DNA of 64,000 bases. Source: Parabacteroides distasonis ATCC 8503. Lineage in GTDB: Bacteria; Bacteroidota; Bacteroidia; Bacteroidales; Tannerellaceae. Under the pieces are notes generated by a model. That model searched no databases, had not been told where the DNA came from, and worked only from the letters and a program-made list of their open reading frames with translations. Below are positions 1 through 64,000 of the stretch, piece after piece. The position numbers and the translations under genes were made by a program. The stretch spans positions 4,726,001-4,790,000 of the forward strand of contig NC_009615.1 in the NCBI RefSeq assembly GCF_000012845.1, in the 5' to 3' direction. The stretch's first letter is position 1. Every line of letters starts with the position of its first letter.

Positions 1-2166
1 GATTCCGCCCTATATACACGGTTAAGGGACTTTCTTCCGGAAAATCATTGTATGTCAACCGCCAACTGGGATGGTTATACGGCCTTTTGGAAAATAGAGG
101 ACAGCTGTCTTTACCTGCAACGTATGGAAATATGCGTATATGACAAGGCAAGTCGGAAAGATTCCACTTTGATTTACCACACAGACGCTCTGAAAACACT
201 TTTTGCCTCTTATTATGAGAACGGAAGGATTCCTGCCCGCTGGTTCAGCGGTGAACTACGGGCCGGCAAAGGTGATTTGGTACATTATGTCCACTCCGGT
301 TTCGACCGTAATATGGAAGCCGAACAGGTAATTCTACTCAGGCAAGGCAGGATACAAAGTGTACGGACATACCATAATTTCAAACAACCTGGAATAAAGA
401 TTTTAGAATCACAAGATGAAATCATCCGGCGGTTCCCCTGGCATCGTTTTCCGAAGTACAAAGGACAGCGGCTGATATTCAGTATACGTAATATCCAATG
501 TACCCCGGATGGCCATCTCCTGGACTTTGATGTCCGAACTTTGTTCATACGTCCCAAAGGAGAAAACATTGAAGACCGGAACCACCCATTAGTGAAAGCT
601 TTCAAAGAGACACTGAAAAGTATTTATCCATGGGAGAGACTATTCATCAACGGGAAATATACCATGGAACCTCTAAACTGCGTATTAGGTATTTGGGAGA
701 AAAATGATTTACCATCCAAAGCAGATAACGATACAACCGGATATTCCATTATAGGTAAAGTTTATGGGGAAGAAGTGCGACAGATTCCGCCCTATGATGT
801 TATAAAAAGGCCGTTGACCGGTTCCAATCTGAGAGTAGAGGGATTGCCTTTTCAAGGTTGGCTGACTGATTCTACAGGAACTTTCAGAATAAAACATTTA
901 AAAAAAGGACAATGTCTTTTGCGGGCAGAATTTATTGGCTTGAATCCTTGTGACACACTCGTCACCGTGTCCGGAACAACATGCACGGACACCTTACAAC
1001 TGGTATTGACATTGCCTTATGACTATATCGAAGAATATGTATGTTCACCGAAATTGTCACGTGAATATATCAATAAAGGGCACCCGAATCTAAAACTGGT
1101 CATACCCATTGAACAAGACAAAAAAGTACGGGAACATATCTTTTGGAAAAAGTATGGAGTAAAATATTATAGCTATTATCCCCTGAAAGAAAACGGAAAG
1201 ATGGATTGCTATTTAAACACGCCCAATCGTCTGTTGACAGCCTACAACCGGGAAGTGTTCCGCTATCTGGATAAAAAATACGGGAAAACATGGCGCGAGG
1301 AAGTACCTCCCGGCATCTTCGGACTGGATAAATCATTGGATGAGCTACGGGATGAAAGCTGGCTTATCAAGACATTGAGCCGACGATGTAAATACCCGAT
1401 AGTCTGGCAGAAGAAGAACAAAGGCTGTGTCTTGCGAGTTGCTTACGAAGTGAATCAGGATGGTTACATCACCACGGCCACTATTCTTGGTAAAACGCCC
1501 CGTTCATTTCGAAAATCAGTACTGGATGTTTTACAATCGTTTAGAAATGAACCTACTGTCTTATGCCCTGGAAAGGATACGCTATGCATTCAATACAGAC
1601 TGGATACCATGCCACTCCTTCCGAAGGCGGATGTGGTTATTACCGGTTATTCCACCTGCGACCAACCCGTCTTGATGAGATATGATGCCACCTTGATTGC
1701 CCATACCCCTGAACCTCGTTTGGAAGCGGGTGTTCCGGTCTGTTATCTAAATGAGCGTGGAGATACCATTGTGCCATACGGCAGATATAAATTCTGTCAA
1801 ACCGATACCATCAAAGGTATAGGCTTTGTATACGAAGACAAGCCAAGAGATGCCAGGATAGTCTGCATTAACGATGCAGGCAAGAAACTTTTTTATGTAG
1901 TCGAATGTGATAACGGACCTGATTATGTCAAGGAAGGGTTGTTCCGAATCATGGATGAGAAAGGCCTGATGGGTTTTGCCGATTCGTCGGGACACATAAT
2001 CATTACTCCCCAATTCAAGTTTGCATACCCTTTTGAGGGAGGAAAGGCTAAGGTTACATTTACGGGAAAACAAAAAGTCGTATCCGGGTCTGACGGCGAA
2101 AAACATTATTGGGATAGTGAAGAATGGAGATATATAAACAGAAGATGTAAGTTTGTACAACCTTAA
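1..2166 (+). CDS. WG-repeat / TonB-C-like protein, 5' end outside window
   Basis: The frame is open from base 1 with no stop, and the first ATG (52) has no signal peptide behind it, so the gene probably starts upstream. About 720 residues are visible. Around residues 250-330 is a carboxypeptidase-regulatory-like beta segment (GWLTDSTGTFRIKHLKKG). Around 470-530 the pattern resembles the C-terminal domain of TonB-type energy transducers (VLRVAYEVNQDGYITTATIL). Near the end is a WG-repeat-like unit (KGLMGFADSSGHIIITPQF). The gene is followed 11 bp later by a secreted Ig-like protein and then a SIMPL protein, probably one transcript. No specific function is known; an envelope location is inferred. 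Confidence 0.6.
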   Translation, partial: DSALYTRLRDFLPENHCMSTANWDGYTAFWKIEDSCLYLQRMEICVYDKASRKDSTLIYHTDALKTLFASYYENGRIPARWFSGELRAGKGDLVHYVHSGFDRNMEAEQVILLRQGRIQSVRTYHNFKQPGIKILESQDEIIRRFPWHRFPKYKGQRLIFSIRNIQCTPDGHLLDFDVRTLFIRPKGENIEDRNHPLVKAFKETLKSIYPWERLFINGKYTMEPLNCVLGIWEKNDLPSKADNDTTGYSIIGKVYGEEVRQIPPYDVIKRPLTGSNLRVEGLPFQGWLTDSTGTFRIKHLKKGQCLLRAEFIGLNPCDTLVTVSGTTCTDTLQLVLTLPYDYIEEYVCSPKLSREYINKGHPNLKLVIPIEQDKKVREHIFWKKYGVKYYSYYPLKENGKMDCYLNTPNRLLTAYNREVFRYLDKKYGKTWREEVPPGIFGLDKSLDELRDESWLIKTLSRRCKYPIVWQKKNKGCVLRVAYEVNQDGYITTATILGKTPRSFRKSVLDVLQSFRNEPTVLCPGKDTLCIQYRLDTMPLLPKADVVITGYSTCDQPVLMRYDATLIAHTPEPRLEAGVPVCYLNERGDTIVPYGRYKFCQTDTIKGIGFVYEDKPRDARIVCINDAGKKLFYVVECDNGPDYVKEGLFRIMDEKGLMGFADSSGHIIITPQFKFAYPFEGGKAKVTFTGKQKVVSGSDGEKHYWDSEEWRYINRRCKFVQP

Positions 2167-2177
2167 AGTCAAAACGT

Positions 2178-3050
2178 ATGAAAAAAATAGCGTACTTGTT
2201 ATCAGTTTATTTATTCTGCTTGTTACCCAAATTGCAAGCGCAGGATATCGATTTTCCGCTGTCACTGTCGGAAATAGAAAAGTATGAGAGCCGCATCCGC
2301 ATACAAAGGCTTCCCGCTGTCACCATCACCCATGCGGACGCCTACAAAATCAGGACACGACAACCAGTATATTCTCCTCGGACAAAAGAGATTGTGCTTG
2401 ATATAATCAATATGGATGGCCCTACAGCCGAGCTTGAATATCATAATCTCAAACAGATGGTAAATGGCAAATGGCTCGGTTTCCCCTTTATAGACAATCT
2501 TGTATTCGCCATTGGAGGAAGAGATTTATCCAAAGGCGATACGCTACCCGAACATATCCGTATGTCCGAGTTTAAATATCCGTTAAAGCCCAACAGGTAC
2601 CAGGCTAATTTTTATGTGTTTGCCAACATCCATACCTATTGCAATCTGACAGGTAAAAGTATTGTTTCCATAAAGGAGACGGAAATGGACGGTGCCTTTG
2701 CTTTCAAGGTATTACCATCCAATAATGATTCCATACGTATTTTATTTGAAAACCATACAAACCTGGAGGTACAACCGGTCTTTTTCCCTAGTATAAGTAC
2801 AGACGAGCGATATATGGTACATCCCTTTGCCCGTTCCGGTTGGGTAGGAGAAGCGAATTATATGAAAAGCCGTGCCCGTTTGAAAGGTGGAGAAGCGATA
2901 CTGTTTACCATTCCTGTCTCATGGGATGTCAACCGGATAACAGACAGAAACGACAAGAAACGATTCCAAGCAGGCAGGTTACTTTCAGGAAAATACCGAA
3001 TAGGACTGCAACTCGAAATTTATATGGATACGGAATTTGAAGTAAAATAA
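2178..3050 (+). CDS. secreted Ig-like-fold hypothetical protein
   Basis: 290 residues with a clear signal peptide (MKKIAYLLSVYLFCLLPKLQAQ region, cleavage after AQA/AQ). The middle (residues 60-150) has the pattern 'IVLDIINMDG...NGKWLGFPF...KGDTLPEHIRMSEFKYPLKPNRYQA'. This resembles a bacterial Ig-like domain found in Bacteroidota and Firmicutes lipoproteins (an NGKW...LPF strand pair, then a high-to-low 'LKPGxYR' strand), and the C-terminus repeats that logic (LLSGKYRIGLQLEI). It sits in a tight run with the neighbours on either side (11 and 12 bp gaps). Export is well supported; the fold is inferred and the role unknown. Confidence 0.6.
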   Translation: MKKIAYLLSVYLFCLLPKLQAQDIDFPLSLSEIEKYESRIRIQRLPAVTITHADAYKIRTRQPVYSPRTKEIVLDIINMDGPTAELEYHNLKQMVNGKWLGFPFIDNLVFAIGGRDLSKGDTLPEHIRMSEFKYPLKPNRYQANFYVFANIHTYCNLTGKSIVSIKETEMDGAFAFKVLPSNNDSIRILFENHTNLEVQPVFFPSISTDERYMVHPFARSGWVGEANYMKSRARLKGGEAILFTIPVSWDVNRITDRNDKKRFQAGRLLSGKYRIGLQLEIYMDTEFEVK

Positions 3051-3062
3051 ATACAACCGCTT

Positions 3063-3758
3063 ATGATAACAAGACTATTATTATTGGCAATGCTCCTGCC
3101 GCTAGCCGGCCTGTCACAGGTGCAGGCGCAGGCAGACGGACGCTACATTGAAGTGACCGGGACATCCGAGATTGAGATCGTGCCGGACAGGATTCACTAC
3201 ATTATCGAAATCCGTGAATACTTCGAGGAGGAGTTTGATGGCAGGTCCAAACCGGAGGAATATCGTACAAAGATCTCTTTGGACCGGATCGAACAGGGAC
3301 TGCGGGAAGTGCTGCATGACGCGGGTATCTCTCCGAATGCCGTCCGTACGCAGGAGATCGGTGATTATTGGCGTAAGCAAGGGCAGGACTTTCTGGTGGC
3401 CAAGACCTTCGATATTACGTTACTGGATTTCAAACAGATTGATGAAATCCTCAAACGTATGGATACCAAAGGTATCCATACCATGCGCATCGGTGAACTG
3501 GAAAACAAGGACATGTTGTCCTACCATCAAAAAGGAAAAATCGCGGCCTTGAAAGCGGCGCAGAGGAAAGCGTCCTATCTGGTGGAGGCATTGGGTAAAA
3601 AATTGGGACCGGTAATACGTATTGTAGAAGACGAAGCAGGTAGCAGCCTTCCTTTCTCACAGAGTAACGTGCTGTCCTCCAGTGTCGTTTCATTTGATAG
3701 TTTCCGTACAATTAAAAAGAAATACTCTATGCTTGTGCGGTTTGAGATTGCGGATTGA
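3063..3758 (+). CDS. SIMPL domain (DUF541) exported protein
   Basis: 231 residues: signal peptide (MITRLLLLAMLLPLAGLSQVQAQ), then the SIMPL/DUF541 hallmark start 'RYIEVTGTSEIEIVPDRI' and the family's ordered blocks: a long amphipathic middle ('LREVLHDAGISPNAVRT'), a 'DFKQIDEILKRMDTKGIH' segment and the AlKAAqrKAsyLveaLGkklG helix before the terminal beta strand. SIMPL proteins are periplasmic or outer-membrane-associated and include BP26 and YggE, linked to oxidative stress; their chemistry is unknown. It is last in the three-gene run and its transcript probably ends at the bidirectional hairpin downstream. Confidence 0.85.
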   Translation: MITRLLLLAMLLPLAGLSQVQAQADGRYIEVTGTSEIEIVPDRIHYIIEIREYFEEEFDGRSKPEEYRTKISLDRIEQGLREVLHDAGISPNAVRTQEIGDYWRKQGQDFLVAKTFDITLLDFKQIDEILKRMDTKGIHTMRIGELENKDMLSYHQKGKIAALKAAQRKASYLVEALGKKLGPVIRIVEDEAGSSLPFSQSNVLSSSVVSFDSFRTIKKKYSMLVRFEIAD

Positions 3759-3890
3759 AAGGAATCGTAACTGCCTGAATATAAGAAATAATGTCGTATA
3801 CTGCCATTGCCTTCAATAACTTGGTATGAAATTCGAGGAGGATCTTGAATCTAAATTCCAATGTTCTACCATATCGGATATTCATAAATA

Positions 3891-3936
3891 AACAAGCCAA
3901 CCTATTCTACCACATAAAGTAATAAGTTGGCTTGTT
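3891..3936. terminator. bidirectional hairpin terminator
   Basis: Perfect 11-bp arms AACAAGCCAAC (3891-3901) and GTTGGCTTGTT (3926-3936), with A/T runs on both sides, lie between the convergent SIMPL (+) and DUF4405 (-) genes. The preceding 130 bp (3759-3890) hold no recognisable gene. A 40-codon minus-strand reading frame there is unassigned. Confidence 0.7.
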
Positions 3937-3941
3937 CTAAA

Positions 3942-4319
3942 TTAATAACATAAATAAAGCCAAGGCATTATTGTCATCATTAACAGCATCAATAACAAAA
4001 CATAAAGCAATATCCGTAGTGTATGGTTCGGGCATTTCTTTGTAACAAAAGCCGATACCATCTTTATGTGTAACAAGATATGAATGGCAAGCAGAGTGAC
4101 CAATACAACTCCCGCCCACAAATGAATATTACCCCAATCATGCCTTCCCAAGCCCAGCAAATGTGAACACCATGGGGTAGCGTCTTGGAATCTTACAGCA
4201 TGGCGGGAAGGAATTACTATTTCCAATATGAAGCCACTTATACTTACCAAAGCCATTGCCATCAGCATGACAAAGTCTATGATAATATTAAGCGGCATCT
4301 TATTCTTTCCGGACATCAT
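3942..4319 (-). CDS. DUF4405 membrane protein
   Basis: 125 residues and mostly hydrophobic, with transmembrane segments near 11-31, 65-88 and 103-124. Histidines sit at the membrane edges ('GLGRHDWGNIHLWAGVVLVTLLAIHILLHIK'), an arrangement like the haem-ligating helices of cytochrome b561/DUF4405 proteins. The start overlaps the stop of the upstream NifX/DUF134 gene by 4 bp (ATGA), so the two are translationally coupled. DUF4405 proteins are predicted inner-membrane electron-transfer components; haem binding is inferred from the histidines. Confidence 0.75.
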   Translation of the reverse strand: MMSGKNKMPLNIIIDFVMLMAMALVSISGFILEIVIPSRHAVRFQDATPWCSHLLGLGRHDWGNIHLWAGVVLVTLLAIHILLHIKMVSAFVTKKCPNHTLRILLYVLLLMLLMMTIMPWLYLCY

Positions 4320-5134
4320 TCTTTATGGCTATGTCCATGACATTCATGATGATGTTCATGGGATGAACAGCCCACTCCCGAATCTGTAAGTTTCCCGCTT
4401 AAATAATCAGCGGCAACTTCCAATAGATTACCCGAACAGCCTCTTATGACTTTGATATGGTGGGACGTAAGTACATTCAAGGCACCTTGCCCCATATTTC
4501 CTGCCAGCATAACGCTGACTCCCATGTTTTCCAATTCTCCTGCGATATTGGATTTACATCCGCATCCTTGCGGAGAAGGAATAGTCTCGCTACTTAGAAT
4601 CTGGTTGTCTTGTCCTACTGTCAGGATTGTGTAATACTCACAATGACCGAAATGGTTATCGACTACATTGTCTCTGGTCGGAATAGCAATTTTCATCATA
4701 ATCTCATTTTTATTAATGTTAATATTACTTGCGCTTAAGTCATCGGAGTGGCATACCGGACATTCCATCTTGCGGATTTTAAGCGTGGGATTGATATTGT
4801 TGAATAAGAAACCGCATGCTCCGCAACGGAACCATTCACTGTCTGTGTACGCTGCTCCGCCTTCTATCATAATGGTAACACCACGAACCAATGCCTTGGC
4901 AATCTTTTGCCTTGCGCTGACATATATCCGACTTAGTGTCGGACGTGATACTCCCATTGAAACAGACGCTTCCTGTTGGGTTTTCATTTCATAATCGCAT
5001 AACCGTATCGCCTCATACTCTTCAAAATGCAAGAATATGGTATTCTTACAACAACCGTTCAGACCTATGGGCTTGAATCCTGCGGCAACGGGCATGTCAT
5101 TAACTTTACGGATATTTTTAGGACGTGGTGACAT
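4316..5134 (-). CDS. DUF134 + NifX/NafY-type iron-cluster-binding protein
   Basis: 272 residues from the ATG at 5134; a longer frame reaching 5191 would start upstream of the -7 element at 5156-5163, so it is not used. Order: DUF134 helix-turn-helix (about 1-95: 'MSPRPKNIRKV...EEYEAIRLCDYEMKTQQEAS VSMGVSRPTLSRIY'), a zinc-ribbon-like 'CGACGF...CPVCHS' (about 120-145), then a dinitrogenase-iron-molybdenum-cofactor (NifX/NafY) domain ('KIAIPTRDNVVDNHFGHCEYYTI'), ending in a His/Cys-rich tail (SSHEHHHECHGHSHKE). Such proteins bind Fe-S or Fe-Mo clusters, but no nitrogenase genes are here, so a redox or metal-handling role with DUF4405 is more likely. Confidence 0.85.
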   Translation of the reverse strand: MSPRPKNIRKVNDMPVAAGFKPIGLNGCCKNTIFLHFEEYEAIRLCDYEMKTQQEASVSMGVSRPTLSRIYVSARQKIAKALVRGVTIMIEGGAAYTDSEWFRCGACGFLFNNINPTLKIRKMECPVCHSDDLSASNININKNEIMMKIAIPTRDNVVDNHFGHCEYYTILTVGQDNQILSSETIPSPQGCGCKSNIAGELENMGVSVMLAGNMGQGALNVLTSHHIKVIRGCSGNLLEVAADYLSGKLTDSGVGCSSHEHHHECHGHSHKE

Positions 5135-5155
5135 TATATATATTGTTTCTGCTTG

Positions 5156-5163
5156 CAAATATA
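5156..5163 (-). promoter_or_regulatory. -7 element for NifX/DUF4405 operon
   Basis: On the minus strand the sequence reads TATATTTG, a match to the Bacteroidota -7 consensus TAnnTTTG, 22 bp before the chosen start codon. No clear -33 TTTG lies at the usual 19-21 bp distance, so support is partial. 5164-5333 otherwise holds nothing recognisable. Confidence 0.45.
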
Positions 5164-5333
5164 ATGAACAAATGCTCAAAATAAAAAACAATAGTTCCTC
5201 TTTTTTAAACCAAAATTACTTCCGAAATGAAGCCACATGCCGAACGGCATATAAATGAAAGCCGCCTTTCTGTAAAATACAGAATTCCGCCTATGTCCGC
5301 AGGCAGAATCCTATTCCCCGGAAGTATTCCCTC

Positions 5334-5970
5334 TTACACCAACTCCCGCCAGTCAACCCCGCCATTGTTCCTTTTCCCCCCTTTTTTCAAAGGTCGCGGG
5401 TTCCCATCTTCATCCAGGTTCTCTTCCAGCAGTTTATTCACGGCTTCCTCATTCCCTACCTGGGAAATGAAAAGATCGAACAGACTGGTATTGCGGATAG
5501 CGAACAGCGTCCGTGCGGCACTGCTCCTTTTGTCCGCATCCTGATCCGCCCCGTTCACCCTCATCAGCACATCCCCGACAAGGCTGAACTCCTCCAGCGT
5601 AACCGCCTGCGTAATCACTTCCGTTTCCGGTAATGTGCTGTCCAGTTCTTCCTGCTCCTTCCGAAGGAGTTCCATCTCCTCCAGCGGAAGCAGACATTCC
5701 ACATCCTCTTCCCGGATTTCCTCATCCTCACCGATATAGTCCGTCCCCTGTTCCAGCGGCTGACTCATATAGGGGGCCGCCGTCTTCCCGGCGTTCTCGT
5801 CAAGATAGACAAAGCGTGTCTTTCCCATCACTTCTTTCTCATCCGCCGGCTCCGGTGACATCGATATCATTTGTTCTCTTTTCGCCGGCGTGTACAGCAG
5901 GTCACACAGCTCACGTACTTTTTTCTTTTGTTCCCATACCTTATATAACAGGTAAGCGGCACAGCCGACC
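5334..5970 (-). pseudogene. DUF4122 conjugative-element protein, 5' end removed by IS21 element
   Basis: The open frame runs from the stop at 5334 up to the IS boundary at 5970 (about 212 codons) and reads outward into '...VGCAAYLLYKVWEQKKKVRELCDLLYTPAKREQMISMSPEP', the membrane-proximal part of DUF4122 proteins of Bacteroidales conjugative transposons. The native start and about 15-20 N-terminal residues are missing; only an internal ATG at 5870 remains, which would give a 178-residue soluble product. The C-terminus (…KKGGKRNNGGVDWRELV) looks intact. DUF4122 function is unknown. Naming is from memory of the family. Confidence 0.65.
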
Positions 5971-5996
5971 TGTAGATACTAATTGAAAAGTGCACC
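5971..5996. repeat. IS21 left terminal inverted repeat
   Basis: 26 bp, identical in reverse complement to 8500-8525. It starts TGTAGATACT and ends GTGCACC, consistent with IS21 5'-TG...CA-3' ends. A second partial copy (TTAATTGAAAAGAGCTCC) follows at 6001-6018, as expected for IstA binding sites. Confidence 0.9.
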
Positions 5997-6059
5997 GTAT
6001 TTTAATTGAAAAGAGCTCCATCCATACTTGTTACAAAATTACATATAAGTTTAAAATCT

Positions 6060-6815
6060 TCATTTATCTTGTCTCATTTTTTGTGTTTCTTTGAGCCTAT
6101 AAGAGAGTCCGGTCATATTTACCAGATAGGCTTTATGTGTAAGCCTGTCGACCATTGCCGCTACAAGCACCTTGTCCTTTATGATTTCATTCCATCTGTT
6201 AAAAGCCAAATTAGTAGTAATGATTGTAGCTTTTTTCCCGGCCCTTAAGGACAAGTGGTTAAAAAGCAGTTCTCCTCCTTCCTTGTCACAACTGACATAT
6301 CCGAATTCATCACAGATAACCAGATCGTATTTTTCAAACCGTAATTGCAACGCCCGCAGTGTCTTTGCGGATTTGGCTTCCCTTATCTGGGTAAGCAAGA
6401 CAGGGACTGAAGTAAACAATACGGTAAAATCCTGCTGGCAGGCCTTTATTCCTAAAGCCGTAGCAATATGAGTCTTTCCCGTCCCCGGATTTCCATACAG
6501 GACTATGTTTCTTCCCTCCCTGATGAAGTCCAGTGTTTCCAATTCAGGCAATATTATCTGTGCCTCTTTGGGCATGTCTTCCATGACAAGTTCATGCAGA
6601 TACTTCATTTGTGGGAATCCCGCAGATTTTATCCTTGATTTTCTTCTACATTCCCTTCTTCTGACACTTTCCTTTCCAAGCAATTCGGTCAAGAAATGCA
6701 AATGGCTCCAGTTTTCTCCGGCTGCCAATGAAAGGGTGTATTCCAGTTCCTCTTTGAAGGCCAGCAGCTTCAGTTCTGTCGCATAGTCATAAATGGTTTC
6801 TTTTTCTGATTTCAT
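6060..6815 (-). CDS. istB: IS21-family helper ATPase IstB
   Basis: 251 residues with the IstB architecture: an N-terminal helical region (IS-binding 'LKLLAFKEELEYTLSLA'), Walker A 'GNPGTGKTHIATALG' (about 111-125), Walker B 'LVICDEFGYVS' (about 165-175), sensor region 'IITTNLAFNRW' and arginine-bearing 'VDRLTHKAYLVNMTGLSYR'. IstB is an AAA+ ATPase that selects the target and activates the IstA transposase. It starts 11 bp after the istA stop, the usual IS21 order, and is full length (typical 240-260 residues), so the element may be active. Confidence 0.93.
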   Translation of the reverse strand: MKSEKETIYDYATELKLLAFKEELEYTLSLAAGENWSHLHFLTELLGKESVRRRECRRKSRIKSAGFPQMKYLHELVMEDMPKEAQIILPELETLDFIREGRNIVLYGNPGTGKTHIATALGIKACQQDFTVLFTSVPVLLTQIREAKSAKTLRALQLRFEKYDLVICDEFGYVSCDKEGGELLFNHLSLRAGKKATIITTNLAFNRWNEIIKDKVLVAAMVDRLTHKAYLVNMTGLSYRLKETQKMRQDK

Positions 6816-6826
6816 ATATTATAAAC

Positions 6827-8425
6827 TTAAATGGTTGGTATTATATCATGCGCTTCATTGTATCCTGTCATGAGTGCCGTAATGCCTTCAAGCATATCCA
6901 CGGCTTCTCTTTCTATATTCTCTTGTTGTGCCGGAAGAACAGGCGACTCCATGGATTCTTCCATCTCTTCCTGTGCGTTGCCATGCAACATGGCCTTTAC
7001 CTGTTCCGGAGATATCTTTCTGACACCACGTCCGGTCAGTTCCCTGCATGCCCTGATGATGTCTGTCCCGGAAAAACCATTTTCCCATGCATAGTCCAGC
7101 AGCAGGACGAATGCCCTGTTGTCATTCTTGAAATAGCTGTCATACAGTCTTTTCAGTTCTTCCGGTGCTCTTTGCCAGACCACAGAATGAGGTAATGCAC
7201 CCGGTTTACGGGAAAGTGTACGCAAGTAGTGCTCCAGCTTGATGCACCAGTCGCCACCACAATAACTGCGTTGGTGCGAGGCCACTTTCTCCTTCCCGTA
7301 CAGGATGACGATTTTTTCACTGTAGACCTTGACATGTACTTTTTCTCCTACAAGGGAATCAGGTACGGAATAATGAACATTTTTCATGCTGACAGTCGAC
7401 CACTTGTCCACGATGTACTCATTGACCTCAAAACAGCCAAGGTTGCCGGGAAAAGGCTTCAGCGATGACAAATCAGCCTCCAGACGCGATGATTTCTCCG
7501 CTGTTGAAAGACTGCCCTGCTCGTTGTTGACCTGCGTACACATTCGGTTCAAATGCTCCTGGGCGGAACGTATGTCATTGAAATGGTCAGTCAGGCAGAA
7601 AGCTTTCCTCCTGACATATTCCACGCTGCGTTCCACATGCCCTTTCTCCCATCCGGCCCGTACATTACAGAAACGGTACTCAAAACAATAGAAACCGGAC
7701 ATCTTCATCAGGGCTTCCGTAGGCTTCTTGTCACCACCGACAAAGCTCTTGACGGCTACACGCATATTGTCATAGACCATCATGGCGGGGACACCATGTA
7801 TATCCCTGAAGAAGTTGCGGTGGGATTCCATGAAGGCAAGCGTATTCTGATGCCTGAAAAGGTAGGCGTATCTGCCATTGCTATGCCCGAAAGTGAATAC
7901 GGCCAGATAAAACTTGGTCTTGACACCGTCAATAAAAAGAAGGACTTCACCCCAGTCAAACTCAACAATGCATCCCGGCTCATAGAACAACCGGATAAAG
8001 GCTTCGCTCTTTTTCTTCTCTTTGTATGACTCTATATTTTTTATATAACTGCACACTGTGGCATAACTGATGGTATATCCTTTGGATAACAGAAACTGGT
8101 GGATATCCTTCTTCAGCATGCGCTGCTTGCGAAGCCCCGTAGCTACCTTAACGGCATTCTTCTTCAGGCAAAACCCGATCTCGTCCTTAATCTCTTGTGT
8201 AAGGCGGCGAGGGCGGCGTTTGGAACTGTCATACTTGGGCTGGACGGTAAGCAAATCACTCAAAGCCTCTTCCGGATTATCAGTACGGATGGCTGATTCG
8301 TATTCTGAAAGAATATTGTCAACGGTATGACGGCTGACATGAAGTTCACGAGAGATACGCCGTTTGCTATAACCGCATACTCTATACATGTGTATTATTG
8401 ATTGTCTTTCTACCATAGTCTTCAT
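6827..8425 (-). CDS. istA: IS21-family DDE transposase IstA
   Basis: About 532 residues from the ATG at 8425, chosen because AAAGG precedes it and the longer frame to 8482 begins inside the right terminal repeats. Domains: an N-terminal HTH ('[17 protein letters not shown]'), a second winged helix (about 100-140, '[16 protein letters not shown]') and the RNase-H/DDE core ('[16 protein letters not shown]', '[15 protein letters not shown]', glutamate in '[14 protein letters not shown]'). A C-terminal beta domain follows ('[26 protein letters not shown]'). All catalytic acids are visible. It catalyses cut-out and insertion of the IS together with IstB. Confidence 0.93.
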
Positions 8426-8499
8426 TTTACCTTTGTATTTGGATGATACAAAGGTCATTATACTTATCCTATGGCGGCGCACTTTTCAATTGGAATATT

Positions 8500-8525
8500 G
8501 GTGCACTTTTCAATTAGTATCTACA
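8500..8525. repeat. IS21 right terminal inverted repeat
   Basis: Perfect 26-bp complement of the left end (5971-5996). A second partial copy, GCGCACTTTTCAATTGG, lies just inside at 8478-8494 and the istA promoter region abuts it. Confidence 0.9.
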
Positions 8526-8526
8526 T

Positions 8527-8619
8527 TACTACAAGATAGGAGGCAAATTACTATATAAGGAGAAGGACATCCTTGCTTTGTTGGAAAGAAACAGGGTGGA
8601 GGCGTTTGATGACCGGTAA
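8527..8619 (+). pseudogene. remnant of excisionase/HTH (MerR-like) protein, 3' end only
   Basis: Directly after the IS right end the plus strand reads YYKIGGKLLYKEKDILALLE followed by RNRVEAFDDR and a stop. This is the C-terminal third of the small helix-turn-helix proteins (excisionase-family, 'KYYKIGGKxLYxxxDIxxLLExxR') common in Bacteroidales conjugative transposons. Its start and recognition helices are absent. It lies on the opposite strand from the DUF4122 remnant on the other side of the IS, so the IS did not simply split one gene. Confidence 0.65.
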
Positions 8620-8817
8620 TGTCCGTTTGGGAAATATCCGGACTTCAAGTGCTTCCTTATACTGTTCAATGTAAGACATATGAACCAAGGAATCTTTTAA
8701 AAACAGATTTTCCTTGCCGGATTTTATTGGGGGGATATATCAGGTTGCGAGGCAAAGGTTTTCCACCTTGGAATCAAGCAGTGTTCCGCATTTCTGTTTC
8801 TTACCTGCAAAGGTAGC

Positions 8818-8926
8818 CTTTTGCCCCTGATCGAGCAAGGCGGTCCTTTGGACCGGTTGGCTGAAAAAATCATCCTCGCTTCGCTGCGGTATTTTTTCGC
8901 CAAGCCTTGCACAATCAGGGCAAAAG
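8818..8926. repeat. long imperfect palindrome (about 109 bp)
   Basis: Outer arms CTTTTGCCCCTGATCGAG... (8818-8840) and its near-complement ending ATCAGGGCAAAAG (8905-8926) enclose inner arms GGTTGGCTGAAAAAAT (8857-8872) and ATTTTTTCGCCAAGCC (8891-8906). A purine/pyrimidine loop (CTCGCTTCGCTGC) sits at the tip. It lies upstream of the DUF4121 gene in an otherwise geneless stretch (8620-9003). It could be a transfer or replication hairpin of the conjugative element or a regulatory RNA; I cannot decide. Confidence 0.6.
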
Positions 8927-9003
8927 ACAAACGGATGCATATAAGAAAAGAAATACCGGCTTTACCAAAGCCGGGCATGTTTAACCATAAAATAAAAAAG
9001 ACC

Positions 9004-9783
9004 ATGATCCAAACAAAAAACAAGTATTGCAAGGAAACGTTCATCTGCTTGAACTACTGGTATGACCGGATGCACGGGCTTGTCCGGGAAGACATAGAGA
9101 AAGCGAACGCAATGGTGGAACACATCGAAAAGACACGTTCCGACCGGTATCCCCGTACAGGTGACAGCCTGTTCTTTATTTCCGGATACGGTGAACGTTC
9201 CCGGCCGTTCTTCGTAGATGCCGTGTATGGAGATAACATCGTGCTCCGGAATTTCTCCCGTGTCCCGTTCGTGTCCCAGGATAAAAAGGGCATCAAATGC
9301 GATATGCATGGCGGTGAGTGCGTATTGGTAAAGGCAGGCGATGTAAGGTTTAATACATGGACTACCAGCCGTTTCAAGCATTGGGGGCATTACGGGGCAT
9401 GTGAAAACGGGGAGGTTTACTACGATGCGAAAATAGCCCTGTGGGAGTGTGACGCACCTGAACATCCGGAAAGCCGGGAATGGTTCAAAATCCATATCCG
9501 CAAAAACACCCGACCGGGCGGGGATATGTACACCGGAGAAATATCCTGCAAGGATGAGGATGGACTCAGGCAGTTTGTCGACGACCATGAAGGTTTCATA
9601 TTCGCAGAAGAGGGTTCTCCGGAAATGGTCATGCTATGTTTCAGGCATTCCGACATGAGGATTTCGCCGGAAGAATGGGAAAAGATGGACTGTCCGGTAT
9701 CCGTGCGTGAGATATACGGACAGATGCAGGAAGTAAAGATTGTAAAAGACCATAAAACACATCTGACCACATTCTACTATTAA
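9004..9783 (+). CDS. DUF4121 conjugative-element protein
   Basis: 259 residues from the ATG at 9004 (MIQTKNKYCKET). Longer readings back to 8821 run through the palindrome and are rejected; an ATG at 8977 is possible. The sequence is soluble, rich in aromatic and acidic residues ('RYPRTGDSLFFISGYGERSRPFFVDAVYG', 'CDMHGGECVLVKAGDVRF'), and has no signal peptide. It matches my recollection of DUF4121, a family confined to Bacteroidales mobile elements and of unknown function. It converges with the Toprim gene; a hairpin separates them. Confidence 0.65.
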   Translation: MIQTKNKYCKETFICLNYWYDRMHGLVREDIEKANAMVEHIEKTRSDRYPRTGDSLFFISGYGERSRPFFVDAVYGDNIVLRNFSRVPFVSQDKKGIKCDMHGGECVLVKAGDVRFNTWTTSRFKHWGHYGACENGEVYYDAKIALWECDAPEHPESREWFKIHIRKNTRPGGDMYTGEISCKDEDGLRQFVDDHEGFIFAEEGSPEMVMLCFRHSDMRISPEEWEKMDCPVSVREIYGQMQEVKIVKDHKTHLTTFYY

Positions 9784-9813
9784 CACAGTATCGCCGCATT
9801 AAAAATCAACCCG

Positions 9814-9837
9814 CTTCCTGCCACGTGCGGCAGGAAG
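9814..9837. terminator. hairpin between convergent genes
   Basis: CTTCCTGCC (9814-9822) pairs with GGCAGGAAG (9829-9837) around ACGTGC. No T-run follows on either strand, so this may be a factor-dependent or weak terminator between the DUF4121 (+) and Toprim (-) genes. Confidence 0.45.
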
Positions 9838-9854
9838 GAAACGAGGGTACACCA

Positions 9855-10742
9855 TCAGACTGTCTTTTCAATTCCTCTATTATTATGGAGCCGGTTGTTT
9901 TTCCCGCACAGATATTCATTCAGGTCCTTATATCCGGAATATTCATGCGAGAGATCGCATATACGGATTCCGTATTTCTCCTTTAATGCCTGCACCGCAT
10001 TTTTTCCGGCCGTATCATTGTCCAGACAGCAACAGATGCCATCATATCGTGAAAGGAAAGAAAAAGCTTTCTGTAAGTTACTGACAGAATTCAACACTAT
10101 ATAATCCCCCTCTTTCAAGGATGGAAAAGCCGCCCTGAAAGACAGAAAATCCATAAACCCCTCAAAAATATAGCAAATCCCGCTCTCCGGTGAGCTGATG
10201 ATACAACTGATGTCCTTGGGAGCGATACAAGCCTTGAAATACCTGTTCCGTATCTCGTACCCTCCGGAAATATTAGGGAAAGCGATGGCAAAATAATTTT
10301 TCCCGTTCCGCTTAAAATGAGCCTCCTTGCATGCTTTTCGGGCCGTTTCCGTATCAATGCACCGTTCCTCCAGATAGGCAAGCAGTATCCGGTTGGCAAG
10401 AGGCGTGATTTTCAAGTCCTGAAAGGCGGGATACGCTTTTTCAAAAGGGCAGGAGACAGTAGCCGGCTTCAAAACCGTCCTTTTATCCTCAATACACCGT
10501 AACACACGGCTTACATCCTGTGTCCGACAAATCTCCTTGGCTAATGTTATAATATCCCCTCCTTTCCCCAGACCGAAGTCATACCATAGTTCCTTATGGA
10601 GGTCTACCTTGAAAGAGGCCTCCTTTTCCGTCCTGAAGGGCGATTTGTACCATACGCTGTTCCCACGCTGTATTACCGGTTCATGTCCGAATCCGGCTAA
10701 AAAATCAACAAGCCTGATGTTCTTTGCTTCCTGTATGTTCAT
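9855..10742 (-). CDS. Toprim-domain primase-like protein of conjugative element
   Basis: 295 residues. The N-terminal 100 resemble a bacterial primase zinc-binding segment without its cysteines ('FGHEPVIQRGNSVWYKSPFRTEKEASFKVD...YDFGLGKGGDIITLAKEI'). The C-terminal half has a Toprim fold with the catalytic glutamate in 'CYIFEGFMDFLSF' and the acidic pair in 'CCCLDNDTAGKNAVQALKE'. Proteins of this size occur on Bacteroidales conjugative transposons as TraP-like primases. There is no polymerase core, so priming activity alone is uncertain. Its 5' side is 250 bp of noncoding DNA before the abiE genes. Confidence 0.75.
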   Translation of the reverse strand: MNIQEAKNIRLVDFLAGFGHEPVIQRGNSVWYKSPFRTEKEASFKVDLHKELWYDFGLGKGGDIITLAKEICRTQDVSRVLRCIEDKRTVLKPATVSCPFEKAYPAFQDLKITPLANRILLAYLEERCIDTETARKACKEAHFKRNGKNYFAIAFPNISGGYEIRNRYFKACIAPKDISCIISSPESGICYIFEGFMDFLSFRAAFPSLKEGDYIVLNSVSNLQKAFSFLSRYDGICCCLDNDTAGKNAVQALKEKYGIRICDLSHEYSGYKDLNEYLCGKNNRLHNNRGIEKTV

Positions 10743-10890
10743 GACATCTTATTTTCATGGATTTAGGCAAAGAACCGCTTTATCTCTGAAACATGAAAAG
10801 CAATGTCATCAGATGTCGTCAGAAATCATCAGATGGCACAGGGCTTCTTCTATAGATATGATTTATATGAAAAACGGATACTGATAGTAT

Positions 10891-10920
10891 TCTACGGCGT
10901 TTTTGTAAATTTACCGTAGA
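10891..10920. promoter_or_regulatory. inverted-repeat operator candidate for abiE operon
   Basis: TCTACGG (10891-10897) and CCGTAGA (10914-10920) are perfect inverted repeats with a 16-bp spacer, 29 bp upstream of the -7 element of the abiE operon. AbiEi-type antitoxins are known to repress their own promoter by binding inverted repeats. The match here is positional, not proven. Confidence 0.45.
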
Positions 10921-10948
10921 ATATTACCTGTCATTCGGAAAATAATCG

Positions 10949-10956
10949 TATTTTTG
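10949..10956 (+). promoter_or_regulatory. -7 element of abiE operon
   Basis: TATTTTTG matches TAnnTTTG, 33 bp before the ATG at 10989. The -33 region (around 10925-10930, TACCTG) is weak. Confidence 0.5.
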
Positions 10957-10988
10957 CGAATGGAAAAAGAACTTCTAAGGTGGATTAT

Positions 10989-11570
10989 ATGAATGATATA
11001 GTTAATAAAGTTGCGTCTCTCGGAGGGACTATATCCACAACGGATATATCTCACCTGTCGGAATATAAACAGGTGTTGCGGGCTAAAGAACGTGGCGATT
11101 TGATAAGATTGCGTCATGGAGTATATGCCGCTCCCGAGGCATTGCTAAACACGATGATAGACGTGGAGAGGATAATACCGAATGGTGTTGTATGCCTATA
11201 CAATGCCTGGACATATCATCAACTGTCTACGACAGTCCCGCCTGCTTTTTGCATAGCCATTGCCAATAAAAGGAAAGTAGTACTTCCACACGCCCTGCCT
11301 ATAGAACTTTATTATTGGAAAAAAGAGAACTTGGAGTTTGGGATTATGGATGCGGATATATCGGGATATAAAGTTCATATTACTGATATGGAACGAAGTG
11401 TTTGTGACGCGGTGAAGTACCGGAACAAGATTGGTCTGGACGTTTGCGCGGAAGTAATACGTACTTATCTGAAAAAGCCGAACCGTAATCTCGCCCGTTT
11501 GCAGGATTACGCCAAGCGCCTAAGAGTGTTTAACACGTTGAAAAATTACCTCGAAATCGCAATAGAATAA
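10989..11570 (+). CDS. abiEi: type IV TA antitoxin, AbiEi family
   Basis: 193 residues from the ATG at 10989, 8 bp after an AAGG; a GTG at 10980 is the alternative. The N-terminal winged helix ('VASLGGTISTTDISHLSEYKQVLRAKERGDLIRLRHGVYA') and C-terminal AbiEi antitoxin domain ('YNAWTYHQLSTTVPPAF', 'GYKVHITDMERSVCDAVKYRNKIG') fit the family. AbiEi represses the operon and counters the partner nucleotidyltransferase. The toxin gene starts 4 bp after the stop. It sits beside the att scar, as cargo or maintenance genes of mobile elements often do. Confidence 0.88.
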   Translation: MNDIVNKVASLGGTISTTDISHLSEYKQVLRAKERGDLIRLRHGVYAAPEALLNTMIDVERIIPNGVVCLYNAWTYHQLSTTVPPAFCIAIANKRKVVLPHALPIELYYWKKENLEFGIMDADISGYKVHITDMERSVCDAVKYRNKIGLDVCAEVIRTYLKKPNRNLARLQDYAKRLRVFNTLKNYLEIAIE

Positions 11571-11574
11571 GATA

Positions 11575-12450
11575 ATGGGAAAGAAAAACTATGGCAAGTC
11601 TGTAAAGACACGCTTGCTCAACCTCATGAATGAGACAGGCTATAAATACATGTATCTTCTGGCAAGGTACTTCAACGAGAGACTGCTTTACAGGGTTTCT
11701 GTAAGCCAGTACAAGGACAATTTCTTGTTGAAAGGCGGCTCTTTGCTTTATGCCATGAACGGACTTGAGGCTCGTCCTACGGTTGATGTGGATTTTATGG
11801 CGGACAGGATCAGTCGTGACAGGGATTTCCTGGCTCGTGTCTTCCAAGAAATCCTGGGTATCGTATGCGATGAAGATGGGGTATCATTTGACGCGGGAAG
11901 TATCAAAATAGAACCGATCACGGTCGAAAAGAAATATCCTGGTACAAGATTCTATTTTACCGCCCATATGGATACCATAGCTTATAATATGTCTGTAGAT
12001 ATTGGCTTTGGCGATGTCGTCATTCCACATCCAACAACAATAGACTTTCCTCTGCTTTTACCGGATATCCCTTCTGTGAATATACAGGCATATTCTTTAG
12101 AAACCGTTATTGCCGAGAAGTTCCATACGATGATAGACCGTGATGTTCTCAACAGTCGCATGAAAGATTTCTTTGACTGTTATCAGCTCCTGACGAAGAG
12201 AAATTTGAATGACGACGCTTTGTATGACGCCATCGAAGCGACGTTCGACAATCGAGGACTTGCATACAACCCCGATTTGCAACTGTTTACGGATAGTTTT
12301 GCTACAGACAGGGCACGCATAAGCCGTTGGAAGGCTTTTCTTAGAAAAATTCAATGGAAAGAGGCGCTTGATTTCGATACTGTGATGAAGGCAATAAGAG
12401 ACAGGCTACAGCCTATGGCTGAAAAATATTGGATAAAACTCTCAAAATAG
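11575..12450 (+). CDS. abiEii: type IV TA toxin, AbiEii/AbiGii nucleotidyltransferase
   Basis: 291 residues. The polymerase-beta-like motif I is 'LKGGSLLYAMNGLEARPTVDVDF': the G-G-S and the D-x-D pair needed for metal and NTP binding are intact. Further family landmarks are 'DIGFGDVV', 'IQAYSLETVIAEKFHTMIDR' (the conserved E-x-x-x-A-E-K) and 'SRMKDFFDCYQLL'. Related toxins transfer nucleotides to targets such as tRNA and give phage abortive infection. It forms a two-gene operon with abiEi. Confidence 0.9.
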   Translation: MGKKNYGKSVKTRLLNLMNETGYKYMYLLARYFNERLLYRVSVSQYKDNFLLKGGSLLYAMNGLEARPTVDVDFMADRISRDRDFLARVFQEILGIVCDEDGVSFDAGSIKIEPITVEKKYPGTRFYFTAHMDTIAYNMSVDIGFGDVVIPHPTTIDFPLLLPDIPSVNIQAYSLETVIAEKFHTMIDRDVLNSRMKDFFDCYQLLTKRNLNDDALYDAIEATFDNRGLAYNPDLQLFTDSFATDRARISRWKAFLRKIQWKEALDFDTVMKAIRDRLQPMAEKYWIKLSK

Positions 12451-12710
12451 AATTGAGTAAGATTTAGACAGGCTCTTAGCCATCTTTTAGGAACATTATC
12501 AGGTTTGAGCAAAAAATATTTCATAAAAATCCTATTGACATTTGCGGAAATCGAACTTTTTATCTACCTTTACATTGTCAAAGAGATGACGATTGCAAAG
12601 ACAATTACGAAAAGCGATGAATTTAGTGTGATGCTAATTCAATGGCTTTCATAAAAGATAAAGTAATAAGTGTACAGTCACTCAAGGAGTTAGAATAAAC
12701 CGAAGCAAAA
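12451..12710 (+). other. element-end spacer with unassigned small reading frame
   Basis: 260 bp between abiEii and the att scar. A TTGACA (12534-12539) and TACCTTTA (about 12565-12572) could form a promoter. A 22-codon frame follows at 12586-12654 (MTIAKTITKSDEFSVMLIQW then LS), which I do not recognise; it may be the scrap of a gene cut off at the element end. No integrase is visible here. Confidence 0.3.
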
Positions 12711-12734
12711 GGTTCGATTCCTGGTGGCACCACT
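12711..12734 (+). other. att scar: duplicated 3' end of tRNA-Phe
   Basis: 24 bp starting GGTTCGATTCCTGG and ending GGCACCACT are identical to the T-loop/acceptor end (plus two flanking bases) of the tRNA-Phe at 49723-49795. No tRNA body lies upstream: the preceding bases lack anticodon and D arms. This is what remains at the far end when an element integrates into the 3' end of a tRNA gene. From its orientation the element lies to the left and the intact tRNA beyond the window's left edge. Confidence 0.7.
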
Positions 12735-12742
12735 GAAAATCA

Positions 12743-12778
12743 AAGGGTTACTCATATGAGTAACCCTTCTTTATTTTT
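12743..12778. terminator. perfect palindromic terminator
   Basis: AAGGGTTACTCAT (12743-12755) followed directly by its complement ATGAGTAACCCTT (12756-12768), then a T-rich run. It would originally have terminated the tRNA on the plus strand, and it also lies at the 3' end of the minus-strand EamA gene. Confidence 0.8.
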
Positions 12779-13649
12779 ACCTCTCTGCGATATAAACTCC
12801 ACTAATAATGGCTAAAGCGCCAATACCAGAAGCTATCGTAATAGTTTCTGATAGAAAAATCGCAGAAGTTATCAAGGTGACCAGAGGGACAATGTAAATA
12901 TAATTGGCTGTTTTTGATGCTCCGAGGGCTCTGACTGCCGTATTCCACATGATATAACAAAGCATTGAGGCGATGACACCCAGAAATAATATATTTAAAT
13001 ATACGACTGGCAGTTTCAATAACTCTAGTTTGATATTTAAAGGGTAGATCGCAAAATAGAAGAAAAGAGAAAGTATCCCATAAAAAAATACTTTTCGTGT
13101 AATAAACAAGGTGGGATAAGAACGACTCAAACGCTTTAGGATAAGGCAGTAAAAAGCCCACATCGTAGCGGCAACTAAAGTGAGAAAATCACCAAGTGGA
13201 TTTACTTTTAAAAGAACACTGCCGTTGAAAACAACTAATCCGACTCCAAATAAGGCAACTAAAGATCCATATAACAGTCCTTTCCTAAGAGATTCTTTAT
13301 AAAATAGGTGAGACAATACCGTTGTAATGATCGGTGCTGTACAGATCAATAATGAAACGTTGGAAGCCAATGTGATGCCCAGTGCCGTATTCTCCGCTAT
13401 GAAGTATAGGGAACCACCACATAATCCAGACAAGAACAATAAGAATTCATCTTTTACGCAATTAGCCCACAACCGTCGATGCGCTATAGTCAAAATACAA
13501 AAATACGCAAGCACGAAACGGTATAACAATATCTCAACCGGTGATAATCCTGTATTAATCAGTATTTTTGTGGAGACAAACGTTGTTCCCCATATAATGA
13601 CTGTCAATATGGCGATACTATGATACAGAAGATCTTTACTTTTAAACAT
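12777..13649 (-). CDS. EamA/DMT-family transporter
   Basis: 290 residues, ten predicted transmembrane helices in two EamA repeats. The repeat 1 start is 'IAILTVIIWGTTFVSTKILI'; the repeat 2 start is 'GDFLTLVAATMWAFYCLIL'. The usual end-of-repeat 'LGVIASMLCYIMWNTAVRAL' and 'YIYIVPLVTLITSAIFLSE' are present. DMT transporters export amino acids or other metabolites across the inner membrane; the substrate is not readable. The gene is divergent from an Lrp/AsnC regulator 162 bp away, the usual arrangement for an amino-acid exporter under Lrp-type control. Confidence 0.9.
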   Translation of the reverse strand: MFKSKDLLYHSIAILTVIIWGTTFVSTKILINTGLSPVEILLYRFVLAYFCILTIAHRRLWANCVKDEFLLFLSGLCGGSLYFIAENTALGITLASNVSLLICTAPIITTVLSHLFYKESLRKGLLYGSLVALFGVGLVVFNGSVLLKVNPLGDFLTLVAATMWAFYCLILKRLSRSYPTLFITRKVFFYGILSLFFYFAIYPLNIKLELLKLPVVYLNILFLGVIASMLCYIMWNTAVRALGASKTANYIYIVPLVTLITSAIFLSETITIASGIGALAIISGVYIAER

Positions 13650-13680
13650 AATTGTGTTAGAATTAGATTTTTATTTGCTG

Positions 13681-13688
13681 CAAAGTTA
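13681..13688 (-). promoter_or_regulatory. -7 element of EamA gene
   Basis: The minus strand reads TAACTTTG (consensus TAnnTTTG), 31 bp upstream of the EamA start codon. A -33 element is not clear. Confidence 0.5.
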
Positions 13689-13739
13689 TTTAAAGAAGAT
13701 TGTTTTCCTATACGTCAAGCTTAAATACGATAATTTTCC

Positions 13740-13747
13740 TATTTTTG
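13740..13747 (+). promoter_or_regulatory. -7 element of lrp-like gene
   Basis: TATTTTTG, 64 bp before the Lrp start codon, in the divergent intergenic region shared with EamA. Confidence 0.45.
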
Positions 13748-13811
13748 TCCTGTTTTGCATTCTATAATTCTAATTCGGGGATATTAAATCAAATAAAACA
13801 GGAAAAAAACT

Positions 13812-14285
13812 ATGGCACTACTTGATGAGACAGATATTGAAATTCTTCATTCTTTGCAAAAGGACGCGAAGATCAATGCAAAAGAGCTTTCTGAGAAACT
13901 TCATATCTCCAAGACTCCTATTTACGAACGAATCAAACGTTTAGAAAACGAAGGATATATAAAAGGATATGTGGCATTGGTTGACAATAAAAAAATAGGA
14001 TTACCCTTGATCATTTTCTGTAATGTATCTTTAGCTGTACACGATGATGAGCATATCGAACGCTTCAAAGAAGAAATACGGAATATCGATGAAATAATGG
14101 AATGTTACTCGACGGGAGGTATTTATGATTTCTTTGTCAAAGTGGTTCTTAAGGATTTAGATGCCTATAATCAATTTGTGTTCGAGAAATTAACCAAGGT
14201 TCATGGCATCGTGAAGATGCAAAGCTCTTTTGTGCTTAATGAAATCAAGCATACTACAGTTTTGAATATACCCAAAAATAGTTGA
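13812..14285 (+). CDS. Lrp/AsnC family transcriptional regulator
   Basis: 157 residues of canonical length. The N-terminal HTH ('LDETDIEILHSLQKDAKINAKELSEKLHISKTPIYERIKRLENEGYI') is followed by the RAM/AsnC ligand domain ('EIMECYSTGGIYDFFVKVVLKDLDAYNQFV'), in which the conserved G-x-x-D-x-x-x-x-V is intact. Lrp proteins bind DNA as octamers and respond to amino acids. Its divergent position suggests it controls the EamA exporter and itself. Confidence 0.92.
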   Translation: MALLDETDIEILHSLQKDAKINAKELSEKLHISKTPIYERIKRLENEGYIKGYVALVDNKKIGLPLIIFCNVSLAVHDDEHIERFKEEIRNIDEIMECYSTGGIYDFFVKVVLKDLDAYNQFVFEKLTKVHGIVKMQSSFVLNEIKHTTVLNIPKNS

Positions 14286-14353
14286 TTGAAGCTTAATGTC
14301 GCAGTATTATATGAAATGTCTCTTTTTTACTATAGAATTGATTAGGGGTTATT

Positions 14354-14361
14354 TACCTTTG
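14354..14361 (+). promoter_or_regulatory. -7 element of AraC-family gene
   Basis: TACCTTTG, a full match to the -7 consensus, 24 bp before the start codon at 14386. Confidence 0.55.
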
Positions 14362-14385
14362 CCCCGATAAATTAAATTCTATAAG

Positions 14386-15192
14386 ATGCAGTCATTTAAA
14401 ATAATAAAGCCTATTCATATATTAACTCCTTATGTGAGATATTATTGGATACTGGAAGATGGCGCGGATGTTTCTGTATCTGAACGGACTTTACCAACGG
14501 GCTGCATACAATTAGTATTTCATAGAGGTAAAAGGCTTTTATTAGTAGGAAAAAAAGAATCGCAGCCTCAAGCGTTCATCTGTGGGCAATGCCTCAACTT
14601 TTCAGATGTGATGTCAGCCGGAAAGATTGAAATGATCACGGTTGTTTTTCAGCCGTACGCGGCAAGAGCCATCCTTCAACTTCCCCTTAAGTTCTTTTAT
14701 GGAGAACTTATAGCGGTGGATGCTATAGCAGATTTGGAATTATCAATATTATCCAGAAAAGTGATAGAGGCTGATGACCATGAAACTTGCATCCGCTTGA
14801 TCGAGCAGTTTTTGATTCACCGTCTTTATAGGTTTGAAGGCTATGAATATAACTTAAAGCGAATATCCGCAGTCCTCCATCAAATAAATGAACAAGCGAA
14901 AACTAATATTTCTGAGTTATCTGAAACCGCATGCCTAAGCTCTAAACAGTTCAACCGCATTTTCTTAGATTATGTAGGAGCTACGCCCAAAGAGTTTCTT
15001 CGTATCGTTAGGATGCAACGAGCTTTATTTAAGGTACAACAGAATCCATCCATTTCATTCGCTCAATTAGCTTATGAATGTGGGTTTTCAGATCAGTCAC
15101 ATATGATAAAAGAGTTTAAGCTGTTTTCCGGCTATACACCCACGGAGTATCTTTCCTTATGCGCTCCTTATTCTGATTATTTCTCGGAATGA
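14386..15192 (+). CDS. AraC-family transcriptional regulator (DUF6597-type sensor)
   Basis: 268 residues. The N-terminal half ('IHILTPYVRYYWILEDGADVSVSERTLPTGCIQLVFHRG', 'FICGQCLNFSDVMSAGKIEMITVVFQP') matches the sensor domain found in many Bacteroidota AraC proteins. The C-terminal 100 residues are a two-HTH AraC domain ('NISELSETACLSSKQFNRIFLDYVGATPKEFLRIVRMQRAL', 'AQLAYECGFSDQSHMIKEFKLFSGYTPTEYL'). The VOC and methyltransferase genes that follow may be its targets, as their promoter starts right behind it. No effector is identified. Confidence 0.9.
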   Translation: MQSFKIIKPIHILTPYVRYYWILEDGADVSVSERTLPTGCIQLVFHRGKRLLLVGKKESQPQAFICGQCLNFSDVMSAGKIEMITVVFQPYAARAILQLPLKFFYGELIAVDAIADLELSILSRKVIEADDHETCIRLIEQFLIHRLYRFEGYEYNLKRISAVLHQINEQAKTNISELSETACLSSKQFNRIFLDYVGATPKEFLRIVRMQRALFKVQQNPSISFAQLAYECGFSDQSHMIKEFKLFSGYTPTEYLSLCAPYSDYFSE

Positions 15193-15235
15193 TCAAGATG
15201 TCCTTTTTCTTCTATCCTATAGATACGATACGCTC

Positions 15236-15243
15236 TACTTTTG
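15236..15243 (+). promoter_or_regulatory. -7 element of VOC/methyltransferase operon
   Basis: TACTTTTG (TAnnTTTG), 47 bp before the VOC start codon. Confidence 0.5.
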
Positions 15244-15290
15244 TGATGTCTTCGCGAGGACATTAACAGTAACTATAAAAAGAAAACAAA

Positions 15291-15653
15291 ATGAACAATT
15301 TAATTGCTTTTTTCGAGATTCCAACTGTAGACTTTTATCGAGCGATCAATTTCTATGAAACTATTTTGGGGTTAAAACTATCGGTTTTCGAGTGTGAGAC
15401 AGAGAAGATGGCTTGTTTTATCGAGCAAGGAGAAGTGGTTGGGGCTTTGTTCTACGCTCCTAGTTATCAACCTTCGCCGGATGGTATCTTAATCCATTTT
15501 AATAGCCAAGATATCGAGGACACTTTATCTAAAGTATTGGATAAAGGGGGTAAAATTATTATACCCAAGACAAAGATTGAAGCGGAAAATAAAGGATACT
15601 TCGCCGTTTTAGAAGATAGCGAAGGAAATCATGTCGGTATCTACGAAAAATAA
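15291..15653 (+). CDS. VOC-family (glyoxalase/bleomycin-resistance-like) protein
   Basis: 120 residues, a single VOC module: 'IAFFEIPTVDFYRAINFYETILGLKLSVFE' at the start and 'YFAVLEDSEGNHVGIYEK' at the end, giving the two beta-alpha-beta-beta-beta units. The E-G-N-x-x-G-I-Y ending is the usual metal-glutamate strand. Family members include lactoylglutathione lyase-like enzymes and antibiotic-binding proteins; the substrate is unknown. It is 35 bp upstream of a methyltransferase and is likely co-transcribed with it. Confidence 0.88.
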   Translation: MNNLIAFFEIPTVDFYRAINFYETILGLKLSVFECETEKMACFIEQGEVVGALFYAPSYQPSPDGILIHFNSQDIEDTLSKVLDKGGKIIIPKTKIEAENKGYFAVLEDSEGNHVGIYEK

Positions 15654-15688
15654 GTATCTTCGGCCAAGATATCCCTACAATATATAAT

Positions 15689-16423
15689 ATGAAAGAAAAT
15701 AAGTATGATGATGAACGCTTTTTCGGTCAATACAGTCAGATGTCTCGCTCTGTACAAGGGCTGAGAGGAGCAGGAGAATGGCATGAGCTAAAGAAGATGT
15801 TGCCTGATTTTAACGGAAAGCGTGTATTGGATTTAGGGTGTGGTTTTGGCTGGCATTGTCGATATGCCATAGAGCGAGGGGCGACCTTCGCTTTAGGCAT
15901 TGACCTTTCCGGGAAGATGTTAGACAAGGCACGGGAGATAAATTCCTCCCCGTTGATCGAATATAAAAGAATAGCAATCGAGGATTTTGATTTTGCTCCA
16001 AATTCTTTTGACATCGTGATCAGCTCCTTGACATTCCATTATCTCGAGTCGTTCGATACGGTTTGTACAGAGGTATATAAATGTTTAACGCAAGAGGGTG
16101 TCTTTGTCTTCTCTGTGGAACATCCCGTTTTTACTGCTTATGGCAATCAAGATTGGATTTACGATTCGGAAGGGAAACCTGCGCATTGGCCGGTGGATCA
16201 TTATTTTCAAGAGGGAATCCGGCATGCTCATTTTTTGGGAGAGGATGTAACCAAATATCATAAGACACTTACGACTTACGTGAACGGATTGATCAAGGCG
16301 GGTTTCTGTATCACCCATCTGGTGGAGCCTCAACCGGACGAATCGATGCTGGATACGGTTCCCGGGATGCGAGACGAACTTCGCCGTCCGATGATGTTGC
16401 TTATCGCCGCTCGAAAGAATTAA
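15689..16423 (+). CDS. class I SAM-dependent methyltransferase
   Basis: 244 residues. Motif I '[20 protein letters not shown]' (about 48-67), motif II acidic '[12 protein letters not shown]', motif post-I '[19 protein letters not shown]' and motif III '[18 protein letters not shown]' are those of Methyltransf_11/25 enzymes. The substrate is not predictable. The gene ends just before the queC promoter (-7 at 16433). Confidence 0.9.
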
Positions 16424-16432
16424 AAAAAAGCG

Positions 16433-16440
16433 TATCTTTG
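16433..16440 (+). promoter_or_regulatory. -7 element of queC-queF operon
   Basis: TATCTTTG, a full -7 match. It would start transcription near 16448, leaving about 50 nt of leader that contains the riboswitch. It excludes upstream alternative starts for queC. Confidence 0.6.
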
Positions 16441-16460
16441 TGGCTGAAAAGATGTCTTTT

Positions 16461-16494
16461 CCGTGTGCTTGCTAAACCACGTATTAAAAACAAG
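16461..16494 (+). promoter_or_regulatory. preQ1-I-like riboswitch
   Basis: The leader RNA fits the preQ1 class I fold. P1 is CGTG (16462-16465) with CACG (16478-16481). The 12-nt loop TGCTTGCTAAAC lines up base for base with the well-known Bacillus queC loop TTCTAGCTACAC, including the invariant C after the pseudoknot strand. An A-rich tail (TATTAAAAA) is followed by CAAG (16491-16494), which pairs with loop CTTG (16468-16471) as pseudoknot P2. It lies 7 nt before the queC start, so ligand binding would hide the initiation region. P1 is short (4 bp), the main weakness. Confidence 0.75.
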
Positions 16495-16500
16495 AAAGAT

Positions 16501-17175
16501 ATGAAACAACAAGATGCCGCTTTGGTATGCTTCTCGGGTGGACAAGATTCCACGACTTGCCTTTTCTGGGCGAAGAAGCATTTTTCACGTGTAGAGGCCG
16601 TATGCTTCACATACGGACAGAAACATTCCTTGGAAATAGAGGTCGCTCGAAAGATCGCTGCGGATGCGGACGTACCTTTTCAGTTATTGGACGTATCGCT
16701 TATCAGCCAGTTAGATCCCAATTGCTCGCTTACGAATGCGAGCATAGAGATGGATCAAGAGAAGCCGGAGGATAGCTATCCGAATACGTTTGTGCCCGGC
16801 CGTAATATGGTATTCCTTACTTTCGCCGCTATCTTAGCCCGTGGTAAGGGGATTTATCATTTGGTAACGGGTGTCTCCGAGGCTGATTATAGTGGTTATC
16901 CGGATTGCCGGGATACGTTCGTGCGTTCTCTTAACGTAACATTAAATCTGGCGATGGATGAGCAATTCGTAATTCATACCCCGCTTATGGACCGGGATAA
17001 GAGCGAAGTCTGGGAATTGTCGGACGAACTGGGCGTCTTTGATCTAGTACGTACGCAGACGCTGACTTGCTATAACGGTGTTATGGCTGAGGGATGTGGG
17101 CATTGTCCGGCTTGCAAACTTCGTAAGGACGGATTGGAGAAATATCTGAAAAGGAAAGAAGAGAATCAAAAGTAA
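16501..17175 (+). CDS. queC: 7-cyano-7-deazaguanine synthase QueC
   Basis: 224 residues from the ATG at 16501; an upstream TTG frame start at 16438 overlaps the promoter and is rejected. ATP-pyrophosphatase P-loop SGGQDS at 12-17, '[19 protein letters not shown]' in the middle, and a C-terminal zinc site from four cysteines in '[20 protein letters not shown]'. QueC converts 7-carboxy-7-deazaguanine to preQ0 with ATP and ammonia, in queuosine synthesis. The stop is adjacent to the queF start. Confidence 0.97.
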
Positions 17176-17649
17176 ATGAAAGAAATGGACGAGAGAAAAC
17201 AAGAAGGAGAGTTGCATTTATTAGGTGGCTCTACCGTATATAAACAGGATTACGCTCCGGAGGTATTGGAGGCATTTACGAACAAGCATCAAGGAAATGA
17301 TTATTGGGTACGGTTTAATTGCCCGGAATTCACCAGTCTCTGCCCGATTACCGGACAACCGGATTTCGCTACGATTCATATCGATTATATCCCCGACGTG
17401 AAAATGGTAGAGAGCAAGAGCTTGAAGCTTTACTTATTCAGCTTCCGCAACCATGGGGCGTTTCATGAGGATTGCGTGAATATTATCATGAAGGACTTGA
17501 TAAAATTAATGGATCCGAAATATATCGAAATTACTGGTATATTCACACCGAGAGGCGGTATAAGTATTTATCCGTATTGCAATTACGGTCGTCCGAACAC
17601 CAAGTTTGAGCAGTTGGCCGAGAAAAGATTATTTGATCATAATCAATAA
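17176..17649 (+). CDS. queF: NADPH-dependent preQ0 reductase QueF (type I)
   Basis: 157 residues of the short unimodular type. The active-site cysteine is Cys56 in '[17 protein letters not shown]' with the nearby Asp63. The QueF signature '[16 protein letters not shown]' and '[19 protein letters not shown]' follow. It reduces preQ0 to preQ1, the next step after QueC, and shares its transcript with no gap. Because preQ1 is its product, the upstream preQ1-sensing leader would give end-product feedback. Confidence 0.97.
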
Positions 17650-17688
17650 GATTTCTGACAAATCGTTATCAGTCTCGGCAAAAAACGG

Positions 17689-17696
17689 TATATTTG
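17689..17696 (+). promoter_or_regulatory. -7 element of DUF1080 gene
   Basis: TATATTTG, 40 bp before the start codon at 17737. Confidence 0.5.
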
Positions 17697-17736
17697 CAGC
17701 AAGAAATGTTAACTAACTAATAAATCATTTTAGACC

Positions 17737-18534
17737 ATGAACAAAAGATTGCTTACAGTTGCGGCTTTCGCTTTAGCGGGTTGCGTTACCGTTGTCGCTC
17801 AAGACAAGAAAAAAGAGTTCAAGATGCCTACAGGTTATGCGGGTATCACGCATGAGATGTCCGAGTTTTACGAACCTGTTCCGCCGGTAGTCACTCCGGG
17901 TACAGATTTAAAAGGTGGAGGTTTCACGGCTCCTTCCGACGCTATCGTTTTGTTTGACGGCAAGGATCTTTCCGCTTGGGAGAGCGTAAAGGGCGGTGCC
18001 GCCGAATGGGATGTGCATGATGGTGTATTTACCGTAAACAAGAAGAAGGGTGATATCCAGACCAAACAGAAATTCAACGATTTCCAGATGCATATCGAAT
18101 GGCAAGTCCCGACGAATATCACAGGAGAGAGCCAGTCGAGAGGCAACAGCGGTATTTTCCTACAAGGGATGTATGAGGTTCAAGTGTTAGACTGCTACAA
18201 TAACCCGACTTACGTGAACGGCCAGACTGGTAGTATCTACAAACAATCCATTCCTTTGGCCAATGCCATGCGTAAACCGGGCGAATGGAACGTATACGAT
18301 ATCATTTATACCGCCCCCACTTTCAAGGAAGATGGTTCTTATCGCACGCATCCAACCGTAACGGTTATCCAGAACGGCGTGGTTTTGCAGAACCATACGA
18401 CGATATTGGGTACGACAGAGTGGATCGGTTTCCCGCAAGTGAAGAAACATGGCGCAGGCCCTATCATCCTGCAGAGCCATGGCGATCCTAGCGAGCCGAT
18501 CAGCTTCCGTAATATCTGGATTCGTGAGCTATAG
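17737..18534 (+). CDS. DUF1080 (3-keto-disaccharide hydrolase-like) secreted protein
   Basis: 265 residues with a signal peptide (MNKRLLTVAAFALAGCVTVVA; the Cys at 16 may give a lipoprotein). The body is a concanavalin-like DUF1080 domain: 'VLFDGKDLSAWESVKGG', 'FNDFQMHIEWQVP', 'RGNSGIFLQGMYEVQVLD', 'WNVYDIIYTAP', 'PISFRNIWIREL'. Some family members hydrolyse 3-keto-glucosides. It has its own promoter and a strong terminator, with no sugar-utilisation genes adjacent, so the substrate is open. Confidence 0.9.
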   Translation: MNKRLLTVAAFALAGCVTVVAQDKKKEFKMPTGYAGITHEMSEFYEPVPPVVTPGTDLKGGGFTAPSDAIVLFDGKDLSAWESVKGGAAEWDVHDGVFTVNKKKGDIQTKQKFNDFQMHIEWQVPTNITGESQSRGNSGIFLQGMYEVQVLDCYNNPTYVNGQTGSIYKQSIPLANAMRKPGEWNVYDIIYTAPTFKEDGSYRTHPTVTVIQNGVVLQNHTTILGTTEWIGFPQVKKHGAGPIILQSHGDPSEPISFRNIWIREL

Positions 18535-18558
18535 GAGAAACGTGTTGATTGTAATAAG

Positions 18559-18594
18559 AAGGGATGGACTTGATATTAAGTTCATCCCTTTTTC
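18559..18594 (+). terminator. rho-independent terminator after DUF1080
   Basis: GGGATGGACTT (18561-18571) and AAGTTCATCCC (18578-18588) form a stem followed by TTTTTCG. Confidence 0.75.
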
Positions 18595-18653
18595 GTTAAA
18601 TAGCAGGCTGGTTTTATATGAGAGAAACATTTTTTTCTATAGCACGAAATTTT

Positions 18654-18741
18654 AGTTTTCCTTAGATGAAACAAAAGTTTTCCAATGGAGAAACTCTAGT
18701 TTCCTGCTGAAAAAACTTTAGTTTTTCGATAATGAAATTAA
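18654..18741. repeat. four tandem 22-bp palindromic repeats
   Basis: The core AGTTT begins at 18654, 18676, 18698 and 18720, exactly 22 bp apart. Each unit is a short imperfect palindrome of the type AGTTTTCC-N5/6-GAAAC (units: AGTTTTCCTTAGATGAAAC, AGTTTTCCAATGGAGAAAC, AGTTTCCTGCTGAAAAAAC, AGTTTTTCGATAATGAAAT). The array lies between the ends of two convergent genes. A degenerate fifth unit may precede it at about 18632. Confidence 0.65.
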
Positions 18742-18779
18742 CAAAAACTGTAATTGGCTGATTAATAGCAATTATACTA

Positions 18780-19550
18780 TTATCTCTTCTCCGGCATATA
18801 TTTCCAAAAACGAGCCGGCATATGTTGGCGATGAAGCCGTGGGTTTAAACGCTCCTTGATAGCGATAGACTTAAAATACTCCTTCCACATACTTTGAAAA
18901 AGTTTCTCATCCTTATCCATGATATCCTCACTGAGCAATCCGGTCAATAAGTGTGAATCTTTCTCTTCGAAACGGACTTCTATCGTATCGTTAAGATCAT
19001 AATAATATCCATACTCTCTTTTTAAGTCGTAAATGAGCCATTGCTGATCAGCGAAACGGTCTTGCGCATAAGGTAATACCAAAGGTAATACGTTATATAT
19101 AGGTGCGATGGCAGCAAAGTAAGTTCCATCCGCCGCTTTTTGGAAACGAAAGAATTGCATCACTCGCAAGCGTTCGTTGTTTACTTTCTTCCAGATCTTG
19201 GCCGTTTCCAATATGGCCGGGTCACCAAGATTGAACTCAATCGTGGCTGGAGCGTCGATCGCTTTGCGGATATATCTGAATAACAACAGGTCTACTTCCG
19301 GTAATTCCGACAACCAAGTTACCGTCAGCCCGGAAAGAGAAGACTTGGAGATTTTCTTCTCAAGCCCTTTCCATACCCGTTCTGCTTTCCGGTCATCTGT
19401 ATAGATCCGTATCGCCTCGTCATAGAACAATGGAAATGGCTCACCCTCGGTTACTAACAAATCCGGAAAAGTCCGGCGGGAATAGGCGTCGAATACGGCG
19501 GTAAGCAATCCCTCAAAAGTCTTGTCGTAAACAAATATAATCATTATCAA
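18780..19550 (-). CDS. TIGR03915-type putative DNA repair protein (DUF4130)
   Basis: 256 residues. The family's landmarks are visible: 'IFVYDKTFEGLLTAVFDAY' at the start, 'DLLLFRYIRKAID' in the middle, and the DUF4130 core 'NNERLRVMQFFRFQKAADGTYFAAIAPIYNVLPLV' with 'RFADQQWLIYDLKREYGYYYD'. These proteins occur next to the TIGR03916 radical-SAM protein and are annotated as putative DNA modification/repair partners; some carry a uracil-DNA-glycosylase fusion, which this one lacks. It starts 20 bp after the radical-SAM stop, so the two form an operon. Confidence 0.9.
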   Translation of the reverse strand: MIMIIFVYDKTFEGLLTAVFDAYSRRTFPDLLVTEGEPFPLFYDEAIRIYTDDRKAERVWKGLEKKISKSSLSGLTVTWLSELPEVDLLLFRYIRKAIDAPATIEFNLGDPAILETAKIWKKVNNERLRVMQFFRFQKAADGTYFAAIAPIYNVLPLVLPYAQDRFADQQWLIYDLKREYGYYYDLNDTIEVRFEEKDSHLLTGLLSEDIMDKDEKLFQSMWKEYFKSIAIKERLNPRLHRQHMPARFWKYMPEKR

Positions 19551-19570
19551 TCCTTCTTATAAAACAGGCG

Positions 19571-20830
19571 TTAATCTATAAAAGGCAGTATGAGCTGCCG
19601 ATCGTCGACTTTCTTTCCGCTCTTTCTCGTCAATAGTTGCCGGACGGTTTCAGGGCTGACCTCATTCACGGTCTGCGTCGGGAGTTCCCGGCAAGTAATA
19701 AAATAGCTAGCCTTTTTCATGACCACTCCTATTTTCTTCAACTGCTCTGAACCGAGATTAGCGTAACGCCGGGAAACGATTATGATCTTTGCCGATTTCA
19801 CGCCAATTCCCGGAACCCGAAGAAGCATCTCGTAATCCGCTTTATTGATATCTACTGGAAAGACTTCCGGATGCCGCAGGGCCCAAGCCAACTTCGGGTC
19901 CACGTCTAGATCCAGATCCGGATATGCGTCATTGACAATCTCATCTACCTTGAATTGATAAAAACGCAATAACCAATCCGCTTGATATAAACGATTCTCA
20001 CGGACCAGCGGAGGCGTGGTAAGTGCCGGAAGACGGTTATCATACGCATTTACCGGAATGAATCCCGAATAGTAAACACGCTTCATCGTAGGTCTCTGAT
20101 ATAAGGCCGATGATAGACGAAGTATATCCTTGTCGGTATCCGCCGTAGCGCCAACGATCATCTGCGTGCTTTGCCCGGCGGGAGCGAATCGTGGGGCATA
20201 CCGGAAACGCTTGCGTTCCTCGGCGCTTTGTAATACACCTTGTTGGATATAACGCATAGGGGCAAATACGCTTTTAAAATCCTTTTCCGGAGCTAGAGTC
20301 CGCAAGCTCGCCTCATTCGGGATCTCTATATTCACGCTTAAACGATCGGCGTAAAGCCCAGCCTCATTTACCAATTCTTGGCTGGCTCCGGGGATACTCT
20401 TCATATGTATGTATCCATTGAAGTGATGTACGAGGCGCAAATCCTTGATGGCTCTCACCAACCGTTCCATCGTGTAATCCGGGTTTCGGACCACGCCGGA
20501 GCTTAAAAACAATCCTTCAATGTAATTACGCCGGTAAAACTCGATCGTAAGATTCACCAACTCGGTAACGGAGAGTGTAGCCCTCGGCAAATCATTACTT
20601 CGCCGGTTGATGCAGTAGGCGCAATCATACATACAATAATTCGTCAGCATGATCTTTAAAAGCGAGATGCACCGTCCGTCCTCAGCGAAACTATGGCAAA
20701 TGCCCCATCCCGCGGCACTTCCTATAGCCCCGCTCTTATGCGAACGGGAGGTTCCGCTGGAAGCGCAGGATACGTCATATTTTGCCGACTCGGCCAAGAT
20801 TTTCAATTTCTCGAGCACTTTCTCGTCCAT
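19571..20830 (-). CDS. TIGR03916-type radical SAM DNA-repair-like protein
   Basis: 419 residues from the ATG at 20830 (MDEKVLEKLKILAESAKYD), the conserved family start; a longer frame to 20869 adds 13 unrelated residues. The radical-SAM cluster cysteines are Cys66-x3-Cys70-x2-Cys73 ('NYCMYDCAYC'). The barrel follows ('GLFLSSGVVRNPDYTMERLVRA', 'AGQSTQMIVGATADTD'). The C-terminus has a helix-hairpin-helix DNA-binding motif ('LLRVPGIGVKSAKII'). The combination suggests action on damaged or modified DNA with DUF4130; the reaction is unknown. Confidence 0.92.
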   Translation of the reverse strand: MDEKVLEKLKILAESAKYDVSCASSGTSRSHKSGAIGSAAGWGICHSFAEDGRCISLLKIMLTNYCMYDCAYCINRRSNDLPRATLSVTELVNLTIEFYRRNYIEGLFLSSGVVRNPDYTMERLVRAIKDLRLVHHFNGYIHMKSIPGASQELVNEAGLYADRLSVNIEIPNEASLRTLAPEKDFKSVFAPMRYIQQGVLQSAEERKRFRYAPRFAPAGQSTQMIVGATADTDKDILRLSSALYQRPTMKRVYYSGFIPVNAYDNRLPALTTPPLVRENRLYQADWLLRFYQFKVDEIVNDAYPDLDLDVDPKLAWALRHPEVFPVDINKADYEMLLRVPGIGVKSAKIIIVSRRYANLGSEQLKKIGVVMKKASYFITCRELPTQTVNEVSPETVRQLLTRKSGKKVDDRQLILPFID

Positions 20831-20910
20831 AATTTGCGGGATTGTTTCGTACAAAGATAATGATCTCATGGGAAAAAGCCTCCATTTATAACTTCCTCAT
20901 TATTTTTTTC

Positions 20911-21849
20911 GAAAAAACAACGGACTTATTATATAATGTAGCGATTCCTAGCGCCTCCGGTTATGATTCTATGTTGAAAAATATTGGTAGTGTCCAAAAT
21001 AAAGGTTACGAGCTTTCTATTGAGAGTGACAACTTAAGCGGGGCATTCTCATGGACAACAGCCTTTAATATTTCATTCAACCGGAATAAAGTATTAGAGT
21101 TGGGTGGGGAAACGTATAAAGATGTAGGTACATACGACGATCATTTAAAGACGAGTGATATCCGTCGCTTGATCGTTGGTCAACCAATTGGAGTATTTTA
21201 TGGCTATCGTTTTGACGGCATTTTCCAAAATGAAGCAGAATGTGCTCAACAAACTTCTTCACCCTCGCCTATCGGTGTCGGACTCCGTCGTTATAAGGAC
21301 TTGAATGGAGACGGTAAGATTGATGCCACAAACGATCGGGAGATATTGGGAGACGCAAATCCGAAATTCTTTGGAGGTATGACCAACACGTTTGCTTATA
21401 GAGGATTTGAGTTGAACGTATTCTTACAATACTCATATGGGAATAAGATTTTCAATTATAACGCAATGGAGCTTGAGTCGCCGACTGGTGGACAAAATGT
21501 ATATCAGGATCTCGTGAACCGTTGGACACCTACGAATCCAAGTAATGAATACCAAAAAGCGACAACGAATCGGAATAATATCGTAAGTGATCGGTTCATT
21601 GAAGACGGTTCTTTCTTGAAATTAAAAACTGTCTCATTGTCTTATAGTTTCCCGAAATTGAATTGGAAACATATCGGAGGTCTGCGATTGTACGTAACCG
21701 GACAAAACTTATTGACTTGGACTAAATACAGAGGCTATGATCCGGAAGTGAGCTATCGAGGCGCTTCAACTTTAGAGGCAGGAGAGGACTTTGGCGGTTA
21801 TCCGCAAGCCCGTACCTTTATGTTTGGCATTAAATTGGATATTAAATAA
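20911..21849 (+). pseudogene. susC fragment: C-terminal third of a TonB-dependent receptor
   Basis: About 312 residues beginning mid-barrel at 'EKTTDLLYNVAIPSASGY', a standard SusC position roughly 650-700 residues into a protein of about 1,000. It continues with the family's 'GSVQNKGYELSIESDN', 'NPKFFGGMTNTFAYRGFELN' and the terminal strand 'ARTFMFGIKLDIK'. Signal peptide, plug and most of the barrel are gone; upstream sequence belongs to the promoter side of the radical-SAM gene. An ATG at 20842 opens the frame but adds unrelated residues. It cannot work as a receptor. The partner susD begins 18 bp later. Confidence 0.85.
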
Positions 21850-21867
21850 CTTTTAAATCGACTCAAA

Positions 21868-23355
21868 ATGAAAAAATCGTTCATATATATATTTTCAGCT
21901 TTCTGTTTCTCTTGTGGAATCAACAGTTGTTCTTTCCTTGACGAGAATCCCGTGGACCGTTTGGTCGTGGATAATTTTTATACAAGCGAGAAAGACGCAC
22001 AGGCAGCGGTAGATGCTACTTATCAGCAATTAAACAGCTTATATAACCGTTTGATGTATATGATGGCAGAGCTACCTACCGATATGATGAAAAATGGTTT
22101 AGGTATGCCGAACGCAAACTTACAAGACTTGGAGTTTCTGCGATTTAACTCTCAGAATACATTTGTAAAAGATATGTGGAAAAATTGTTATTCCGGTATT
22201 TCTAGGGCAAATACGGCGATTGTTAAGATTCCAGAGATCAAAATGAATGAAAGTAAAAAGAACCGATTGATCGCTGAGGCTCGTACACTTCGTGCTCTAT
22301 ACTATTTCAACCTCGTTCGTTTCTTCGGCGATGTTCCTCTAATCTTAGACTTGAAAACCGTAGAAGATTCAAAAGGACCACGTGATTCTAAAGAACTGAT
22401 TTATGATCAGATTATAGAAGATCTTACATTTGCGGAAGAACATCTTCCTTTAAGATCTGAATATTCGGCTTCCGATGAGGGCCGTATCAACAAAGGGGCC
22501 GCTAAAATTTTATTCGGTAAAGTCTATTTGACTAAAGGGGATTTCCAAAAGGCGAAAGATAAATTGGCGGAGGTAGTCGAGCATGAATCTGAATATGGCT
22601 TCGGTTTACACAAAGATTACCATGCGAACTGGCTTCGAGATACAGAGGCTGGTATTGAGGCTGTACTTTATATTGAGTATAAAGAACCTCCATTTCAACA
22701 TAATGGTGAAATGGCGCTTGCTGGTCCGAAATATTCCATTCCGGGGAGCTTAGGAATCTCTGCCCTTAATGAGGCTGATATCCCGACACAAGAATTGTAT
22801 GACCAGTTTGATAATCGAGATTTGAGAAAAAAGACTAATTTTAAAACAGAGTTCGCTCATCTTAAAACCGGTGAAATATTGAAATCAAGTATACCACTTA
22901 GCGGTAAGTTCTGGGTTGAAGGGCTTGAAACGGGTGACCGTTGCGATGTAAATATGCACATTATCAGGTATGCGGACGCTATATTAATGTATGCAGAGGC
23001 ATTAAATGAAGTGGGCGAATCTACAAAGGCTCTCGCTATGTTAAACAGGATACGGGAACGTGCTTTTGGTGATGATTCTGGAAACTTTAAACCTATGTCG
23101 AAGGATGAGTTTCGTACAGCTATATTAAATGAACGACGGCTGGAATTCCCTCACGAAGGACATCGTTGGTTCGATTTAGTACGTACCGGTACATTTATTC
23201 AACGAATGAAAGAGCATAGTGCATATGAAGCAAAAGTAGCGGAAGCTAATAAAACTGAGATTGCGCAAAATATCAAGGAGCATATGATCCTTATGCCGAT
23301 CCCTCAATCCGAGATAGACTTGAATCCTAATTTAGTACAAAATGCAGGATATTAG
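21868..23355 (+). CDS. SusD/RagB outer-membrane glycan-binding lipoprotein
   Basis: 495 residues, full length. Lipoprotein signal (MKKSFIYIFSAFCFSCGINS, with Cys16 or Cys21 as the lipid site). SusD landmarks: 'FLDENPVDRLVVDNFYTSEKDAQAAVDATYQQL', 'RTLRALYYFNLVRFFGDVPL', 'KGAAKILFGKVYLTKGDFQKAKDKL', and the C-terminal 'RYADAILMYAEALNEVG...LNRIRERAF...ILNERRLEFPHEGHRWFDLVRTG'. SusD caps the SusC channel and binds glycan, but its local SusC is truncated. Its end overlaps the sulfatase start by 14 bp. Confidence 0.95.
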   Translation: MKKSFIYIFSAFCFSCGINSCSFLDENPVDRLVVDNFYTSEKDAQAAVDATYQQLNSLYNRLMYMMAELPTDMMKNGLGMPNANLQDLEFLRFNSQNTFVKDMWKNCYSGISRANTAIVKIPEIKMNESKKNRLIAEARTLRALYYFNLVRFFGDVPLILDLKTVEDSKGPRDSKELIYDQIIEDLTFAEEHLPLRSEYSASDEGRINKGAAKILFGKVYLTKGDFQKAKDKLAEVVEHESEYGFGLHKDYHANWLRDTEAGIEAVLYIEYKEPPFQHNGEMALAGPKYSIPGSLGISALNEADIPTQELYDQFDNRDLRKKTNFKTEFAHLKTGEILKSSIPLSGKFWVEGLETGDRCDVNMHIIRYADAILMYAEALNEVGESTKALAMLNRIRERAFGDDSGNFKPMSKDEFRTAILNERRLEFPHEGHRWFDLVRTGTFIQRMKEHSAYEAKVAEANKTEIAQNIKEHMILMPIPQSEIDLNPNLVQNAGY

Positions 23356-24524
23356 AAAATTGTTATTTATAACTGGGGTAGCAACTGTTACCCCGGTTAT
23401 TATACAAGCCCGGGACAAACTTCCTAATATCGTGATCTTTTTTATGGATGATATGGGATATGGCGATTTAACAATCACCGGTGCTTCTGGATATAACACG
23501 CCTACTATTGACCGACTGGCCTCTGAAGGAATGTTTTTTACCCACTTTTATGCAGCCCAACCTATAAGTAGCGCATCGAGAGCCGGATTAATTACAGGGT
23601 GTTATCCAAATCGAGTGGGGATTTCGGGGGCATTGATGCCTCAAGGCCGTATAGGAGTGGCCCCTAATGAGGAAACTCTTCCGGAAATGTTAAAAACTAG
23701 AGGTTATTCTTGTGGAATGGTCGGTAAATGGCATTTAGGTCACCTTTATCCATTTTTGCCTTTGCAACAAGGATTTGATGAGTATCTTGGGTTGCCTTAT
23801 TCCAATGATATGTGGCCAGTAGATTATGACGGGAATAGAGTGACTCCAGCATCTAATTTACCAAACAAATTACGGCATCCGGCATTACCATTAATCGACG
23901 GAAATGAAAAAATAAGAGAATTGTGGACATTGAATGATCAAGCCGAGCTTACTACATTATATACGGAACGGGCGATCCAGTTTATCAAAAAGAATCGTGA
24001 ACAACCATTTTTTCTTTACTTTGCTCACTCGATGCCACATGTTCCGCTTGCTGTATCCAACAAATTTAAAGGAAAGAGTAAACAAGGTTTATATGGGGAT
24101 GTCATGCTTGAGGTAGATTGGAGTGTCCAACAAGTTCTAGAAACAATAGAGGAATTAAACCTAGATGAAAATACTTTGATTATCTTTACGTCGGATAATG
24201 GGCCTTGGTTTAGTTTTGGTAATCATGCCGGGAGTACCGGAGGTTTGAGAGAAGCGAAAGCTACCACGTTTGAGGGAGGACAACGCGTTCCTTGTATCAT
24301 GCGTTGGAAAGGAGTGATTCCTAGAGGTACTGTTTGCAATCAATTAGCCAGTACGATTATATGATTTGCGTAGAGATCCGGGAGAAAGATATGATGTGAA
24401 AGATCAATATCCGGAGGTGGTTCGTCTATTACAATCTATAGCAGAAGAGGCTCGGTTGGATCTGGGAGATGATCTCACGGGACAAATAGGTTTGAATCGT
24501 CGGGAAGTAGGTTACATAAAATAA
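23342..24524 (+). pseudogene. sulfatase with internal deletion and frameshift
   Basis: The N-terminal 340 codons encode a normal sulfatase: metal-site 'IVIFFMDDMGYGD', serine-type formylglycine motif S76-S-A-S-R80 ('ISSASRAGLITG'), 'GMVGKWHLGH' and 'FTSDNGPWF...GGLREAKATTFEGGQRVP'. The frame then stops at 24362. The true C-terminus continues from 24357 in another frame ('YDLRRDPGERYDVKDQYPEV' to 'LNRREVGYIK', stop 24522-24524). Roughly 100 residues of the C-terminal subdomain are missing between 'CNQLAST' and 'LYDLRRDPGE', so this is a deletion rather than a simple frameshift. Probably inactive. Confidence 0.85.
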
Positions 24525-24530
24525 TTATAT

Positions 24531-26126
24531 ATGAAAAATACTATTAATTATGGAGCTATATTAGCCCCTGCCCTTTTGTTCTCCGCATGCGGAACAGGGC
24601 AAAAAGAAGTGGCAGAGAAGCCGCTCAATATCATTCATATCATGACGGATGATCATTCGTATCAAACTATTAGCGCTTATGGACATGCGCTAGGTAAATT
24701 GGCTCCTACACCAAATTTAGATCGTTTGGCTGCGGAAGGTATGTTATTCAGGCAAGCCTTTGTAGAGAATTCTCTGTCTACTCCTAGCCGTGCTTGTTTG
24801 ATGACCGGTCTTTACAGTCACCAAAACGGACAAAGACAGTTAGGAAAAGGTATTGATACGACAAAAGTATTCTTCTCTGAAATCTTACAACAGCACGGTT
24901 ATCAGACAGGTGTTGTCGGTAAATGGCATATGCAATGTGAGCCGAAAGGTTTTGATTATTATCATGTGTTATGGGATCAAGGAGATTATTATAATCCGGA
25001 GTTCAAAAGTAAAGAATCGAATGGCAAGTATGTAAAAGAAGAGGGATATGCGACGACCCTTACGACCGATCACGCTATCGAGTTTTTGGAAGAGAGGGAT
25101 AAGGATAAGCCTTTCTGCCTGCTGGTTCATCATAAGGCTCCACATCGTAACTGGATGCCGGATACGAAATATATGGATTTATATGAGGATGTAGAGTTCC
25201 CATATCCAGATACTTTCAATGATAATTATGCCACTCGTTGCGATGCCGCACGTACACAAGAGATGAGTATAGACAAAAATATGACTTTGGTTTATGATTT
25301 GAAGGTAGATGAGCTTAAAGATAAGGAGGCTTATAAAAAGGAATGGAATATTGATGGTTGGCAGGCCTCTTTGGATCGTATGACCCCGGAACAACGGGAG
25401 GCTTGGATCGCTTCTTATAAGCCTCGTAACGAAAAATTCATTAACGAGAACCTGAAAGGTGAGGATTTGGTTAAATGGAAATATCAACGTTATATCAAGG
25501 ATTACGTACGTTGCATCAAATCTATTGACGATGAGGTGGGACGTTTGATCGCCTATCTGGAAAAAGAAGGACTTATGGATAATACCGTGATCGTTTATAC
25601 CTCGGATCAAGGTTTTTACATGGGTGAACATGGGTGGTTCGACAAACGTTTCATGTATGAGGAATCTTTCCGTACGCCGTTGATTATCCGTTATCCTGCT
25701 AAAATCAAGGCGGGAAGTGAATGTACAGCCTTAGTACAGAACATTGACTATGCCCCAACTTATCTGGATATAGCCGGTATCGAGAAACCTGATTATATGG
25801 TAGGAACTTCTTTAGTTCCCTTGTTTGGAGGCGAGACACCAAAAGATTGGCGCAAGTATCTGTATTATCATTATTATGATTATCCAGCTATCCATATGGT
25901 ACGTCGTCACGATGGCGTGCGTGACAGTCGTTATAAATTGATCCATTTCTATGGAGAGAAGAATGAGCATAATGACGCGATTAATTGCAACGAGCTTTAC
26001 GATTTGCAAAGTGATCCGAATGAGCTGAATAATTTATACGATAATCCGGAATATGCTGATATCCAAACTCGCCTGCAAGCACGTTTGGATAAGTTCCGTG
26101 TAGACCAGAAAGTTGACGAATATTAA
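24531..26126 (+). CDS. serine-type sulfatase lipoprotein (S1 family)
   Basis: 531 residues, intact. Lipobox 'LLFSAC' (Cys20), metal aspartates in 'IMTDDHSYQTI', maturation motif S83-T-P-S-R87 ('SLSTPSRACLMTG') needing an anaerobic sulfatase-maturating enzyme, then 'GVVGKWHMQCEPKGFD', 'HHKAPHRNWMPD', 'YTSDQGFYMGEHGWFDKRFMYEESFRTP' and the C-terminal 'ELYDLQSDPNELNNLYDNPEY'. The pattern resembles the N-acetylglucosamine-6-O-sulfatases acting on heparan or other host glycans. It would work at the cell surface or in the periplasm. It starts 6 bp after the broken sulfatase. Confidence 0.94.
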   Translation: MKNTINYGAILAPALLFSACGTGQKEVAEKPLNIIHIMTDDHSYQTISAYGHALGKLAPTPNLDRLAAEGMLFRQAFVENSLSTPSRACLMTGLYSHQNGQRQLGKGIDTTKVFFSEILQQHGYQTGVVGKWHMQCEPKGFDYYHVLWDQGDYYNPEFKSKESNGKYVKEEGYATTLTTDHAIEFLEERDKDKPFCLLVHHKAPHRNWMPDTKYMDLYEDVEFPYPDTFNDNYATRCDAARTQEMSIDKNMTLVYDLKVDELKDKEAYKKEWNIDGWQASLDRMTPEQREAWIASYKPRNEKFINENLKGEDLVKWKYQRYIKDYVRCIKSIDDEVGRLIAYLEKEGLMDNTVIVYTSDQGFYMGEHGWFDKRFMYEESFRTPLIIRYPAKIKAGSECTALVQNIDYAPTYLDIAGIEKPDYMVGTSLVPLFGGETPKDWRKYLYYHYYDYPAIHMVRRHDGVRDSRYKLIHFYGEKNEHNDAINCNELYDLQSDPNELNNLYDNPEYADIQTRLQARLDKFRVDQKVDEY

Positions 26127-26206
26127 GGTGCTAACTCTGTAAAATCATTTATTTTGTGTAAGTTTGGCGGATAGAAAGAATCATTCACCTAAAATACGAT
26201 TGTGAA

Positions 26207-27157
26207 ATGAAACTCAATTTATCCGCCAGATTTTTAATGCTGGTCCTGCTTTGTGGTTCTTGCGTATTGAACACGCCAAAGGAGGAGCTTGAATACAAGG
26301 GAATGAATACGCTACAGATATCAAATGTAGATGATTTGATATCTTTCTACCAATATGCGGATGACCGAATTCCTTTAATTAGCGGGCACCGAGGCGGACG
26401 GGGAAAAGGTTATCCTGAGAACAGTATGGAAACCTTTGAAAATACCCTCTCTTATACTCCTGCCACGTTCGAGATAGATCCGAGGTTAACCAAAGATAGT
26501 GTTATCGTCCTTTTCCACGATGATACACTGGAGCGTACCAGTAATGGGACCGGGAAAGTTTCTGATTATACTTGGGAAGAATTGCAAAATTTCCGTTTGA
26601 AGGATCCCGAAGGAAATATCACAAACTATCGTATCCCGACTTTAGAGGAAGCGATTCGTTGGGCCCGTGGAAAAACAATCCTAATCCTTGATAAGAAGGA
26701 TGTTCCGATGGAGCGCACTGCTCAGTTGATTACCGATATGCAAGCGGAACCTTATGTAATGATTACGGTTCATGATGGTGCCTCGGCTCGTTTCTTTTAC
26801 GAGAAAAATCCGAATTTCATGTTTGAGGCTTTCGTGAAAACGAAAGAAGCGGTTCAAGACTATGAGGATAACGGTATACCTTGGAGCCATATCATGGCTT
26901 ACGTAGGTCCGAAGATTACCCCCGAAGTCCGTGAGGTAATCGATATGTTGCATGAAAGAGGTGTCATGTGCATGATATCTACCGCTCCCTCCGACGATAA
27001 ACTATCCACACCCGAAAGTCGTGCTGAAGCATACCGTATGATCATCCGTCAAGGCGTGGACATCATAGAGTCTGACCGACCTATAGAGGTTGCTGAAGCG
27101 ATCTCTAGCTTGATTCCGGTTAGCAGTTCCAAAGGAAAGTTTTTCTCTACACTATAA
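26207..27157 (+). CDS. glycerophosphodiester phosphodiesterase family lipoprotein
   Basis: 316 residues: lipoprotein signal (MKLNLSARFLMLVLLCGSC) then a GDPD TIM barrel with 'SGHRGGRGKGYPENSMETFE' (His-Arg, and E-N), 'FEIDPRLTKDSVIVLFHDDTLERTSNGTGKV' (E-x-D and H-D), 'LDKKD' and C-terminal 'DIIESDRPIEV'. All catalytic and metal residues are present. GDPDs release sn-glycerol-3-phosphate from phosphodiesters; some Bacteroidota members sit in glycan loci. The next gene, glutamine synthetase, starts 18 bp later. Confidence 0.92.
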   Translation: MKLNLSARFLMLVLLCGSCVLNTPKEELEYKGMNTLQISNVDDLISFYQYADDRIPLISGHRGGRGKGYPENSMETFENTLSYTPATFEIDPRLTKDSVIVLFHDDTLERTSNGTGKVSDYTWEELQNFRLKDPEGNITNYRIPTLEEAIRWARGKTILILDKKDVPMERTAQLITDMQAEPYVMITVHDGASARFFYEKNPNFMFEAFVKTKEAVQDYEDNGIPWSHIMAYVGPKITPEVREVIDMLHERGVMCMISTAPSDDKLSTPESRAEAYRMIIRQGVDIIESDRPIEVAEAISSLIPVSSSKGKFFSTL

Positions 27158-27175
27158 ACATAATCAATATAAAAC

Positions 27176-28678
27176 ATGAACAAAGAACTAGAAATGACTC
27201 CCAACGTATTAGTGGAGTTTTTACAAAAGCCAGCGTCCGAGTTTACGAAAGAGGACATTATCCGTTATATCTATGAGAAAGATATCCAGATGGTTAATTT
27301 TATGTATCCTGCAGGCGACGGACGTTTGAAAACACTGAACTTTGTAATCAACAATGCAGCTTATCTGGATGCGATCTTGACTTGCGGTGAGCGTGTGGAT
27401 GGCTCTAGTCTTTTCTCGTTTATCGAGGCGGGGAGTAGTGACCTGTATGTGGTGCCCCGTTTCCGTACGGCTTTCGAGGATCCGTTTGCGGAATTACCTA
27501 CGCTTACCATGCTTTGCTCATTCTTCAATAAGGATGGAGAACCCTTAGAAAGTTCCCCGGAATATACCTTGCATAAAGCTTGTAAGGCTTTTCATGAGGT
27601 GACGGGAATGGATTTTGAGGCAATGGGTGAATTAGAATATTACGTAATCGCACCGGATGAAGGCGTTTTCCCTGCTACCGACCAAAAAGGTTATCATGAA
27701 TCCGCTCCTTACGCTAAGTTCAATGAGTTCCGGACGGAGTGCATGCACTGCATAGCGCAAGCCGGGGGACAAATTAAATATGGTCATTCGGAAGTTGGTA
27801 ACTTTACGTTAAATGGTTTGATCTATGAGCAAAATGAGATCGAGTTCTTACCATGTCCTGCGGAAAATGCAGCGGATCAATTGATGATCGCAAAATGGGC
27901 GATCCGCAATCTAGCGCATGAATATGGATATAACATCACTTTCGCTCCGAAAATTACGGTGGGAAAAGCAGGTTCCGGTCTGCATGTCCATATGCGTATC
28001 ATGAAAAATGGCAAGAATCAGATGTTAGCGAATGGTATCTTATCCGAAACCGCCCGTAAGGCTATCGCTGGAATGATGTGCTTAGCTTCCTCTATTACGG
28101 CTTTTGGAAATACGAACCCAACCTCATATTTCCGCTTGGTTCCACACCAAGAAGCACCTACGAATATTTGTTGGGGAGATCGGAATCGTTCAGTTTTAGT
28201 TCGTGTTCCGCTAGGTTGGGCCGCAAAAACGGACATGTGTGCTTTGGCGAACCCATTGGAACCTGCCAGCCATTATGATACGAGCCAAAAGCAAACGGTC
28301 GAGATGCGTTCACCGGATGGCTCCGCTGATTTATACCAATTATTGGCAGGATTGGCAGTTGCGTGCCGCCATGGTTTTGAGATCGATGATGCTTTGGAAA
28401 TCGCTGAGAAGACTTATGTAAACGTGAATATTCATAAAGAAGAGAATCAAGATCGCCTAAAGACATTGGATCAACTCCCAGACAGTTGCGCAGCCTCAGC
28501 CGCCCGTTTAAGACAACAGCGTGCTGTTTTTGAAAAATATAACGTATTTAGTCCGAGTATGATAGACGGCATCATCCATAAACTGGAATCTTATGATGAC
28601 GCTTCTTTACGCAAGGACCTAGAGAATAATCCGGAAGAGATGTTGAAGCTGGTCAATACTTATTTCCATTGTGGCTGA
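27176..28678 (+). CDS. glutamine synthetase family protein (type I-like)
   Basis: 500 residues with the GS catalytic landmarks: 'GELEYYVIAPDEG', 'GHSEVGNFTLNGLIYEQNEIEFLPC', 'FAPKITVGKAGSGLHVHMRI', the ATP/glutamate loop 'NPTSYFRLVPHQEAPTNICWGDRNRSVLVRVP' and 'EMRSPDGSADLYQLLAGLAVA'. It converts glutamate and ammonia to glutamine, or acts on a related amine. It is not the large GSIII (about 730 residues) typical as the main GS in this phylum. It follows GDPD closely and ends in a strong terminator. Confidence 0.9.
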   Translation: MNKELEMTPNVLVEFLQKPASEFTKEDIIRYIYEKDIQMVNFMYPAGDGRLKTLNFVINNAAYLDAILTCGERVDGSSLFSFIEAGSSDLYVVPRFRTAFEDPFAELPTLTMLCSFFNKDGEPLESSPEYTLHKACKAFHEVTGMDFEAMGELEYYVIAPDEGVFPATDQKGYHESAPYAKFNEFRTECMHCIAQAGGQIKYGHSEVGNFTLNGLIYEQNEIEFLPCPAENAADQLMIAKWAIRNLAHEYGYNITFAPKITVGKAGSGLHVHMRIMKNGKNQMLANGILSETARKAIAGMMCLASSITAFGNTNPTSYFRLVPHQEAPTNICWGDRNRSVLVRVPLGWAAKTDMCALANPLEPASHYDTSQKQTVEMRSPDGSADLYQLLAGLAVACRHGFEIDDALEIAEKTYVNVNIHKEENQDRLKTLDQLPDSCAASAARLRQQRAVFEKYNVFSPSMIDGIIHKLESYDDASLRKDLENNPEEMLKLVNTYFHCG

Positions 28679-28702
28679 AAATCTTTTTTATGGTTTCACA
28701 AG

Positions 28703-28729
28703 AGGGTGTGTCATGACACACCCTTTTTA
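28703..28729 (+). terminator. rho-independent terminator after glutamine synthetase
   Basis: Perfect palindrome AGGGTGTGTCA/TGACACACCCT (28703-28724) followed by TTTTTA. Confidence 0.85.
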
Positions 28730-28863
28730 TGCCCTGCTTTCATTTCTTGAACTTTCCATTGCGTTTTTTTTGAATATCCGAGCACAAGAGAGGCCATAAA
28801 TTAAAACGAAAATATTCTAGAGAAGAAAAAAAAGATATAATAGTAAAAAAAACATGATAAAAA

Positions 28864-28894
28864 ATTGTTATTTACAAATAAAGGCTTACCTTTG
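28864..28894 (+). promoter_or_regulatory. promoter of MATE leader transcript
   Basis: ATTG (28864-28867), 19 bp, then TACCTTTG (28887-28894): a full -33/-7 pair of the Bacteroidota type. Transcription would begin near 28902, about 280 nt before the MATE start codon. Confidence 0.6.
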
Positions 28895-28972
28895 CCAACA
28901 TCAAAACAAAATGATGTTATAAATTCATTTTGAAGTTATATGTTTTTCAAGTTTAACCTTGACTGTGAGCAC

Positions 28973-29051
28973 AAAAGATTATCGCGAAGATCTTTTGAAC
29001 GGTTGGATAGAGACGTCTATTTAGCCGTTTTTTCTTTTAGCCCTATCCAAT
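28973..29051 (+). promoter_or_regulatory. attenuator-like structured leader upstream of MATE gene
   Basis: Hairpin AAAAGAT (28973-28979)/ATCTTTT (28990-28996) is followed by a terminator-like stem AACGG (28999-29003) with CCGTT (29024-29028) and six Ts. The strand GTTGGATAG (29002-29010) within that stem can instead pair fully, with one G-T, with CTATCCAAT (29043-29051) beyond the T-run. Two exclusive folds, one ending in a U-run, are the signature of attenuation. No known riboswitch class was recognised. 29052-29183 holds nothing else I can name. Confidence 0.45.
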
Positions 29052-29183
29052 AAAGCTATTCAGCTATTTGACAGATACAGCTTTATTTGTCACGGAGATT
29101 TTATATCCTTTTATTTTATGGATTACGAAATAACATACTGCATAAAAGCGGTATGTTGTATCGCACTATTATACAGTTGAGCA

Positions 29184-30476
29184 ATGAATTATACATATAA
29201 ACAAATATGGCTCATCAACTTTCCTGTAATGATGAGCATCTTAATGGAACAATTAATCAATATTACGGATGCTGTTTTCTTAGGCCACGTTGGAGAGATA
29301 GAATTAGGAGCGTCCGCTATCGCCGGAATTTATTATTTAGCGATTTATATGCTTGGTTTTGGATTTAGCATTGGGTTGCAAGTAATGGTAGCTCGAAGGA
29401 ATGGAGAGCAAGATTACAAGGAAACCGGCAAGACCTTTTTTCAAGGCTTATTTTTCCTTTTGGGATTGGCTATCTTTCTTTACCTTCTCATTCATACGGT
29501 TTCCCCATTTATACTAAAGAAGCTGATCGTTTCCTCGGATATTTATCGAGCGGTAATTCTATACTTGGATTGGCGTAGCTTTGGATTGTTGTTTTCATTC
29601 CCATTTTTAGCGATACGTTCTTTTTTAGTGGGGATAACGCATACAAAAGCTCTATCTTGGGCTGCTGCCATAGCGGTATTAATCAATATTCCTTTAAATT
29701 TTTATTTGATATTCACTAGGGAATTAGGAATCTCGGGGGCGGCAATTGCCTCTTCTTTGGCAGAGATGGGCTCCTTTATGATGCTTTCCTTCTATATGTG
29801 GATACGATTGGATAAAGAAAAATATGGGTTAAGGCCGGTCTATAATGGTAATTTACTTATAAAAGTCTTGAAGTTATCAACATGGAGTATGCTTCATGCG
29901 CTTATTAGTGTAGCCCCTTGGTTCTTGTTTTTCGTTTCAATTGAACATTTGGGAAAAATAGAGTTAGCGATTTCCAATATAACCCGGAGCGTATCGGCTA
30001 TATTTTTTGTGATAGCGAATTCTTTTGCGCTTACAACAGGCTCATTAGTCAGTAATGCGATTGGTGCGGGAGAAGGGAAGACACTATTTTCAATCTGTAG
30101 TAAAATTCTGAAATTAGGTTATACCATAGGATTTCCCTTGGTTGCGATTGCTTTATTGTGTAATCGATGGATTATTGGTTTTTATACGAGTAATGAACTA
30201 TTGATACAATTAGCTTTTGCCCCTTTTGTTGTAATGTTGTTGAATTACACTTTCGCTTTACCGGGTTATGTATATTTGAATGCTGTCGGAGGAACAGGAA
30301 AGACACAAATGACTTTCCTTTTTCAAGTTACGACAACAGCCATATATTTGGTTTATCTTTATTGGTTATGTCGCTACACGCAAGCTCCTCTCGCAATCTA
30401 TTTAACAGCGGAATACGTCTTTGTAATTCTGTTGGCTACACAATCTATTTTTTATTTGAAAAAGAAACATTACTAA
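29184..30476 (+). CDS. MATE-family efflux transporter
   Basis: 430 residues with twelve hydrophobic helices in two six-helix bundles. MATE features: 'NFPVMMSILMEQLINITDAVFLGHVGEIELGASAIAG' at the start and the matching second-half 'TRSVSAIFFVIANSFALTTGSLVSNAIGAGEG'. MATE proteins export cationic drugs, flavins or metabolites using Na+ or H+ gradients. The leader upstream looks structured, so expression may respond to a small molecule or translation stress. Confidence 0.93.
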   Translation: MNYTYKQIWLINFPVMMSILMEQLINITDAVFLGHVGEIELGASAIAGIYYLAIYMLGFGFSIGLQVMVARRNGEQDYKETGKTFFQGLFFLLGLAIFLYLLIHTVSPFILKKLIVSSDIYRAVILYLDWRSFGLLFSFPFLAIRSFLVGITHTKALSWAAAIAVLINIPLNFYLIFTRELGISGAAIASSLAEMGSFMMLSFYMWIRLDKEKYGLRPVYNGNLLIKVLKLSTWSMLHALISVAPWFLFFVSIEHLGKIELAISNITRSVSAIFFVIANSFALTTGSLVSNAIGAGEGKTLFSICSKILKLGYTIGFPLVAIALLCNRWIIGFYTSNELLIQLAFAPFVVMLLNYTFALPGYVYLNAVGGTGKTQMTFLFQVTTTAIYLVYLYWLCRYTQAPLAIYLTAEYVFVILLATQSIFYLKKKHY

Positions 30477-30489
30477 AAAACGAAGAAAG

Positions 30490-30624
30490 ATGATGACTAA
30501 AATATATCCACGTACGGGAAATAAACAAACCGTATATCTAAATACCATTATACAAGATCCTCAAATAGTGGGATTGGCCTATAGACAAGATTCGCCAGTG
30601 TTTACCATACATTATGAATGGTGA
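30490..30624 (+). pseudogene. N-terminal scrap of Vat-like xenobiotic acetyltransferase
   Basis: 44 codons starting MTKIYPRTGNKQTVYLNTII after a doubled ATG. The first 25 residues resemble the start of streptogramin/xenobiotic acetyltransferases ('KIYPxxGNKxTVYLKxxIxNPN'); the rest of the left-handed beta-helix enzyme is absent and the reading becomes unrelated before the stop. It follows the MATE gene by 13 bp. The two may once have been a drug-resistance pair. Similarity is judged by eye over a short span. Confidence 0.45.
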
Positions 30625-30670
30625 TTTAGATGAGTTATTATCTATTGAGGATGACATATTTTTCTTGTCG

Positions 30671-32758
30671 CTATTTTAGGAACTGGTAAGAAGTAAAAAC
30701 CTTATTATGACGTTCTCCCAACTCATTTACCATTTGCTCGGCTTCTTCTTGGGAAATCAAACCCTGTTCCTTGAATTGTTCTATCCTCTTTTTTTCGTTG
30801 CTCAATAACATACGGACAGACTTGCGAGTCACAGCCTCTTTATATGATTTAGGATAATCAATGGATATTTTTGTGATAAAATTCGATGCTCTAGTTATAT
30901 TTTTACGGATCTCGACTTGTAAAAGCGACAAGCAACTTTCATATTCGGTAGAGACTGTTTCCGAGGAGCCAAACTCGTTAACCAGTTTCAAGGACTCTTT
31001 CTGGGCTATGATCAATCCCCTTGCCAAATCGTACCCTAAAATAATTCTGTCTTGATAGTAAATATCTGCCCATTTTTGGAAAAAACGAGAGAAAAACTTC
31101 ATACTGATTATCCATGAAGGTTCCTCACAGAATTCAAAAATATCGCCTCGGTCGCATAGAGGTTTCTTTCCGTCTCGATCGTATTGTTCATCAATTGCGG
31201 CATTTAAACGTCTTTGCGTCCCGGATGAAATGACACCGTTTGTGTATAGGCTCCAATAGAGCGAGCGCTCTCTATCCAAGATTCGTAGACGTATGTCTGC
31301 CATTACGTCTTTGGTACGGACAGGCATTTCCGGATATATTTCTTTTTGAGGTAGGAACTGTTCGACAATACTCCAGTCTGTTGCTTCCAACGCTTCCTTC
31401 TGTTTCAAATCTTTTAGGTATTTTTCAGAACCTTCGTACAACTGCTTTTTTACGCTATAATCCAAAAGAAGCTTGGAGGACGGTATCTCTGCCAATCCCA
31501 ATTTCTTTAGAAGCCAACCGATTGTAGTCGCATTTATTGTCAATGTTAAAGTTACAATCCCAGCCGTAAGGAAAAGTACTTGCCGACGTATTGGTTCTGG
31601 TATCGAAAAGGTATACGATACCATCAGTGCCATCGTTAGTCCCAATGCACCACGTAATCCTCCCCAACTCAAGATCGTGGACTCTCGCACCGACAAGCCA
31701 TATCCGGACCGTTTCATGATCGGATAAAATATGGTTATTATTAATATACGAATGATATTTATCCCGGCATATACACAGATAAGAATCAATAAATCCATCC
31801 ATGAGAAGTCTACCTTCAATGCTATTACGACACCTACAATTATGAATATCAATGTATTTGCTATGTGTGCCGCCAATTCCCAAAATTGACGCATGAATTT
31901 ATTGACCTGCGGTTTCAACCTCAGACGGCCCATGTAAGAGACTGTCAAACCGAAACCGACCAAAGCGATTACTCCCGATACTTCCAAATAATTTTGCGCT
32001 ATGACAAAAGTCATATAAGCGGAAAGAATCATCACGCTGTTTTGAAGCATCTCGTCTCCATTTACATTTGTGATAAATTGAATACACAAATAAGCCAAAA
32101 GCGTACCAACCAGGGCTCCTCCGGCAACGACCATGATAAAGTCCGCTACGGGAGAATCCGAAACACCAGTAGCGGTATAGGCTCCGAAAAACAGCATGAA
32201 AAGGACAATACCGGTTCCATCGTTTAGCATCGACTCGGCATCCACTAGCGTCGAGAAACGTTTACTGGTGCCTAGCTCTTTCAACAATGCGACAATGGCC
32301 ACTGGGTCTGTCGCACTTATCAAGGCTCCGAACATCAATGCAAATGTCCAGTTCCACCCTTCATAAGAAGGGGCGAACGTTCCGATCCCTATCATCAAGG
32401 CAGCCGTCAGCAACATCGCAATAATGACACCCGGTACGGACAATATAGTGGCATTTGTCAATGTTTTTCGAAAGATATGCACGTCCAGTTCATAAGCAGC
32501 GTCGAATATCAAGATCGGAAGAAAAATATAAAGTATCATATCGGGATTAGCATTTCCGGCAAAATCGATCGATGATTTTAATATAGGAATGCTTTCCAAC
32601 CAGCCTATCCGGTCAAACGTACCGATCAATAATCCAAAGGCAAATAGCCCGACCGTGTAAGGAAGAGGCATCTTTTTTAATCCGAATTTTAAAATCGCAC
32701 CTCCCATCAACCTTATCAATACAAAAAATAATGGGGCCAGTAAATTATTCGTTTCCAT
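30671..32758 (-). CDS. CPA1-family Na+/H+ antiporter (NhaP-like)
   Basis: 695 residues: about 12 transmembrane helices in the first 420, then a 270-residue cytoplasmic tail rich in charged helices. Ion-site motifs are intact: 'LISATDPVAIVALLKELG' (Asp151) and 'AESMLNDGTGIVLF' (Asn179-Asp180), the CPA1 ND pair for electroneutral Na+/H+ exchange. The last transmembrane part has 'STILSWGGLRGALGLTMAL'. It lies directly behind the otsAB-GH15 operon on the same strand but has its own sigma-54-type promoter at 32788-32803. Confidence 0.93.
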   Translation of the reverse strand: METNNLLAPLFFVLIRLMGGAILKFGLKKMPLPYTVGLFAFGLLIGTFDRIGWLESIPILKSSIDFAGNANPDMILYIFLPILIFDAAYELDVHIFRKTLTNATILSVPGVIIAMLLTAALMIGIGTFAPSYEGWNWTFALMFGALISATDPVAIVALLKELGTSKRFSTLVDAESMLNDGTGIVLFMLFFGAYTATGVSDSPVADFIMVVAGGALVGTLLAYLCIQFITNVNGDEMLQNSVMILSAYMTFVIAQNYLEVSGVIALVGFGLTVSYMGRLRLKPQVNKFMRQFWELAAHIANTLIFIIVGVVIALKVDFSWMDLLILICVYAGINIIRILIITIFYPIMKRSGYGLSVRESTILSWGGLRGALGLTMALMVSYTFSIPEPIRRQVLFLTAGIVTLTLTINATTIGWLLKKLGLAEIPSSKLLLDYSVKKQLYEGSEKYLKDLKQKEALEATDWSIVEQFLPQKEIYPEMPVRTKDVMADIRLRILDRERSLYWSLYTNGVISSGTQRRLNAAIDEQYDRDGKKPLCDRGDIFEFCEEPSWIISMKFFSRFFQKWADIYYQDRIILGYDLARGLIIAQKESLKLVNEFGSSETVSTEYESCLSLLQVEIRKNITRASNFITKISIDYPKSYKEAVTRKSVRMLLSNEKKRIEQFKEQGLISQEEAEQMVNELGERHNKVFTSYQFLK

Positions 32759-32787
32759 ATTGATTCACTATTTAACTGCAAGGAGCT

Positions 32788-32803
32788 GGCAATTTTTGAG
32801 CCA
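32788..32803 (-). promoter_or_regulatory. sigma-54 promoter of the antiporter gene
   Basis: The minus strand reads TGGCTCAAAAATTGCC: GG and GC elements exactly 10 bp apart, close to the consensus TGGCAC-N5-TTGC. The implied start is near 32777, leaving about 19 nt before the ATG at 32758. Confidence 0.65.
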
Positions 32804-32876
32804 ATAGCGTTCGAAGATATATAATTATTTAATAATGAGATATCTATGAGCTTTGTCCTATAAAAAGAGAATAAAA

Positions 32877-32916
32877 TCTCTTTCATAGTGAAAAAATATT
32901 TCCAAAATGAAAGAGA
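32877..32916. promoter_or_regulatory. palindromic upstream site (enhancer candidate; could also terminate GH15 transcript)
   Basis: Perfect 10-bp arms TCTCTTTCAT (32877-32886) and ATGAAAGAGA (32907-32916), with a GGAAATATTTTTTCA-type core between them on the minus strand. The centre is about 95 bp upstream of the sigma-54 promoter, as for an NtrC-type activator site. A T-rich stretch after it on the minus strand means it may also work as the terminator of the otsAB-GH15 transcript. Confidence 0.5.
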
Positions 32917-32926
32917 TACAGAAGGT

Positions 32927-34714
32927 TTATTTAAAAAACAGTCGTATGTCCTCTTCCGAAAACAATATAGCGGTATTGACTAGTGCCAAATGGGAATATG
33001 CTTGAGGAAAATTCCCCAGTTGCTCCTTGGTTTCAAAATCAATGTCTTCACTGAAAAGTCCCAAGTGATTTGAATTATGAAGCATTTCCTCAAACAGACT
33101 ACGTGCTTCTTCTTTTTCTCCTATGACATAAAGAGCACGAATGAGCCAGAACGTACAAATAGTAAAGGCGGAAGAGGGAAGTCCGAAATCATCATGAGAT
33201 TTATAACGGTACATCAACCCTTTGTAAAGTAACGCATTCTTTATCGCTTGCACTGTTTTATGGTAGCGTATGTCTCTCGGATCGATAAATCCGTACGGTT
33301 CCATTAACAACAAGGACGCATCAAGGTCGGAATTACCGTAGGCTTGCGAGAAACTTTGCATCTCTTCTTTCCAACCGTTTTTCATGACATTTTCTTTGAT
33401 TACGGCCACTTCTTCCGACCAACGTCTCCGGTATGTCGGTTTGTTTAATAAATCTGCAATACGAGCTCCCCTGTCTAATGCGACCCAGCACATAACTTTG
33501 GAGGAAACAAAATGCTGTCCTTCTCCTCTAATCTCCCAAATGCCTTTGTCTGGTTTTTTCCAGTCAATCATCACATTCGTCAGGATACTTTTTACCATTT
33601 CCCACATATCTTCCACCTCGTCCAATGTACCGGGCATCAAACGATAGTATTGGTAGATCAGGTCCATTAAATAGCCGAACGAGTCATTTTGAAGCTGGTG
33701 GTAAGCATCATTACCGATCCGAACGGGTCGTGAGTTCTTATAACCGGAAAGATGTCCCAGAATAACTTCCGTCAATTTTCTTTCTCCGCGAATACCGTAC
33801 ATGATCTGGTAAGTATCGTGTTGAGAAACAAAAGTAGACTGGACAAATCTCATGAACCGCCTTGCGGCTTCGACATGGCCTATCTGGAACAAAGTTTCAA
33901 TGGACATGGAGGCGTCGCGCAGCCAACAAAAACGATAATCCCAGTTACGGACTTCTCCGATCGTTTCCGGTAGGCTAGTTGTTATGGCCGCCAATACGGC
34001 TCCATTATAAAAAGACATCAATTTTAAAACTAGGAGACTTCGCTCAATGACATCGTTATAGACCGTAAACTTCTTGGTTCGGTCAGTCCAATTTAGCCAA
34101 TAAACCAGCGTCCGGCAGTATTCCAGTTTCTCACGCTCAATGTTGACGGGGATTACTTTCTCGTTATATGAAAGTAGCAAGAACTCGTCCTTAGCCAGTA
34201 TGATTTCTTTCTGTTCCAAGATCTTGTGCAAAGGTAGTGAGGAATAAAGATATTGCCTATCTTTGCTGTTAGAAGTAGAGTAGGTCTCTATATATTCCGA
34301 GGTCGTGTTGAAAATTGTCTTTCCACGGGCATAGTCCGGAGCCGGCTCATAGTTGATTTTAAAACGGGGAGTACCTTTGATTCTGCGGATATATCGGTAG
34401 ATCTCTGCCGGACGATAACAATTGCTCGCATCGCTCAGATGGTAACAAGGCATGAAATCTACAACGGCAAATTCATTTTCTTCTGATACGAAGTTGGTCG
34501 AAAGAATATTTGTATGAGGAACATACGATTGCGATATTTGATAATCCGGAGAAACCTCGAAGCCGAAATATCCCCCTTTCTCCCGATCGAGCAATGACGC
34601 AAAGATGGAAGGTGAGTCGAAGTTAGGGAAACATAACCAATCTATACTGCCTTTATCCGAAATCAAAGCCGCTGTGCAGCAATTTCCTATTACTCCGTAA
34701 TTTAACTTGTCCAT
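32927..34714 (-). CDS. glycoside hydrolase family 15 protein (trehalase/glucoamylase-like)
   Basis: 595 residues, no signal peptide, so cytoplasmic. GH15 order: N-terminal beta-sandwich ('YGVIGNCCTAALISDKGSIDWLCFPNFDSPSIFASLLD'), then the (alpha/alpha)6 barrel with 'RNWDYRFCWLRDASMS' (about 258-273), 'GHLSGYKNSRPVRIGNDAY', 'IWEIRGEGQHFVSSKVMCWVALDRGARIAD' carrying the catalytic-acid region, and 'AYSHLALVNTAIL'. Some GH15 enzymes are trehalases. Starting 29 bp after the otsAB stop, trehalose is the likeliest substrate, giving synthesis and breakdown in one operon. Maltose or glucan hydrolysis is the alternative. Confidence 0.9.
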   Translation of the reverse strand: MDKLNYGVIGNCCTAALISDKGSIDWLCFPNFDSPSIFASLLDREKGGYFGFEVSPDYQISQSYVPHTNILSTNFVSEENEFAVVDFMPCYHLSDASNCYRPAEIYRYIRRIKGTPRFKINYEPAPDYARGKTIFNTTSEYIETYSTSNSKDRQYLYSSLPLHKILEQKEIILAKDEFLLLSYNEKVIPVNIEREKLEYCRTLVYWLNWTDRTKKFTVYNDVIERSLLVLKLMSFYNGAVLAAITTSLPETIGEVRNWDYRFCWLRDASMSIETLFQIGHVEAARRFMRFVQSTFVSQHDTYQIMYGIRGERKLTEVILGHLSGYKNSRPVRIGNDAYHQLQNDSFGYLMDLIYQYYRLMPGTLDEVEDMWEMVKSILTNVMIDWKKPDKGIWEIRGEGQHFVSSKVMCWVALDRGARIADLLNKPTYRRRWSEEVAVIKENVMKNGWKEEMQSFSQAYGNSDLDASLLLMEPYGFIDPRDIRYHKTVQAIKNALLYKGLMYRYKSHDDFGLPSSAFTICTFWLIRALYVIGEKEEARSLFEEMLHNSNHLGLFSEDIDFETKEQLGNFPQAYSHLALVNTAILFSEEDIRLFFK

Positions 34715-34743
34715 AAAAATTATTTTTTATTTGTCCACAATCC

Positions 34744-36981
34744 TTAAAAAAAATCAACGGTGGCTTTCAGTTGACCTTTTATGCTTCTGGAAGTCGTTCC
34801 GTAACTAACACCTTCACCCGACAGTTCTTCCAAAAAAGGCAATACTTCTTCCTGCGAGGACAGATTGTATTTGGCTTTTTCAGATACAATTCCAACTTTA
34901 ACTGTTATGGCGGATACTGGAAGAGCCCGGAACATATCCTCATCCGTCGTGTCATCTCCCATTGCTAGTATAAAATCATAGCGGGAAGCCAATAATAGGC
35001 GATCTACTTCCGAACCTTTTGTGTATTCTGGAGATTTTATTTCCACGACTTTGTTGCCCTGCATGATTTGTAATCCCTTTCTCAGGCAAACAGGCATTAT
35101 AGCCTTTGTTAGCTGTTGCGCTCTCAGCTCTCCCAGCCAGGCGTCCGATTCTCTATAATGCCAGGCAAGAGCAGCTTCTTTTGTCTCAAGATGAGAGTAC
35201 GGGGTTTTGCTTACAAACAAATTTAGAATAAACAATAGCTCCGAATCCCACTCTCGATTGCCTATGTTTTTATGCCATGCGCCTTTTTCCTTGTAAAATG
35301 CACCATGCTCGGCGGCAAAAGACAGAGGAAGATCTCCCAGCCATTTCTCCAATGTATAGTGGTCCCGCCCGCTATTAATGGTTACATGATTCCGAGAGTC
35401 GGAACAAAAACGCTGTAACAGGTCTCGTAATGCAGGTGTTGGAGCTGCATCTTCCGGATGATTTTTGAATGCAGTTAATGTTCCGTCGTAATCCAGCAAA
35501 ATCAAGCGCTTTTTCGCTTGGTCATATAATGTTTTGATTTCGTTCTGGTCTTGTGCGGAGATCTTTTTCTTTTGTAATCGTTTGTTTTTCTCTGCGGCCT
35601 GCCGCCATTCTCTCATGAAATCCGCAGCCCATTTGTTTACGGTTTGAACCGAAAGGATGGCTTGCATTCGCTGAAGCCTTTCTCTTTGTTCCTCCAATGG
35701 CATTTTCAATGCACGGCAAATGGCTTGTTCGATCTGGTCCGTGTCGTTTGGATTAATCAATAAAGCATCAGACAATTCAACCGAAGCACCGGCCATTTCA
35801 CTTAAAATGAGTACCCCCGGATTATCTTGTTTGGTAGCGACATACTCTTTTGCCACAAGATTCATACCATCGCGCAAAGGGGTTACCAAGGCTATATCGG
35901 CAACATAATACATCGCTACCAATTCCTCAAAAGAGAAACCGTGATAAAAATAACATACCGGAGTCCAATTCATGGTAGAGTAAGTTCCATTGATAGAACC
36001 GATCTCCTCGTCTATTTTGGTTTTCAATTCGGCATAACTGCCTACATGGTCGCGAGAGGGGACGATAACCATCGCCAATGTCACTTTCCCGTGATATTCC
36101 GGATGATTTTTCAAAAAAGAGGCGAATCCGTAAAGACGGTGCAATATTCCTTTGCTGTAATCCAGTCGGTCTACCGATATGATTAACTTATGATCTCCAA
36201 ATAGAAGTCGTGTTTTCTCTACTGCGTGGTGGACTTTGTCATCAGCTATCACATTGTGATAAAGATCATAGTTTATCCCCATCGGTAATGCATCCACACG
36301 GGTTACACGATCATTCATTTGAACTTCATCCAGATTGAAATTCTTATGAAGGATGCGTTCCGTCGCACTGATGAAATGACGCATATAATCGTGAATGTGA
36401 AAAGCGACAAAGTCGGCTCCCAAAAGTCCGTTCAGGATCTCGACCCTTTCGGGCAGAATCCGGAAAAGTTCATGTGAAGGGAACGGAATATGGTGGAAAT
36501 ACCCGATATGAAGGTTGGGAAACTTCTCACGGAGCATGCCCGGCAACAGCATTAACTGATAGTCCTGTACCCAAACCCAATCATTAGGTTCAACTATCCG
36601 AGATATCTCTTCACAAAAAACAGCATTGACTTCCCTATATGATTCCCAAAAGTTCTTTTTATATAACGTATAAGCAAAAAAGTAATGACAGAGGGGCCAT
36701 AGGGTACTGTTGCTATATCCTTCGTAGTAATTTTCATACTGCCTGTCGGATAAGAATACCGGATGATAATTATTTTTTTCCAATTGACTGCAAATGTCAT
36801 CTTTTTCCGTCTTTTGTTCTACGCAGACGCCAGGCCAACCAATCCAATGTTTTTCACAATCAACGTCCAATGACTTCAAACCTGTAGCCAGCCCTCCTTC
36901 GCTCCGTGAAAAAACAAATTTTCCATCGGAGGAACGTGTAACTTTTACAGGCAACCTATTCGAAATGATAAATAATCTCAT
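34744..36981 (-). CDS. otsAB: bifunctional trehalose-6-phosphate synthase/phosphatase (OtsA-OtsB fusion)
   Basis: 745 residues from the ATG at 36981 (MRLFIISNRLPVKVTR). A longer frame to 37023 is rejected because a sigma-54 promoter occupies 37008-37023. Residues 1-470 are GT20 synthase ('GGLATGLKSL', 'VWVQDYQLMLLPGMLR', 'YFHHIPFPSHELFRILP', 'VDRLDYSKGI', 'NLVAKEYVA'). Residues 500-745 are a HAD phosphatase ('LILLDYDGTLTAF', 'INSGRDHYTLEKWLG', 'MGDDTTDEDMF'). It makes trehalose from UDP-glucose and glucose-6-phosphate, an osmoprotectant. First gene of an operon with GH15. Confidence 0.96.
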   Translation of the reverse strand: MRLFIISNRLPVKVTRSSDGKFVFSRSEGGLATGLKSLDVDCEKHWIGWPGVCVEQKTEKDDICSQLEKNNYHPVFLSDRQYENYYEGYSNSTLWPLCHYFFAYTLYKKNFWESYREVNAVFCEEISRIVEPNDWVWVQDYQLMLLPGMLREKFPNLHIGYFHHIPFPSHELFRILPERVEILNGLLGADFVAFHIHDYMRHFISATERILHKNFNLDEVQMNDRVTRVDALPMGINYDLYHNVIADDKVHHAVEKTRLLFGDHKLIISVDRLDYSKGILHRLYGFASFLKNHPEYHGKVTLAMVIVPSRDHVGSYAELKTKIDEEIGSINGTYSTMNWTPVCYFYHGFSFEELVAMYYVADIALVTPLRDGMNLVAKEYVATKQDNPGVLILSEMAGASVELSDALLINPNDTDQIEQAICRALKMPLEEQRERLQRMQAILSVQTVNKWAADFMREWRQAAEKNKRLQKKKISAQDQNEIKTLYDQAKKRLILLDYDGTLTAFKNHPEDAAPTPALRDLLQRFCSDSRNHVTINSGRDHYTLEKWLGDLPLSFAAEHGAFYKEKGAWHKNIGNREWDSELLFILNLFVSKTPYSHLETKEAALAWHYRESDAWLGELRAQQLTKAIMPVCLRKGLQIMQGNKVVEIKSPEYTKGSEVDRLLLASRYDFILAMGDDTTDEDMFRALPVSAITVKVGIVSEKAKYNLSSQEEVLPFLEELSGEGVSYGTTSRSIKGQLKATVDFF

Positions 36982-37007
36982 ATTTGAAATATTATATACA
37001 ACACAAA

Positions 37008-37023
37008 GCAAAATCCATACCAA
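37008..37023 (-). promoter_or_regulatory. sigma-54 promoter of otsAB-GH15
   Basis: The minus strand reads TTGGTATGGATTTTGC, with GG and GC separated by exactly 10 bp and a good TTGC. The implied start is near 36996, 15 nt before the otsAB ATG, which fixes the start codon choice. Confidence 0.6.
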
Positions 37024-37082
37024 TTTGTATTTGTCATTGATAAACAGATGTTTGCAAATAGGGAAGCCTAAGTAATATTACC

Positions 37083-37107
37083 AAAATGAAAAACACTTTT
37101 TCATTTT
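37083..37107. promoter_or_regulatory. palindromic enhancer candidate for otsAB
   Basis: A perfect 25-bp palindrome: AAAATGAAAAA (37083-37093), CAC, TTTTTCATTTT (37097-37107). It lies about 73 bp upstream of the -24 element. Its core TGAAAAACACTTTTTCA resembles the core upstream of kdp (TGAAAATATCTTTTTCC). No minus- or plus-strand gene ends here, so a terminator role is unlikely. 37108-37300 holds only a weak inverted repeat (CCGAAGA at 37228/TCTTCGG at 37253). Confidence 0.55.
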
Positions 37108-37300
37108 AGTTGTTTTTTTTACTTTCAATTTAGAATTAATATTTTTAATCGATTGATATATAGTGATTTATGTTTGTTGTTTTCTAATTAGTCTGATTTT
37201 GGCATTATCTTTATCAGTTTAGATTTCCGAAGAAAGTATCATTAATATTCATCTTCGGTTGTCTGCTATAAGAAACAATGTAGAACAACAAAGAAACAAA

Positions 37301-37519
37301 ATGGTATTTTTTATTTATCAGTTAGGCTCGCTTGCCTCTGTATGGGCAATCAGCAATTTAATAAAAAAAGATGTTCCTCAAAGGATCAAAAACAAGATTA
37401 TCGTTCTGTTACTAGTAACAAGCTGGATTGGTGTTTTGGGGTATTTTTTCATTTTGAAAAACAGGATTGAAAAATGGTGGCCTTGCAAGAAGTACTTGGT
37501 TGCTCATAGAAGGATATGA
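37301..37519 (+). CDS. small two-helix membrane protein
   Basis: 72 residues from the ATG at 37301 (MVFFIYQLGSLASVWAISNL); an in-frame start at 37259 adds a polar, unconvincing leader. Two hydrophobic stretches (about 1-20 and 30-50: 'IIVLLLVTSWIGVLGYFFIL') are followed by a basic tail. The second helix loosely resembles the PLDc_N membrane segment. The gene sits between the otsAB and kdp enhancer regions. I do not recognise it; it could be a small stress-associated membrane protein. Confidence 0.4.
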   Translation: MVFFIYQLGSLASVWAISNLIKKDVPQRIKNKIIVLLLVTSWIGVLGYFFILKNRIEKWWPCKKYLVAHRRI

Positions 37520-37682
37520 GTTTCATATTATATATTATTGCAATTAAAGTTGTTTTATGTGTACCAAAATCTTTTTCTCCATTCATTCTGTAAAGATTTG
37601 AATTGTTTTTTTCTTTTTGAGCCGTGGATATAATTTATTCACGGCTTATTTAAAGGATTTGATTTCAAAAATTAGGATACAA

Positions 37683-38156
37683 ATGGAAAAGAATATGCGG
37701 ATGAAATTTTTAAAGCAACGGATAACGGTAATATTACTGTTAGTGGCTAGCGTATGTATATGTGGTAGCATCAATGAATTCTATGTCTTCGAAAATGATT
37801 ATTATTTTAAATATCTGCTGAATACTTTTACAGGAATCATCCTTTTGACAGGAATTGCCTATTTATGCTATCCTCAAAAGAAGACAAATCAGGAAAATGA
37901 ATTGGTGCTGAATGAATACAAACTGGTGTATGAAACGGAGTCTACCGCATCGCAATATTTTATTTCTGATACAGAAGCTTGGAACACATTAAGAAAACAA
38001 TTGAAAACAACAGCTCAAGGACATGCTATTTTATATATCAGCGAAAGTTGCGAATTGCCTATAATCAATAACATGATTTTAGCTAAAAAGAGAAATTTCG
38101 ATTGTTGGAAGCCTGCCTGTGCAGGGCAGATATCTAAAGATTTTGGTGAGATTTAA
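37683..38156 (+). CDS. hypothetical membrane protein; C-terminus resembles a decayed AAA+ Walker B region
   Basis: 157 residues from the ATG at 37683 (MEKNMRMKFLKQRITVILLL). Two transmembrane helices (about 9-28 and 43-65), then a soluble tail. In the tail 'GHAILYISESCELPI' lines up with the Walker B of sigma-54 activators ('GTLFLDEIGELPL'): L, aromatic, aliphatic, E, E-L-P are shared but the aspartate is lost. Since an activator C-terminus lies directly downstream, this tail may be its decayed middle, fused by deletion to a membrane-protein N-terminus. It may equally be an unrelated small membrane protein. Confidence 0.35.
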   Translation: MEKNMRMKFLKQRITVILLLVASVCICGSINEFYVFENDYYFKYLLNTFTGIILLTGIAYLCYPQKKTNQENELVLNEYKLVYETESTASQYFISDTEAWNTLRKQLKTTAQGHAILYISESCELPIINNMILAKKRNFDCWKPACAGQISKDFGEI

Positions 38157-38174
38157 AGTGATCGTAAAAAATAT

Positions 38175-38383
38175 ATGGCAGCCATAAAACGATGTCCATG
38201 GAAAGGAAATGTCAATTATCTGAAAATACGGGGAATAATATTGAATTGGACCTAGTCAGCGTTGAAAAGCACCACATTCAGAAAGTTCTCCAACATACTA
38301 ACGGATACAAACCCGAAGCTGCTCGTCCTCTTGGGATAGCCTTAACCACACTTTATAGGAAGATGGAAGCCTATGGACTATAA
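38175..38383 (+). pseudogene. remnant of NtrC/Fis-type sigma-54 activator
   Basis: In one frame from 38175 the sequence reads MAAIKRCPWKGNVNYLK, a degraded version of the 'PWPGNVREL' motif that ends the AAA+ domain of sigma-54 activators, then stops. In the next frame (38192-38383) it continues 'EKHHIQKVLQHTNGYKPEAARPLGIALTTLYRKMEAYGL'-like residues, the Fis-type DNA-binding domain that normally follows (N-G-x-x-x-x-A-A-x-x-L-G-I...T-L-Y-R-K). The order is right, the frame is broken and receiver plus most of the ATPase are absent. It is the likely former regulator of kdp. Confidence 0.65.
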
Positions 38384-38451
38384 TGTGGAACACTTTGTTC
38401 TTGCATACCCGGTAGGTTTACCTAAAACAGGCAGCTTGCCTTTTTTATATA

Positions 38452-38490
38452 CCTTTTCAAAATGAAAATATCTTTTTCCTTTTGAAAAGG
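38452..38490. promoter_or_regulatory. palindromic enhancer candidate for kdp operon
   Basis: Perfect 11-bp arms CCTTTTCAAAA (38452-38462) and TTTTGAAAAGG (38480-38490) around a TGAAAATATCTTTTTCC core, with the centre about 98 bp upstream of the sigma-54 promoter. It matches the layout of the 40-bp palindrome upstream of the antiporter gene. It lies just after the activator remnant. Confidence 0.55.
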
Positions 38491-38568
38491 ATTGAGCATA
38501 TTACATAATAATATTATTTTTTGATTATATAGCTGATAAACAATGTATTGTGCAAGAACTCGATTTTT

Positions 38569-38584
38569 TGGCACAGCTTTGGCA
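38569..38584 (+). promoter_or_regulatory. sigma-54 promoter of kdp operon
   Basis: TGGCACAGCTTTGGCA: a perfect -24 box TGGCAC and GC placed exactly 10 bp after GG; the -12 half is TGGCA instead of TTGCA. The implied start is near 38595, 42 nt before the first small gene. Confidence 0.65.
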
Positions 38585-38636
38585 TATAGTAGGGTGGAAA
38601 ACAAATAAATAGTATTAACAATTAAAAAAGACAAGT

Positions 38637-38732
38637 ATGGAAGATACGTTATCATTTTTGTTCTTGTGTGCTACCGGTGTAGCATGCTATTGGTTTTTCT
38701 TCAAGTGTGTGGACTGGTTTGAGAAAATTTAA
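38637..38732 (+). CDS. small single-helix membrane protein of kdp operon
   Basis: 31 codons: MEDTLSFLFLCATGVACYWF, then FFKCVDWFEKI. One transmembrane helix with a short cytoplasmic end. It is the first gene after the sigma-54 promoter and is followed 22 bp later by kdpF. I do not know a named family; size and position suggest an accessory peptide of the Kdp complex, perhaps paralogous to KdpF. Confidence 0.55.
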   Translation: MEDTLSFLFLCATGVACYWFFFKCVDWFEKI

Positions 38733-38754
38733 TGTAAGAAAGGAGAATTAAATT

Positions 38755-38835
38755 ATGTTTTTAGCACTGTTTATACTTTGCTTATTGATCTTCGGGTATT
38801 TGATGTATGTCCTAATTAAGCCTGAAAAGTTTTAA
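38755..38835 (+). CDS. kdpF: Kdp complex small subunit KdpF
   Basis: 26 codons, MFLALFILCLLIFGYLMYVL then IKPEKF. One transmembrane helix and the family's characteristic ending (Y-x-x-x-V-L-x-x-P-E-K/R-F). KdpF stabilises the KdpABC complex. It lies 27 bp upstream of kdpA. Confidence 0.85.
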   Translation: MFLALFILCLLIFGYLMYVLIKPEKF

Positions 38836-38862
38836 TGGTAATTAGTTTTTTTAAGTGAAAAG

Positions 38863-40572
38863 ATGAATACAGAAATTTTAGGTGTAGCATTGCAGATATT
38901 GCTGCTGCTGGTTATCAGTTACCCGCTGGGAAAGCATATCGCCAAGGTGTATAAGGAGGGAAACGACTGCATGCGTTTCATGGCTCCAATTGAAAGATTT
39001 ATTTACAAGCTGGCGGGTATCAACCCCAATGAAGAGATGGATTGGAAGGCATTCTTGAAATCTCTGCTTATTATAAACGTATTTTGGTTCTTCTGGGGTA
39101 TGATCCTGTTGGTATCGCAAGGATATCTTCCTTTGAATCCTGATGGGAACAGCGGACAAAGTCCAGATTTGGCGTTCAACACGTGTATTAGTTTCATGGT
39201 TAACTGTAACTTGCAGCACTATAGCGGAGAAAGCGGTTTGACTTATTTTACACAGTTGTTCGTCATCATGTTGTTCCAGTTCATCACTGCTGCAACAGGT
39301 ATGGCTGCCATGGCTGGAATTATGAAGTCGATGGCCGCCAAAACAACTAAAACAATCGGTAACTTCTGGCACTATTTAGTGATCAGCTGTACACGTATCC
39401 TTTTCCCGATGTCTCTGATCGTGGGTTTCATCCTGATCATACAAGGTACGCCGATGGGCTTTGACTCCAAAATGACAATCCCGACATTGGAAGGAGCTGA
39501 ACAAACTGTTTCACAAGGTCCTACAGCTGCAATCGTTCCGATTAAACAGTTAGGTACGAATGGTGGTGGTTACTTCGGAGTAAACTCTTCTCACCCATTG
39601 GAAAACCCGACTTACCTGACCAATATTGTAGAATGTTGGTCTATTCTGATCATTCCGATGGCATTGGTATTTGCTTTGGGATTTTATCTGAAACGTAAAA
39701 AGTTAGGTTATGTGATCTATGGTGTGATGCTGTTTGCTTATCTTTTGGGGGTATTCTGTAACGTTCACTATGAGATGGCAGGTAACCCGAAAATCGACGA
39801 GATGGGTATTGACCAGTCTTGCGGTGCTATGGAAGGTAAGGAAACCCGTCTGGGTCCGGGCGCAACCGCTTTGTGGTCTGTGACTACGACCGTCACCTCT
39901 AATGGTTCCGTTAACGGTATGCACGACAGTACAATGCCTCTTTCTGGTATGGTGGAGATGTTGAACATGCAGATCAATACATGGTTTGGTGGTGTCGGCG
40001 TAGGTTTCATGAACTACTATGCATTCTTGATTATAGCCGTATTCATCAGCGGTTTGATGGTCGGACGTACGCCGGAATTCTTAGGTAAAAAGGTAGAAGC
40101 CCGAGAAATGAAGATTGCAACGATCGTTTCGTTGGCTCACCCATTCGTGATTTTGATCTTTACGGCTATCTCTTCCTACGTATGGGTATATGCCCCTGAA
40201 TTCGTAGAGAGCGAGGGTGGCTGGTTGAACAACCCTGGTTTCCATGGTTTCAGTGAAATGTTATATGAATATACTTCTTCTTCTGCTAACAACGGTTCCG
40301 GTTTTGAAGGATTAGGCGACAATACCTATTTCTGGAACTACACTTGCGGTTTGGCACTGATCATTTCACGTTATTTGCCAATTGTCGGACAGGTAGCTAT
40401 TGCAGGTCTTTTGGCAAACAAGAAGTACACTCCGGAGAGTGCGGGTACATTAAAGACTGATACGGTTACATTCGGTGTGATGACATTCTTCGTAATCGTC
40501 ATCGTTGCTGCCTTGTCATTCTTCCCGGCACAAACATTAGGCCCGATCGCCGAATATTTTAGTATTTACTAA
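38863..40572 (+). CDS. kdpA: K+-transporting ATPase subunit A
   Basis: 569 residues, full length, ten transmembrane helices. The four selectivity-filter loops of this SKT-family channel are readable: 'NTCISFMVNCNLQHYSGE', 'QLGTNGGGYFGVNSSHP', 'TTTVTSNGSVNGMHD' and 'SSANNGSGFEGLG'. It selects and conducts K+ that KdpB pumps in at very low external K+. The extracytoplasmic insert with 'DQSCGAMEGKETRLGPG' is the usual family insert. Confidence 0.98.
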   Translation: MNTEILGVALQILLLLVISYPLGKHIAKVYKEGNDCMRFMAPIERFIYKLAGINPNEEMDWKAFLKSLLIINVFWFFWGMILLVSQGYLPLNPDGNSGQSPDLAFNTCISFMVNCNLQHYSGESGLTYFTQLFVIMLFQFITAATGMAAMAGIMKSMAAKTTKTIGNFWHYLVISCTRILFPMSLIVGFILIIQGTPMGFDSKMTIPTLEGAEQTVSQGPTAAIVPIKQLGTNGGGYFGVNSSHPLENPTYLTNIVECWSILIIPMALVFALGFYLKRKKLGYVIYGVMLFAYLLGVFCNVHYEMAGNPKIDEMGIDQSCGAMEGKETRLGPGATALWSVTTTVTSNGSVNGMHDSTMPLSGMVEMLNMQINTWFGGVGVGFMNYYAFLIIAVFISGLMVGRTPEFLGKKVEAREMKIATIVSLAHPFVILIFTAISSYVWVYAPEFVESEGGWLNNPGFHGFSEMLYEYTSSSANNGSGFEGLGDNTYFWNYTCGLALIISRYLPIVGQVAIAGLLANKKYTPESAGTLKTDTVTFGVMTFFVIVIVAALSFFPAQTLGPIAEYFSIY

Positions 40573-40588
40573 TTGACAGATTAAGAAG

Positions 40589-42628
40589 ATGAGAAATAAC
40601 AAAACTGCTTCTTTATTTCCAAAGAAGCTCGTTATAGAAAGTTTGAAGCAATCATTCATTAAGTTGAATCCGCGGATGATGTTCCGTAACCCGATCATGT
40701 TTATCGTGGAGGTGGTGACATTCGTCATGTTGTTTGTTACGATTTGGGCGGCTACCACCGGTGATACGACACAAGGATCTTTCGGTTACAATATCTTAGT
40801 GTTTATTGTATTGTTCGCCACGTTGCTTTTCGCCAACTTCGCAGAGGCGATTGCAGAGGCACGAGGCAAGGCACAGGCCGACAGTTTGCGTAAGACCCGG
40901 GAAGAAACTCCTGCCAAATTGTGTGTCGGTAACAAGATTGAAACGGTCAGTTCTTCTCAGTTGAAGAAAGGCGACATCTTTATTTGTGAAGCCGGCGACA
41001 CGATTCCTTCCGATGGTGAAATTATCGAAGGTCTGGCTTCTATCGATGAAAGCGCCATCACAGGTGAATCTGCTCCGGTGATCCGTGAAGCGGGTGGAGA
41101 CAAGAGTTCTGTAACAGGCGGTACGAAAGTATTGTCCGACCAGATCAAGGTGAAAGTGACGACCGAACCGGGTGAAAGTTTCTTGGATAAGATGATCGCC
41201 TTGGTGGAAGGCGCTTCTCGCCAGAAAACTCCGAACGAAATCGCCTTGACAATCTTGCTGGCAGGTTTTACATTGGTATTCGTTGTTGTTTGCGGTACCT
41301 TGAAACCGTTTGCTGATTATTCCAACACGACGATTACGATCGCGGCCTTTATCTCTTTGTTCGTTTGTTTGATCCCGACTACGATCGGTGGTTTGTTATC
41401 TGCCATCGGTATTGCCGGTATGGATCGTGCGTTGTCTGCTAATGTGATCACCAAATCCGGTAAGGCGGTTGAAACAGCCGGTGACATTGATACTTTGCTG
41501 CTCGACAAGACCGGTACGATCACGATCGGTAACCGTAAAGCAACCCAGTTCTATCCGGTATCCGGCATTGACGAACACTCTTTTGTACAAGCTTGTCTAC
41601 TGTCCTCTCTTTCAGACGATACACCCGAAGGTAAGTCAATCGTGGAATTGGGACGTGAAAAAGGTGTACGTGTACATGATCTGAATACATCCGGATCAAA
41701 GATGATCAAGTTTACGGCAGAAACTAAATGTTCAGGAGTGGATTTGGCAAACGGTACTCGCATCCGTAAAGGAGCTTTTGATGCTATTCGTAAGATGAGT
41801 GAGGCTGCCGGCAACAAATATCCGAAAGAGGTGGCCGATTTGGTTCAGAAGATCACGAGTAACGGCGGTACTCCGCTGGTTGTTTCACAGGATGATTTCA
41901 TCATTGGTGTGATCGAGTTACAGGATATCATCAAACCGGGTATCCAAGAACGTTTTGAACGTTTGCGTAAGATGGGTGTGAAGACGGTAATGGTAACCGG
42001 TGATAATCCGTTGACCGCAAAATATATCGCTGAAAAAGCCGGTGTAGACGATTATATCGCCGAAGCCAAACCGGAAGACAAGATGAACTATATCCGTAAG
42101 GAACAGGAAAACGGTAAGCTGGTCGCCATGATGGGGGACGGTACGAACGATGCCCCGGCCTTGGCTCAGGCAAACGTTGGTGTCGCAATGAACAGTGGTA
42201 CGCAGGCTGCCAAGGAAGCTGGTAATATGGTTGATTTGGACAACGACCCAACGAAACTGATCGAGATTGTCGAAATCGGTAAACAGTTGCTGATGACTCG
42301 CGGTACGCTGACTACTTTCAGTATCGCTAACGACGTGGCCAAGTATTTCGCTATCGTACCAGCTCTGTTCATGGTTACGATCCCGGCATTGGCCCCGATG
42401 AACATCATGCACCTGCACAGTCCGGAATCAGCGATCCTAAGTGCGATCATCTTTAATGCGATCATCATCCCGATTCTGATCCCTCTGGCATTACGTGGTG
42501 TGGCTTATAAACCGATCGGTGCTTCCGCATTGCTTCGTCGCAACTTGCTGATCTACGGTTTGGGCGGTGTAATTGCCCCGTTCATTGGTATCAAGTTGAT
42601 AGATATGATTGTAAGTTTATTCATGTAA
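40589..42628 (+). CDS. kdpB: K+-transporting P-type ATPase subunit B
   Basis: 679 residues. P-type ATPase motifs: '[19 protein letters not shown]' in the actuator domain, phosphorylation site '[14 protein letters not shown]' with Asp near 306, nucleotide-binding 'GRTKMSG'-equivalent region replaced by '[14 protein letters not shown]', and hinge '[31 protein letters not shown]' to '[25 protein letters not shown]'. It drives uptake by ATP hydrolysis. The start follows kdpA by 16 bp. Confidence 0.98.
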
Positions 42629-42647
42629 AAGTAAAATCAATATTAAA

Positions 42648-42684
42648 AACCTTCCTCCCTCTGTATGAAGATAGGAGGAAGGTT
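42648..42684 (+). promoter_or_regulatory. strong intercistronic hairpin between kdpB and kdpC
   Basis: Perfect 11-bp stem AACCTTCCTCC (42648-42658)/GGAGGAAGGTT (42674-42684) with a 15-nt loop, followed by AAGAAAATAAAAC rather than Ts. It probably stabilises or processes the polycistronic RNA and tunes kdpC expression; a terminator is less likely without a U-run. Confidence 0.6.
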
Positions 42685-42708
42685 AAGAAAATAAAACAAT
42701 AATTCATT

Positions 42709-43290
42709 ATGATATCAAATCTTTTTAAATCATTAAGACTGACAATTGCATTTTGTTTGTTCTTCAGTGTTTTCTACATCTTCGTTTTGTGGTTGTTTGC
42801 CCAAGTGGCAGGACCGAATAAAGGTAATGCTGAACTGGTTACATTGAATGGAAAAGTAGTGGGGGCCGCCAACGTTGGTCAGAATTTCACGCAAGATATT
42901 TATTTCTGGGGACGTCCTTCCCATGCTGGTGATGGTTACGATGCATCCAGTTCGGCAGGTAGTAACAAGGGACCTTCCAATGAAGAACATTTAGCTTTGT
43001 TGGAAGAACGTATTGATACATTCTTGGTTCATCATCCTTACCTAACCCGTGAAAAAGTTCCGGCTGAAATCATCACAGCCAGCAGTTCCGGTTTGGATCC
43101 CCATATCTCACCGAAAGCGGCTTATGTACAGGCCAAACGTGTAGCGGACGCTCGTGGATGGTCGGAAGAAAAGGTCATGGGTATCGTCAATTCTCATGTT
43201 GAGAAACCGTTATTGGGTATGTTCGGAACGGAGAAAGTAAATGTATTGAAATTAAATGTTGCGCTTGATCAAGCATCAAATAACAAATAA
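42709..43290 (+). CDS. kdpC: K+-transporting ATPase subunit C
   Basis: 193 residues: one N-terminal transmembrane helix ('LRLTIAFCLFFSVFYIFVLWLFAQV') then the soluble KdpC domain with 'IYFWGRPSHAGDGYDASSSAGSNKGPSN', 'SSSGLDPHISPKAAYVQAKRVADARGW' and 'LGMFGTEKVNVLKLNVALD', all diagnostic. KdpC increases the nucleotide affinity of the complex. It lies 80 bp from kdpB, with the hairpin in the gap. Confidence 0.97.
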   Translation: MISNLFKSLRLTIAFCLFFSVFYIFVLWLFAQVAGPNKGNAELVTLNGKVVGAANVGQNFTQDIYFWGRPSHAGDGYDASSSAGSNKGPSNEEHLALLEERIDTFLVHHPYLTREKVPAEIITASSSGLDPHISPKAAYVQAKRVADARGWSEEKVMGIVNSHVEKPLLGMFGTEKVNVLKLNVALDQASNNK

Positions 43291-43321
43291 CAAATTTTAA
43301 TAAGTCAATTAGATTTAGGTT

Positions 43322-44092
43322 ATGAAATCATTCGTAAAAAAAGTAGCAGCCTTGGCAATTGTATTCTCAATGGCATCTTCTACGTTGGCTAATGCACAGG
43401 AAGAGGATGGTAAAGTAAGTTTTTCTGTGCAGGGAGATTTGGTAAGTTCCTATATTTGGCGTGGTTTCTACCAGACTGGTGCTAGCTTCCAGCCGACACT
43501 ATCACTGGGGGTAGGTAATTTCTCTTTGACAGCCTGGGGATCTACCGATTTTCAGGGAGCAAACTCTACATCTATGCCTGCGGCTAAAGAGATAGATTTA
43601 ACGGCAGCGTATACATTCGGATCAGCTGGTCCTACATTATCTGTCGCTAGCTTATGGTGGGCAGGGCAAGGCTCTTGCCGTTATTTTAACTTCAAAAGCC
43701 ATGAAACAGATCACCATTTTGAAGCAGGTTTGGCTTACACTTTGCCTATTGAGAAGTTACCTTTGTCTATCGCCTGGAATTTCATGTTTGCCGGTCAAGA
43801 CAAAGATGAAAATGGAAACCAAAACTATTCTTCTTATGTGGAGTTGAATTTTCCATTCACAGTGAAGGGCGTCGATCTGAATGCAACTTGTGGTGTTCTT
43901 CCGTATGATGCGGGAATAACTACGTATGGAGGTGATGTAAATAGTGGATTTGCAGTAACGAATGTTGCATTGAAAGCAACGAAAGATATCAAAATCACGG
44001 ATTCTTTCTCATTACCTATTTTTACACAGGCAATTTGGAACCCTCGCATGGAGGATGCCCATCTTGTCTTGGGAATTTCTTTAAGACCTTGA
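43322..44092 (+). CDS. TorF-like outer-membrane beta-barrel protein of kdp operon
   Basis: 256 residues with a signal peptide (MKSFVKKVAALAIVFSMASS region, cleaved after NAQ). The mature part alternates short beta strands and starts 'VSFSVQGDLVSSYIWRGFYQTGASFQPTLSLGVGNFSLTAWGSTDF', the TorF putative-porin pattern (SSYIWRG...Q, then W-G-S). It ends with a terminal strand in aromatic/proline (HLVLGISLRP). Inside a kdp operon it may let K+ through the outer membrane under limitation; this role is inferred. Confidence 0.75.
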   Translation: MKSFVKKVAALAIVFSMASSTLANAQEEDGKVSFSVQGDLVSSYIWRGFYQTGASFQPTLSLGVGNFSLTAWGSTDFQGANSTSMPAAKEIDLTAAYTFGSAGPTLSVASLWWAGQGSCRYFNFKSHETDHHFEAGLAYTLPIEKLPLSIAWNFMFAGQDKDENGNQNYSSYVELNFPFTVKGVDLNATCGVLPYDAGITTYGGDVNSGFAVTNVALKATKDIKITDSFSLPIFTQAIWNPRMEDAHLVLGISLRP

Positions 44093-44105
44093 TATAATAA
44101 TACGC

Positions 44106-45227
44106 ATGGACCGAGAACAAAGTGTACAACATTTTTTAGATTTGTTGAAAAAGTCTCGTCGTGGCAATTTTAAAATCTACATCGGCATGATTGCCGGTGT
44201 AGGTAAATCGTATCGGATGCTATCAGATGCCCACCAATTACTGGAAAGCGGTATCGATGTCAAGATCGGTTATATAGAAACACATGGGCGAGTCGAGACG
44301 GAGGCATTGGTGGAAGGATTGCCTATCATCCCCCGCCGCAAGATATTTTATAAAGGAAAAGAGATCGAAGAGATGGACTTGCAGTCGATTCTCAGTATCC
44401 ATCCTGAAGTTGTCATCGTTGACGAATTGGCTCATACCAATGTCGAAGGCAGTAAGAACGAAAAGCGTTGGCAGGATGTCATGGATATACTGGATGCCGG
44501 TATCAGTGTGATCACGGCGGTCAATATTCAGCATATAGAAGGACTTAACGAGATGGTGCAGGACGTGGTTGGCATTGAGGTCAAGGAACGTATTCCTGAT
44601 ATCGTACTGGAGCAGGCTGATGAAGTGGTCAACATAGACCTTACTGCTGACGAACTGCTGGCTCGGTTAAAAGCCGGAAAAATATACAAACCCGATAAGA
44701 TACAAACAGCATTAAATAATTTCTTTAAGGCTGAACATATTCTTCAGCTTAGGGAGTTGGCATTGAAAGAGGTAGCTTTGCGGGTAGAAAAAAAAGTGGA
44801 GAATACCATTCCAGAGAATCTCGGCGTACGCCACGAAAGGTTTATGGCCTGCATCAGCAGTAATGAGAAAACTCCCCGTAAGATCATACGGAAAGTCGCA
44901 CGGTTGGCAACCCGATATAATTCCAAGTTTTTTGTACTGTATGTACAAACCCCAAGAGAAAGTTCCGACAGGATTCCGTTGGCAAGTCAAAGGCATTTGC
45001 TTAACCATTTCAAGTTGGCAACGGAACTTGGAGGAGAAATCATTCAAGTGCAATCCCCACATATAACGGATGCGATCGTACAGGCTTGTAAAGAAAAGCA
45101 AATCAGTACGCTATGTATCGGACGACCAGCTTTAAAATATCCTTCCGCTATCCTTGCGATGGTCCACTATCGGAACATGTTAGAAGAGTTGGCTCAATTA
45201 GGCATTGATTTAATAATATTAGCATAA
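44106..45227 (+). CDS. KdpD-like sensor without kinase domain (KdpD N-domain + USP)
   Basis: 373 residues. The N-terminal KdpD domain (about 18-230) has Walker A 'IGMIAGVGKSYRML' (31-35 GVGKS), 'GYIETHGRVETEALVEGLPIIPR', Walker-B-like 'VVIVDELAHTNVEGSKNEKRWQDV' and 'SVITAVNIQHIEGLNE'. It is followed by a universal-stress-protein domain (about 245-373: 'FMACISSNEKTPRKIIRKV...CIGRPALKYPS'). It stops where Proteobacterial KdpD would continue into membrane helices and kinase. The kinase is the next gene, so KdpD is split. It senses K+/ATP or c-di-AMP status in homologues. Confidence 0.93.
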   Translation: MDREQSVQHFLDLLKKSRRGNFKIYIGMIAGVGKSYRMLSDAHQLLESGIDVKIGYIETHGRVETEALVEGLPIIPRRKIFYKGKEIEEMDLQSILSIHPEVVIVDELAHTNVEGSKNEKRWQDVMDILDAGISVITAVNIQHIEGLNEMVQDVVGIEVKERIPDIVLEQADEVVNIDLTADELLARLKAGKIYKPDKIQTALNNFFKAEHILQLRELALKEVALRVEKKVENTIPENLGVRHERFMACISSNEKTPRKIIRKVARLATRYNSKFFVLYVQTPRESSDRIPLASQRHLLNHFKLATELGGEIIQVQSPHITDAIVQACKEKQISTLCIGRPALKYPSAILAMVHYRNMLEELAQLGIDLIILA

Positions 45228-45237
45228 AAATCCTTCC

Positions 45238-46956
45238 ATGAATATGAATATAAAAACAAAGTTGACTTATGGGATAGGACTTTTATTTGTCCTGATCACT
45301 TTATTAGGTGGATTGGCTATAAAAAACATTCATAATGTATCGGATGACACGCAGAATATCCTAGCGGATAATTATAATTCACTCCTTTATTCCCGTCAGA
45401 TGCTCGAGTCACTGGATGCCATTCGGGAAAATCCGAATGCTCGAAAAGAGTTTGAGGCCGGGTTGGAAGCTCAGAAAAAAAATCTGACAGAGAAGGATGA
45501 AGACGTACTAACCAACCGATTAAGTTCGAACTGTGAAAAGGCGTTGGATGACATGGATGATGAATCGATTCGGCAGATACGCCAGACGATTTATACCATT
45601 ATGGCAGTCAATATGTCTGCCATTTATGAAAAGAATGAAGTGGCTGTCCATACGGCGGAAAGGTCTCTCTTTTGGATCTGGACGGTAGGAATTGCTTGTA
45701 TCGTGATCGCCTTCCTCTTTCTGGCTCGCCTGCCACGCTCGGTCAGCGTACAGATCCAGAAATTGACGGATGGCATCAAGGAAATCACCAATGCCAATTA
45801 CAGCAAACGGCTCAATTTGGGCAATGAACCGGAGTTTAAGGAAATAGCCACGTTGTTCAACGAGATGGCCGAGCGCTTGGCCGAATACAGGAACAGTTCG
45901 CTGGAAGATATCCTGCAAGGGAAAAAATATATAGAAACAATTATCAACAGCATTGCAGAACCTATCATAGGCTTGAGTAAGGAACGGAAGATTTTGTTTG
46001 TCAATGACGAGGCTTTGACTGTTTTGAATTTGACACGGGAAAACATTATCGACAAACCGGCTCCCGAAGTGGCGTTAAAAAATGATCTGCTGCGCCGTTT
46101 GATCCGCCAGTTGGTACATCCCGATGACAATAAGGATCCGTTGAAAATCTACGCAGACAACAAGGAAAGCTATTTTCAAGTAAAATACATCCCGATCAAC
46201 GTTAACAGGCAGACTGGACTGGAGAGTAAGTATGTCGGGGATGTGATCCTGTTGAAGAACGTGACCGAATTTAAAGAAAAAGATATTGCAAAGACAACCT
46301 TTATTTCAACGATCTCTCATGAACTGAAGACACCGATATCTGCTATCATGATGAGTTTGGAACTGCTGGAAGACAATCGGATCGGAAAACTGAATACAGA
46401 ACAGGAGAGCCTTTCCAAGAACATAAAGGAAAATAGTGACCGTTTGTTGGAGATCACTGGCGAATTGTTGAAGATGTCACAGGTAGAAAGCGGTAAGCTC
46501 TACCTGAATCCGAAGATTACCAAACCGATCGAACTGATCGACTATGCCATCAAGGCGAACCGGGTACAGGCCGAGCGTTTTAACTGTCAGATCGAAGTGG
46601 AGTATCCTGAAAAGATCACCAAATTGTTTGTCGACAGCGAGAAAATTGCTTGGGTTGTGACCAACCTGTTATCGAACGCCATCCGTTATTCGTCGGAGAA
46701 CGGACGGATTATCATCGGTGCACGACAGATCGACAAAGCCGTCGAGATCTATGTCAAGGACTTCGGAAAGGGCATTGACTCGCGTTACCACGAAAGTATT
46801 TTCGACCACTATTTCCGTGTGCCGGGAACAAAAGTACAAGGTAGCGGTTTGGGACTTGCCATCAGCAAGGACTTTGTGGAAGCTCATGGTGGTACGATCC
46901 GTATCGAAAGCGAAGTCGGTAAAGGTAGCACGTTCGTGATCAGATTCAATGTATAA
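45238..46956 (+). CDS. sensor histidine kinase of kdp operon (HAMP-PAS-HisKA-HATPase)
   Basis: 572 residues: transmembrane helix 9-28, extracytoplasmic segment, second helix near 143-163, HAMP ('RSVSVQIQKLTDGIKEITNANYSKRL'), PAS (about 230-345), HisKA with phospho-His near 361 ('STISHELKTPISAIM'), HATPase N box 'VTNLLSNAIRYSSENG', G1 'VKDFGKGID', G2 'GSGLGLAISKDF'. It starts 10 bp after the KdpD-like gene. The natural partner would be a receiver-bearing sigma-54 activator such as the broken gene upstream of kdp; no intact response regulator is in the window. Confidence 0.93.
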   Translation: MNMNIKTKLTYGIGLLFVLITLLGGLAIKNIHNVSDDTQNILADNYNSLLYSRQMLESLDAIRENPNARKEFEAGLEAQKKNLTEKDEDVLTNRLSSNCEKALDDMDDESIRQIRQTIYTIMAVNMSAIYEKNEVAVHTAERSLFWIWTVGIACIVIAFLFLARLPRSVSVQIQKLTDGIKEITNANYSKRLNLGNEPEFKEIATLFNEMAERLAEYRNSSLEDILQGKKYIETIINSIAEPIIGLSKERKILFVNDEALTVLNLTRENIIDKPAPEVALKNDLLRRLIRQLVHPDDNKDPLKIYADNKESYFQVKYIPINVNRQTGLESKYVGDVILLKNVTEFKEKDIAKTTFISTISHELKTPISAIMMSLELLEDNRIGKLNTEQESLSKNIKENSDRLLEITGELLKMSQVESGKLYLNPKITKPIELIDYAIKANRVQAERFNCQIEVEYPEKITKLFVDSEKIAWVVTNLLSNAIRYSSENGRIIIGARQIDKAVEIYVKDFGKGIDSRYHESIFDHYFRVPGTKVQGSGLGLAISKDFVEAHGGTIRIESEVGKGSTFVIRFNV

Positions 46957-46984
46957 AAAGTAAAATCAAAAATCAGATAGTCTA

Positions 46985-48331
46985 ATGAAAGTATTAAAAT
47001 TTGGTGGTACTTCAGTCGGTTCTGCCCAGCGGATCAAGAATGTCGCATCAATCATTTGCGATCAGGAACAGAAAATAGTAGTACTCTCTGCCATGGCAGG
47101 GACAACAAACTCTTTAGTGGAGATATCTGAGTGCTTCCATAAGAAAGATCCGGAAAAAGCCAATGCGGTCCTTTCTTCCTTGGAGCAGGCTTATGTCAAT
47201 CATATAGAAGAATTATACCGGAGCGATGTCTACAAGGAAAAAGCCATGCAATACATGCTCGAACGGTCTCAACATGTCTGGTCTTTCTCTAATATGCCTT
47301 TCAGCATGTTCGATGAAAAGGAAATCTTGGCGCAGGGTGAGCTAATATCAACCTTTCTGATGACCTGCTATCTGGAAGAACAAGGAGTGAAGGTAGTTTT
47401 ATTGCCTGCGTTGAACTTCATGCGGATTACAATGGACAATGAACCGGACATGGAATATATCGCTAAACACCTAAATACACTTTTGGAGCAAAACAAAGAG
47501 GCAGAAATATATATTACGCAAGGTTTCATCTGCCGGAATGCTTACGGCAGCATTGACAACTTGGAAAGAGGAGGAAGCGATTACACCGCCTCTCTAATTG
47601 GGGCGGCTATCCAAGCAGAAGAGATACAGATATGGACGGATATTGATGGGATGCACAACAACGATCCACGGTTTGTCAATGACACCGCTCCTGTTAGGCA
47701 GTTGAACTTCGACGAAGCCGCTAAGTTGGCACATTTCGGTGCCAAGATACTACATCCGACTTGCATCCTGCCTGCCAAGGAAAAGAACATACCGGTACGT
47801 CTCTTGAACGCATTGCAGCCAAGTGCGTCGGGTACATTGATCTCGAACACGGCGGAAAAGGGTGCGATCAAAGCTGTTGCCGCCAAAGACAACATCACGT
47901 ATGTCAAGATCAAGTCGCTCCATATGATACCGACACCTCATTTTCTGAGCATCGTGTTTGATACGTTCTATAATTACAATACGCCGGTGGACATGGTGAC
48001 CACTTCCGATATCGGGGTTTCCGTAACGATTGATGATGACAAGCATATAGACGAGATTGTGGGTGTATTACGGAAATACGCAACGATTACAGTCGAAAAG
48101 AATATGGTGATTGTTTGTGTTGTTGGTGACCTGGAATGGCAAAATGTCGGTTTTGAGGCACGCATCATCAATGCATTGAAAGATATTCCCGTACGGATGA
48201 TTTCATACGGCGGAAGTAGTAGTAATGTATCGTTGGTGATGAAAGCGGAAGATAAAGTGCATGCTTTGAAGGCGCTTAGTGAGCACTTGTTTTCCGTATC
48301 AGACAAACCTGTGTTATCATCCGTTTCTTAA
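46985..48331 (+). CDS. lysC: aspartate kinase (monofunctional)
   Basis: 448 residues: kinase domain with 'VLKFGGTSVGSAQRIKNVA' (5-23), 'MAGTTNSLVEISE', 'ITQGFICRNAYGSIDNLERGGSDYTASLIGAAI' and 'EIQIWTDIDGMHNNDPRFV'. Two ACT domains follow ('VDMVTTSDIGVSVTIDD', 'FEARIINALKDIPVRMISYGGSSSNVSLVM'). It phosphorylates aspartate, the first step to lysine, threonine, methionine and diaminopimelate. Only 28 bp after the kdp kinase with no terminator between, it is likely co-transcribed with kdp, which is unusual. Confidence 0.95.
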   Translation: MKVLKFGGTSVGSAQRIKNVASIICDQEQKIVVLSAMAGTTNSLVEISECFHKKDPEKANAVLSSLEQAYVNHIEELYRSDVYKEKAMQYMLERSQHVWSFSNMPFSMFDEKEILAQGELISTFLMTCYLEEQGVKVVLLPALNFMRITMDNEPDMEYIAKHLNTLLEQNKEAEIYITQGFICRNAYGSIDNLERGGSDYTASLIGAAIQAEEIQIWTDIDGMHNNDPRFVNDTAPVRQLNFDEAAKLAHFGAKILHPTCILPAKEKNIPVRLLNALQPSASGTLISNTAEKGAIKAVAAKDNITYVKIKSLHMIPTPHFLSIVFDTFYNYNTPVDMVTTSDIGVSVTIDDDKHIDEIVGVLRKYATITVEKNMVIVCVVGDLEWQNVGFEARIINALKDIPVRMISYGGSSSNVSLVMKAEDKVHALKALSEHLFSVSDKPVLSSVS

Positions 48332-48391
48332 AAGAAAATTAAGATTAATAGTTGAGCATATTTGTTTTTTGATTTGTTTTAGAAATGAAGC

Positions 48392-48430
48392 AGAAGCAGT
48401 CTTTTTTTGTAGAGACTGCTTCTATTTTTC
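48392..48430 (+). terminator. terminator of kdp-lysC operon
   Basis: Perfect arms AGAAGCAGTCT (48392-48402) and AGACTGCTTCT (48413-48423) followed by ATTTTTC. Confidence 0.85.
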
Positions 48431-48653
48431 GGTAATAAACAATGAAAATTCTTCTGTGTATTGACAGGTGGAAAATCTGGTATAAACTGTCCCCCCATTA
48501 TCCTATCTAAAGAGTCCCCCAAAATCCAATTTAAATTGCCCCACCCCAAAAAACATTAAAAGAGTTACAGAATCAGTTCATAATTCTACATTAATCTATT
48601 AAATAGACAAAACAGATAGTATTCCCAATAAATCAATCAGCATGAACAAGATT

Positions 48654-49104
48654 TGTCAAGGAGGCGTGCGACTTGTTTGTCATGGGAAGCTCCGGTACAG
48701 GAAAGAGCTACATTACCACAGCCTTGGGATACAGAGTCTGCCAGAAAGGATTGAAAGTGCTGTATGCCAATACTTCCAGACTTTTAGGGCAGTTGAAGGC
48801 CACCAAGGTAAAAGGTAGCATCCTGTAGGAGCTGAAAAAGATAGAAAGGACGGATATGCTTATACAGGATGATTTCGGCTTGCAGCCGTTGGACAACGGA
48901 AGCAGAATGCATCTGATGGACATCATCAAAGACCGATATGGTAAGAAATCAACACTGATTACATCACAATTGCCGGTCAAAGACAGGTATGATGTCATCG
49001 GCAAGAAGACAATAGCCGGCGTAGTCATGGACAGAATAACTCACCAAGCCGCAAGAATTGAGCTGCACGGAGAGTCCATACACAAAATTTGCGGGAAGAA
49101 ATGA
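48654..49104 (+). pseudogene. istB remnant of a second, different IS21-type element
   Basis: The frame reads 'ACDLFVMGSSGTGKSYITTALGYRVCQKGLKVLYANTSRLL', with Walker A intact, then a TAG at 48826-48828. It continues in frame with 'TDMLIQDDFGLQPLD', 'STLITSQLPVKDRYDVIG' and 'MDRITHQAARIELHGESI'. This is the IstB C-terminal three quarters, with one nonsense mutation and no start. Upstream (48480-48560) a C-rich stretch with repeated GTCCCCC/GCCCCAC boxes probably is the old IS end or intergenic part. The protein differs clearly from the intact IstB at 6060-6815. Confidence 0.8.
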
Positions 49105-49130
49105 ATGATTATATTGGCAGTAAATAAAAA

Positions 49131-49471
49131 TTATAAACCCAGCACAAATCGAAAACTAATAAACTGATTATGTGATATTTTTTTGTATTTTAGGAAAAAT
49201 AAATCGGGGGTCAATTTAAGTTGGATATTGGGGATCTGTTTCATTGGAGTTTCCAAGTTGTCGTTATACTCCTTGAACACATTGTATAATGTTTTGAAAG
49301 TTTCGTCCTTTTCCTGATAGCGGTTTACTATGGCACGTGCGGAGACAATCTTTTCCTCCAATTCCAAGTCTTGGTAAATCTGATAGAATTTCACACGCAA
49401 AGGTACTTTCCCGTTTTTAACGGTTTACTACGCTTGATGAAGAACAACACGCTGAATATTTCTCTTTCCAT
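49131..49471 (-). pseudogene. tyrosine-recombinase (integrase) remnant
   Basis: On the minus strand from the ATG at 49471: MEREIFSVLFFIKRSKPLKT, the usual start of Bacteroidales phage-integrase-type recombinases. The frame then shifts by one and continues 'VKFYQIYQDLELEEKIVSARAIVNRYQEKDETFKTLYNVFKEYNDN', which is the core-binding-domain region. The arm domain in between and the whole catalytic domain are missing. It lies about 250 bp from the 3' end of tRNA-Phe, where such integrases insert. 49472-49665 holds nothing else certain. Confidence 0.65.
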
Positions 49472-49665
49472 ACGGCTCAATTTTTAATGATACAAAATTA
49501 GGAAATCGAACCGAGAACCTGGTTATGTAAAATAGATCAACGTGCTGTAAAAAAACGAAGTAGCACTTGTGTTGTGTAACATTTTAGGCTTTCTAAAACC
49601 GTCCCCCGAATAAGGACGTGCCGTCTGCTTCAATCCCACTTATTTTGCCTATTCTTGGAAATGAA

Positions 49666-49698
49666 AAATCCCTGAACTTGTTTGAAATTCAGGGATTT
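49666..49698 (-). terminator. terminator of tRNA-Phe
   Basis: Perfect 11-bp arms AAATCCCTGAA (49666-49676) and TTCAGGGATTT (49688-49698), T-rich after the stem on the minus strand (TTCATTTCC), 25 bp beyond the tRNA. Confidence 0.75.
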
Positions 49699-49722
49699 AC
49701 ATCGTTTTTCTTTTCTTAAAAG

Positions 49723-49795
49723 TGGTGCCACCAGGAATCGAACCGGGGACACAAGGATTTTCAGTCCTTTGCTCTACCAACTGAGCTATGGCACC
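49723..49795 (-). tRNA. tRNA-Phe (GAA)
   Basis: 73 nt on the minus strand. Acceptor GGTGCCA/TGGCACC with discriminator A, D arm GCTCAGTTGGTAGAGC, anticodon arm AAGGACTGAAAATCCTT with GAA, T arm CCCGGTTCGATTCCTGG (one C-T mismatch). CCA is not encoded. Its last 22 bases plus CT recur at 12711-12734. Confidence 0.95.
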
Positions 49796-49834
49796 ATCAT
49801 GTCGTTTTGTATATCGTTGTTTCGATTACGGGTG

Positions 49835-49864
49835 CAAAGATACGGACTTTTTTGATATATGCAA
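49835..49864 (-). promoter_or_regulatory. promoter of tRNA-Phe
   Basis: The minus strand has TTG (49862-49864), 19 bp, then TATCTTTG (49835-49842): a complete Bacteroidota promoter 39 bp before the tRNA 5' end. Confidence 0.7.
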
Positions 49865-50010
49865 TAGGTGGCGGTGGATTTTTTGAAAATATTTGAGGGT
49901 AGAGGGGGAATTAGCTGCTATAAGCAGGGTAAATAGGGGGAGCGTGTAGATAAATATGGATTTTTACTTATTTTTGGAAGCGGGTAGAGAATGATTAATA
50001 AGCTATAGAT

Positions 50011-51126
50011 ATGAAGAAAGTAATTTGGAGTATTGTTTTAAGTTGGGTATGTTTGGCATTTGCTGCTGGGATAGGAACTCGTGATGCGGTGTCTGCCTGT
50101 GATGGGAAAGTGTATAAAAAAGGGGATAAGATTATGTTTGGTGTCCCTAAGGTTTCCGGATATTTGTTTGTTAGGACGTTTACAAAGGATGGGAAGATTT
50201 CTACGATGCCGAAAGAGAATCTGGCTAGTCAAGAGGCGGTGATCGTTGATATTCCAGATTACGATAAGAAACTCTTTGAGGGTATGGGCGTTTATTCTGA
50301 GGTAGAAACGCATCCTCTTGTCGTGGTAGAACTGGATGGACGGCGTCTTTGTATAAATATTAATGATGCGCTTAGTCAAGGGAATATTGTTTCGGAATAT
50401 TTTAAAAGCGAAGTTGAAGGTATGGTCGATTTAACGTCCGATCTCTTATTTGTTTATGCGCTTAAATTAAATAATGTGACAGTTGATGACGATGTGATAG
50501 TAAGGTATATGGCTCATTGTGATAAGAATCTGGTAGAGAAAAATCAAGCCGATCCATTTACTATGGCGGATCTTAAGAAAGAATATGCCGCTAAATTGGA
50601 AAAGGCGTTAGGGGACGTTGATTTTAGTAAGGTGTTTCGTATTGAGAGTCAGTCGGAGATGTTACAATATGATATGGATAAGCAGATCTTTCCATTAAAA
50701 GGGTTGTGGTGCCCACAAATTAAGACAGACCAGCCGGATGCGTTGGCTAAGATTGGCTTTTGTAAATGGGATGATTGTGTCTTTCGATTTGTGAATATAC
50801 CAGAGTTCATGAATGTCCCTTGTGAGACGGCTCGTGCGAAAGGGTTTTATGATATGAGGAAAGTCGGAAAAGTGCCTACTTATAATACGCCGCTGGCTAC
50901 TTCTTATACTTATATCCGTTTCTTGGATAAGAAGGTACAGCTTCCCGAGAAAAAGAATAAGGTCTATCATAACGGTGATATAAAGAGTATGTCTTTGGCT
51001 GATTTGTATGGGAAAATGGCTATAGAGGCGCAAATTATAAAGATGGATGTTTATCACTTACCTTTCTTGAAGATAAGTGATTTTGAACTCTTCTATAATT
51101 ATTTAGGATCCATTGAAGTGAAATAA
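50011..51126 (+). CDS. secreted hypothetical protein
   Basis: 371 residues with a signal peptide (MKKVIWSIVLSWVCLAFAAG). The rest is soluble and evenly charged. 'GKVYKKGDKIMFGVPKVSGYLFVRTFTKDGK' near the start and 'VYHNGDIKSMSLADLYGKMAIEAQIIKMDVY' near the end look like two beta-rich modules, with a helical stretch between (about 130-200). I do not recognise a family. A -7 element TATTTTTG lies at 49969-49976. It ends at a bidirectional terminator against thiL, so it is transcribed alone. Confidence 0.7.
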   Translation: MKKVIWSIVLSWVCLAFAAGIGTRDAVSACDGKVYKKGDKIMFGVPKVSGYLFVRTFTKDGKISTMPKENLASQEAVIVDIPDYDKKLFEGMGVYSEVETHPLVVVELDGRRLCININDALSQGNIVSEYFKSEVEGMVDLTSDLLFVYALKLNNVTVDDDVIVRYMAHCDKNLVEKNQADPFTMADLKKEYAAKLEKALGDVDFSKVFRIESQSEMLQYDMDKQIFPLKGLWCPQIKTDQPDALAKIGFCKWDDCVFRFVNIPEFMNVPCETARAKGFYDMRKVGKVPTYNTPLATSYTYIRFLDKKVQLPEKKNKVYHNGDIKSMSLADLYGKMAIEAQIIKMDVYHLPFLKISDFELFYNYLGSIEVK

Positions 51127-51134
51127 TAGGAAAA

Positions 51135-51167
51135 CGGTCCGTCCCCCAATAAAAATGAGACGGACCG
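51135..51167. terminator. bidirectional terminator
   Basis: CGGTCCGTC (51135-51143) and GACGGACCG (51159-51167), perfect 9-bp arms between convergent genes. Confidence 0.8.
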
Positions 51168-51202
51168 CTTTGCATTCGTGAATTCAGAGCGGATATTTCT
51201 TT

Positions 51203-52231
51203 TTAGTTTAGTGAGTTCCAACCTTGCGCCTTAAGCTCGACTTCACCTCCGTCACGACCGACAAGATAATTGCCTAACTCCGGCTTTGTTATATGACCGA
51301 TCACCTTAATACCTTTCATTTCCGACACCTTATCATGATCTGCTAAAGGAACAGTGAATAAGAGTTCATAATCCTCACCTCCATTCAATGCCGCGGTTAT
51401 CAGATTCATGTTAAACTGCTCTGCCATGGCTGCGGTTTGGTAATCGATAGGAATACGATCTTCGTAAACTCGGCAACCTACATTACTTTCTTTAGATATA
51501 TGAAGCAACTCCGAAGAGAGGCCGTCGGAGATATCCATCATGGAGGTCGGAACGATTCCAGCTTGGTCAAGAACCTCGACAATGTCTTTGCGGGCTTCCG
51601 GTTTTAATTGGCGTTCCAACAAATATTCTTTACCAGAGAAATCGGGCGTGAAATCTTTCTCCCCATTAAATATGCTTTTCTCCCGTTCCAGTAATTGGAG
51701 ACCCATGTAGGCGGCCCCTAAATCGCCGGACACGCAAATAAGATCGGTCTCCTTGGCTCCGTTTCGATAGACAACTTTACCTTTCTCTCCCTCGCCTAGG
51801 CAAGTGATGCTGATCGCTAACCCTGTGCGTGAGGCGGAAGTGTCGCCACCAACGAGATCTACGTCATAGATATCACAAGCGAGTTTAATGCCCTCGTAGA
51901 ATTCTTCGAGATCTTCTACACAGAAACGTTTGGAAATACCCAATGATACCGTAATCTGTTTCGGGCGGCCGTTCATGGCGTAAATATCGGAGAAGTTTAC
52001 GACTGCGGATTTATAGCCGAGATGTTTCAACGGCACATACATCAAATCGAAATGAATACCTTCCAGCAAAAGGTCTGTCGTAACCAATACTTGCTTGTCT
52101 GTGTAATCTAGTACGGCTGCGTCGTCACCAACACCTTTCAACGTACTCGGATTTTTAAGTTCTATTTTATCGGTGAGATGACGGATTAACCCGAACTCTC
52201 CCAAAGTCGATATTTCTGTTCTATTGCTCAT
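51203..52231 (-). CDS. thiL: thiamine-monophosphate kinase
   Basis: 342 residues with PurM/ThiL-fold motifs: 'LKGVGDDAAVLDY', 'TTDLLLEGIHFD', 'SAVVNFSDIYAMNGRPKQITVSLG', 'DVDLVGGDTSAS', 'MMDISDGLSSELLHI' and 'NGGEDYELLFTVP'. It phosphorylates thiamine phosphate to thiamine diphosphate using ATP. Last gene of the six-gene minus-strand operon, 7 bp after lpxK. No other thiamine genes are nearby, so the location reflects genome organisation rather than pathway clustering. Confidence 0.96.
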   Translation of the reverse strand: MSNRTEISTLGEFGLIRHLTDKIELKNPSTLKGVGDDAAVLDYTDKQVLVTTDLLLEGIHFDLMYVPLKHLGYKSAVVNFSDIYAMNGRPKQITVSLGISKRFCVEDLEEFYEGIKLACDIYDVDLVGGDTSASRTGLAISITCLGEGEKGKVVYRNGAKETDLICVSGDLGAAYMGLQLLEREKSIFNGEKDFTPDFSGKEYLLERQLKPEARKDIVEVLDQAGIVPTSMMDISDGLSSELLHISKESNVGCRVYEDRIPIDYQTAAMAEQFNMNLITAALNGGEDYELLFTVPLADHDKVSEMKGIKVIGHITKPELGNYLVGRDGGEVELKAQGWNSLN

Positions 52232-52238
52232 AAGATTG

Positions 52239-53348
52239 TTAACGTAATATAGGATGATTCTTTATTCTTGTATCAATATGTTTAACTATTAATTCTTGAA
52301 ATTGTTTTTCCCGATCCATACAGAAACCCACCGTAATAGGCAAACAATATAAATGAGAAAACCATTCCATGGGAAGCGAAGGAAGGTCACGGAGTCGGGC
52401 GGCATCTTTCTCCGTGATGATTATCAATTTACTTGTAGAAGTCAACCGCTTGAAGGCCGTTTGTATTTTCTGGATGTCATGCCGATCGAAGGCGTGATGA
52501 TCCGGAAAGATCAATGAGGTGACATGCTCCGTATATTTATGGATCTCTTTTTCGAGAGGTGCCGGGGATGCGATACCGGATACCAATAAAACCTCTGTAG
52601 TAGAGGCCAGCCCTTTTAATGTGCGTCTGGGGGCTTTACCGGAAAAGACGGGTTCCAGCTCCCCGTAAAGAATACGGCTGAAATAGAGCTCTTGATAAGC
52701 TGAGAGATGTATATCCTCCTCTATGATCCGGAAGTCTATAGGTTGTATGCATGACTCACATTTCGTGACAATGATCACGTCCGCACGTCGAGCGCCATCC
52801 ATAGGTTCCCTTAAACGGCCTGCGGGCAAGAGCCTATCTTGCGTATAAAGACGGTGGCAATCGGTTAAAAGGATGTTCAGCGTGGGGGCGACGTATCGAT
52901 GTTGAAAGGCATCGTCCAGCACGATCACATCCGGGCGCTTATTCTCTGGCAGAGCCAATAGATTGCGGATACCCCTGCGGCGATCAGCGTCTACGGCAAC
53001 GAGAATATCTGGAAACTTACGTTTCATTTGGTACGGCTCGTCACCGATATCCTTGCTGGTACTTCGCTGATCGGCCAACAAGAAACCGGAGGTTTTCCGT
53101 TTATAGCCACGGCTGAGTACAGCTACCCGGTATCGGTCTTTTATCAAACGGATGATGTATTCCGTATGAGGAGTTTTTCCGGTCCCCCCGACAGTCAGGT
53201 TCCCCACGCAAATAATAGGCAGATCATACCGCTCTGTCCGAAGGACTTTCCAGTCGAACAGCTGATTCCTGAATCTCACCCCGATTCCATAAAGGAAAGA
53301 GAATGGAGTGAGGAGTTTATTGAACTTAATCGTATGATCTGTCAGCAT
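52239..53348 (-). CDS. lpxK: tetraacyldisaccharide 4'-kinase
   Basis: 369 residues. N-terminal membrane-associated helix, P-loop 'VGNLTVGGTGKTPHTEYIIR' (GGTGKT at 54-59), 'VAVLSRGYKRKTSGF', 'IGDEPYQMKRKFPDILVAVDADRR', 'VIVLDDAFQHRYVAPTLNILLTDCHR' and 'LPAGRLREPMDGARRADVIIVTKCE'. It adds the 4'-phosphate in lipid A synthesis at the inner membrane. It begins 10 bp after sppA. Confidence 0.97.
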   Translation of the reverse strand: MLTDHTIKFNKLLTPFSFLYGIGVRFRNQLFDWKVLRTERYDLPIICVGNLTVGGTGKTPHTEYIIRLIKDRYRVAVLSRGYKRKTSGFLLADQRSTSKDIGDEPYQMKRKFPDILVAVDADRRRGIRNLLALPENKRPDVIVLDDAFQHRYVAPTLNILLTDCHRLYTQDRLLPAGRLREPMDGARRADVIIVTKCESCIQPIDFRIIEEDIHLSAYQELYFSRILYGELEPVFSGKAPRRTLKGLASTTEVLLVSGIASPAPLEKEIHKYTEHVTSLIFPDHHAFDRHDIQKIQTAFKRLTSTSKLIIITEKDAARLRDLPSLPMEWFSHLYCLPITVGFCMDREKQFQELIVKHIDTRIKNHPILR

Positions 53349-53358
53349 GGTCCAGTTA

Positions 53359-55125
53359 TTATAACGGTTTCATATCGTAAGGCATACGAGCTTGGATTCC
53401 GCAATTCGTCTTGATATTATTCAACGTCTTGAAGTACTCGAACTCATTACCCAATACATTTTTGACGATAGAGAGTTTCACCTCTCCGAGCTGGCTTTCC
53501 AAGAACTCGTCCAAGAAATTCTTGGAACCGCTGACGGTAGTTACGCTATACTGATCCAGATCAGCCAACCCCGCCGCTGTGCTTATAGCTAATTCAATAC
53601 CGCCCAGCTCATCGACTAAACCTCTTTCTTTCGCTTGCTCACCCGTCCATACCCGTCCTTGTCCGATAGCGTTGACCGCTTCGGTAGTCATACCTCTACC
53701 TTCGGCGCAGCGGGAAAGGAACGTTTGGTAGCCTCTTTCCACGTATCCCTGTATCAGTGCTTTCTCACTCTCGGTCATGGGACGGGAGAGGTCTCCTAAG
53801 TCCGAGAATGTGTTCGTCTTTACGATGTCCGTGGTCAACGCTAGTTTCCCGAATAATCCGGAGGCGTTCGGGAACATGCCGAAGATGCCGATGGAGCCGG
53901 TCAACGTATTCGGTTCGGCGATGATCTTATTAGCGGCGCATGAGATATAGTAGCCTCCCGAGGCAGCTACGTTGCCCATGGAAACGACCACAGGTTTCAC
54001 CTTTTTCAACTCGACAACTTGACGCCATATCTGCTCGGATATATAAGCGCTACCTCCCGGGGAATTCACACGGAATACCACGGCTTTCACGTCATCATTG
54101 TTTTTTAGCTTGATAAGCTCATCGGCCATTTTCTCCGTGATACTTTGTTCGATATCGTAAAAGTTGCCGGGTGTTTGCGCCTTAATCTCGCCTTCGGCGT
54201 AAAGTACGGCTATCTCCGGGGCGTTTTTGGAGGGTGAGGCCTTGAGGGTTTTCATTTGAGCTAAGTTGGCCGATCTCAGTTTCTCTCCATTTTGTCCGGC
54301 TAGCTCTTTGACGTATGCTTCTACCTCCGGCTTATACTTCAATTCGTCTATAAAGCCACATTCTACCGTTTTCACAGGGTCTGCGAAGAAAAGCCCCTCA
54401 TTGGCGTAATGGTTGATATCGTTCACGCTGATGCCGCGTGATTCGGCGATGCCTTCGGCTATATTATCCCAGATGGTGGAGATATACGATTGGATTTGCT
54501 CCCGGTTCGCCTCGCTCAGCTTATCCAGCATAAAAGGCTCCACGGCACCTTTGTAGGTACCTACCTTAAAAATCTGCATCTCGATACCTACCTTATCCAT
54601 CAGTCCTTTGTAGAATAGGGTTTGCGAGGCGAGTCCCGTCAATTCAAGGATGCCTTGCGGATTCAAGAATACCTTATCGGCTACGGAACAAAGGAAGTAA
54701 TTCCCTTGCGTGAAATTATCGGCGTAAGCTACCACGAACTTGCCGCTTTCCTTGAAGTCTATCAGCGATCGGCGGATTGCCTCCAAGCTGGCGCTACCCG
54801 AGGAGAGAAGCCCCGATTCGATATAAATCCCCGCGATCTTGTCATTCTGTTTCGCTATCCGGATCGTCTCGAGCAGGTCCTTCAGTGACAGCATGTTTTC
54901 CTTGTCGCCCATCAAGGCAGAGAATGGATTCTCCGCCGGGTTATCCGCTAGCGTCCCGTCTAGCTTGATCTTGAATACCGTATTGCTCTTGGGGGTGTAA
55001 TCAGGTGTGCTACCTACGGTGGCGATATATCCTATAGTCATGGATATCAATACCGTCAGGATTATTCCCATTGCCAACATAACGCCTAGCGTTGAGGCAA
55101 ACATCATTTTAAAGAATTGTTTCAT
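53359..55125 (-). CDS. sppA: signal peptide peptidase SppA, 67-kDa type
   Basis: 588 residues, the double-domain form. N-terminal transmembrane anchor ('LGVMLAMGIILTVLISMTIGYI'). The N-terminal domain carries the general-base lysine in 'VGTYKGAVEPFMLD'. The C-terminal domain carries the nucleophilic serine in 'VVSMGNVAASGGYYISCAAN', preceded by 'VFRVNSPGGSAYIS'. It degrades leftover signal peptides in the inner membrane as a tetramer. The gene starts 12 bp after the DUF4922 stop. Confidence 0.96.
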   Translation of the reverse strand: MKQFFKMMFASTLGVMLAMGIILTVLISMTIGYIATVGSTPDYTPKSNTVFKIKLDGTLADNPAENPFSALMGDKENMLSLKDLLETIRIAKQNDKIAGIYIESGLLSSGSASLEAIRRSLIDFKESGKFVVAYADNFTQGNYFLCSVADKVFLNPQGILELTGLASQTLFYKGLMDKVGIEMQIFKVGTYKGAVEPFMLDKLSEANREQIQSYISTIWDNIAEGIAESRGISVNDINHYANEGLFFADPVKTVECGFIDELKYKPEVEAYVKELAGQNGEKLRSANLAQMKTLKASPSKNAPEIAVLYAEGEIKAQTPGNFYDIEQSITEKMADELIKLKNNDDVKAVVFRVNSPGGSAYISEQIWRQVVELKKVKPVVVSMGNVAASGGYYISCAANKIIAEPNTLTGSIGIFGMFPNASGLFGKLALTTDIVKTNTFSDLGDLSRPMTESEKALIQGYVERGYQTFLSRCAEGRGMTTEAVNAIGQGRVWTGEQAKERGLVDELGGIELAISTAAGLADLDQYSVTTVSGSKNFLDEFLESQLGEVKLSIVKNVLGNEFEYFKTLNNIKTNCGIQARMPYDMKPL

Positions 55126-55137
55126 ATCTATTGAAAA

Positions 55138-56088
55138 CTAATTAGATGACAAATGTACGAAAATTTCCTCTACGTCCCGGTCGTTGAGGCATACTTGTTG
55201 GTAAACATCTCGCAGAAGCTCCGGGTTGATCTTTTTGAAATCTTTTTCTAAAGGGGTGATGAAAAGACCTCCGATATCGGCAGCTCCCGGGCTGGACAGG
55301 AGATGGTCGTTCCCCTCAGCCTCGTATTGCCATGGGCGGTGGCGTTTACGAGGGATTACCGTGATTACCCAATTATTATCGTAATAGGAGCCGAAGATAT
55401 TCATCATCGGCTCGGGCTCACCGGGAAGTATCGGCAAAGCGGCGTAGATCTTTTTGAAGAGCCGGGTGGCGGCTTCTTCGGTGGCGGCTTGGATGACGAG
55501 GCCGGGGCGGAGGTTGCCGGTGAGTGGGTATATACGGTTGTCGTATACACTCGCATACGATTGTCGTATAAATTGGGTTACCTCTTCATCCAGCGGCATG
55601 ATGCCTCGTGTCACTGCTTGGAAGTGGGCATGATCCGGTGCCGAGGCTCCGCTACGGGGTCCATTGTAGAAGACGGTGAAGGGAGCGAGTCTCCTTGTCA
55701 GTTCCAAGAAGTCATTCCATTGCGGCAATATCAGTTGCGGAGTATGTTTCCGGGTAGGGATCGTGAAATGCTGGGGGAAGATCGGGTAGGGGTTGCACAA
55801 TACCAGATGGCGAAAGCCGAAAGGCAGCCGCTCCTGTTCCACCGGCAGGTTCTCGGGACATAGGAAGCATTTGCGTTCTTTTAGGGATCGGGCATCTACC
55901 TTGGCCCCGGTGGAAACAATACGGGCGGGATTGAATTGCGCACGTATCGAGAACCCTCCCATATCGAAGGATTTTACTTGCACGGCCTCCAGCGCCTTAT
56001 AGTTCTTCTCGGCCAATGGCCATGTCACGAGTTGCTTGGACAGTAATTCGGTCGCTTGCGATGAGCTGACCCAGTTGTTTGGTTTCAT
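55138..56088 (-). CDS. DUF4922 (HIT/GalT-like) protein
   Basis: 316 residues from the ATG at 56088, which overlaps the GT2 stop by 4 bp (ATGA); the longer frame to 56124 lies inside the upstream gene. Landmarks: 'CFLCPENLPVEQERLPFG' with a CxxC pair, 'YPIFPQHFTIPTRKHTPQ', and a histidine-triad-like 'SGASAPDHAHFQAV'. These place it with GalT/HIT-fold nucleotidyl-transferases or phosphorylases. DUF4922 is undescribed in function. Coupling with the GT2 suggests nucleotide-sugar or nucleotide handling. Confidence 0.8.
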   Translation of the reverse strand: MKPNNWVSSSQATELLSKQLVTWPLAEKNYKALEAVQVKSFDMGGFSIRAQFNPARIVSTGAKVDARSLKERKCFLCPENLPVEQERLPFGFRHLVLCNPYPIFPQHFTIPTRKHTPQLILPQWNDFLELTRRLAPFTVFYNGPRSGASAPDHAHFQAVTRGIMPLDEEVTQFIRQSYASVYDNRIYPLTGNLRPGLVIQAATEEAATRLFKKIYAALPILPGEPEPMMNIFGSYYDNNWVITVIPRKRHRPWQYEAEGNDHLLSSPGAADIGGLFITPLEKDFKKINPELLRDVYQQVCLNDRDVEEIFVHLSSN

Positions 56089-57545
56089 TGTCTTTCCATG
56101 TTTAAGCGGGCCTCGAGTTCCCAAGTCCTGATTTTATCCTTATATATATTATGGTTGTTCATTTTCACGACATCCAATGAGGCGTCGGAGTTATCTTCCC
56201 AACGGCGGCAAAGGTACAGCACGTCGTAGATCCGCCCGATCGGGTACTCGCGGCTGATACGTAGGCCGAGGGCGTAATCTTCTCCGTAACTGGTGTTCGG
56301 GAGGTTTAGTTTCCGTAGCAAGGGTGTATAAAAGGCTCGGGGCGCTCCAAGCCCGTTGATGCGGAGGGCGTTATTGCGGCCGTTCTCGGGAGTCCATTCT
56401 TTATGGTCGATAATTCCGGGCGGGATGGTTCGCATATCGAAATCGGTCATTCGGTAGGTTCCGACCACCATGGCGCATCGCTGCTCGTAGAAGGCTTCCA
56501 CGATCTTACGCAGGGTATGCTCGTCACTGTATACATCATCACTATCCAATTGGATGGCGAACTTGCCGCAAGCCGAATGGTGTATTCCTATATTCCAGCA
56601 CCCCCCGATGCCGAGATCGTCACGCTCCGGCTGGATATGGATAATACGAAGGTCCGTGGCGGCGATCGCTTGGATTCGCTCGGAGGTGCCATCCGTGGAA
56701 TGATTATCGATAATGATTAGGTTGAAAGGGAAGGACGCCTCTTGTCGCAGTACGGAACGGATAGCGTCCTCGATCGTCCGTACACGGTTACGTACAGGGA
56801 TAATAACGGAGGCTTCCGTTTGAAATGTCTGCTCGTCAAAACGGACTGGCTTGAAATGAGGGGGCAAGTAGCCGCCTATCATCTTTAAATGATCTGTACA
56901 GGCGGCTTCCATCTCGATCTGTACGGAGCGGTTCTTGGGATCTACATAGTCGAACATCTTCTCTCCGGATTTCCGTAAATCATTCTCTACTTCTGTATAT
57001 AGATATTCGTTGATATGCGTCAGCGGAGCGTTTTGGGAGACTTTCAGGCGCAAGTCGTAGAGTCCGGCGAATGTATATTCCGTATCCATGGAGGCTATGG
57101 CGTTTTGTAGCGTGGAAGAACGATAGAGTAGGAGGGAGCCGAAATTGAAATCATCCCTAAGACTTCCTTTCTGGTAATCGATCACCGGATGGGGGTTGAG
57201 TTTGCCCTCCTTCTTCTCGTAATAATCGGAGTAAACCATACCGGATCTCGTATCGTCGGCGATGGCGACAAAACGCTCTAGGGCATACATGCCTAATTGA
57301 AGCTCTTCAGTCTTCGTATAAATTAACGTATAATGGGCACTGGCATAGCCGGCTATTTCCCGGAGGGTCTTCGTGCTCCATATATTCTCCGTGCGGATTA
57401 AGTTGCAGGGATAAATAGCCTTGGCGTGGGGATCGTCCGTGATTAGATAGATCTGACTCACTAAGGACGACTCGGCCAATTGCGCTACCGTTTGTCGTGT
57501 AGCCTCTATTTTTCCATAAGGGATAAAGCAATTGATTCGTTTCAT
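56085..57545 (-). CDS. family 2 glycosyltransferase with extra N-terminal domain
   Basis: 486 residues. The first 220 form an atypical, degenerate GT-A-like region ('CFIPYGKIEATRQTVAQL', 'VYSDYYEKKEGKLNPHP'). From about 240 a standard GT2 domain begins: 'SVIIPVRNRVRTIEDAIRSVL', 'NLIIIDNHSTDGTSERI', D-x-D in 'FAIQLDSDDVYSDEHTLRKI', acceptor region 'NGLGAPRAFYTP' and 'EDYALGLRISREYPIGRIYDVLYLCR'. No membrane segments. Overlaps both neighbours by 4 bp. The sugar and acceptor are unknown. Confidence 0.9.
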   Translation of the reverse strand: MKRINCFIPYGKIEATRQTVAQLAESSLVSQIYLITDDPHAKAIYPCNLIRTENIWSTKTLREIAGYASAHYTLIYTKTEELQLGMYALERFVAIADDTRSGMVYSDYYEKKEGKLNPHPVIDYQKGSLRDDFNFGSLLLYRSSTLQNAIASMDTEYTFAGLYDLRLKVSQNAPLTHINEYLYTEVENDLRKSGEKMFDYVDPKNRSVQIEMEAACTDHLKMIGGYLPPHFKPVRFDEQTFQTEASVIIPVRNRVRTIEDAIRSVLRQEASFPFNLIIIDNHSTDGTSERIQAIAATDLRIIHIQPERDDLGIGGCWNIGIHHSACGKFAIQLDSDDVYSDEHTLRKIVEAFYEQRCAMVVGTYRMTDFDMRTIPPGIIDHKEWTPENGRNNALRINGLGAPRAFYTPLLRKLNLPNTSYGEDYALGLRISREYPIGRIYDVLYLCRRWEDNSDASLDVVKMNNHNIYKDKIRTWELEARLNMERQ

Positions 57546-60478
57546 TGTATATACTGTATTTTATTTTGTTGTTGAATGGAGAAAAAGCGTAAGATGGACT
57601 CCATGAGTCGATTTCGTTCCGACGGTGTTTGAAGTGCCTCAAACGGGAAACCGAGCGAACAAGTCCGATATTTCCCTTCATAAACGATTCCCGCCCCGAT
57701 ATTGTTCTCCGGATATCTCAAGATGGTATGGGCGAGCTTATCCGCCGGAAGTACACCGTCTACCGACTCGATCGAGTAGCAAATAGGGTTCGGACGTGTC
57801 CGGAACGTGTATCTGCCGTTTATATATCCGTAAGGGGATGCGCAACTGTTTACGATTCCCTCCTTGCTGGCATTACGGCTAGCCAACTTCCCTTTTAGTA
57901 CCTCCTCGACGAACGTACGGTCTTGTGCGTTGCCCCAGCTGTCGGAGAAAAGATTCGTCCCGCTTACAAGCAAGTTGCCGCCTTGGGCAAGGTAGCTGCG
58001 AAGCGTATCCTGTAAAACGGGAGTGATAACCGGTTGGCGCTGTTTTCCTAAAATCAAGTCAATAATCGGATACGTATCCGGCTTTACGACTCCCTCGGCC
58101 AAAGATTTATGGCTACATGAGACAAAGGAATAACCGGTCCCGGCCATGGCCTGCCCATGTATGAAAGGATAATCGAAGGTATTGCCCGCTATGACTTGGC
58201 CTGCGTAATTGTTGTAACTATCCCCATGCCCGTTATTATCATTGCTGTTCCATGTGGCGGAACGGCGGAATTCGAATTGATCCCCGATAAATGCGATATC
58301 ATTCAGATAAGGTACTCCCCGGTCGACGGCATAAAGAAAGCCGGCTAAACTATCCGTCGCACTCTCGAAACTGGCTGGACCACTGATCCTGTCGAATCCA
58401 TTGACGATTAATACCGTCTTATCCTTTTCACCTTTAGGAGACCGGTAAACACTTACGATCTCGGAAGGGAAACTGATGCCTCCCTTATTTACGGCAGCTA
58501 CCTTATAACTATGGATAATACCCGCCTCAATTGGAAGAATGATTTCTTCTCCTTTTACGAGCGTCCCGTTATCGAATCCACCGCTGTCTTTTCGACTATA
58601 AAGGATATAGGCGGTTGGTGAGGCACTCTCCTCAAGAGTATCCTGTACGGCTTTCCAGCCGATTCTCACTTTATTCGTTTCTACGAGCTCCGTATACAGA
58701 CGATCAGGTGGGAGCGGTTGTACGATAGGCTCCTGTTTATTCTGGAAACAGATATAACGGAGCATCCCTTTATAGATCGCCCTACAGATAAGGAAATGGA
58801 AGCGTGGGTCTAACCCGTAACGCATATCGGCGAAGTTTTGATGGGATAGTAATTCTAATAGCATCGTTGGGACATCGGGAATACGTGCCTCTATATAAGA
58901 TTGATTCCACATGCCCCGGCGGCTCCATTGAGGATTGTAAACCTTGCGGACATCGGACAGGATCTGTGTTTGGATCATGTCGGTTAGGTCTCTGGCGATC
59001 TCCCGGCTTTTCCGGTTGGTGTAGATTCCGTCGTTGCTTTTAGACATATAGATGCCGAGTGTCCCTATAATTGAGTCATCCGGGGTGGTTCCTGCGTCGG
59101 AATGGAATGCGAAGGCCATGTCGATAGGGATATGGGTCTGTTCTTTTAAATAATTAACCCATCGGGGACGTGCGTAAATGTCGTCTTGATAATCATTGTG
59201 GAAAGCGCTTTTCGAATAGATACTATCTGGCATTCCCGCCCATTGTAGCCAATATCGGGCCGCCTCGGTAAACCGTGGATACCCGCTTGTCTCTGCTTCT
59301 ATCGGATAGGGACTTTCTAGCGGGCTACGTGCGATGTTCCCCATGCCGCCACCGATCTTGATTGCGTCTGCCGTGATAATCTTTCCCGATTTATTGCTTT
59401 GATTCGTCAATACGATTCTCTCATGGGCTTTTCCATATGCCGTGAATTTGAAATTTCCCAGATAGATCCAAGTTCCACCCCCCATCGTTTGATTGACGGC
59501 GATCGTGGTTTCCCCTCCGGCATGATGGATGGTATACAGTGCCTGCTCTGTGCTGTTCGGAAAAGATTGATAGGAGGCATAGACTGCGTAATTCCCCGAT
59601 TCCGGAATTTCGGGAATCCACTCGATGAGACTTTCTTTTCCTTTCCTCTGTGTGACCGTCTGCCGATAGGTGCCTTGCGTAAAAGGGTTCTCCCCATTCG
59701 TATAAGTAGCTTGAATATGCCCAAATCCGGCTTTCTCCCCATCCGACCAAGCTTTCTCTCCATCCAATTCCTTATACTCGGATCCCGGAGTAGAGCGATC
59801 ATTGTCGATAATGATTTCGTGTATTTGAGTGTCCCTTTCCCGGGGGATAAGAATAGTCGCTCCTGCGTTTTCAAGCATCGGGGTCAGATAAGGAAGAACA
59901 AAACTCTGCGTAAATAAGTCCTCCACGGTGCCGAACATGCGAGCCCGTTGCCATTCCCAGCGATGGGCGGTCTGGGCGTAATATAAACCATGGCTTTGCC
60001 AAAGGGCGATATGACGGTTTTGTAATCCGTTTTTTATCTCATGAGGGGTGGATAGGCTACGGGTTAGCGGGTATTTACTCTCTTTAATGGAGTATAGCCT
60101 CTTTTTGTTGGGACGTCCTTTTCTGTCGTATTCGGGAATCAAGCTCTCAATGTCTGTATCTCGGGTCAAGATGACGATCTTGGAGGCATTGGGGAATAGG
60201 GGAGCTATACTTGCGTAAAGCTCAGAAACGTTGTATTCCCGAAAAGGGATGTCCTCCAAAGCTTCATTGGCGAAAAGCGTGACTTTCTTCTTCTGTATGA
60301 GGATGGAGTCAATCTTAATGGTGCGTGAAGACACATATTGCCTTGCGAAAGAGTTTAGCTTTTGATCTAATTGCTTTTTTAAGCTTTCACTATCCTGCCC
60401 TTCTGCCGGAAAGCTCCAGAGAAAAATGGATAGTAAGGATATGATGATCCTAACAGGATAGGAGAGTTTTTCTCGCAT
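57542..60478 (-). CDS. exported 'xanthan lyase'-type protein (golvesin-like domain + amidase-like fold)
   Basis: 978 residues, signal peptide (MREKLSYPVRIIISLLSIFL region, cleaved after EGQ). Around 270-380 is a golvesin/Xly carbohydrate-binding-like domain ('YTNGENPFTQGTYRQTV...YAVYASYQSFPNSTEQALYTIHHAGG...GGTWIYLGNFKF'). Around 435-590 is an N-acetylmuramoyl-amidase-like segment ('IPIDMAFAFHSDAGTT', 'VPTMLLELLSHQNFADMRY'). A fibronectin-III-like unit (about 610-705) and a C-terminal domain ('TVLIVNGFDRISGPASF') follow. It may act on peptidoglycan or a surface glycan; the xanthan lyase name is only a database label. First gene of the operon. Confidence 0.85.
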   Translation of the reverse strand: MREKLSYPVRIIISLLSIFLWSFPAEGQDSESLKKQLDQKLNSFARQYVSSRTIKIDSILIQKKKVTLFANEALEDIPFREYNVSELYASIAPLFPNASKIVILTRDTDIESLIPEYDRKGRPNKKRLYSIKESKYPLTRSLSTPHEIKNGLQNRHIALWQSHGLYYAQTAHRWEWQRARMFGTVEDLFTQSFVLPYLTPMLENAGATILIPRERDTQIHEIIIDNDRSTPGSEYKELDGEKAWSDGEKAGFGHIQATYTNGENPFTQGTYRQTVTQRKGKESLIEWIPEIPESGNYAVYASYQSFPNSTEQALYTIHHAGGETTIAVNQTMGGGTWIYLGNFKFTAYGKAHERIVLTNQSNKSGKIITADAIKIGGGMGNIARSPLESPYPIEAETSGYPRFTEAARYWLQWAGMPDSIYSKSAFHNDYQDDIYARPRWVNYLKEQTHIPIDMAFAFHSDAGTTPDDSIIGTLGIYMSKSNDGIYTNRKSREIARDLTDMIQTQILSDVRKVYNPQWSRRGMWNQSYIEARIPDVPTMLLELLSHQNFADMRYGLDPRFHFLICRAIYKGMLRYICFQNKQEPIVQPLPPDRLYTELVETNKVRIGWKAVQDTLEESASPTAYILYSRKDSGGFDNGTLVKGEEIILPIEAGIIHSYKVAAVNKGGISFPSEIVSVYRSPKGEKDKTVLIVNGFDRISGPASFESATDSLAGFLYAVDRGVPYLNDIAFIGDQFEFRRSATWNSNDNNGHGDSYNNYAGQVIAGNTFDYPFIHGQAMAGTGYSFVSCSHKSLAEGVVKPDTYPIIDLILGKQRQPVITPVLQDTLRSYLAQGGNLLVSGTNLFSDSWGNAQDRTFVEEVLKGKLASRNASKEGIVNSCASPYGYINGRYTFRTRPNPICYSIESVDGVLPADKLAHTILRYPENNIGAGIVYEGKYRTCSLGFPFEALQTPSERNRLMESILRFFSIQQQNKIQYIQ

Positions 60479-60512
60479 ATTTTTATAAATATTATTGGCT
60501 GTCTTATTTCTA

Positions 60513-60520
60513 CAAATTTA
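60513..60520 (-). promoter_or_regulatory. -7 element of the six-gene operon
   Basis: The minus strand reads TAAATTTG (TAnnTTTG), 34 bp before the start at 60478. An ACGGA/TCCGT inverted repeat (60520-60534) abuts it upstream. The -33 region is unclear. Confidence 0.5.
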
Positions 60521-60591
60521 CGGAAAATCTCCGTAATAACCTTATAAAAAGCCCAGATTGGCGCAATTAAAATTGAATATGAAGAAGGTAG

Positions 60592-60777
60592 GGGCAAATT
60601 GTGGATATTGGGAGAAGTCAAATTTATGTGAACGGCAGCAAGGAGAAGAACGGATTTGTCCCTATCATGGGACGGGTAGCGATTAACGGGACGATGGTGC
60701 GGTTCAGTTCAGTTGCGAGCGAACTATTCGTGTTCATGGTCAAGACGCCTATCTGGGGAATGATTATCCCTTCTTGA
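60592..60777 (+). pseudogene. integrase N-terminal scrap
   Basis: A frame of 61 codons contains 'IYVNGSKEKNGFVPIMGRVA' followed by 'INGTMVRFS', the arm-binding domain of Bacteroidales tyrosine recombinases. It then becomes unrelated and stops at 60775. No start and no core or catalytic domain. It is a different gene from the remnant at 49131-49471, which retains other parts. Confidence 0.6.
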
Positions 60778-60803
60778 AGTGTCGGGTTTGCGATAGTATC
60801 TCA

Positions 60804-60885
60804 ATGGGAAACGGTGGTAAAGTCAATGGGATAGAGGTGTTATCTCAATGACTTTACGGCCGTGTCCCATAGGCTTTTTTTGTAT
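60804..60885 (+). terminator. long hairpin with T-run
   Basis: Arms 60804-60825 (ATGGGAAACGGTGG then TAAAGTCA) and 60849-60870 (TGACTTTACGGCC then GTGTCCCAT) pair at 19 of 22 positions and are followed by AGGC and seven Ts. The shape is a terminator, but no intact plus-strand gene precedes it; it may have ended the transcript of the lost integrase. Confidence 0.6.
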
Positions 60886-60912
60886 CCCTGATAAGTTGGT
60901 AGGGGATGGTTC

Positions 60913-61058
60913 AGGGCGCAAAGGGCGCATCTTTGCGAGGTTTGTAAAACTTTTATATTATAAAAAAATTAGCGTCTTACTTATATATAGATGGAGTAAT
61001 ATATTTTTTTTTGTAAAATGTTTTTGCGAACACGTAAAGATGCGCCCTAATGCGCCCT
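60913..61058. repeat. MITE-like element with GC-rich inverted ends
   Basis: The left end AGGGCGCAAAGGGCGCATCT (60913-60932) and right end (61036-61058, AAAGATGCGCCCTAATGCGC then CCT) are near-perfect inverted repeats, each holding the GGGCGCA unit twice. They enclose about 100 bp of very A/T-rich DNA without coding capacity. The base-composition jump marks it off from its surroundings. Confidence 0.55.
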
Positions 61059-61182
61059 GTGATTTTTTTGGAAGATTTTCTTGATGTCTTAAAGTATAGA
61101 TAGACAGTTGTTTATGTAATACTGTTCTCTTAGCCCTTTTTTAGTCTTTGGGGCGATATAATCGGCCTAAACTCACATTGTA

Positions 61183-61364
61183 CGTGGCCCAAAAGCACGT
61201 GTACAGAGCGATTTTCTCGTGATTCCATGAGCAGAAAGCCGTTTTTCCCGTGTGATTTCCTCTCGTCGCCAGGACCTGTTTATCGTTTTTATACGTGTAA
61301 AAGCACTCGTGAGAGCCCTGTTTTCGGTACACGTGGTGACTCGTAAGTTAAAAAAGAGCGTCAC
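61183..61364. repeat. cluster of CGTG/CACG motifs upstream of rRNA operon
   Basis: Eight CGTG or CACG cores occur near 61183, 61198, 61218, 61249, 61293, 61308, 61331 and 61361, several as CACGTG or TACACGTGG, in 180 bp that otherwise contain no gene. It lies 65-245 bp upstream of the first rRNA promoter. Confidence 0.4.
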
Positions 61365-61427
61365 GTATTATTTCAATGTACGCAATCCCCCTCATGAAAA
61401 AAATATTGCAAAAAAAATCCGAAAAAG

Positions 61428-61459
61428 TTTGGAGGTTATGTTTTATAACACTACTTTTG
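61428..61459 (+). promoter_or_regulatory. rRNA operon promoter P1
   Basis: TTTG (61428-61431), 20 bp, TACTTTTG (61452-61459). Confidence 0.65.
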
Positions 61460-61530
61460 CACCCGCATTCGAGAGAGAACGCCGGTACAAAATGATGAAA
61501 CAAACTTTTAGAAAAAAAGTTCCGGAATAA

Positions 61531-61563
61531 TTTGGAAGTTTAAAATAAAAGTCCTTATCTTTG
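61531..61563 (+). promoter_or_regulatory. rRNA operon promoter P2
   Basis: TTTG (61531-61534), 21 bp, TATCTTTG (61556-61563), then an untranslated leader of about 170 nt before the 16S gene. Confidence 0.75.
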
Positions 61564-61737
61564 CAGCCACGTTCGCAAAACGAAAGCGACAGAAGAGTTC
61601 TTTGAGAGATTTACATAATTCAACAAGTAGTACAAGTATTGGAGAAGAGATTCTCCGGATTAATACCGTCAAAAGAAGTATGACTTTGGACTACGATAAA
61701 CGGATTCCGGAGCGAGGATATTAAGAAACAATTTAAA

Positions 61738-63264
<1,527 letters not shown>

Positions 63265-63412
63265 TGGAGCTTCAGGATTCCGTACCGAGGTCATACGAGG
63301 TATTGATCCCTTGTGCTGCTGTTGAGATTATGTTTATTATATAGATCAATGACCGGAAGGCCGGTCGGAGAGAAAAAGATGAAGCTGGGACGTAAGTCTT
63401 GGCAAAGTTGAC

Positions 63413-63486
63413 AGTCCTATAGCTCAGTTGGTTAGAGCGCTACACTGATAATGTAGAGGTCGGCAGTTCAACTCTGCCTGGGACTA
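63413..63486 (+). tRNA. tRNA-Ile (GAU)
   Basis: 74 nt in the 16S-23S spacer. Acceptor AGTCCTA/TGGGACT plus discriminator A, D arm GCTCAGTTGGTTAGAGC, anticodon loop CTGATAA with GAT, T arm GGCAGTTCAACTCTGCC. CCA is not encoded. Confidence 0.96.
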
Positions 63487-63496
63487 CTCCGAATGA

Positions 63497-63570
63497 GGGG
63501 GATTAGCTCAGCTGGCTAGAGCATCTGCTTTGCACGCAGAGGGTCAACGGTTCGAATCCGTTATTCTCCA
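63497..63570 (+). tRNA. tRNA-Ala (UGC)
   Basis: 74 nt, 10 bp after tRNA-Ile. Acceptor GGGGGAT/ATTCTCC plus A, D arm GCTCAGCTGGCTAGAGC, anticodon loop TTTGCAC with TGC, T arm AACGGTTCGAATCCGTT. CCA is not encoded. Confidence 0.96.
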
Positions 63571-63676
63571 CACATCCCGCGAGGGAAAGAGGATCTTTGA
63601 CATGTTGGACATCAAAAAGAAGAAACAAGTAGAGCGAGCTTAAGATATATCAACCCGTACGTAAAGTACGAGGTGA

Positions 63677-64000
<324 letters not shown>

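Follow-up and report, generated by a model that had tools for sequence, protein, structure and literature searches.

Sequence evidence for a likely NtrC-type, sigma-54-dependent regulon of kdp and otsAB, probably with a CPA1 antiporter, in Parabacteroides distasonis

The window analysed here, a stretch of 64,000 nucleotides from Parabacteroides distasonis ATCC 8503 (NC_009615.1, positions 4,726,001 to 4,790,000) to whose first letter the coordinates below are counted, carries three neighbouring gene sets. Two are on the minus strand: a CPA1-type cation/proton antiporter of 695 aa (30671-32758; Pfam Na_H_Exchanger, E 2.3e-55), and an otsAB fusion encoding a trehalose-6-phosphate synthase/phosphatase of 745 aa (34744-36981; Pfam, and NCBIfam PRK14501 with 1045.4 bits against a cut-off of 634), followed after 29 bp by a GH15 trehalase-like enzyme of 595 aa (32927-34714; Pfam Glyco_hydro_15 and TREH_N; NCBIfam TreH1 with 440.4 bits, below the cut-off of 820). 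The first-pass annotation of this DNA had assigned Na+ export to the antiporter; the CPA1 type was borne out by Pfam, but the ion was not settled by the family scores, the best NCBIfam match being TIGR00831 with 175.4 bits, below its cut-off of 279.6.

The third set, on the plus strand, is a kdp operon, and no second kdpA was found in the genome. A conserved 31-aa ORF (38637-38732) is the first past the promoter, followed by kdpF (38755-38835, 26 aa; Pfam Potass_KdpF, 29.1 bits, cut-off 21.2), kdpA (38863-40572), kdpB (40589-42628) and kdpC (42709-43290), identified by Pfam KdpA, E1-E2_ATPase and KdpC, a 256-aa protein without Pfam match (43322-44092), a KdpD sensor part of 373 aa without the kinase (44106-45227) and a separate sensor histidine kinase of 572 aa (45238-46956; Pfam HAMP, PAS, HisKA and HATPase_c). 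A KdpD sensor domain (PF02702, E 3.2e-91) is thus linked to kdpABC, with an NCBIfam KdpD_non_kinase score of 344.6 bits, under the cut-off of 550. By our own reading, kdpF is preceded in 41 of 44 kdp loci by a 31-aa ORF whose product ends in CVDWFEKI or a similar sequence (the ORF is broken in L068, was not seen in L081, and L079 is cut); the window copy had no match in Pfam or NCBIfam and is possibly an unnamed Kdp subunit. Relatives of the 256-aa protein occupy the same position in most kdp loci, and the protein itself gave a weak NCBIfam match to TorF-like porins (E 0.0072, below the cut-off).

The first-pass annotation had placed GG-N10-GC sigma-54 promoters with short leaders (about 15-42 nt) directly before the three sets. 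All three sites were present: TGGCTCAAAAATTGC before the antiporter (32789-32803, minus strand, with 30 nt between GC and ATG), TGGTATGGATTTTGC before otsAB-GH15 (37008-37022, minus strand) and TGGCACAGCTTTGGC before kdp (38569-38583, plus strand). The leaders agreed as well, at approximately 19, 15 and 42 nt, respectively, assuming a start 12 nt past the GC. On the coding strand, the 260 bp preceding each of the three starts contained no exact TAnnTTTG, the alternative promoter element. The genome holds one PF04552 (rpoN) match, with 180.5 bits.

The sigma-54 motif by itself was near chance, in the window as in the genome. Allowing up to one mismatch, TGGYN7TTGC matched the window 96 times, where shuffled sequence gave a mean of 80.6 (sd 8.7) and five of 100 shuffles reached 96; the exact pattern occurred seven times on both strands together, the otsAB and antiporter sites being two of the seven, and the kdp site differs from it at one position. 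A genome-wide scan returned 186 matches to TGGYN7TTGCW, compared with 163 for the reversed pattern, and the motif alone was therefore dropped as evidence. What raises the sites beyond chance is their context, since the register of the site was kept at all of the 40 other kdp loci and in all nine close otsAB rows, and an upstream element is shared. When all window positions were ranked with a sigma-54 matrix derived from the 40 other kdp loci, the kdp site came first, the otsAB site 8th and the antiporter site 687th. An alternative antiporter site at 32814 scored higher in this matrix and was rejected, having no GG and standing 73 bp away from the nearer centre of the element.

This upstream element, which the first-pass annotation had not recorded, is a tandem palindrome, ACCCTTTCAWWWTGRAAGGGT, located upstream of all three operons. 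It was searched for with a model (R1) trained on the DNA upstream of kdp at 37 other Bacteroidales loci and containing no window sequence; these were 37 of 40 loci, after exclusion of a near-duplicate (L052) and two low-scoring ones (L072 and L078), and the E-values are rough. The three best places in the window were those before kdp (38451-38491, plus strand; 22.2 bits, E 7.3e-6), otsAB (37075-37115, minus strand; 19.6 bits, E 4.6e-5) and the antiporter (32877-32916, minus strand; 16.0 bits, E 6.3e-4), the next distinct place reaching only 10.1 bits. That further match (37440-37463) lies inside a small ORF without Pfam match (37301-37519), is not among the matches listed for genome G066, and was discarded. 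From element centre to TGG, the distance is 88 bp at kdp, 84 bp at the antiporter (nearer centre) and 63 bp at otsAB.

Over the genome, where 150 of 2506 candidates were scored, R1 gave nine matches; kdp was clearly the best (22.1 bits), the antiporter was narrowly second (15.8 bits, E 0.057), ahead of matches of 15.6 and 15.5 bits, and the otsAB element was not among the nine. Five others (L146, L147 and L150-L152, with 15.6, 15.5, 10.8, 10.6 and 9.1 bits) were set aside: at the threshold applied, no suitably placed sigma-54-like site accompanies any of them, and L146, L147 and L152 lie inside ORFs. The same search across 60 genomes of the order, with 95 candidates scored per genome, gave 11 genomes with a match at E 0.01 and was not used.

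An iterated matrix from the upstream DNA of the 40 other kdp loci (PWM) gave its best window places at kdp (16.4 and 10.2) and at the antiporter (9.7 and 7.3), with 8.1 at 37443 between them. The otsAB element was only the 8th single place, with 1.9, preceded by 3.4 at 19202 and 2.2 at 39614. Single-site maxima in shuffled sequence averaged 7.6, and since the largest, 16.6, comes up to the level of kdp, only the pair of elements is telling. The pair scores of kdp (26.5) and the antiporter (17.0) were each reached in none of 200 shuffles, and that of otsAB (-4.1) in 138 of 200. Seen from the window alone the otsAB element is ambiguous, and the orthologs therefore decide. An enhancer-like element was accordingly recognised at all three operons, at otsAB through R1 and the orthologs and not through the PWM pair score.

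A scan for relatives yielded 43 further kdpA loci, whose titles place all of them in Bacteroidales groups; they are no census, because the scan finds close relatives only. Upstream regions were analysed for 40 of them, L042, L063 and L079 being dropped for having less than 500 bp. With the iterated matrix the palindrome was found in every one of the 40 (scores 12.7 to 33.4), and in 36 the best second position lay 19-22 bp further upstream, with scores from strong to poor. The distance from the palindrome centre to the TGG of the best sigma-54-like site was 85-89 bp in all 40; the site was chosen as the best-scoring one within 40-150 bp downstream, so that this spacing was not imposed. GG was present in all 40 sites, having carried a bonus in the choice of site, and the second dinucleotide was GC in 26, GT in 13 and GA in one.

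For otsAB, 57 loci were collected, of which 53 could be aligned near the N-terminus and one of these was too short, leaving 52 for evaluation; a few places contribute a second row, and the starts of distant rows are approximate. All nine rows of at least 67% identity (our own included, eight genomes) had both a sigma-54-like site and the upstream element, the site starting at -27 in seven and at -41 in two. The second dinucleotide was GT instead of GC in two of these sites (L088 and L159), and the strength of the element varied, being weak in two rows (1.9 and 1.0). None of the other 43 rows, of less than 67% identity, had both: a broken otsAB copy in G066 (two rows) kept the element and lacked the site, and among the remaining 41 there were two sigma-54-like matches and no element score above 0 in 260 bp. 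In B. finegoldii and B. faecis, which account for two of the nine close rows, otsAB-GH15 stands divergently beside kdp.

These data also bear on the possibility that the palindrome serves a different regulator as its operator, the sigma-54-like sites being there by coincidence. The near-chance frequency of the motif would fit such a reading, which is nevertheless very improbable given the fixed spacing at all 40 kdp loci analysed, the joint presence of site and element at otsAB, and an NtrC-type response regulator encoded near kdp in 30 of the 43 loci. It overlaps with our main reading, as do the two further alternatives weighed below.

Exactly 12 nt separate GC (GT in one) from ATG in seven of the nine close otsAB rows, so that transcription is predicted to start at the ATG or 1-2 nt before it, and a leaderless or nearly leaderless mRNA made from a sigma-54 promoter may be conserved in these rows. 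In B. thetaiotaomicron, leaders under 10 nt make up about 3.7% (PMC7366714).

The antiporter promoter is the least well supported of the three. The sole close ortholog, in G090 (G090:C6, 91% identity), keeps the register and the element and has GT in place of GC, while 14 antiporters of 49-58% identity had no GG plus GC site within 100 bp. Antiporters of 39-44% identity exist in 18 genomes of the order besides its own. In P. distasonis TSDC17.2-1.1 (NZ_OY725790.1), a record that shares the window region with 99.8% and 99.5% identity over two pieces, about 72 bp corresponding to window positions 32772-32843 are missing; the whole antiporter site is gone, the element stays and the antiporter gene is retained, which looks like a natural promoter deletion. 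The record itself (L251) is titled plasmid 45 and is circular with 277,666 bp, yet some of its genes, queC and queF among them, look chromosomal, and next to the aspartate kinase it has a gene resembling a phage integrase; it may be a plasmid or an assembly artefact.

It is accordingly conceivable, albeit unlikely, that kdp and otsAB-GH15 form a real sigma-54 pair and that the antiporter, lacking a functional promoter of its own, is transcribed by read-through from otsAB-GH15. The footprint of the antiporter promoter consists of two sequences, one of them with GT, the strain that lost the site still has the gene, and the gap between the antiporter and GH15 is just 168 bp. This has to be set against the rank of the antiporter element, third in the window by R1, its PWM pair score, which no shuffle equalled, and its position 84 bp from one of the seven exact TGGYN7TTGC matches. 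Membership of the antiporter in a common regulon is therefore regarded as likely, and as less sure than that of the other two operons.

Among the regulators encoded near kdp in the order, GAFTGA or GSFTGA was present in 35 of 37 kdp-type rows. No intact NtrC-type regulator adjoins kdp in the window; only two relic pieces were found, in two frames. The first (38169-38225, plus strand), detected by tblastn with a regulator encoded elsewhere in the genome, corresponds to the end of the AAA+ domain (9 of 19 residues identical), and the second (38192-38383, plus strand) is a separate short ORF with a Fis-type HTH, identical to the C-terminus of that regulator at 30 of 45 residues; another P. distasonis record annotates it in its own right as a helix-turn-helix protein. 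Sigma-54 activators gave seven strong and four weak matches in the genome. In two of them, L213 (C1:2309987) and L230 (C1:3382326), the sigma-54 contact loop reads GAFTDA rather than GAFTGA.

The regulator used as query, hereafter the native regulator (G000:C1:122850-124187), is an open frame of 446 aa with Response_reg, Sigma54_activat and HTH_8 domains and a GAFTGA loop, as expected of the NtrC type; it belongs to the seven strong matches and is the one close counterpart of the kdp-linked regulators in this genome; the other sigma-54 activators are at most 40% identical over their length, one reaching 47% over part. It is 81-86% identical to the regulators of four Parabacteroides kdp loci, groups with the Parabacteroides kdp regulators in a tree (support 100/99), and would, on a circular contig, be some 0.17 Mb away from kdp. 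A second kinase adjoins it, which is 82-84% identical to the kdp kinases of seven Parabacteroides loci, against 69-71% for the window kinase; the two kinases are 68% identical to each other.

In G090, ten neighbouring genes are 88-98% identical to those of the window (two small ORFs, 68% and 73%), and an intact island regulator, 65-66% identical to the native one, occupies the position of the relic (G090:C6). G090 also carries the native regulator, and in G066 the island regulator is fragmented and the native one is present. The relic, the island regulator of G090 and the native regulator all share the residues TTLYRK in the HTH. In the tree, the island copy of G090 is nested within the Parabacteroides clade, on a long branch (98/80, length 0.92), so that the island may derive from outside the genus or go back to an old duplication. 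In G098 (otsAB 94% identical; 490 contigs), where the otsAB promoter is cut off, no regulator of more than 39% identity was found.

With the linked regulator broken, the three operons might be orphaned, the native regulator not recognising the elements and expression being weak. The comparatively low scores of the kdp elements in the window (16.4 and 10.2, against a main element of at least 23 in 34 of the 40 matrix-source loci) point in this direction. The shared TTLYRK, the promoters still holding their register and the open frame of the native regulator argue for continued use, and orphaning is regarded as unlikely. We instead favour trans control by the native regulator, with less confidence than we place in the core regulon. 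Its history may have been one of regulatory capture, in which an island from a second lineage, carrying the kdp, trehalose and antiporter genes, would have replaced the native kdp genes. The island's own activator would have decayed, leaving the relics seen here and in G066, and the island would now be run by the native NtrC-type activator, left elsewhere in the genome without kdp. Capture together with the conserved, nearly leaderless sigma-54 otsAB mRNA makes up one joint reading, which is plausible while falling somewhat short of probable.

In E. coli, low K+ or an osmotic upshift acts on kdpFABC through a KdpD-type sensor and KdpE, which is of the OmpR type and uses sigma-70. The sensor type is alike here, whereas KdpD is split and the linked regulator is NtrC-type with sigma-54. 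NtrC-sigma-54 systems comprise an AAA+ response regulator, paired palindromes about 100 bp upstream and a -24/-12 promoter; the layout of the present operons is alike, with a different palindrome and different targets. A kdp operon of Desulfovibrio vulgaris (DVU3334-3339) offers a parallel: kdpFABC is accompanied there by the gene of a response regulator that acts on this same operon, the sensor is likewise divided, with K+ sensing and kinase in separate parts, and 22 of 29 DNA-binding regulators of that organism belong to the NtrC family. It belongs to another phylum, however, and the portion of the source available to us does not state outright that DVU3334 is NtrC-type and mentions no trehalose or antiporter operon (PMC3333781). 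Sigma-54 promoters have been described in Flavobacterium psychrophilum, also of the Bacteroidota, where the genes concern protein quality control, envelope stress and gliding, and 'kdp' is absent from the accessible text (PMC9723704). No report of a kdp/otsAB/antiporter sigma-54 regulon in Bacteroidota was found in the open literature searched, including the accessible parts of PMC10434189, PMC3162934 and PMC7366714, nor does the available text of PMC12316311 contain kdp, potassium or trehalose.

Since the same sigma-54 promoter type and the same upstream element stand before three neighbouring sets, one regulator probably controls all of them. The proposal that K+ uptake, trehalose turnover and the antiporter are co-induced by one AAA+ activator is upheld for kdp and otsAB, on stronger grounds than those first given, namely the shared element, the linkage between kdp and an NtrC-type regulator across much of the order, and the conserved kdp and otsAB sites; for the antiporter it is likely. 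Control of kdp and otsAB by one NtrC-type regulator is the part that we hold with good confidence. Extending such a regulon to the phylum went too far, as the examination covered the Bacteroidales alone, and the complete set of three operons was found only in P. distasonis and G090.

Judging from its linkage, an NtrC-type response regulator would stand where E. coli has the OmpR-type KdpE, and would bind the tandem palindrome, copies of which are centred 63-108 bp upstream of the sigma-54 promoters. It would turn on K+ uptake (kdp) with trehalose synthesis and hydrolysis (otsAB-GH15), and probably the CPA1 antiporter too. The split KdpD sensor and kinase would phosphorylate it at low K+ or high osmolarity and, the kdp-linked copy being broken here, the native regulator would act in trans. 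For the control of K+ and osmotic responses in many Bacteroidales, these results provide a set of promoters with a palindrome and a fixed geometry, together with a candidate activator, and since the candidate is named, the regulator is directly testable. P. distasonis would also be a natural example of operons that retained their promoters and lost the activator linked to them.
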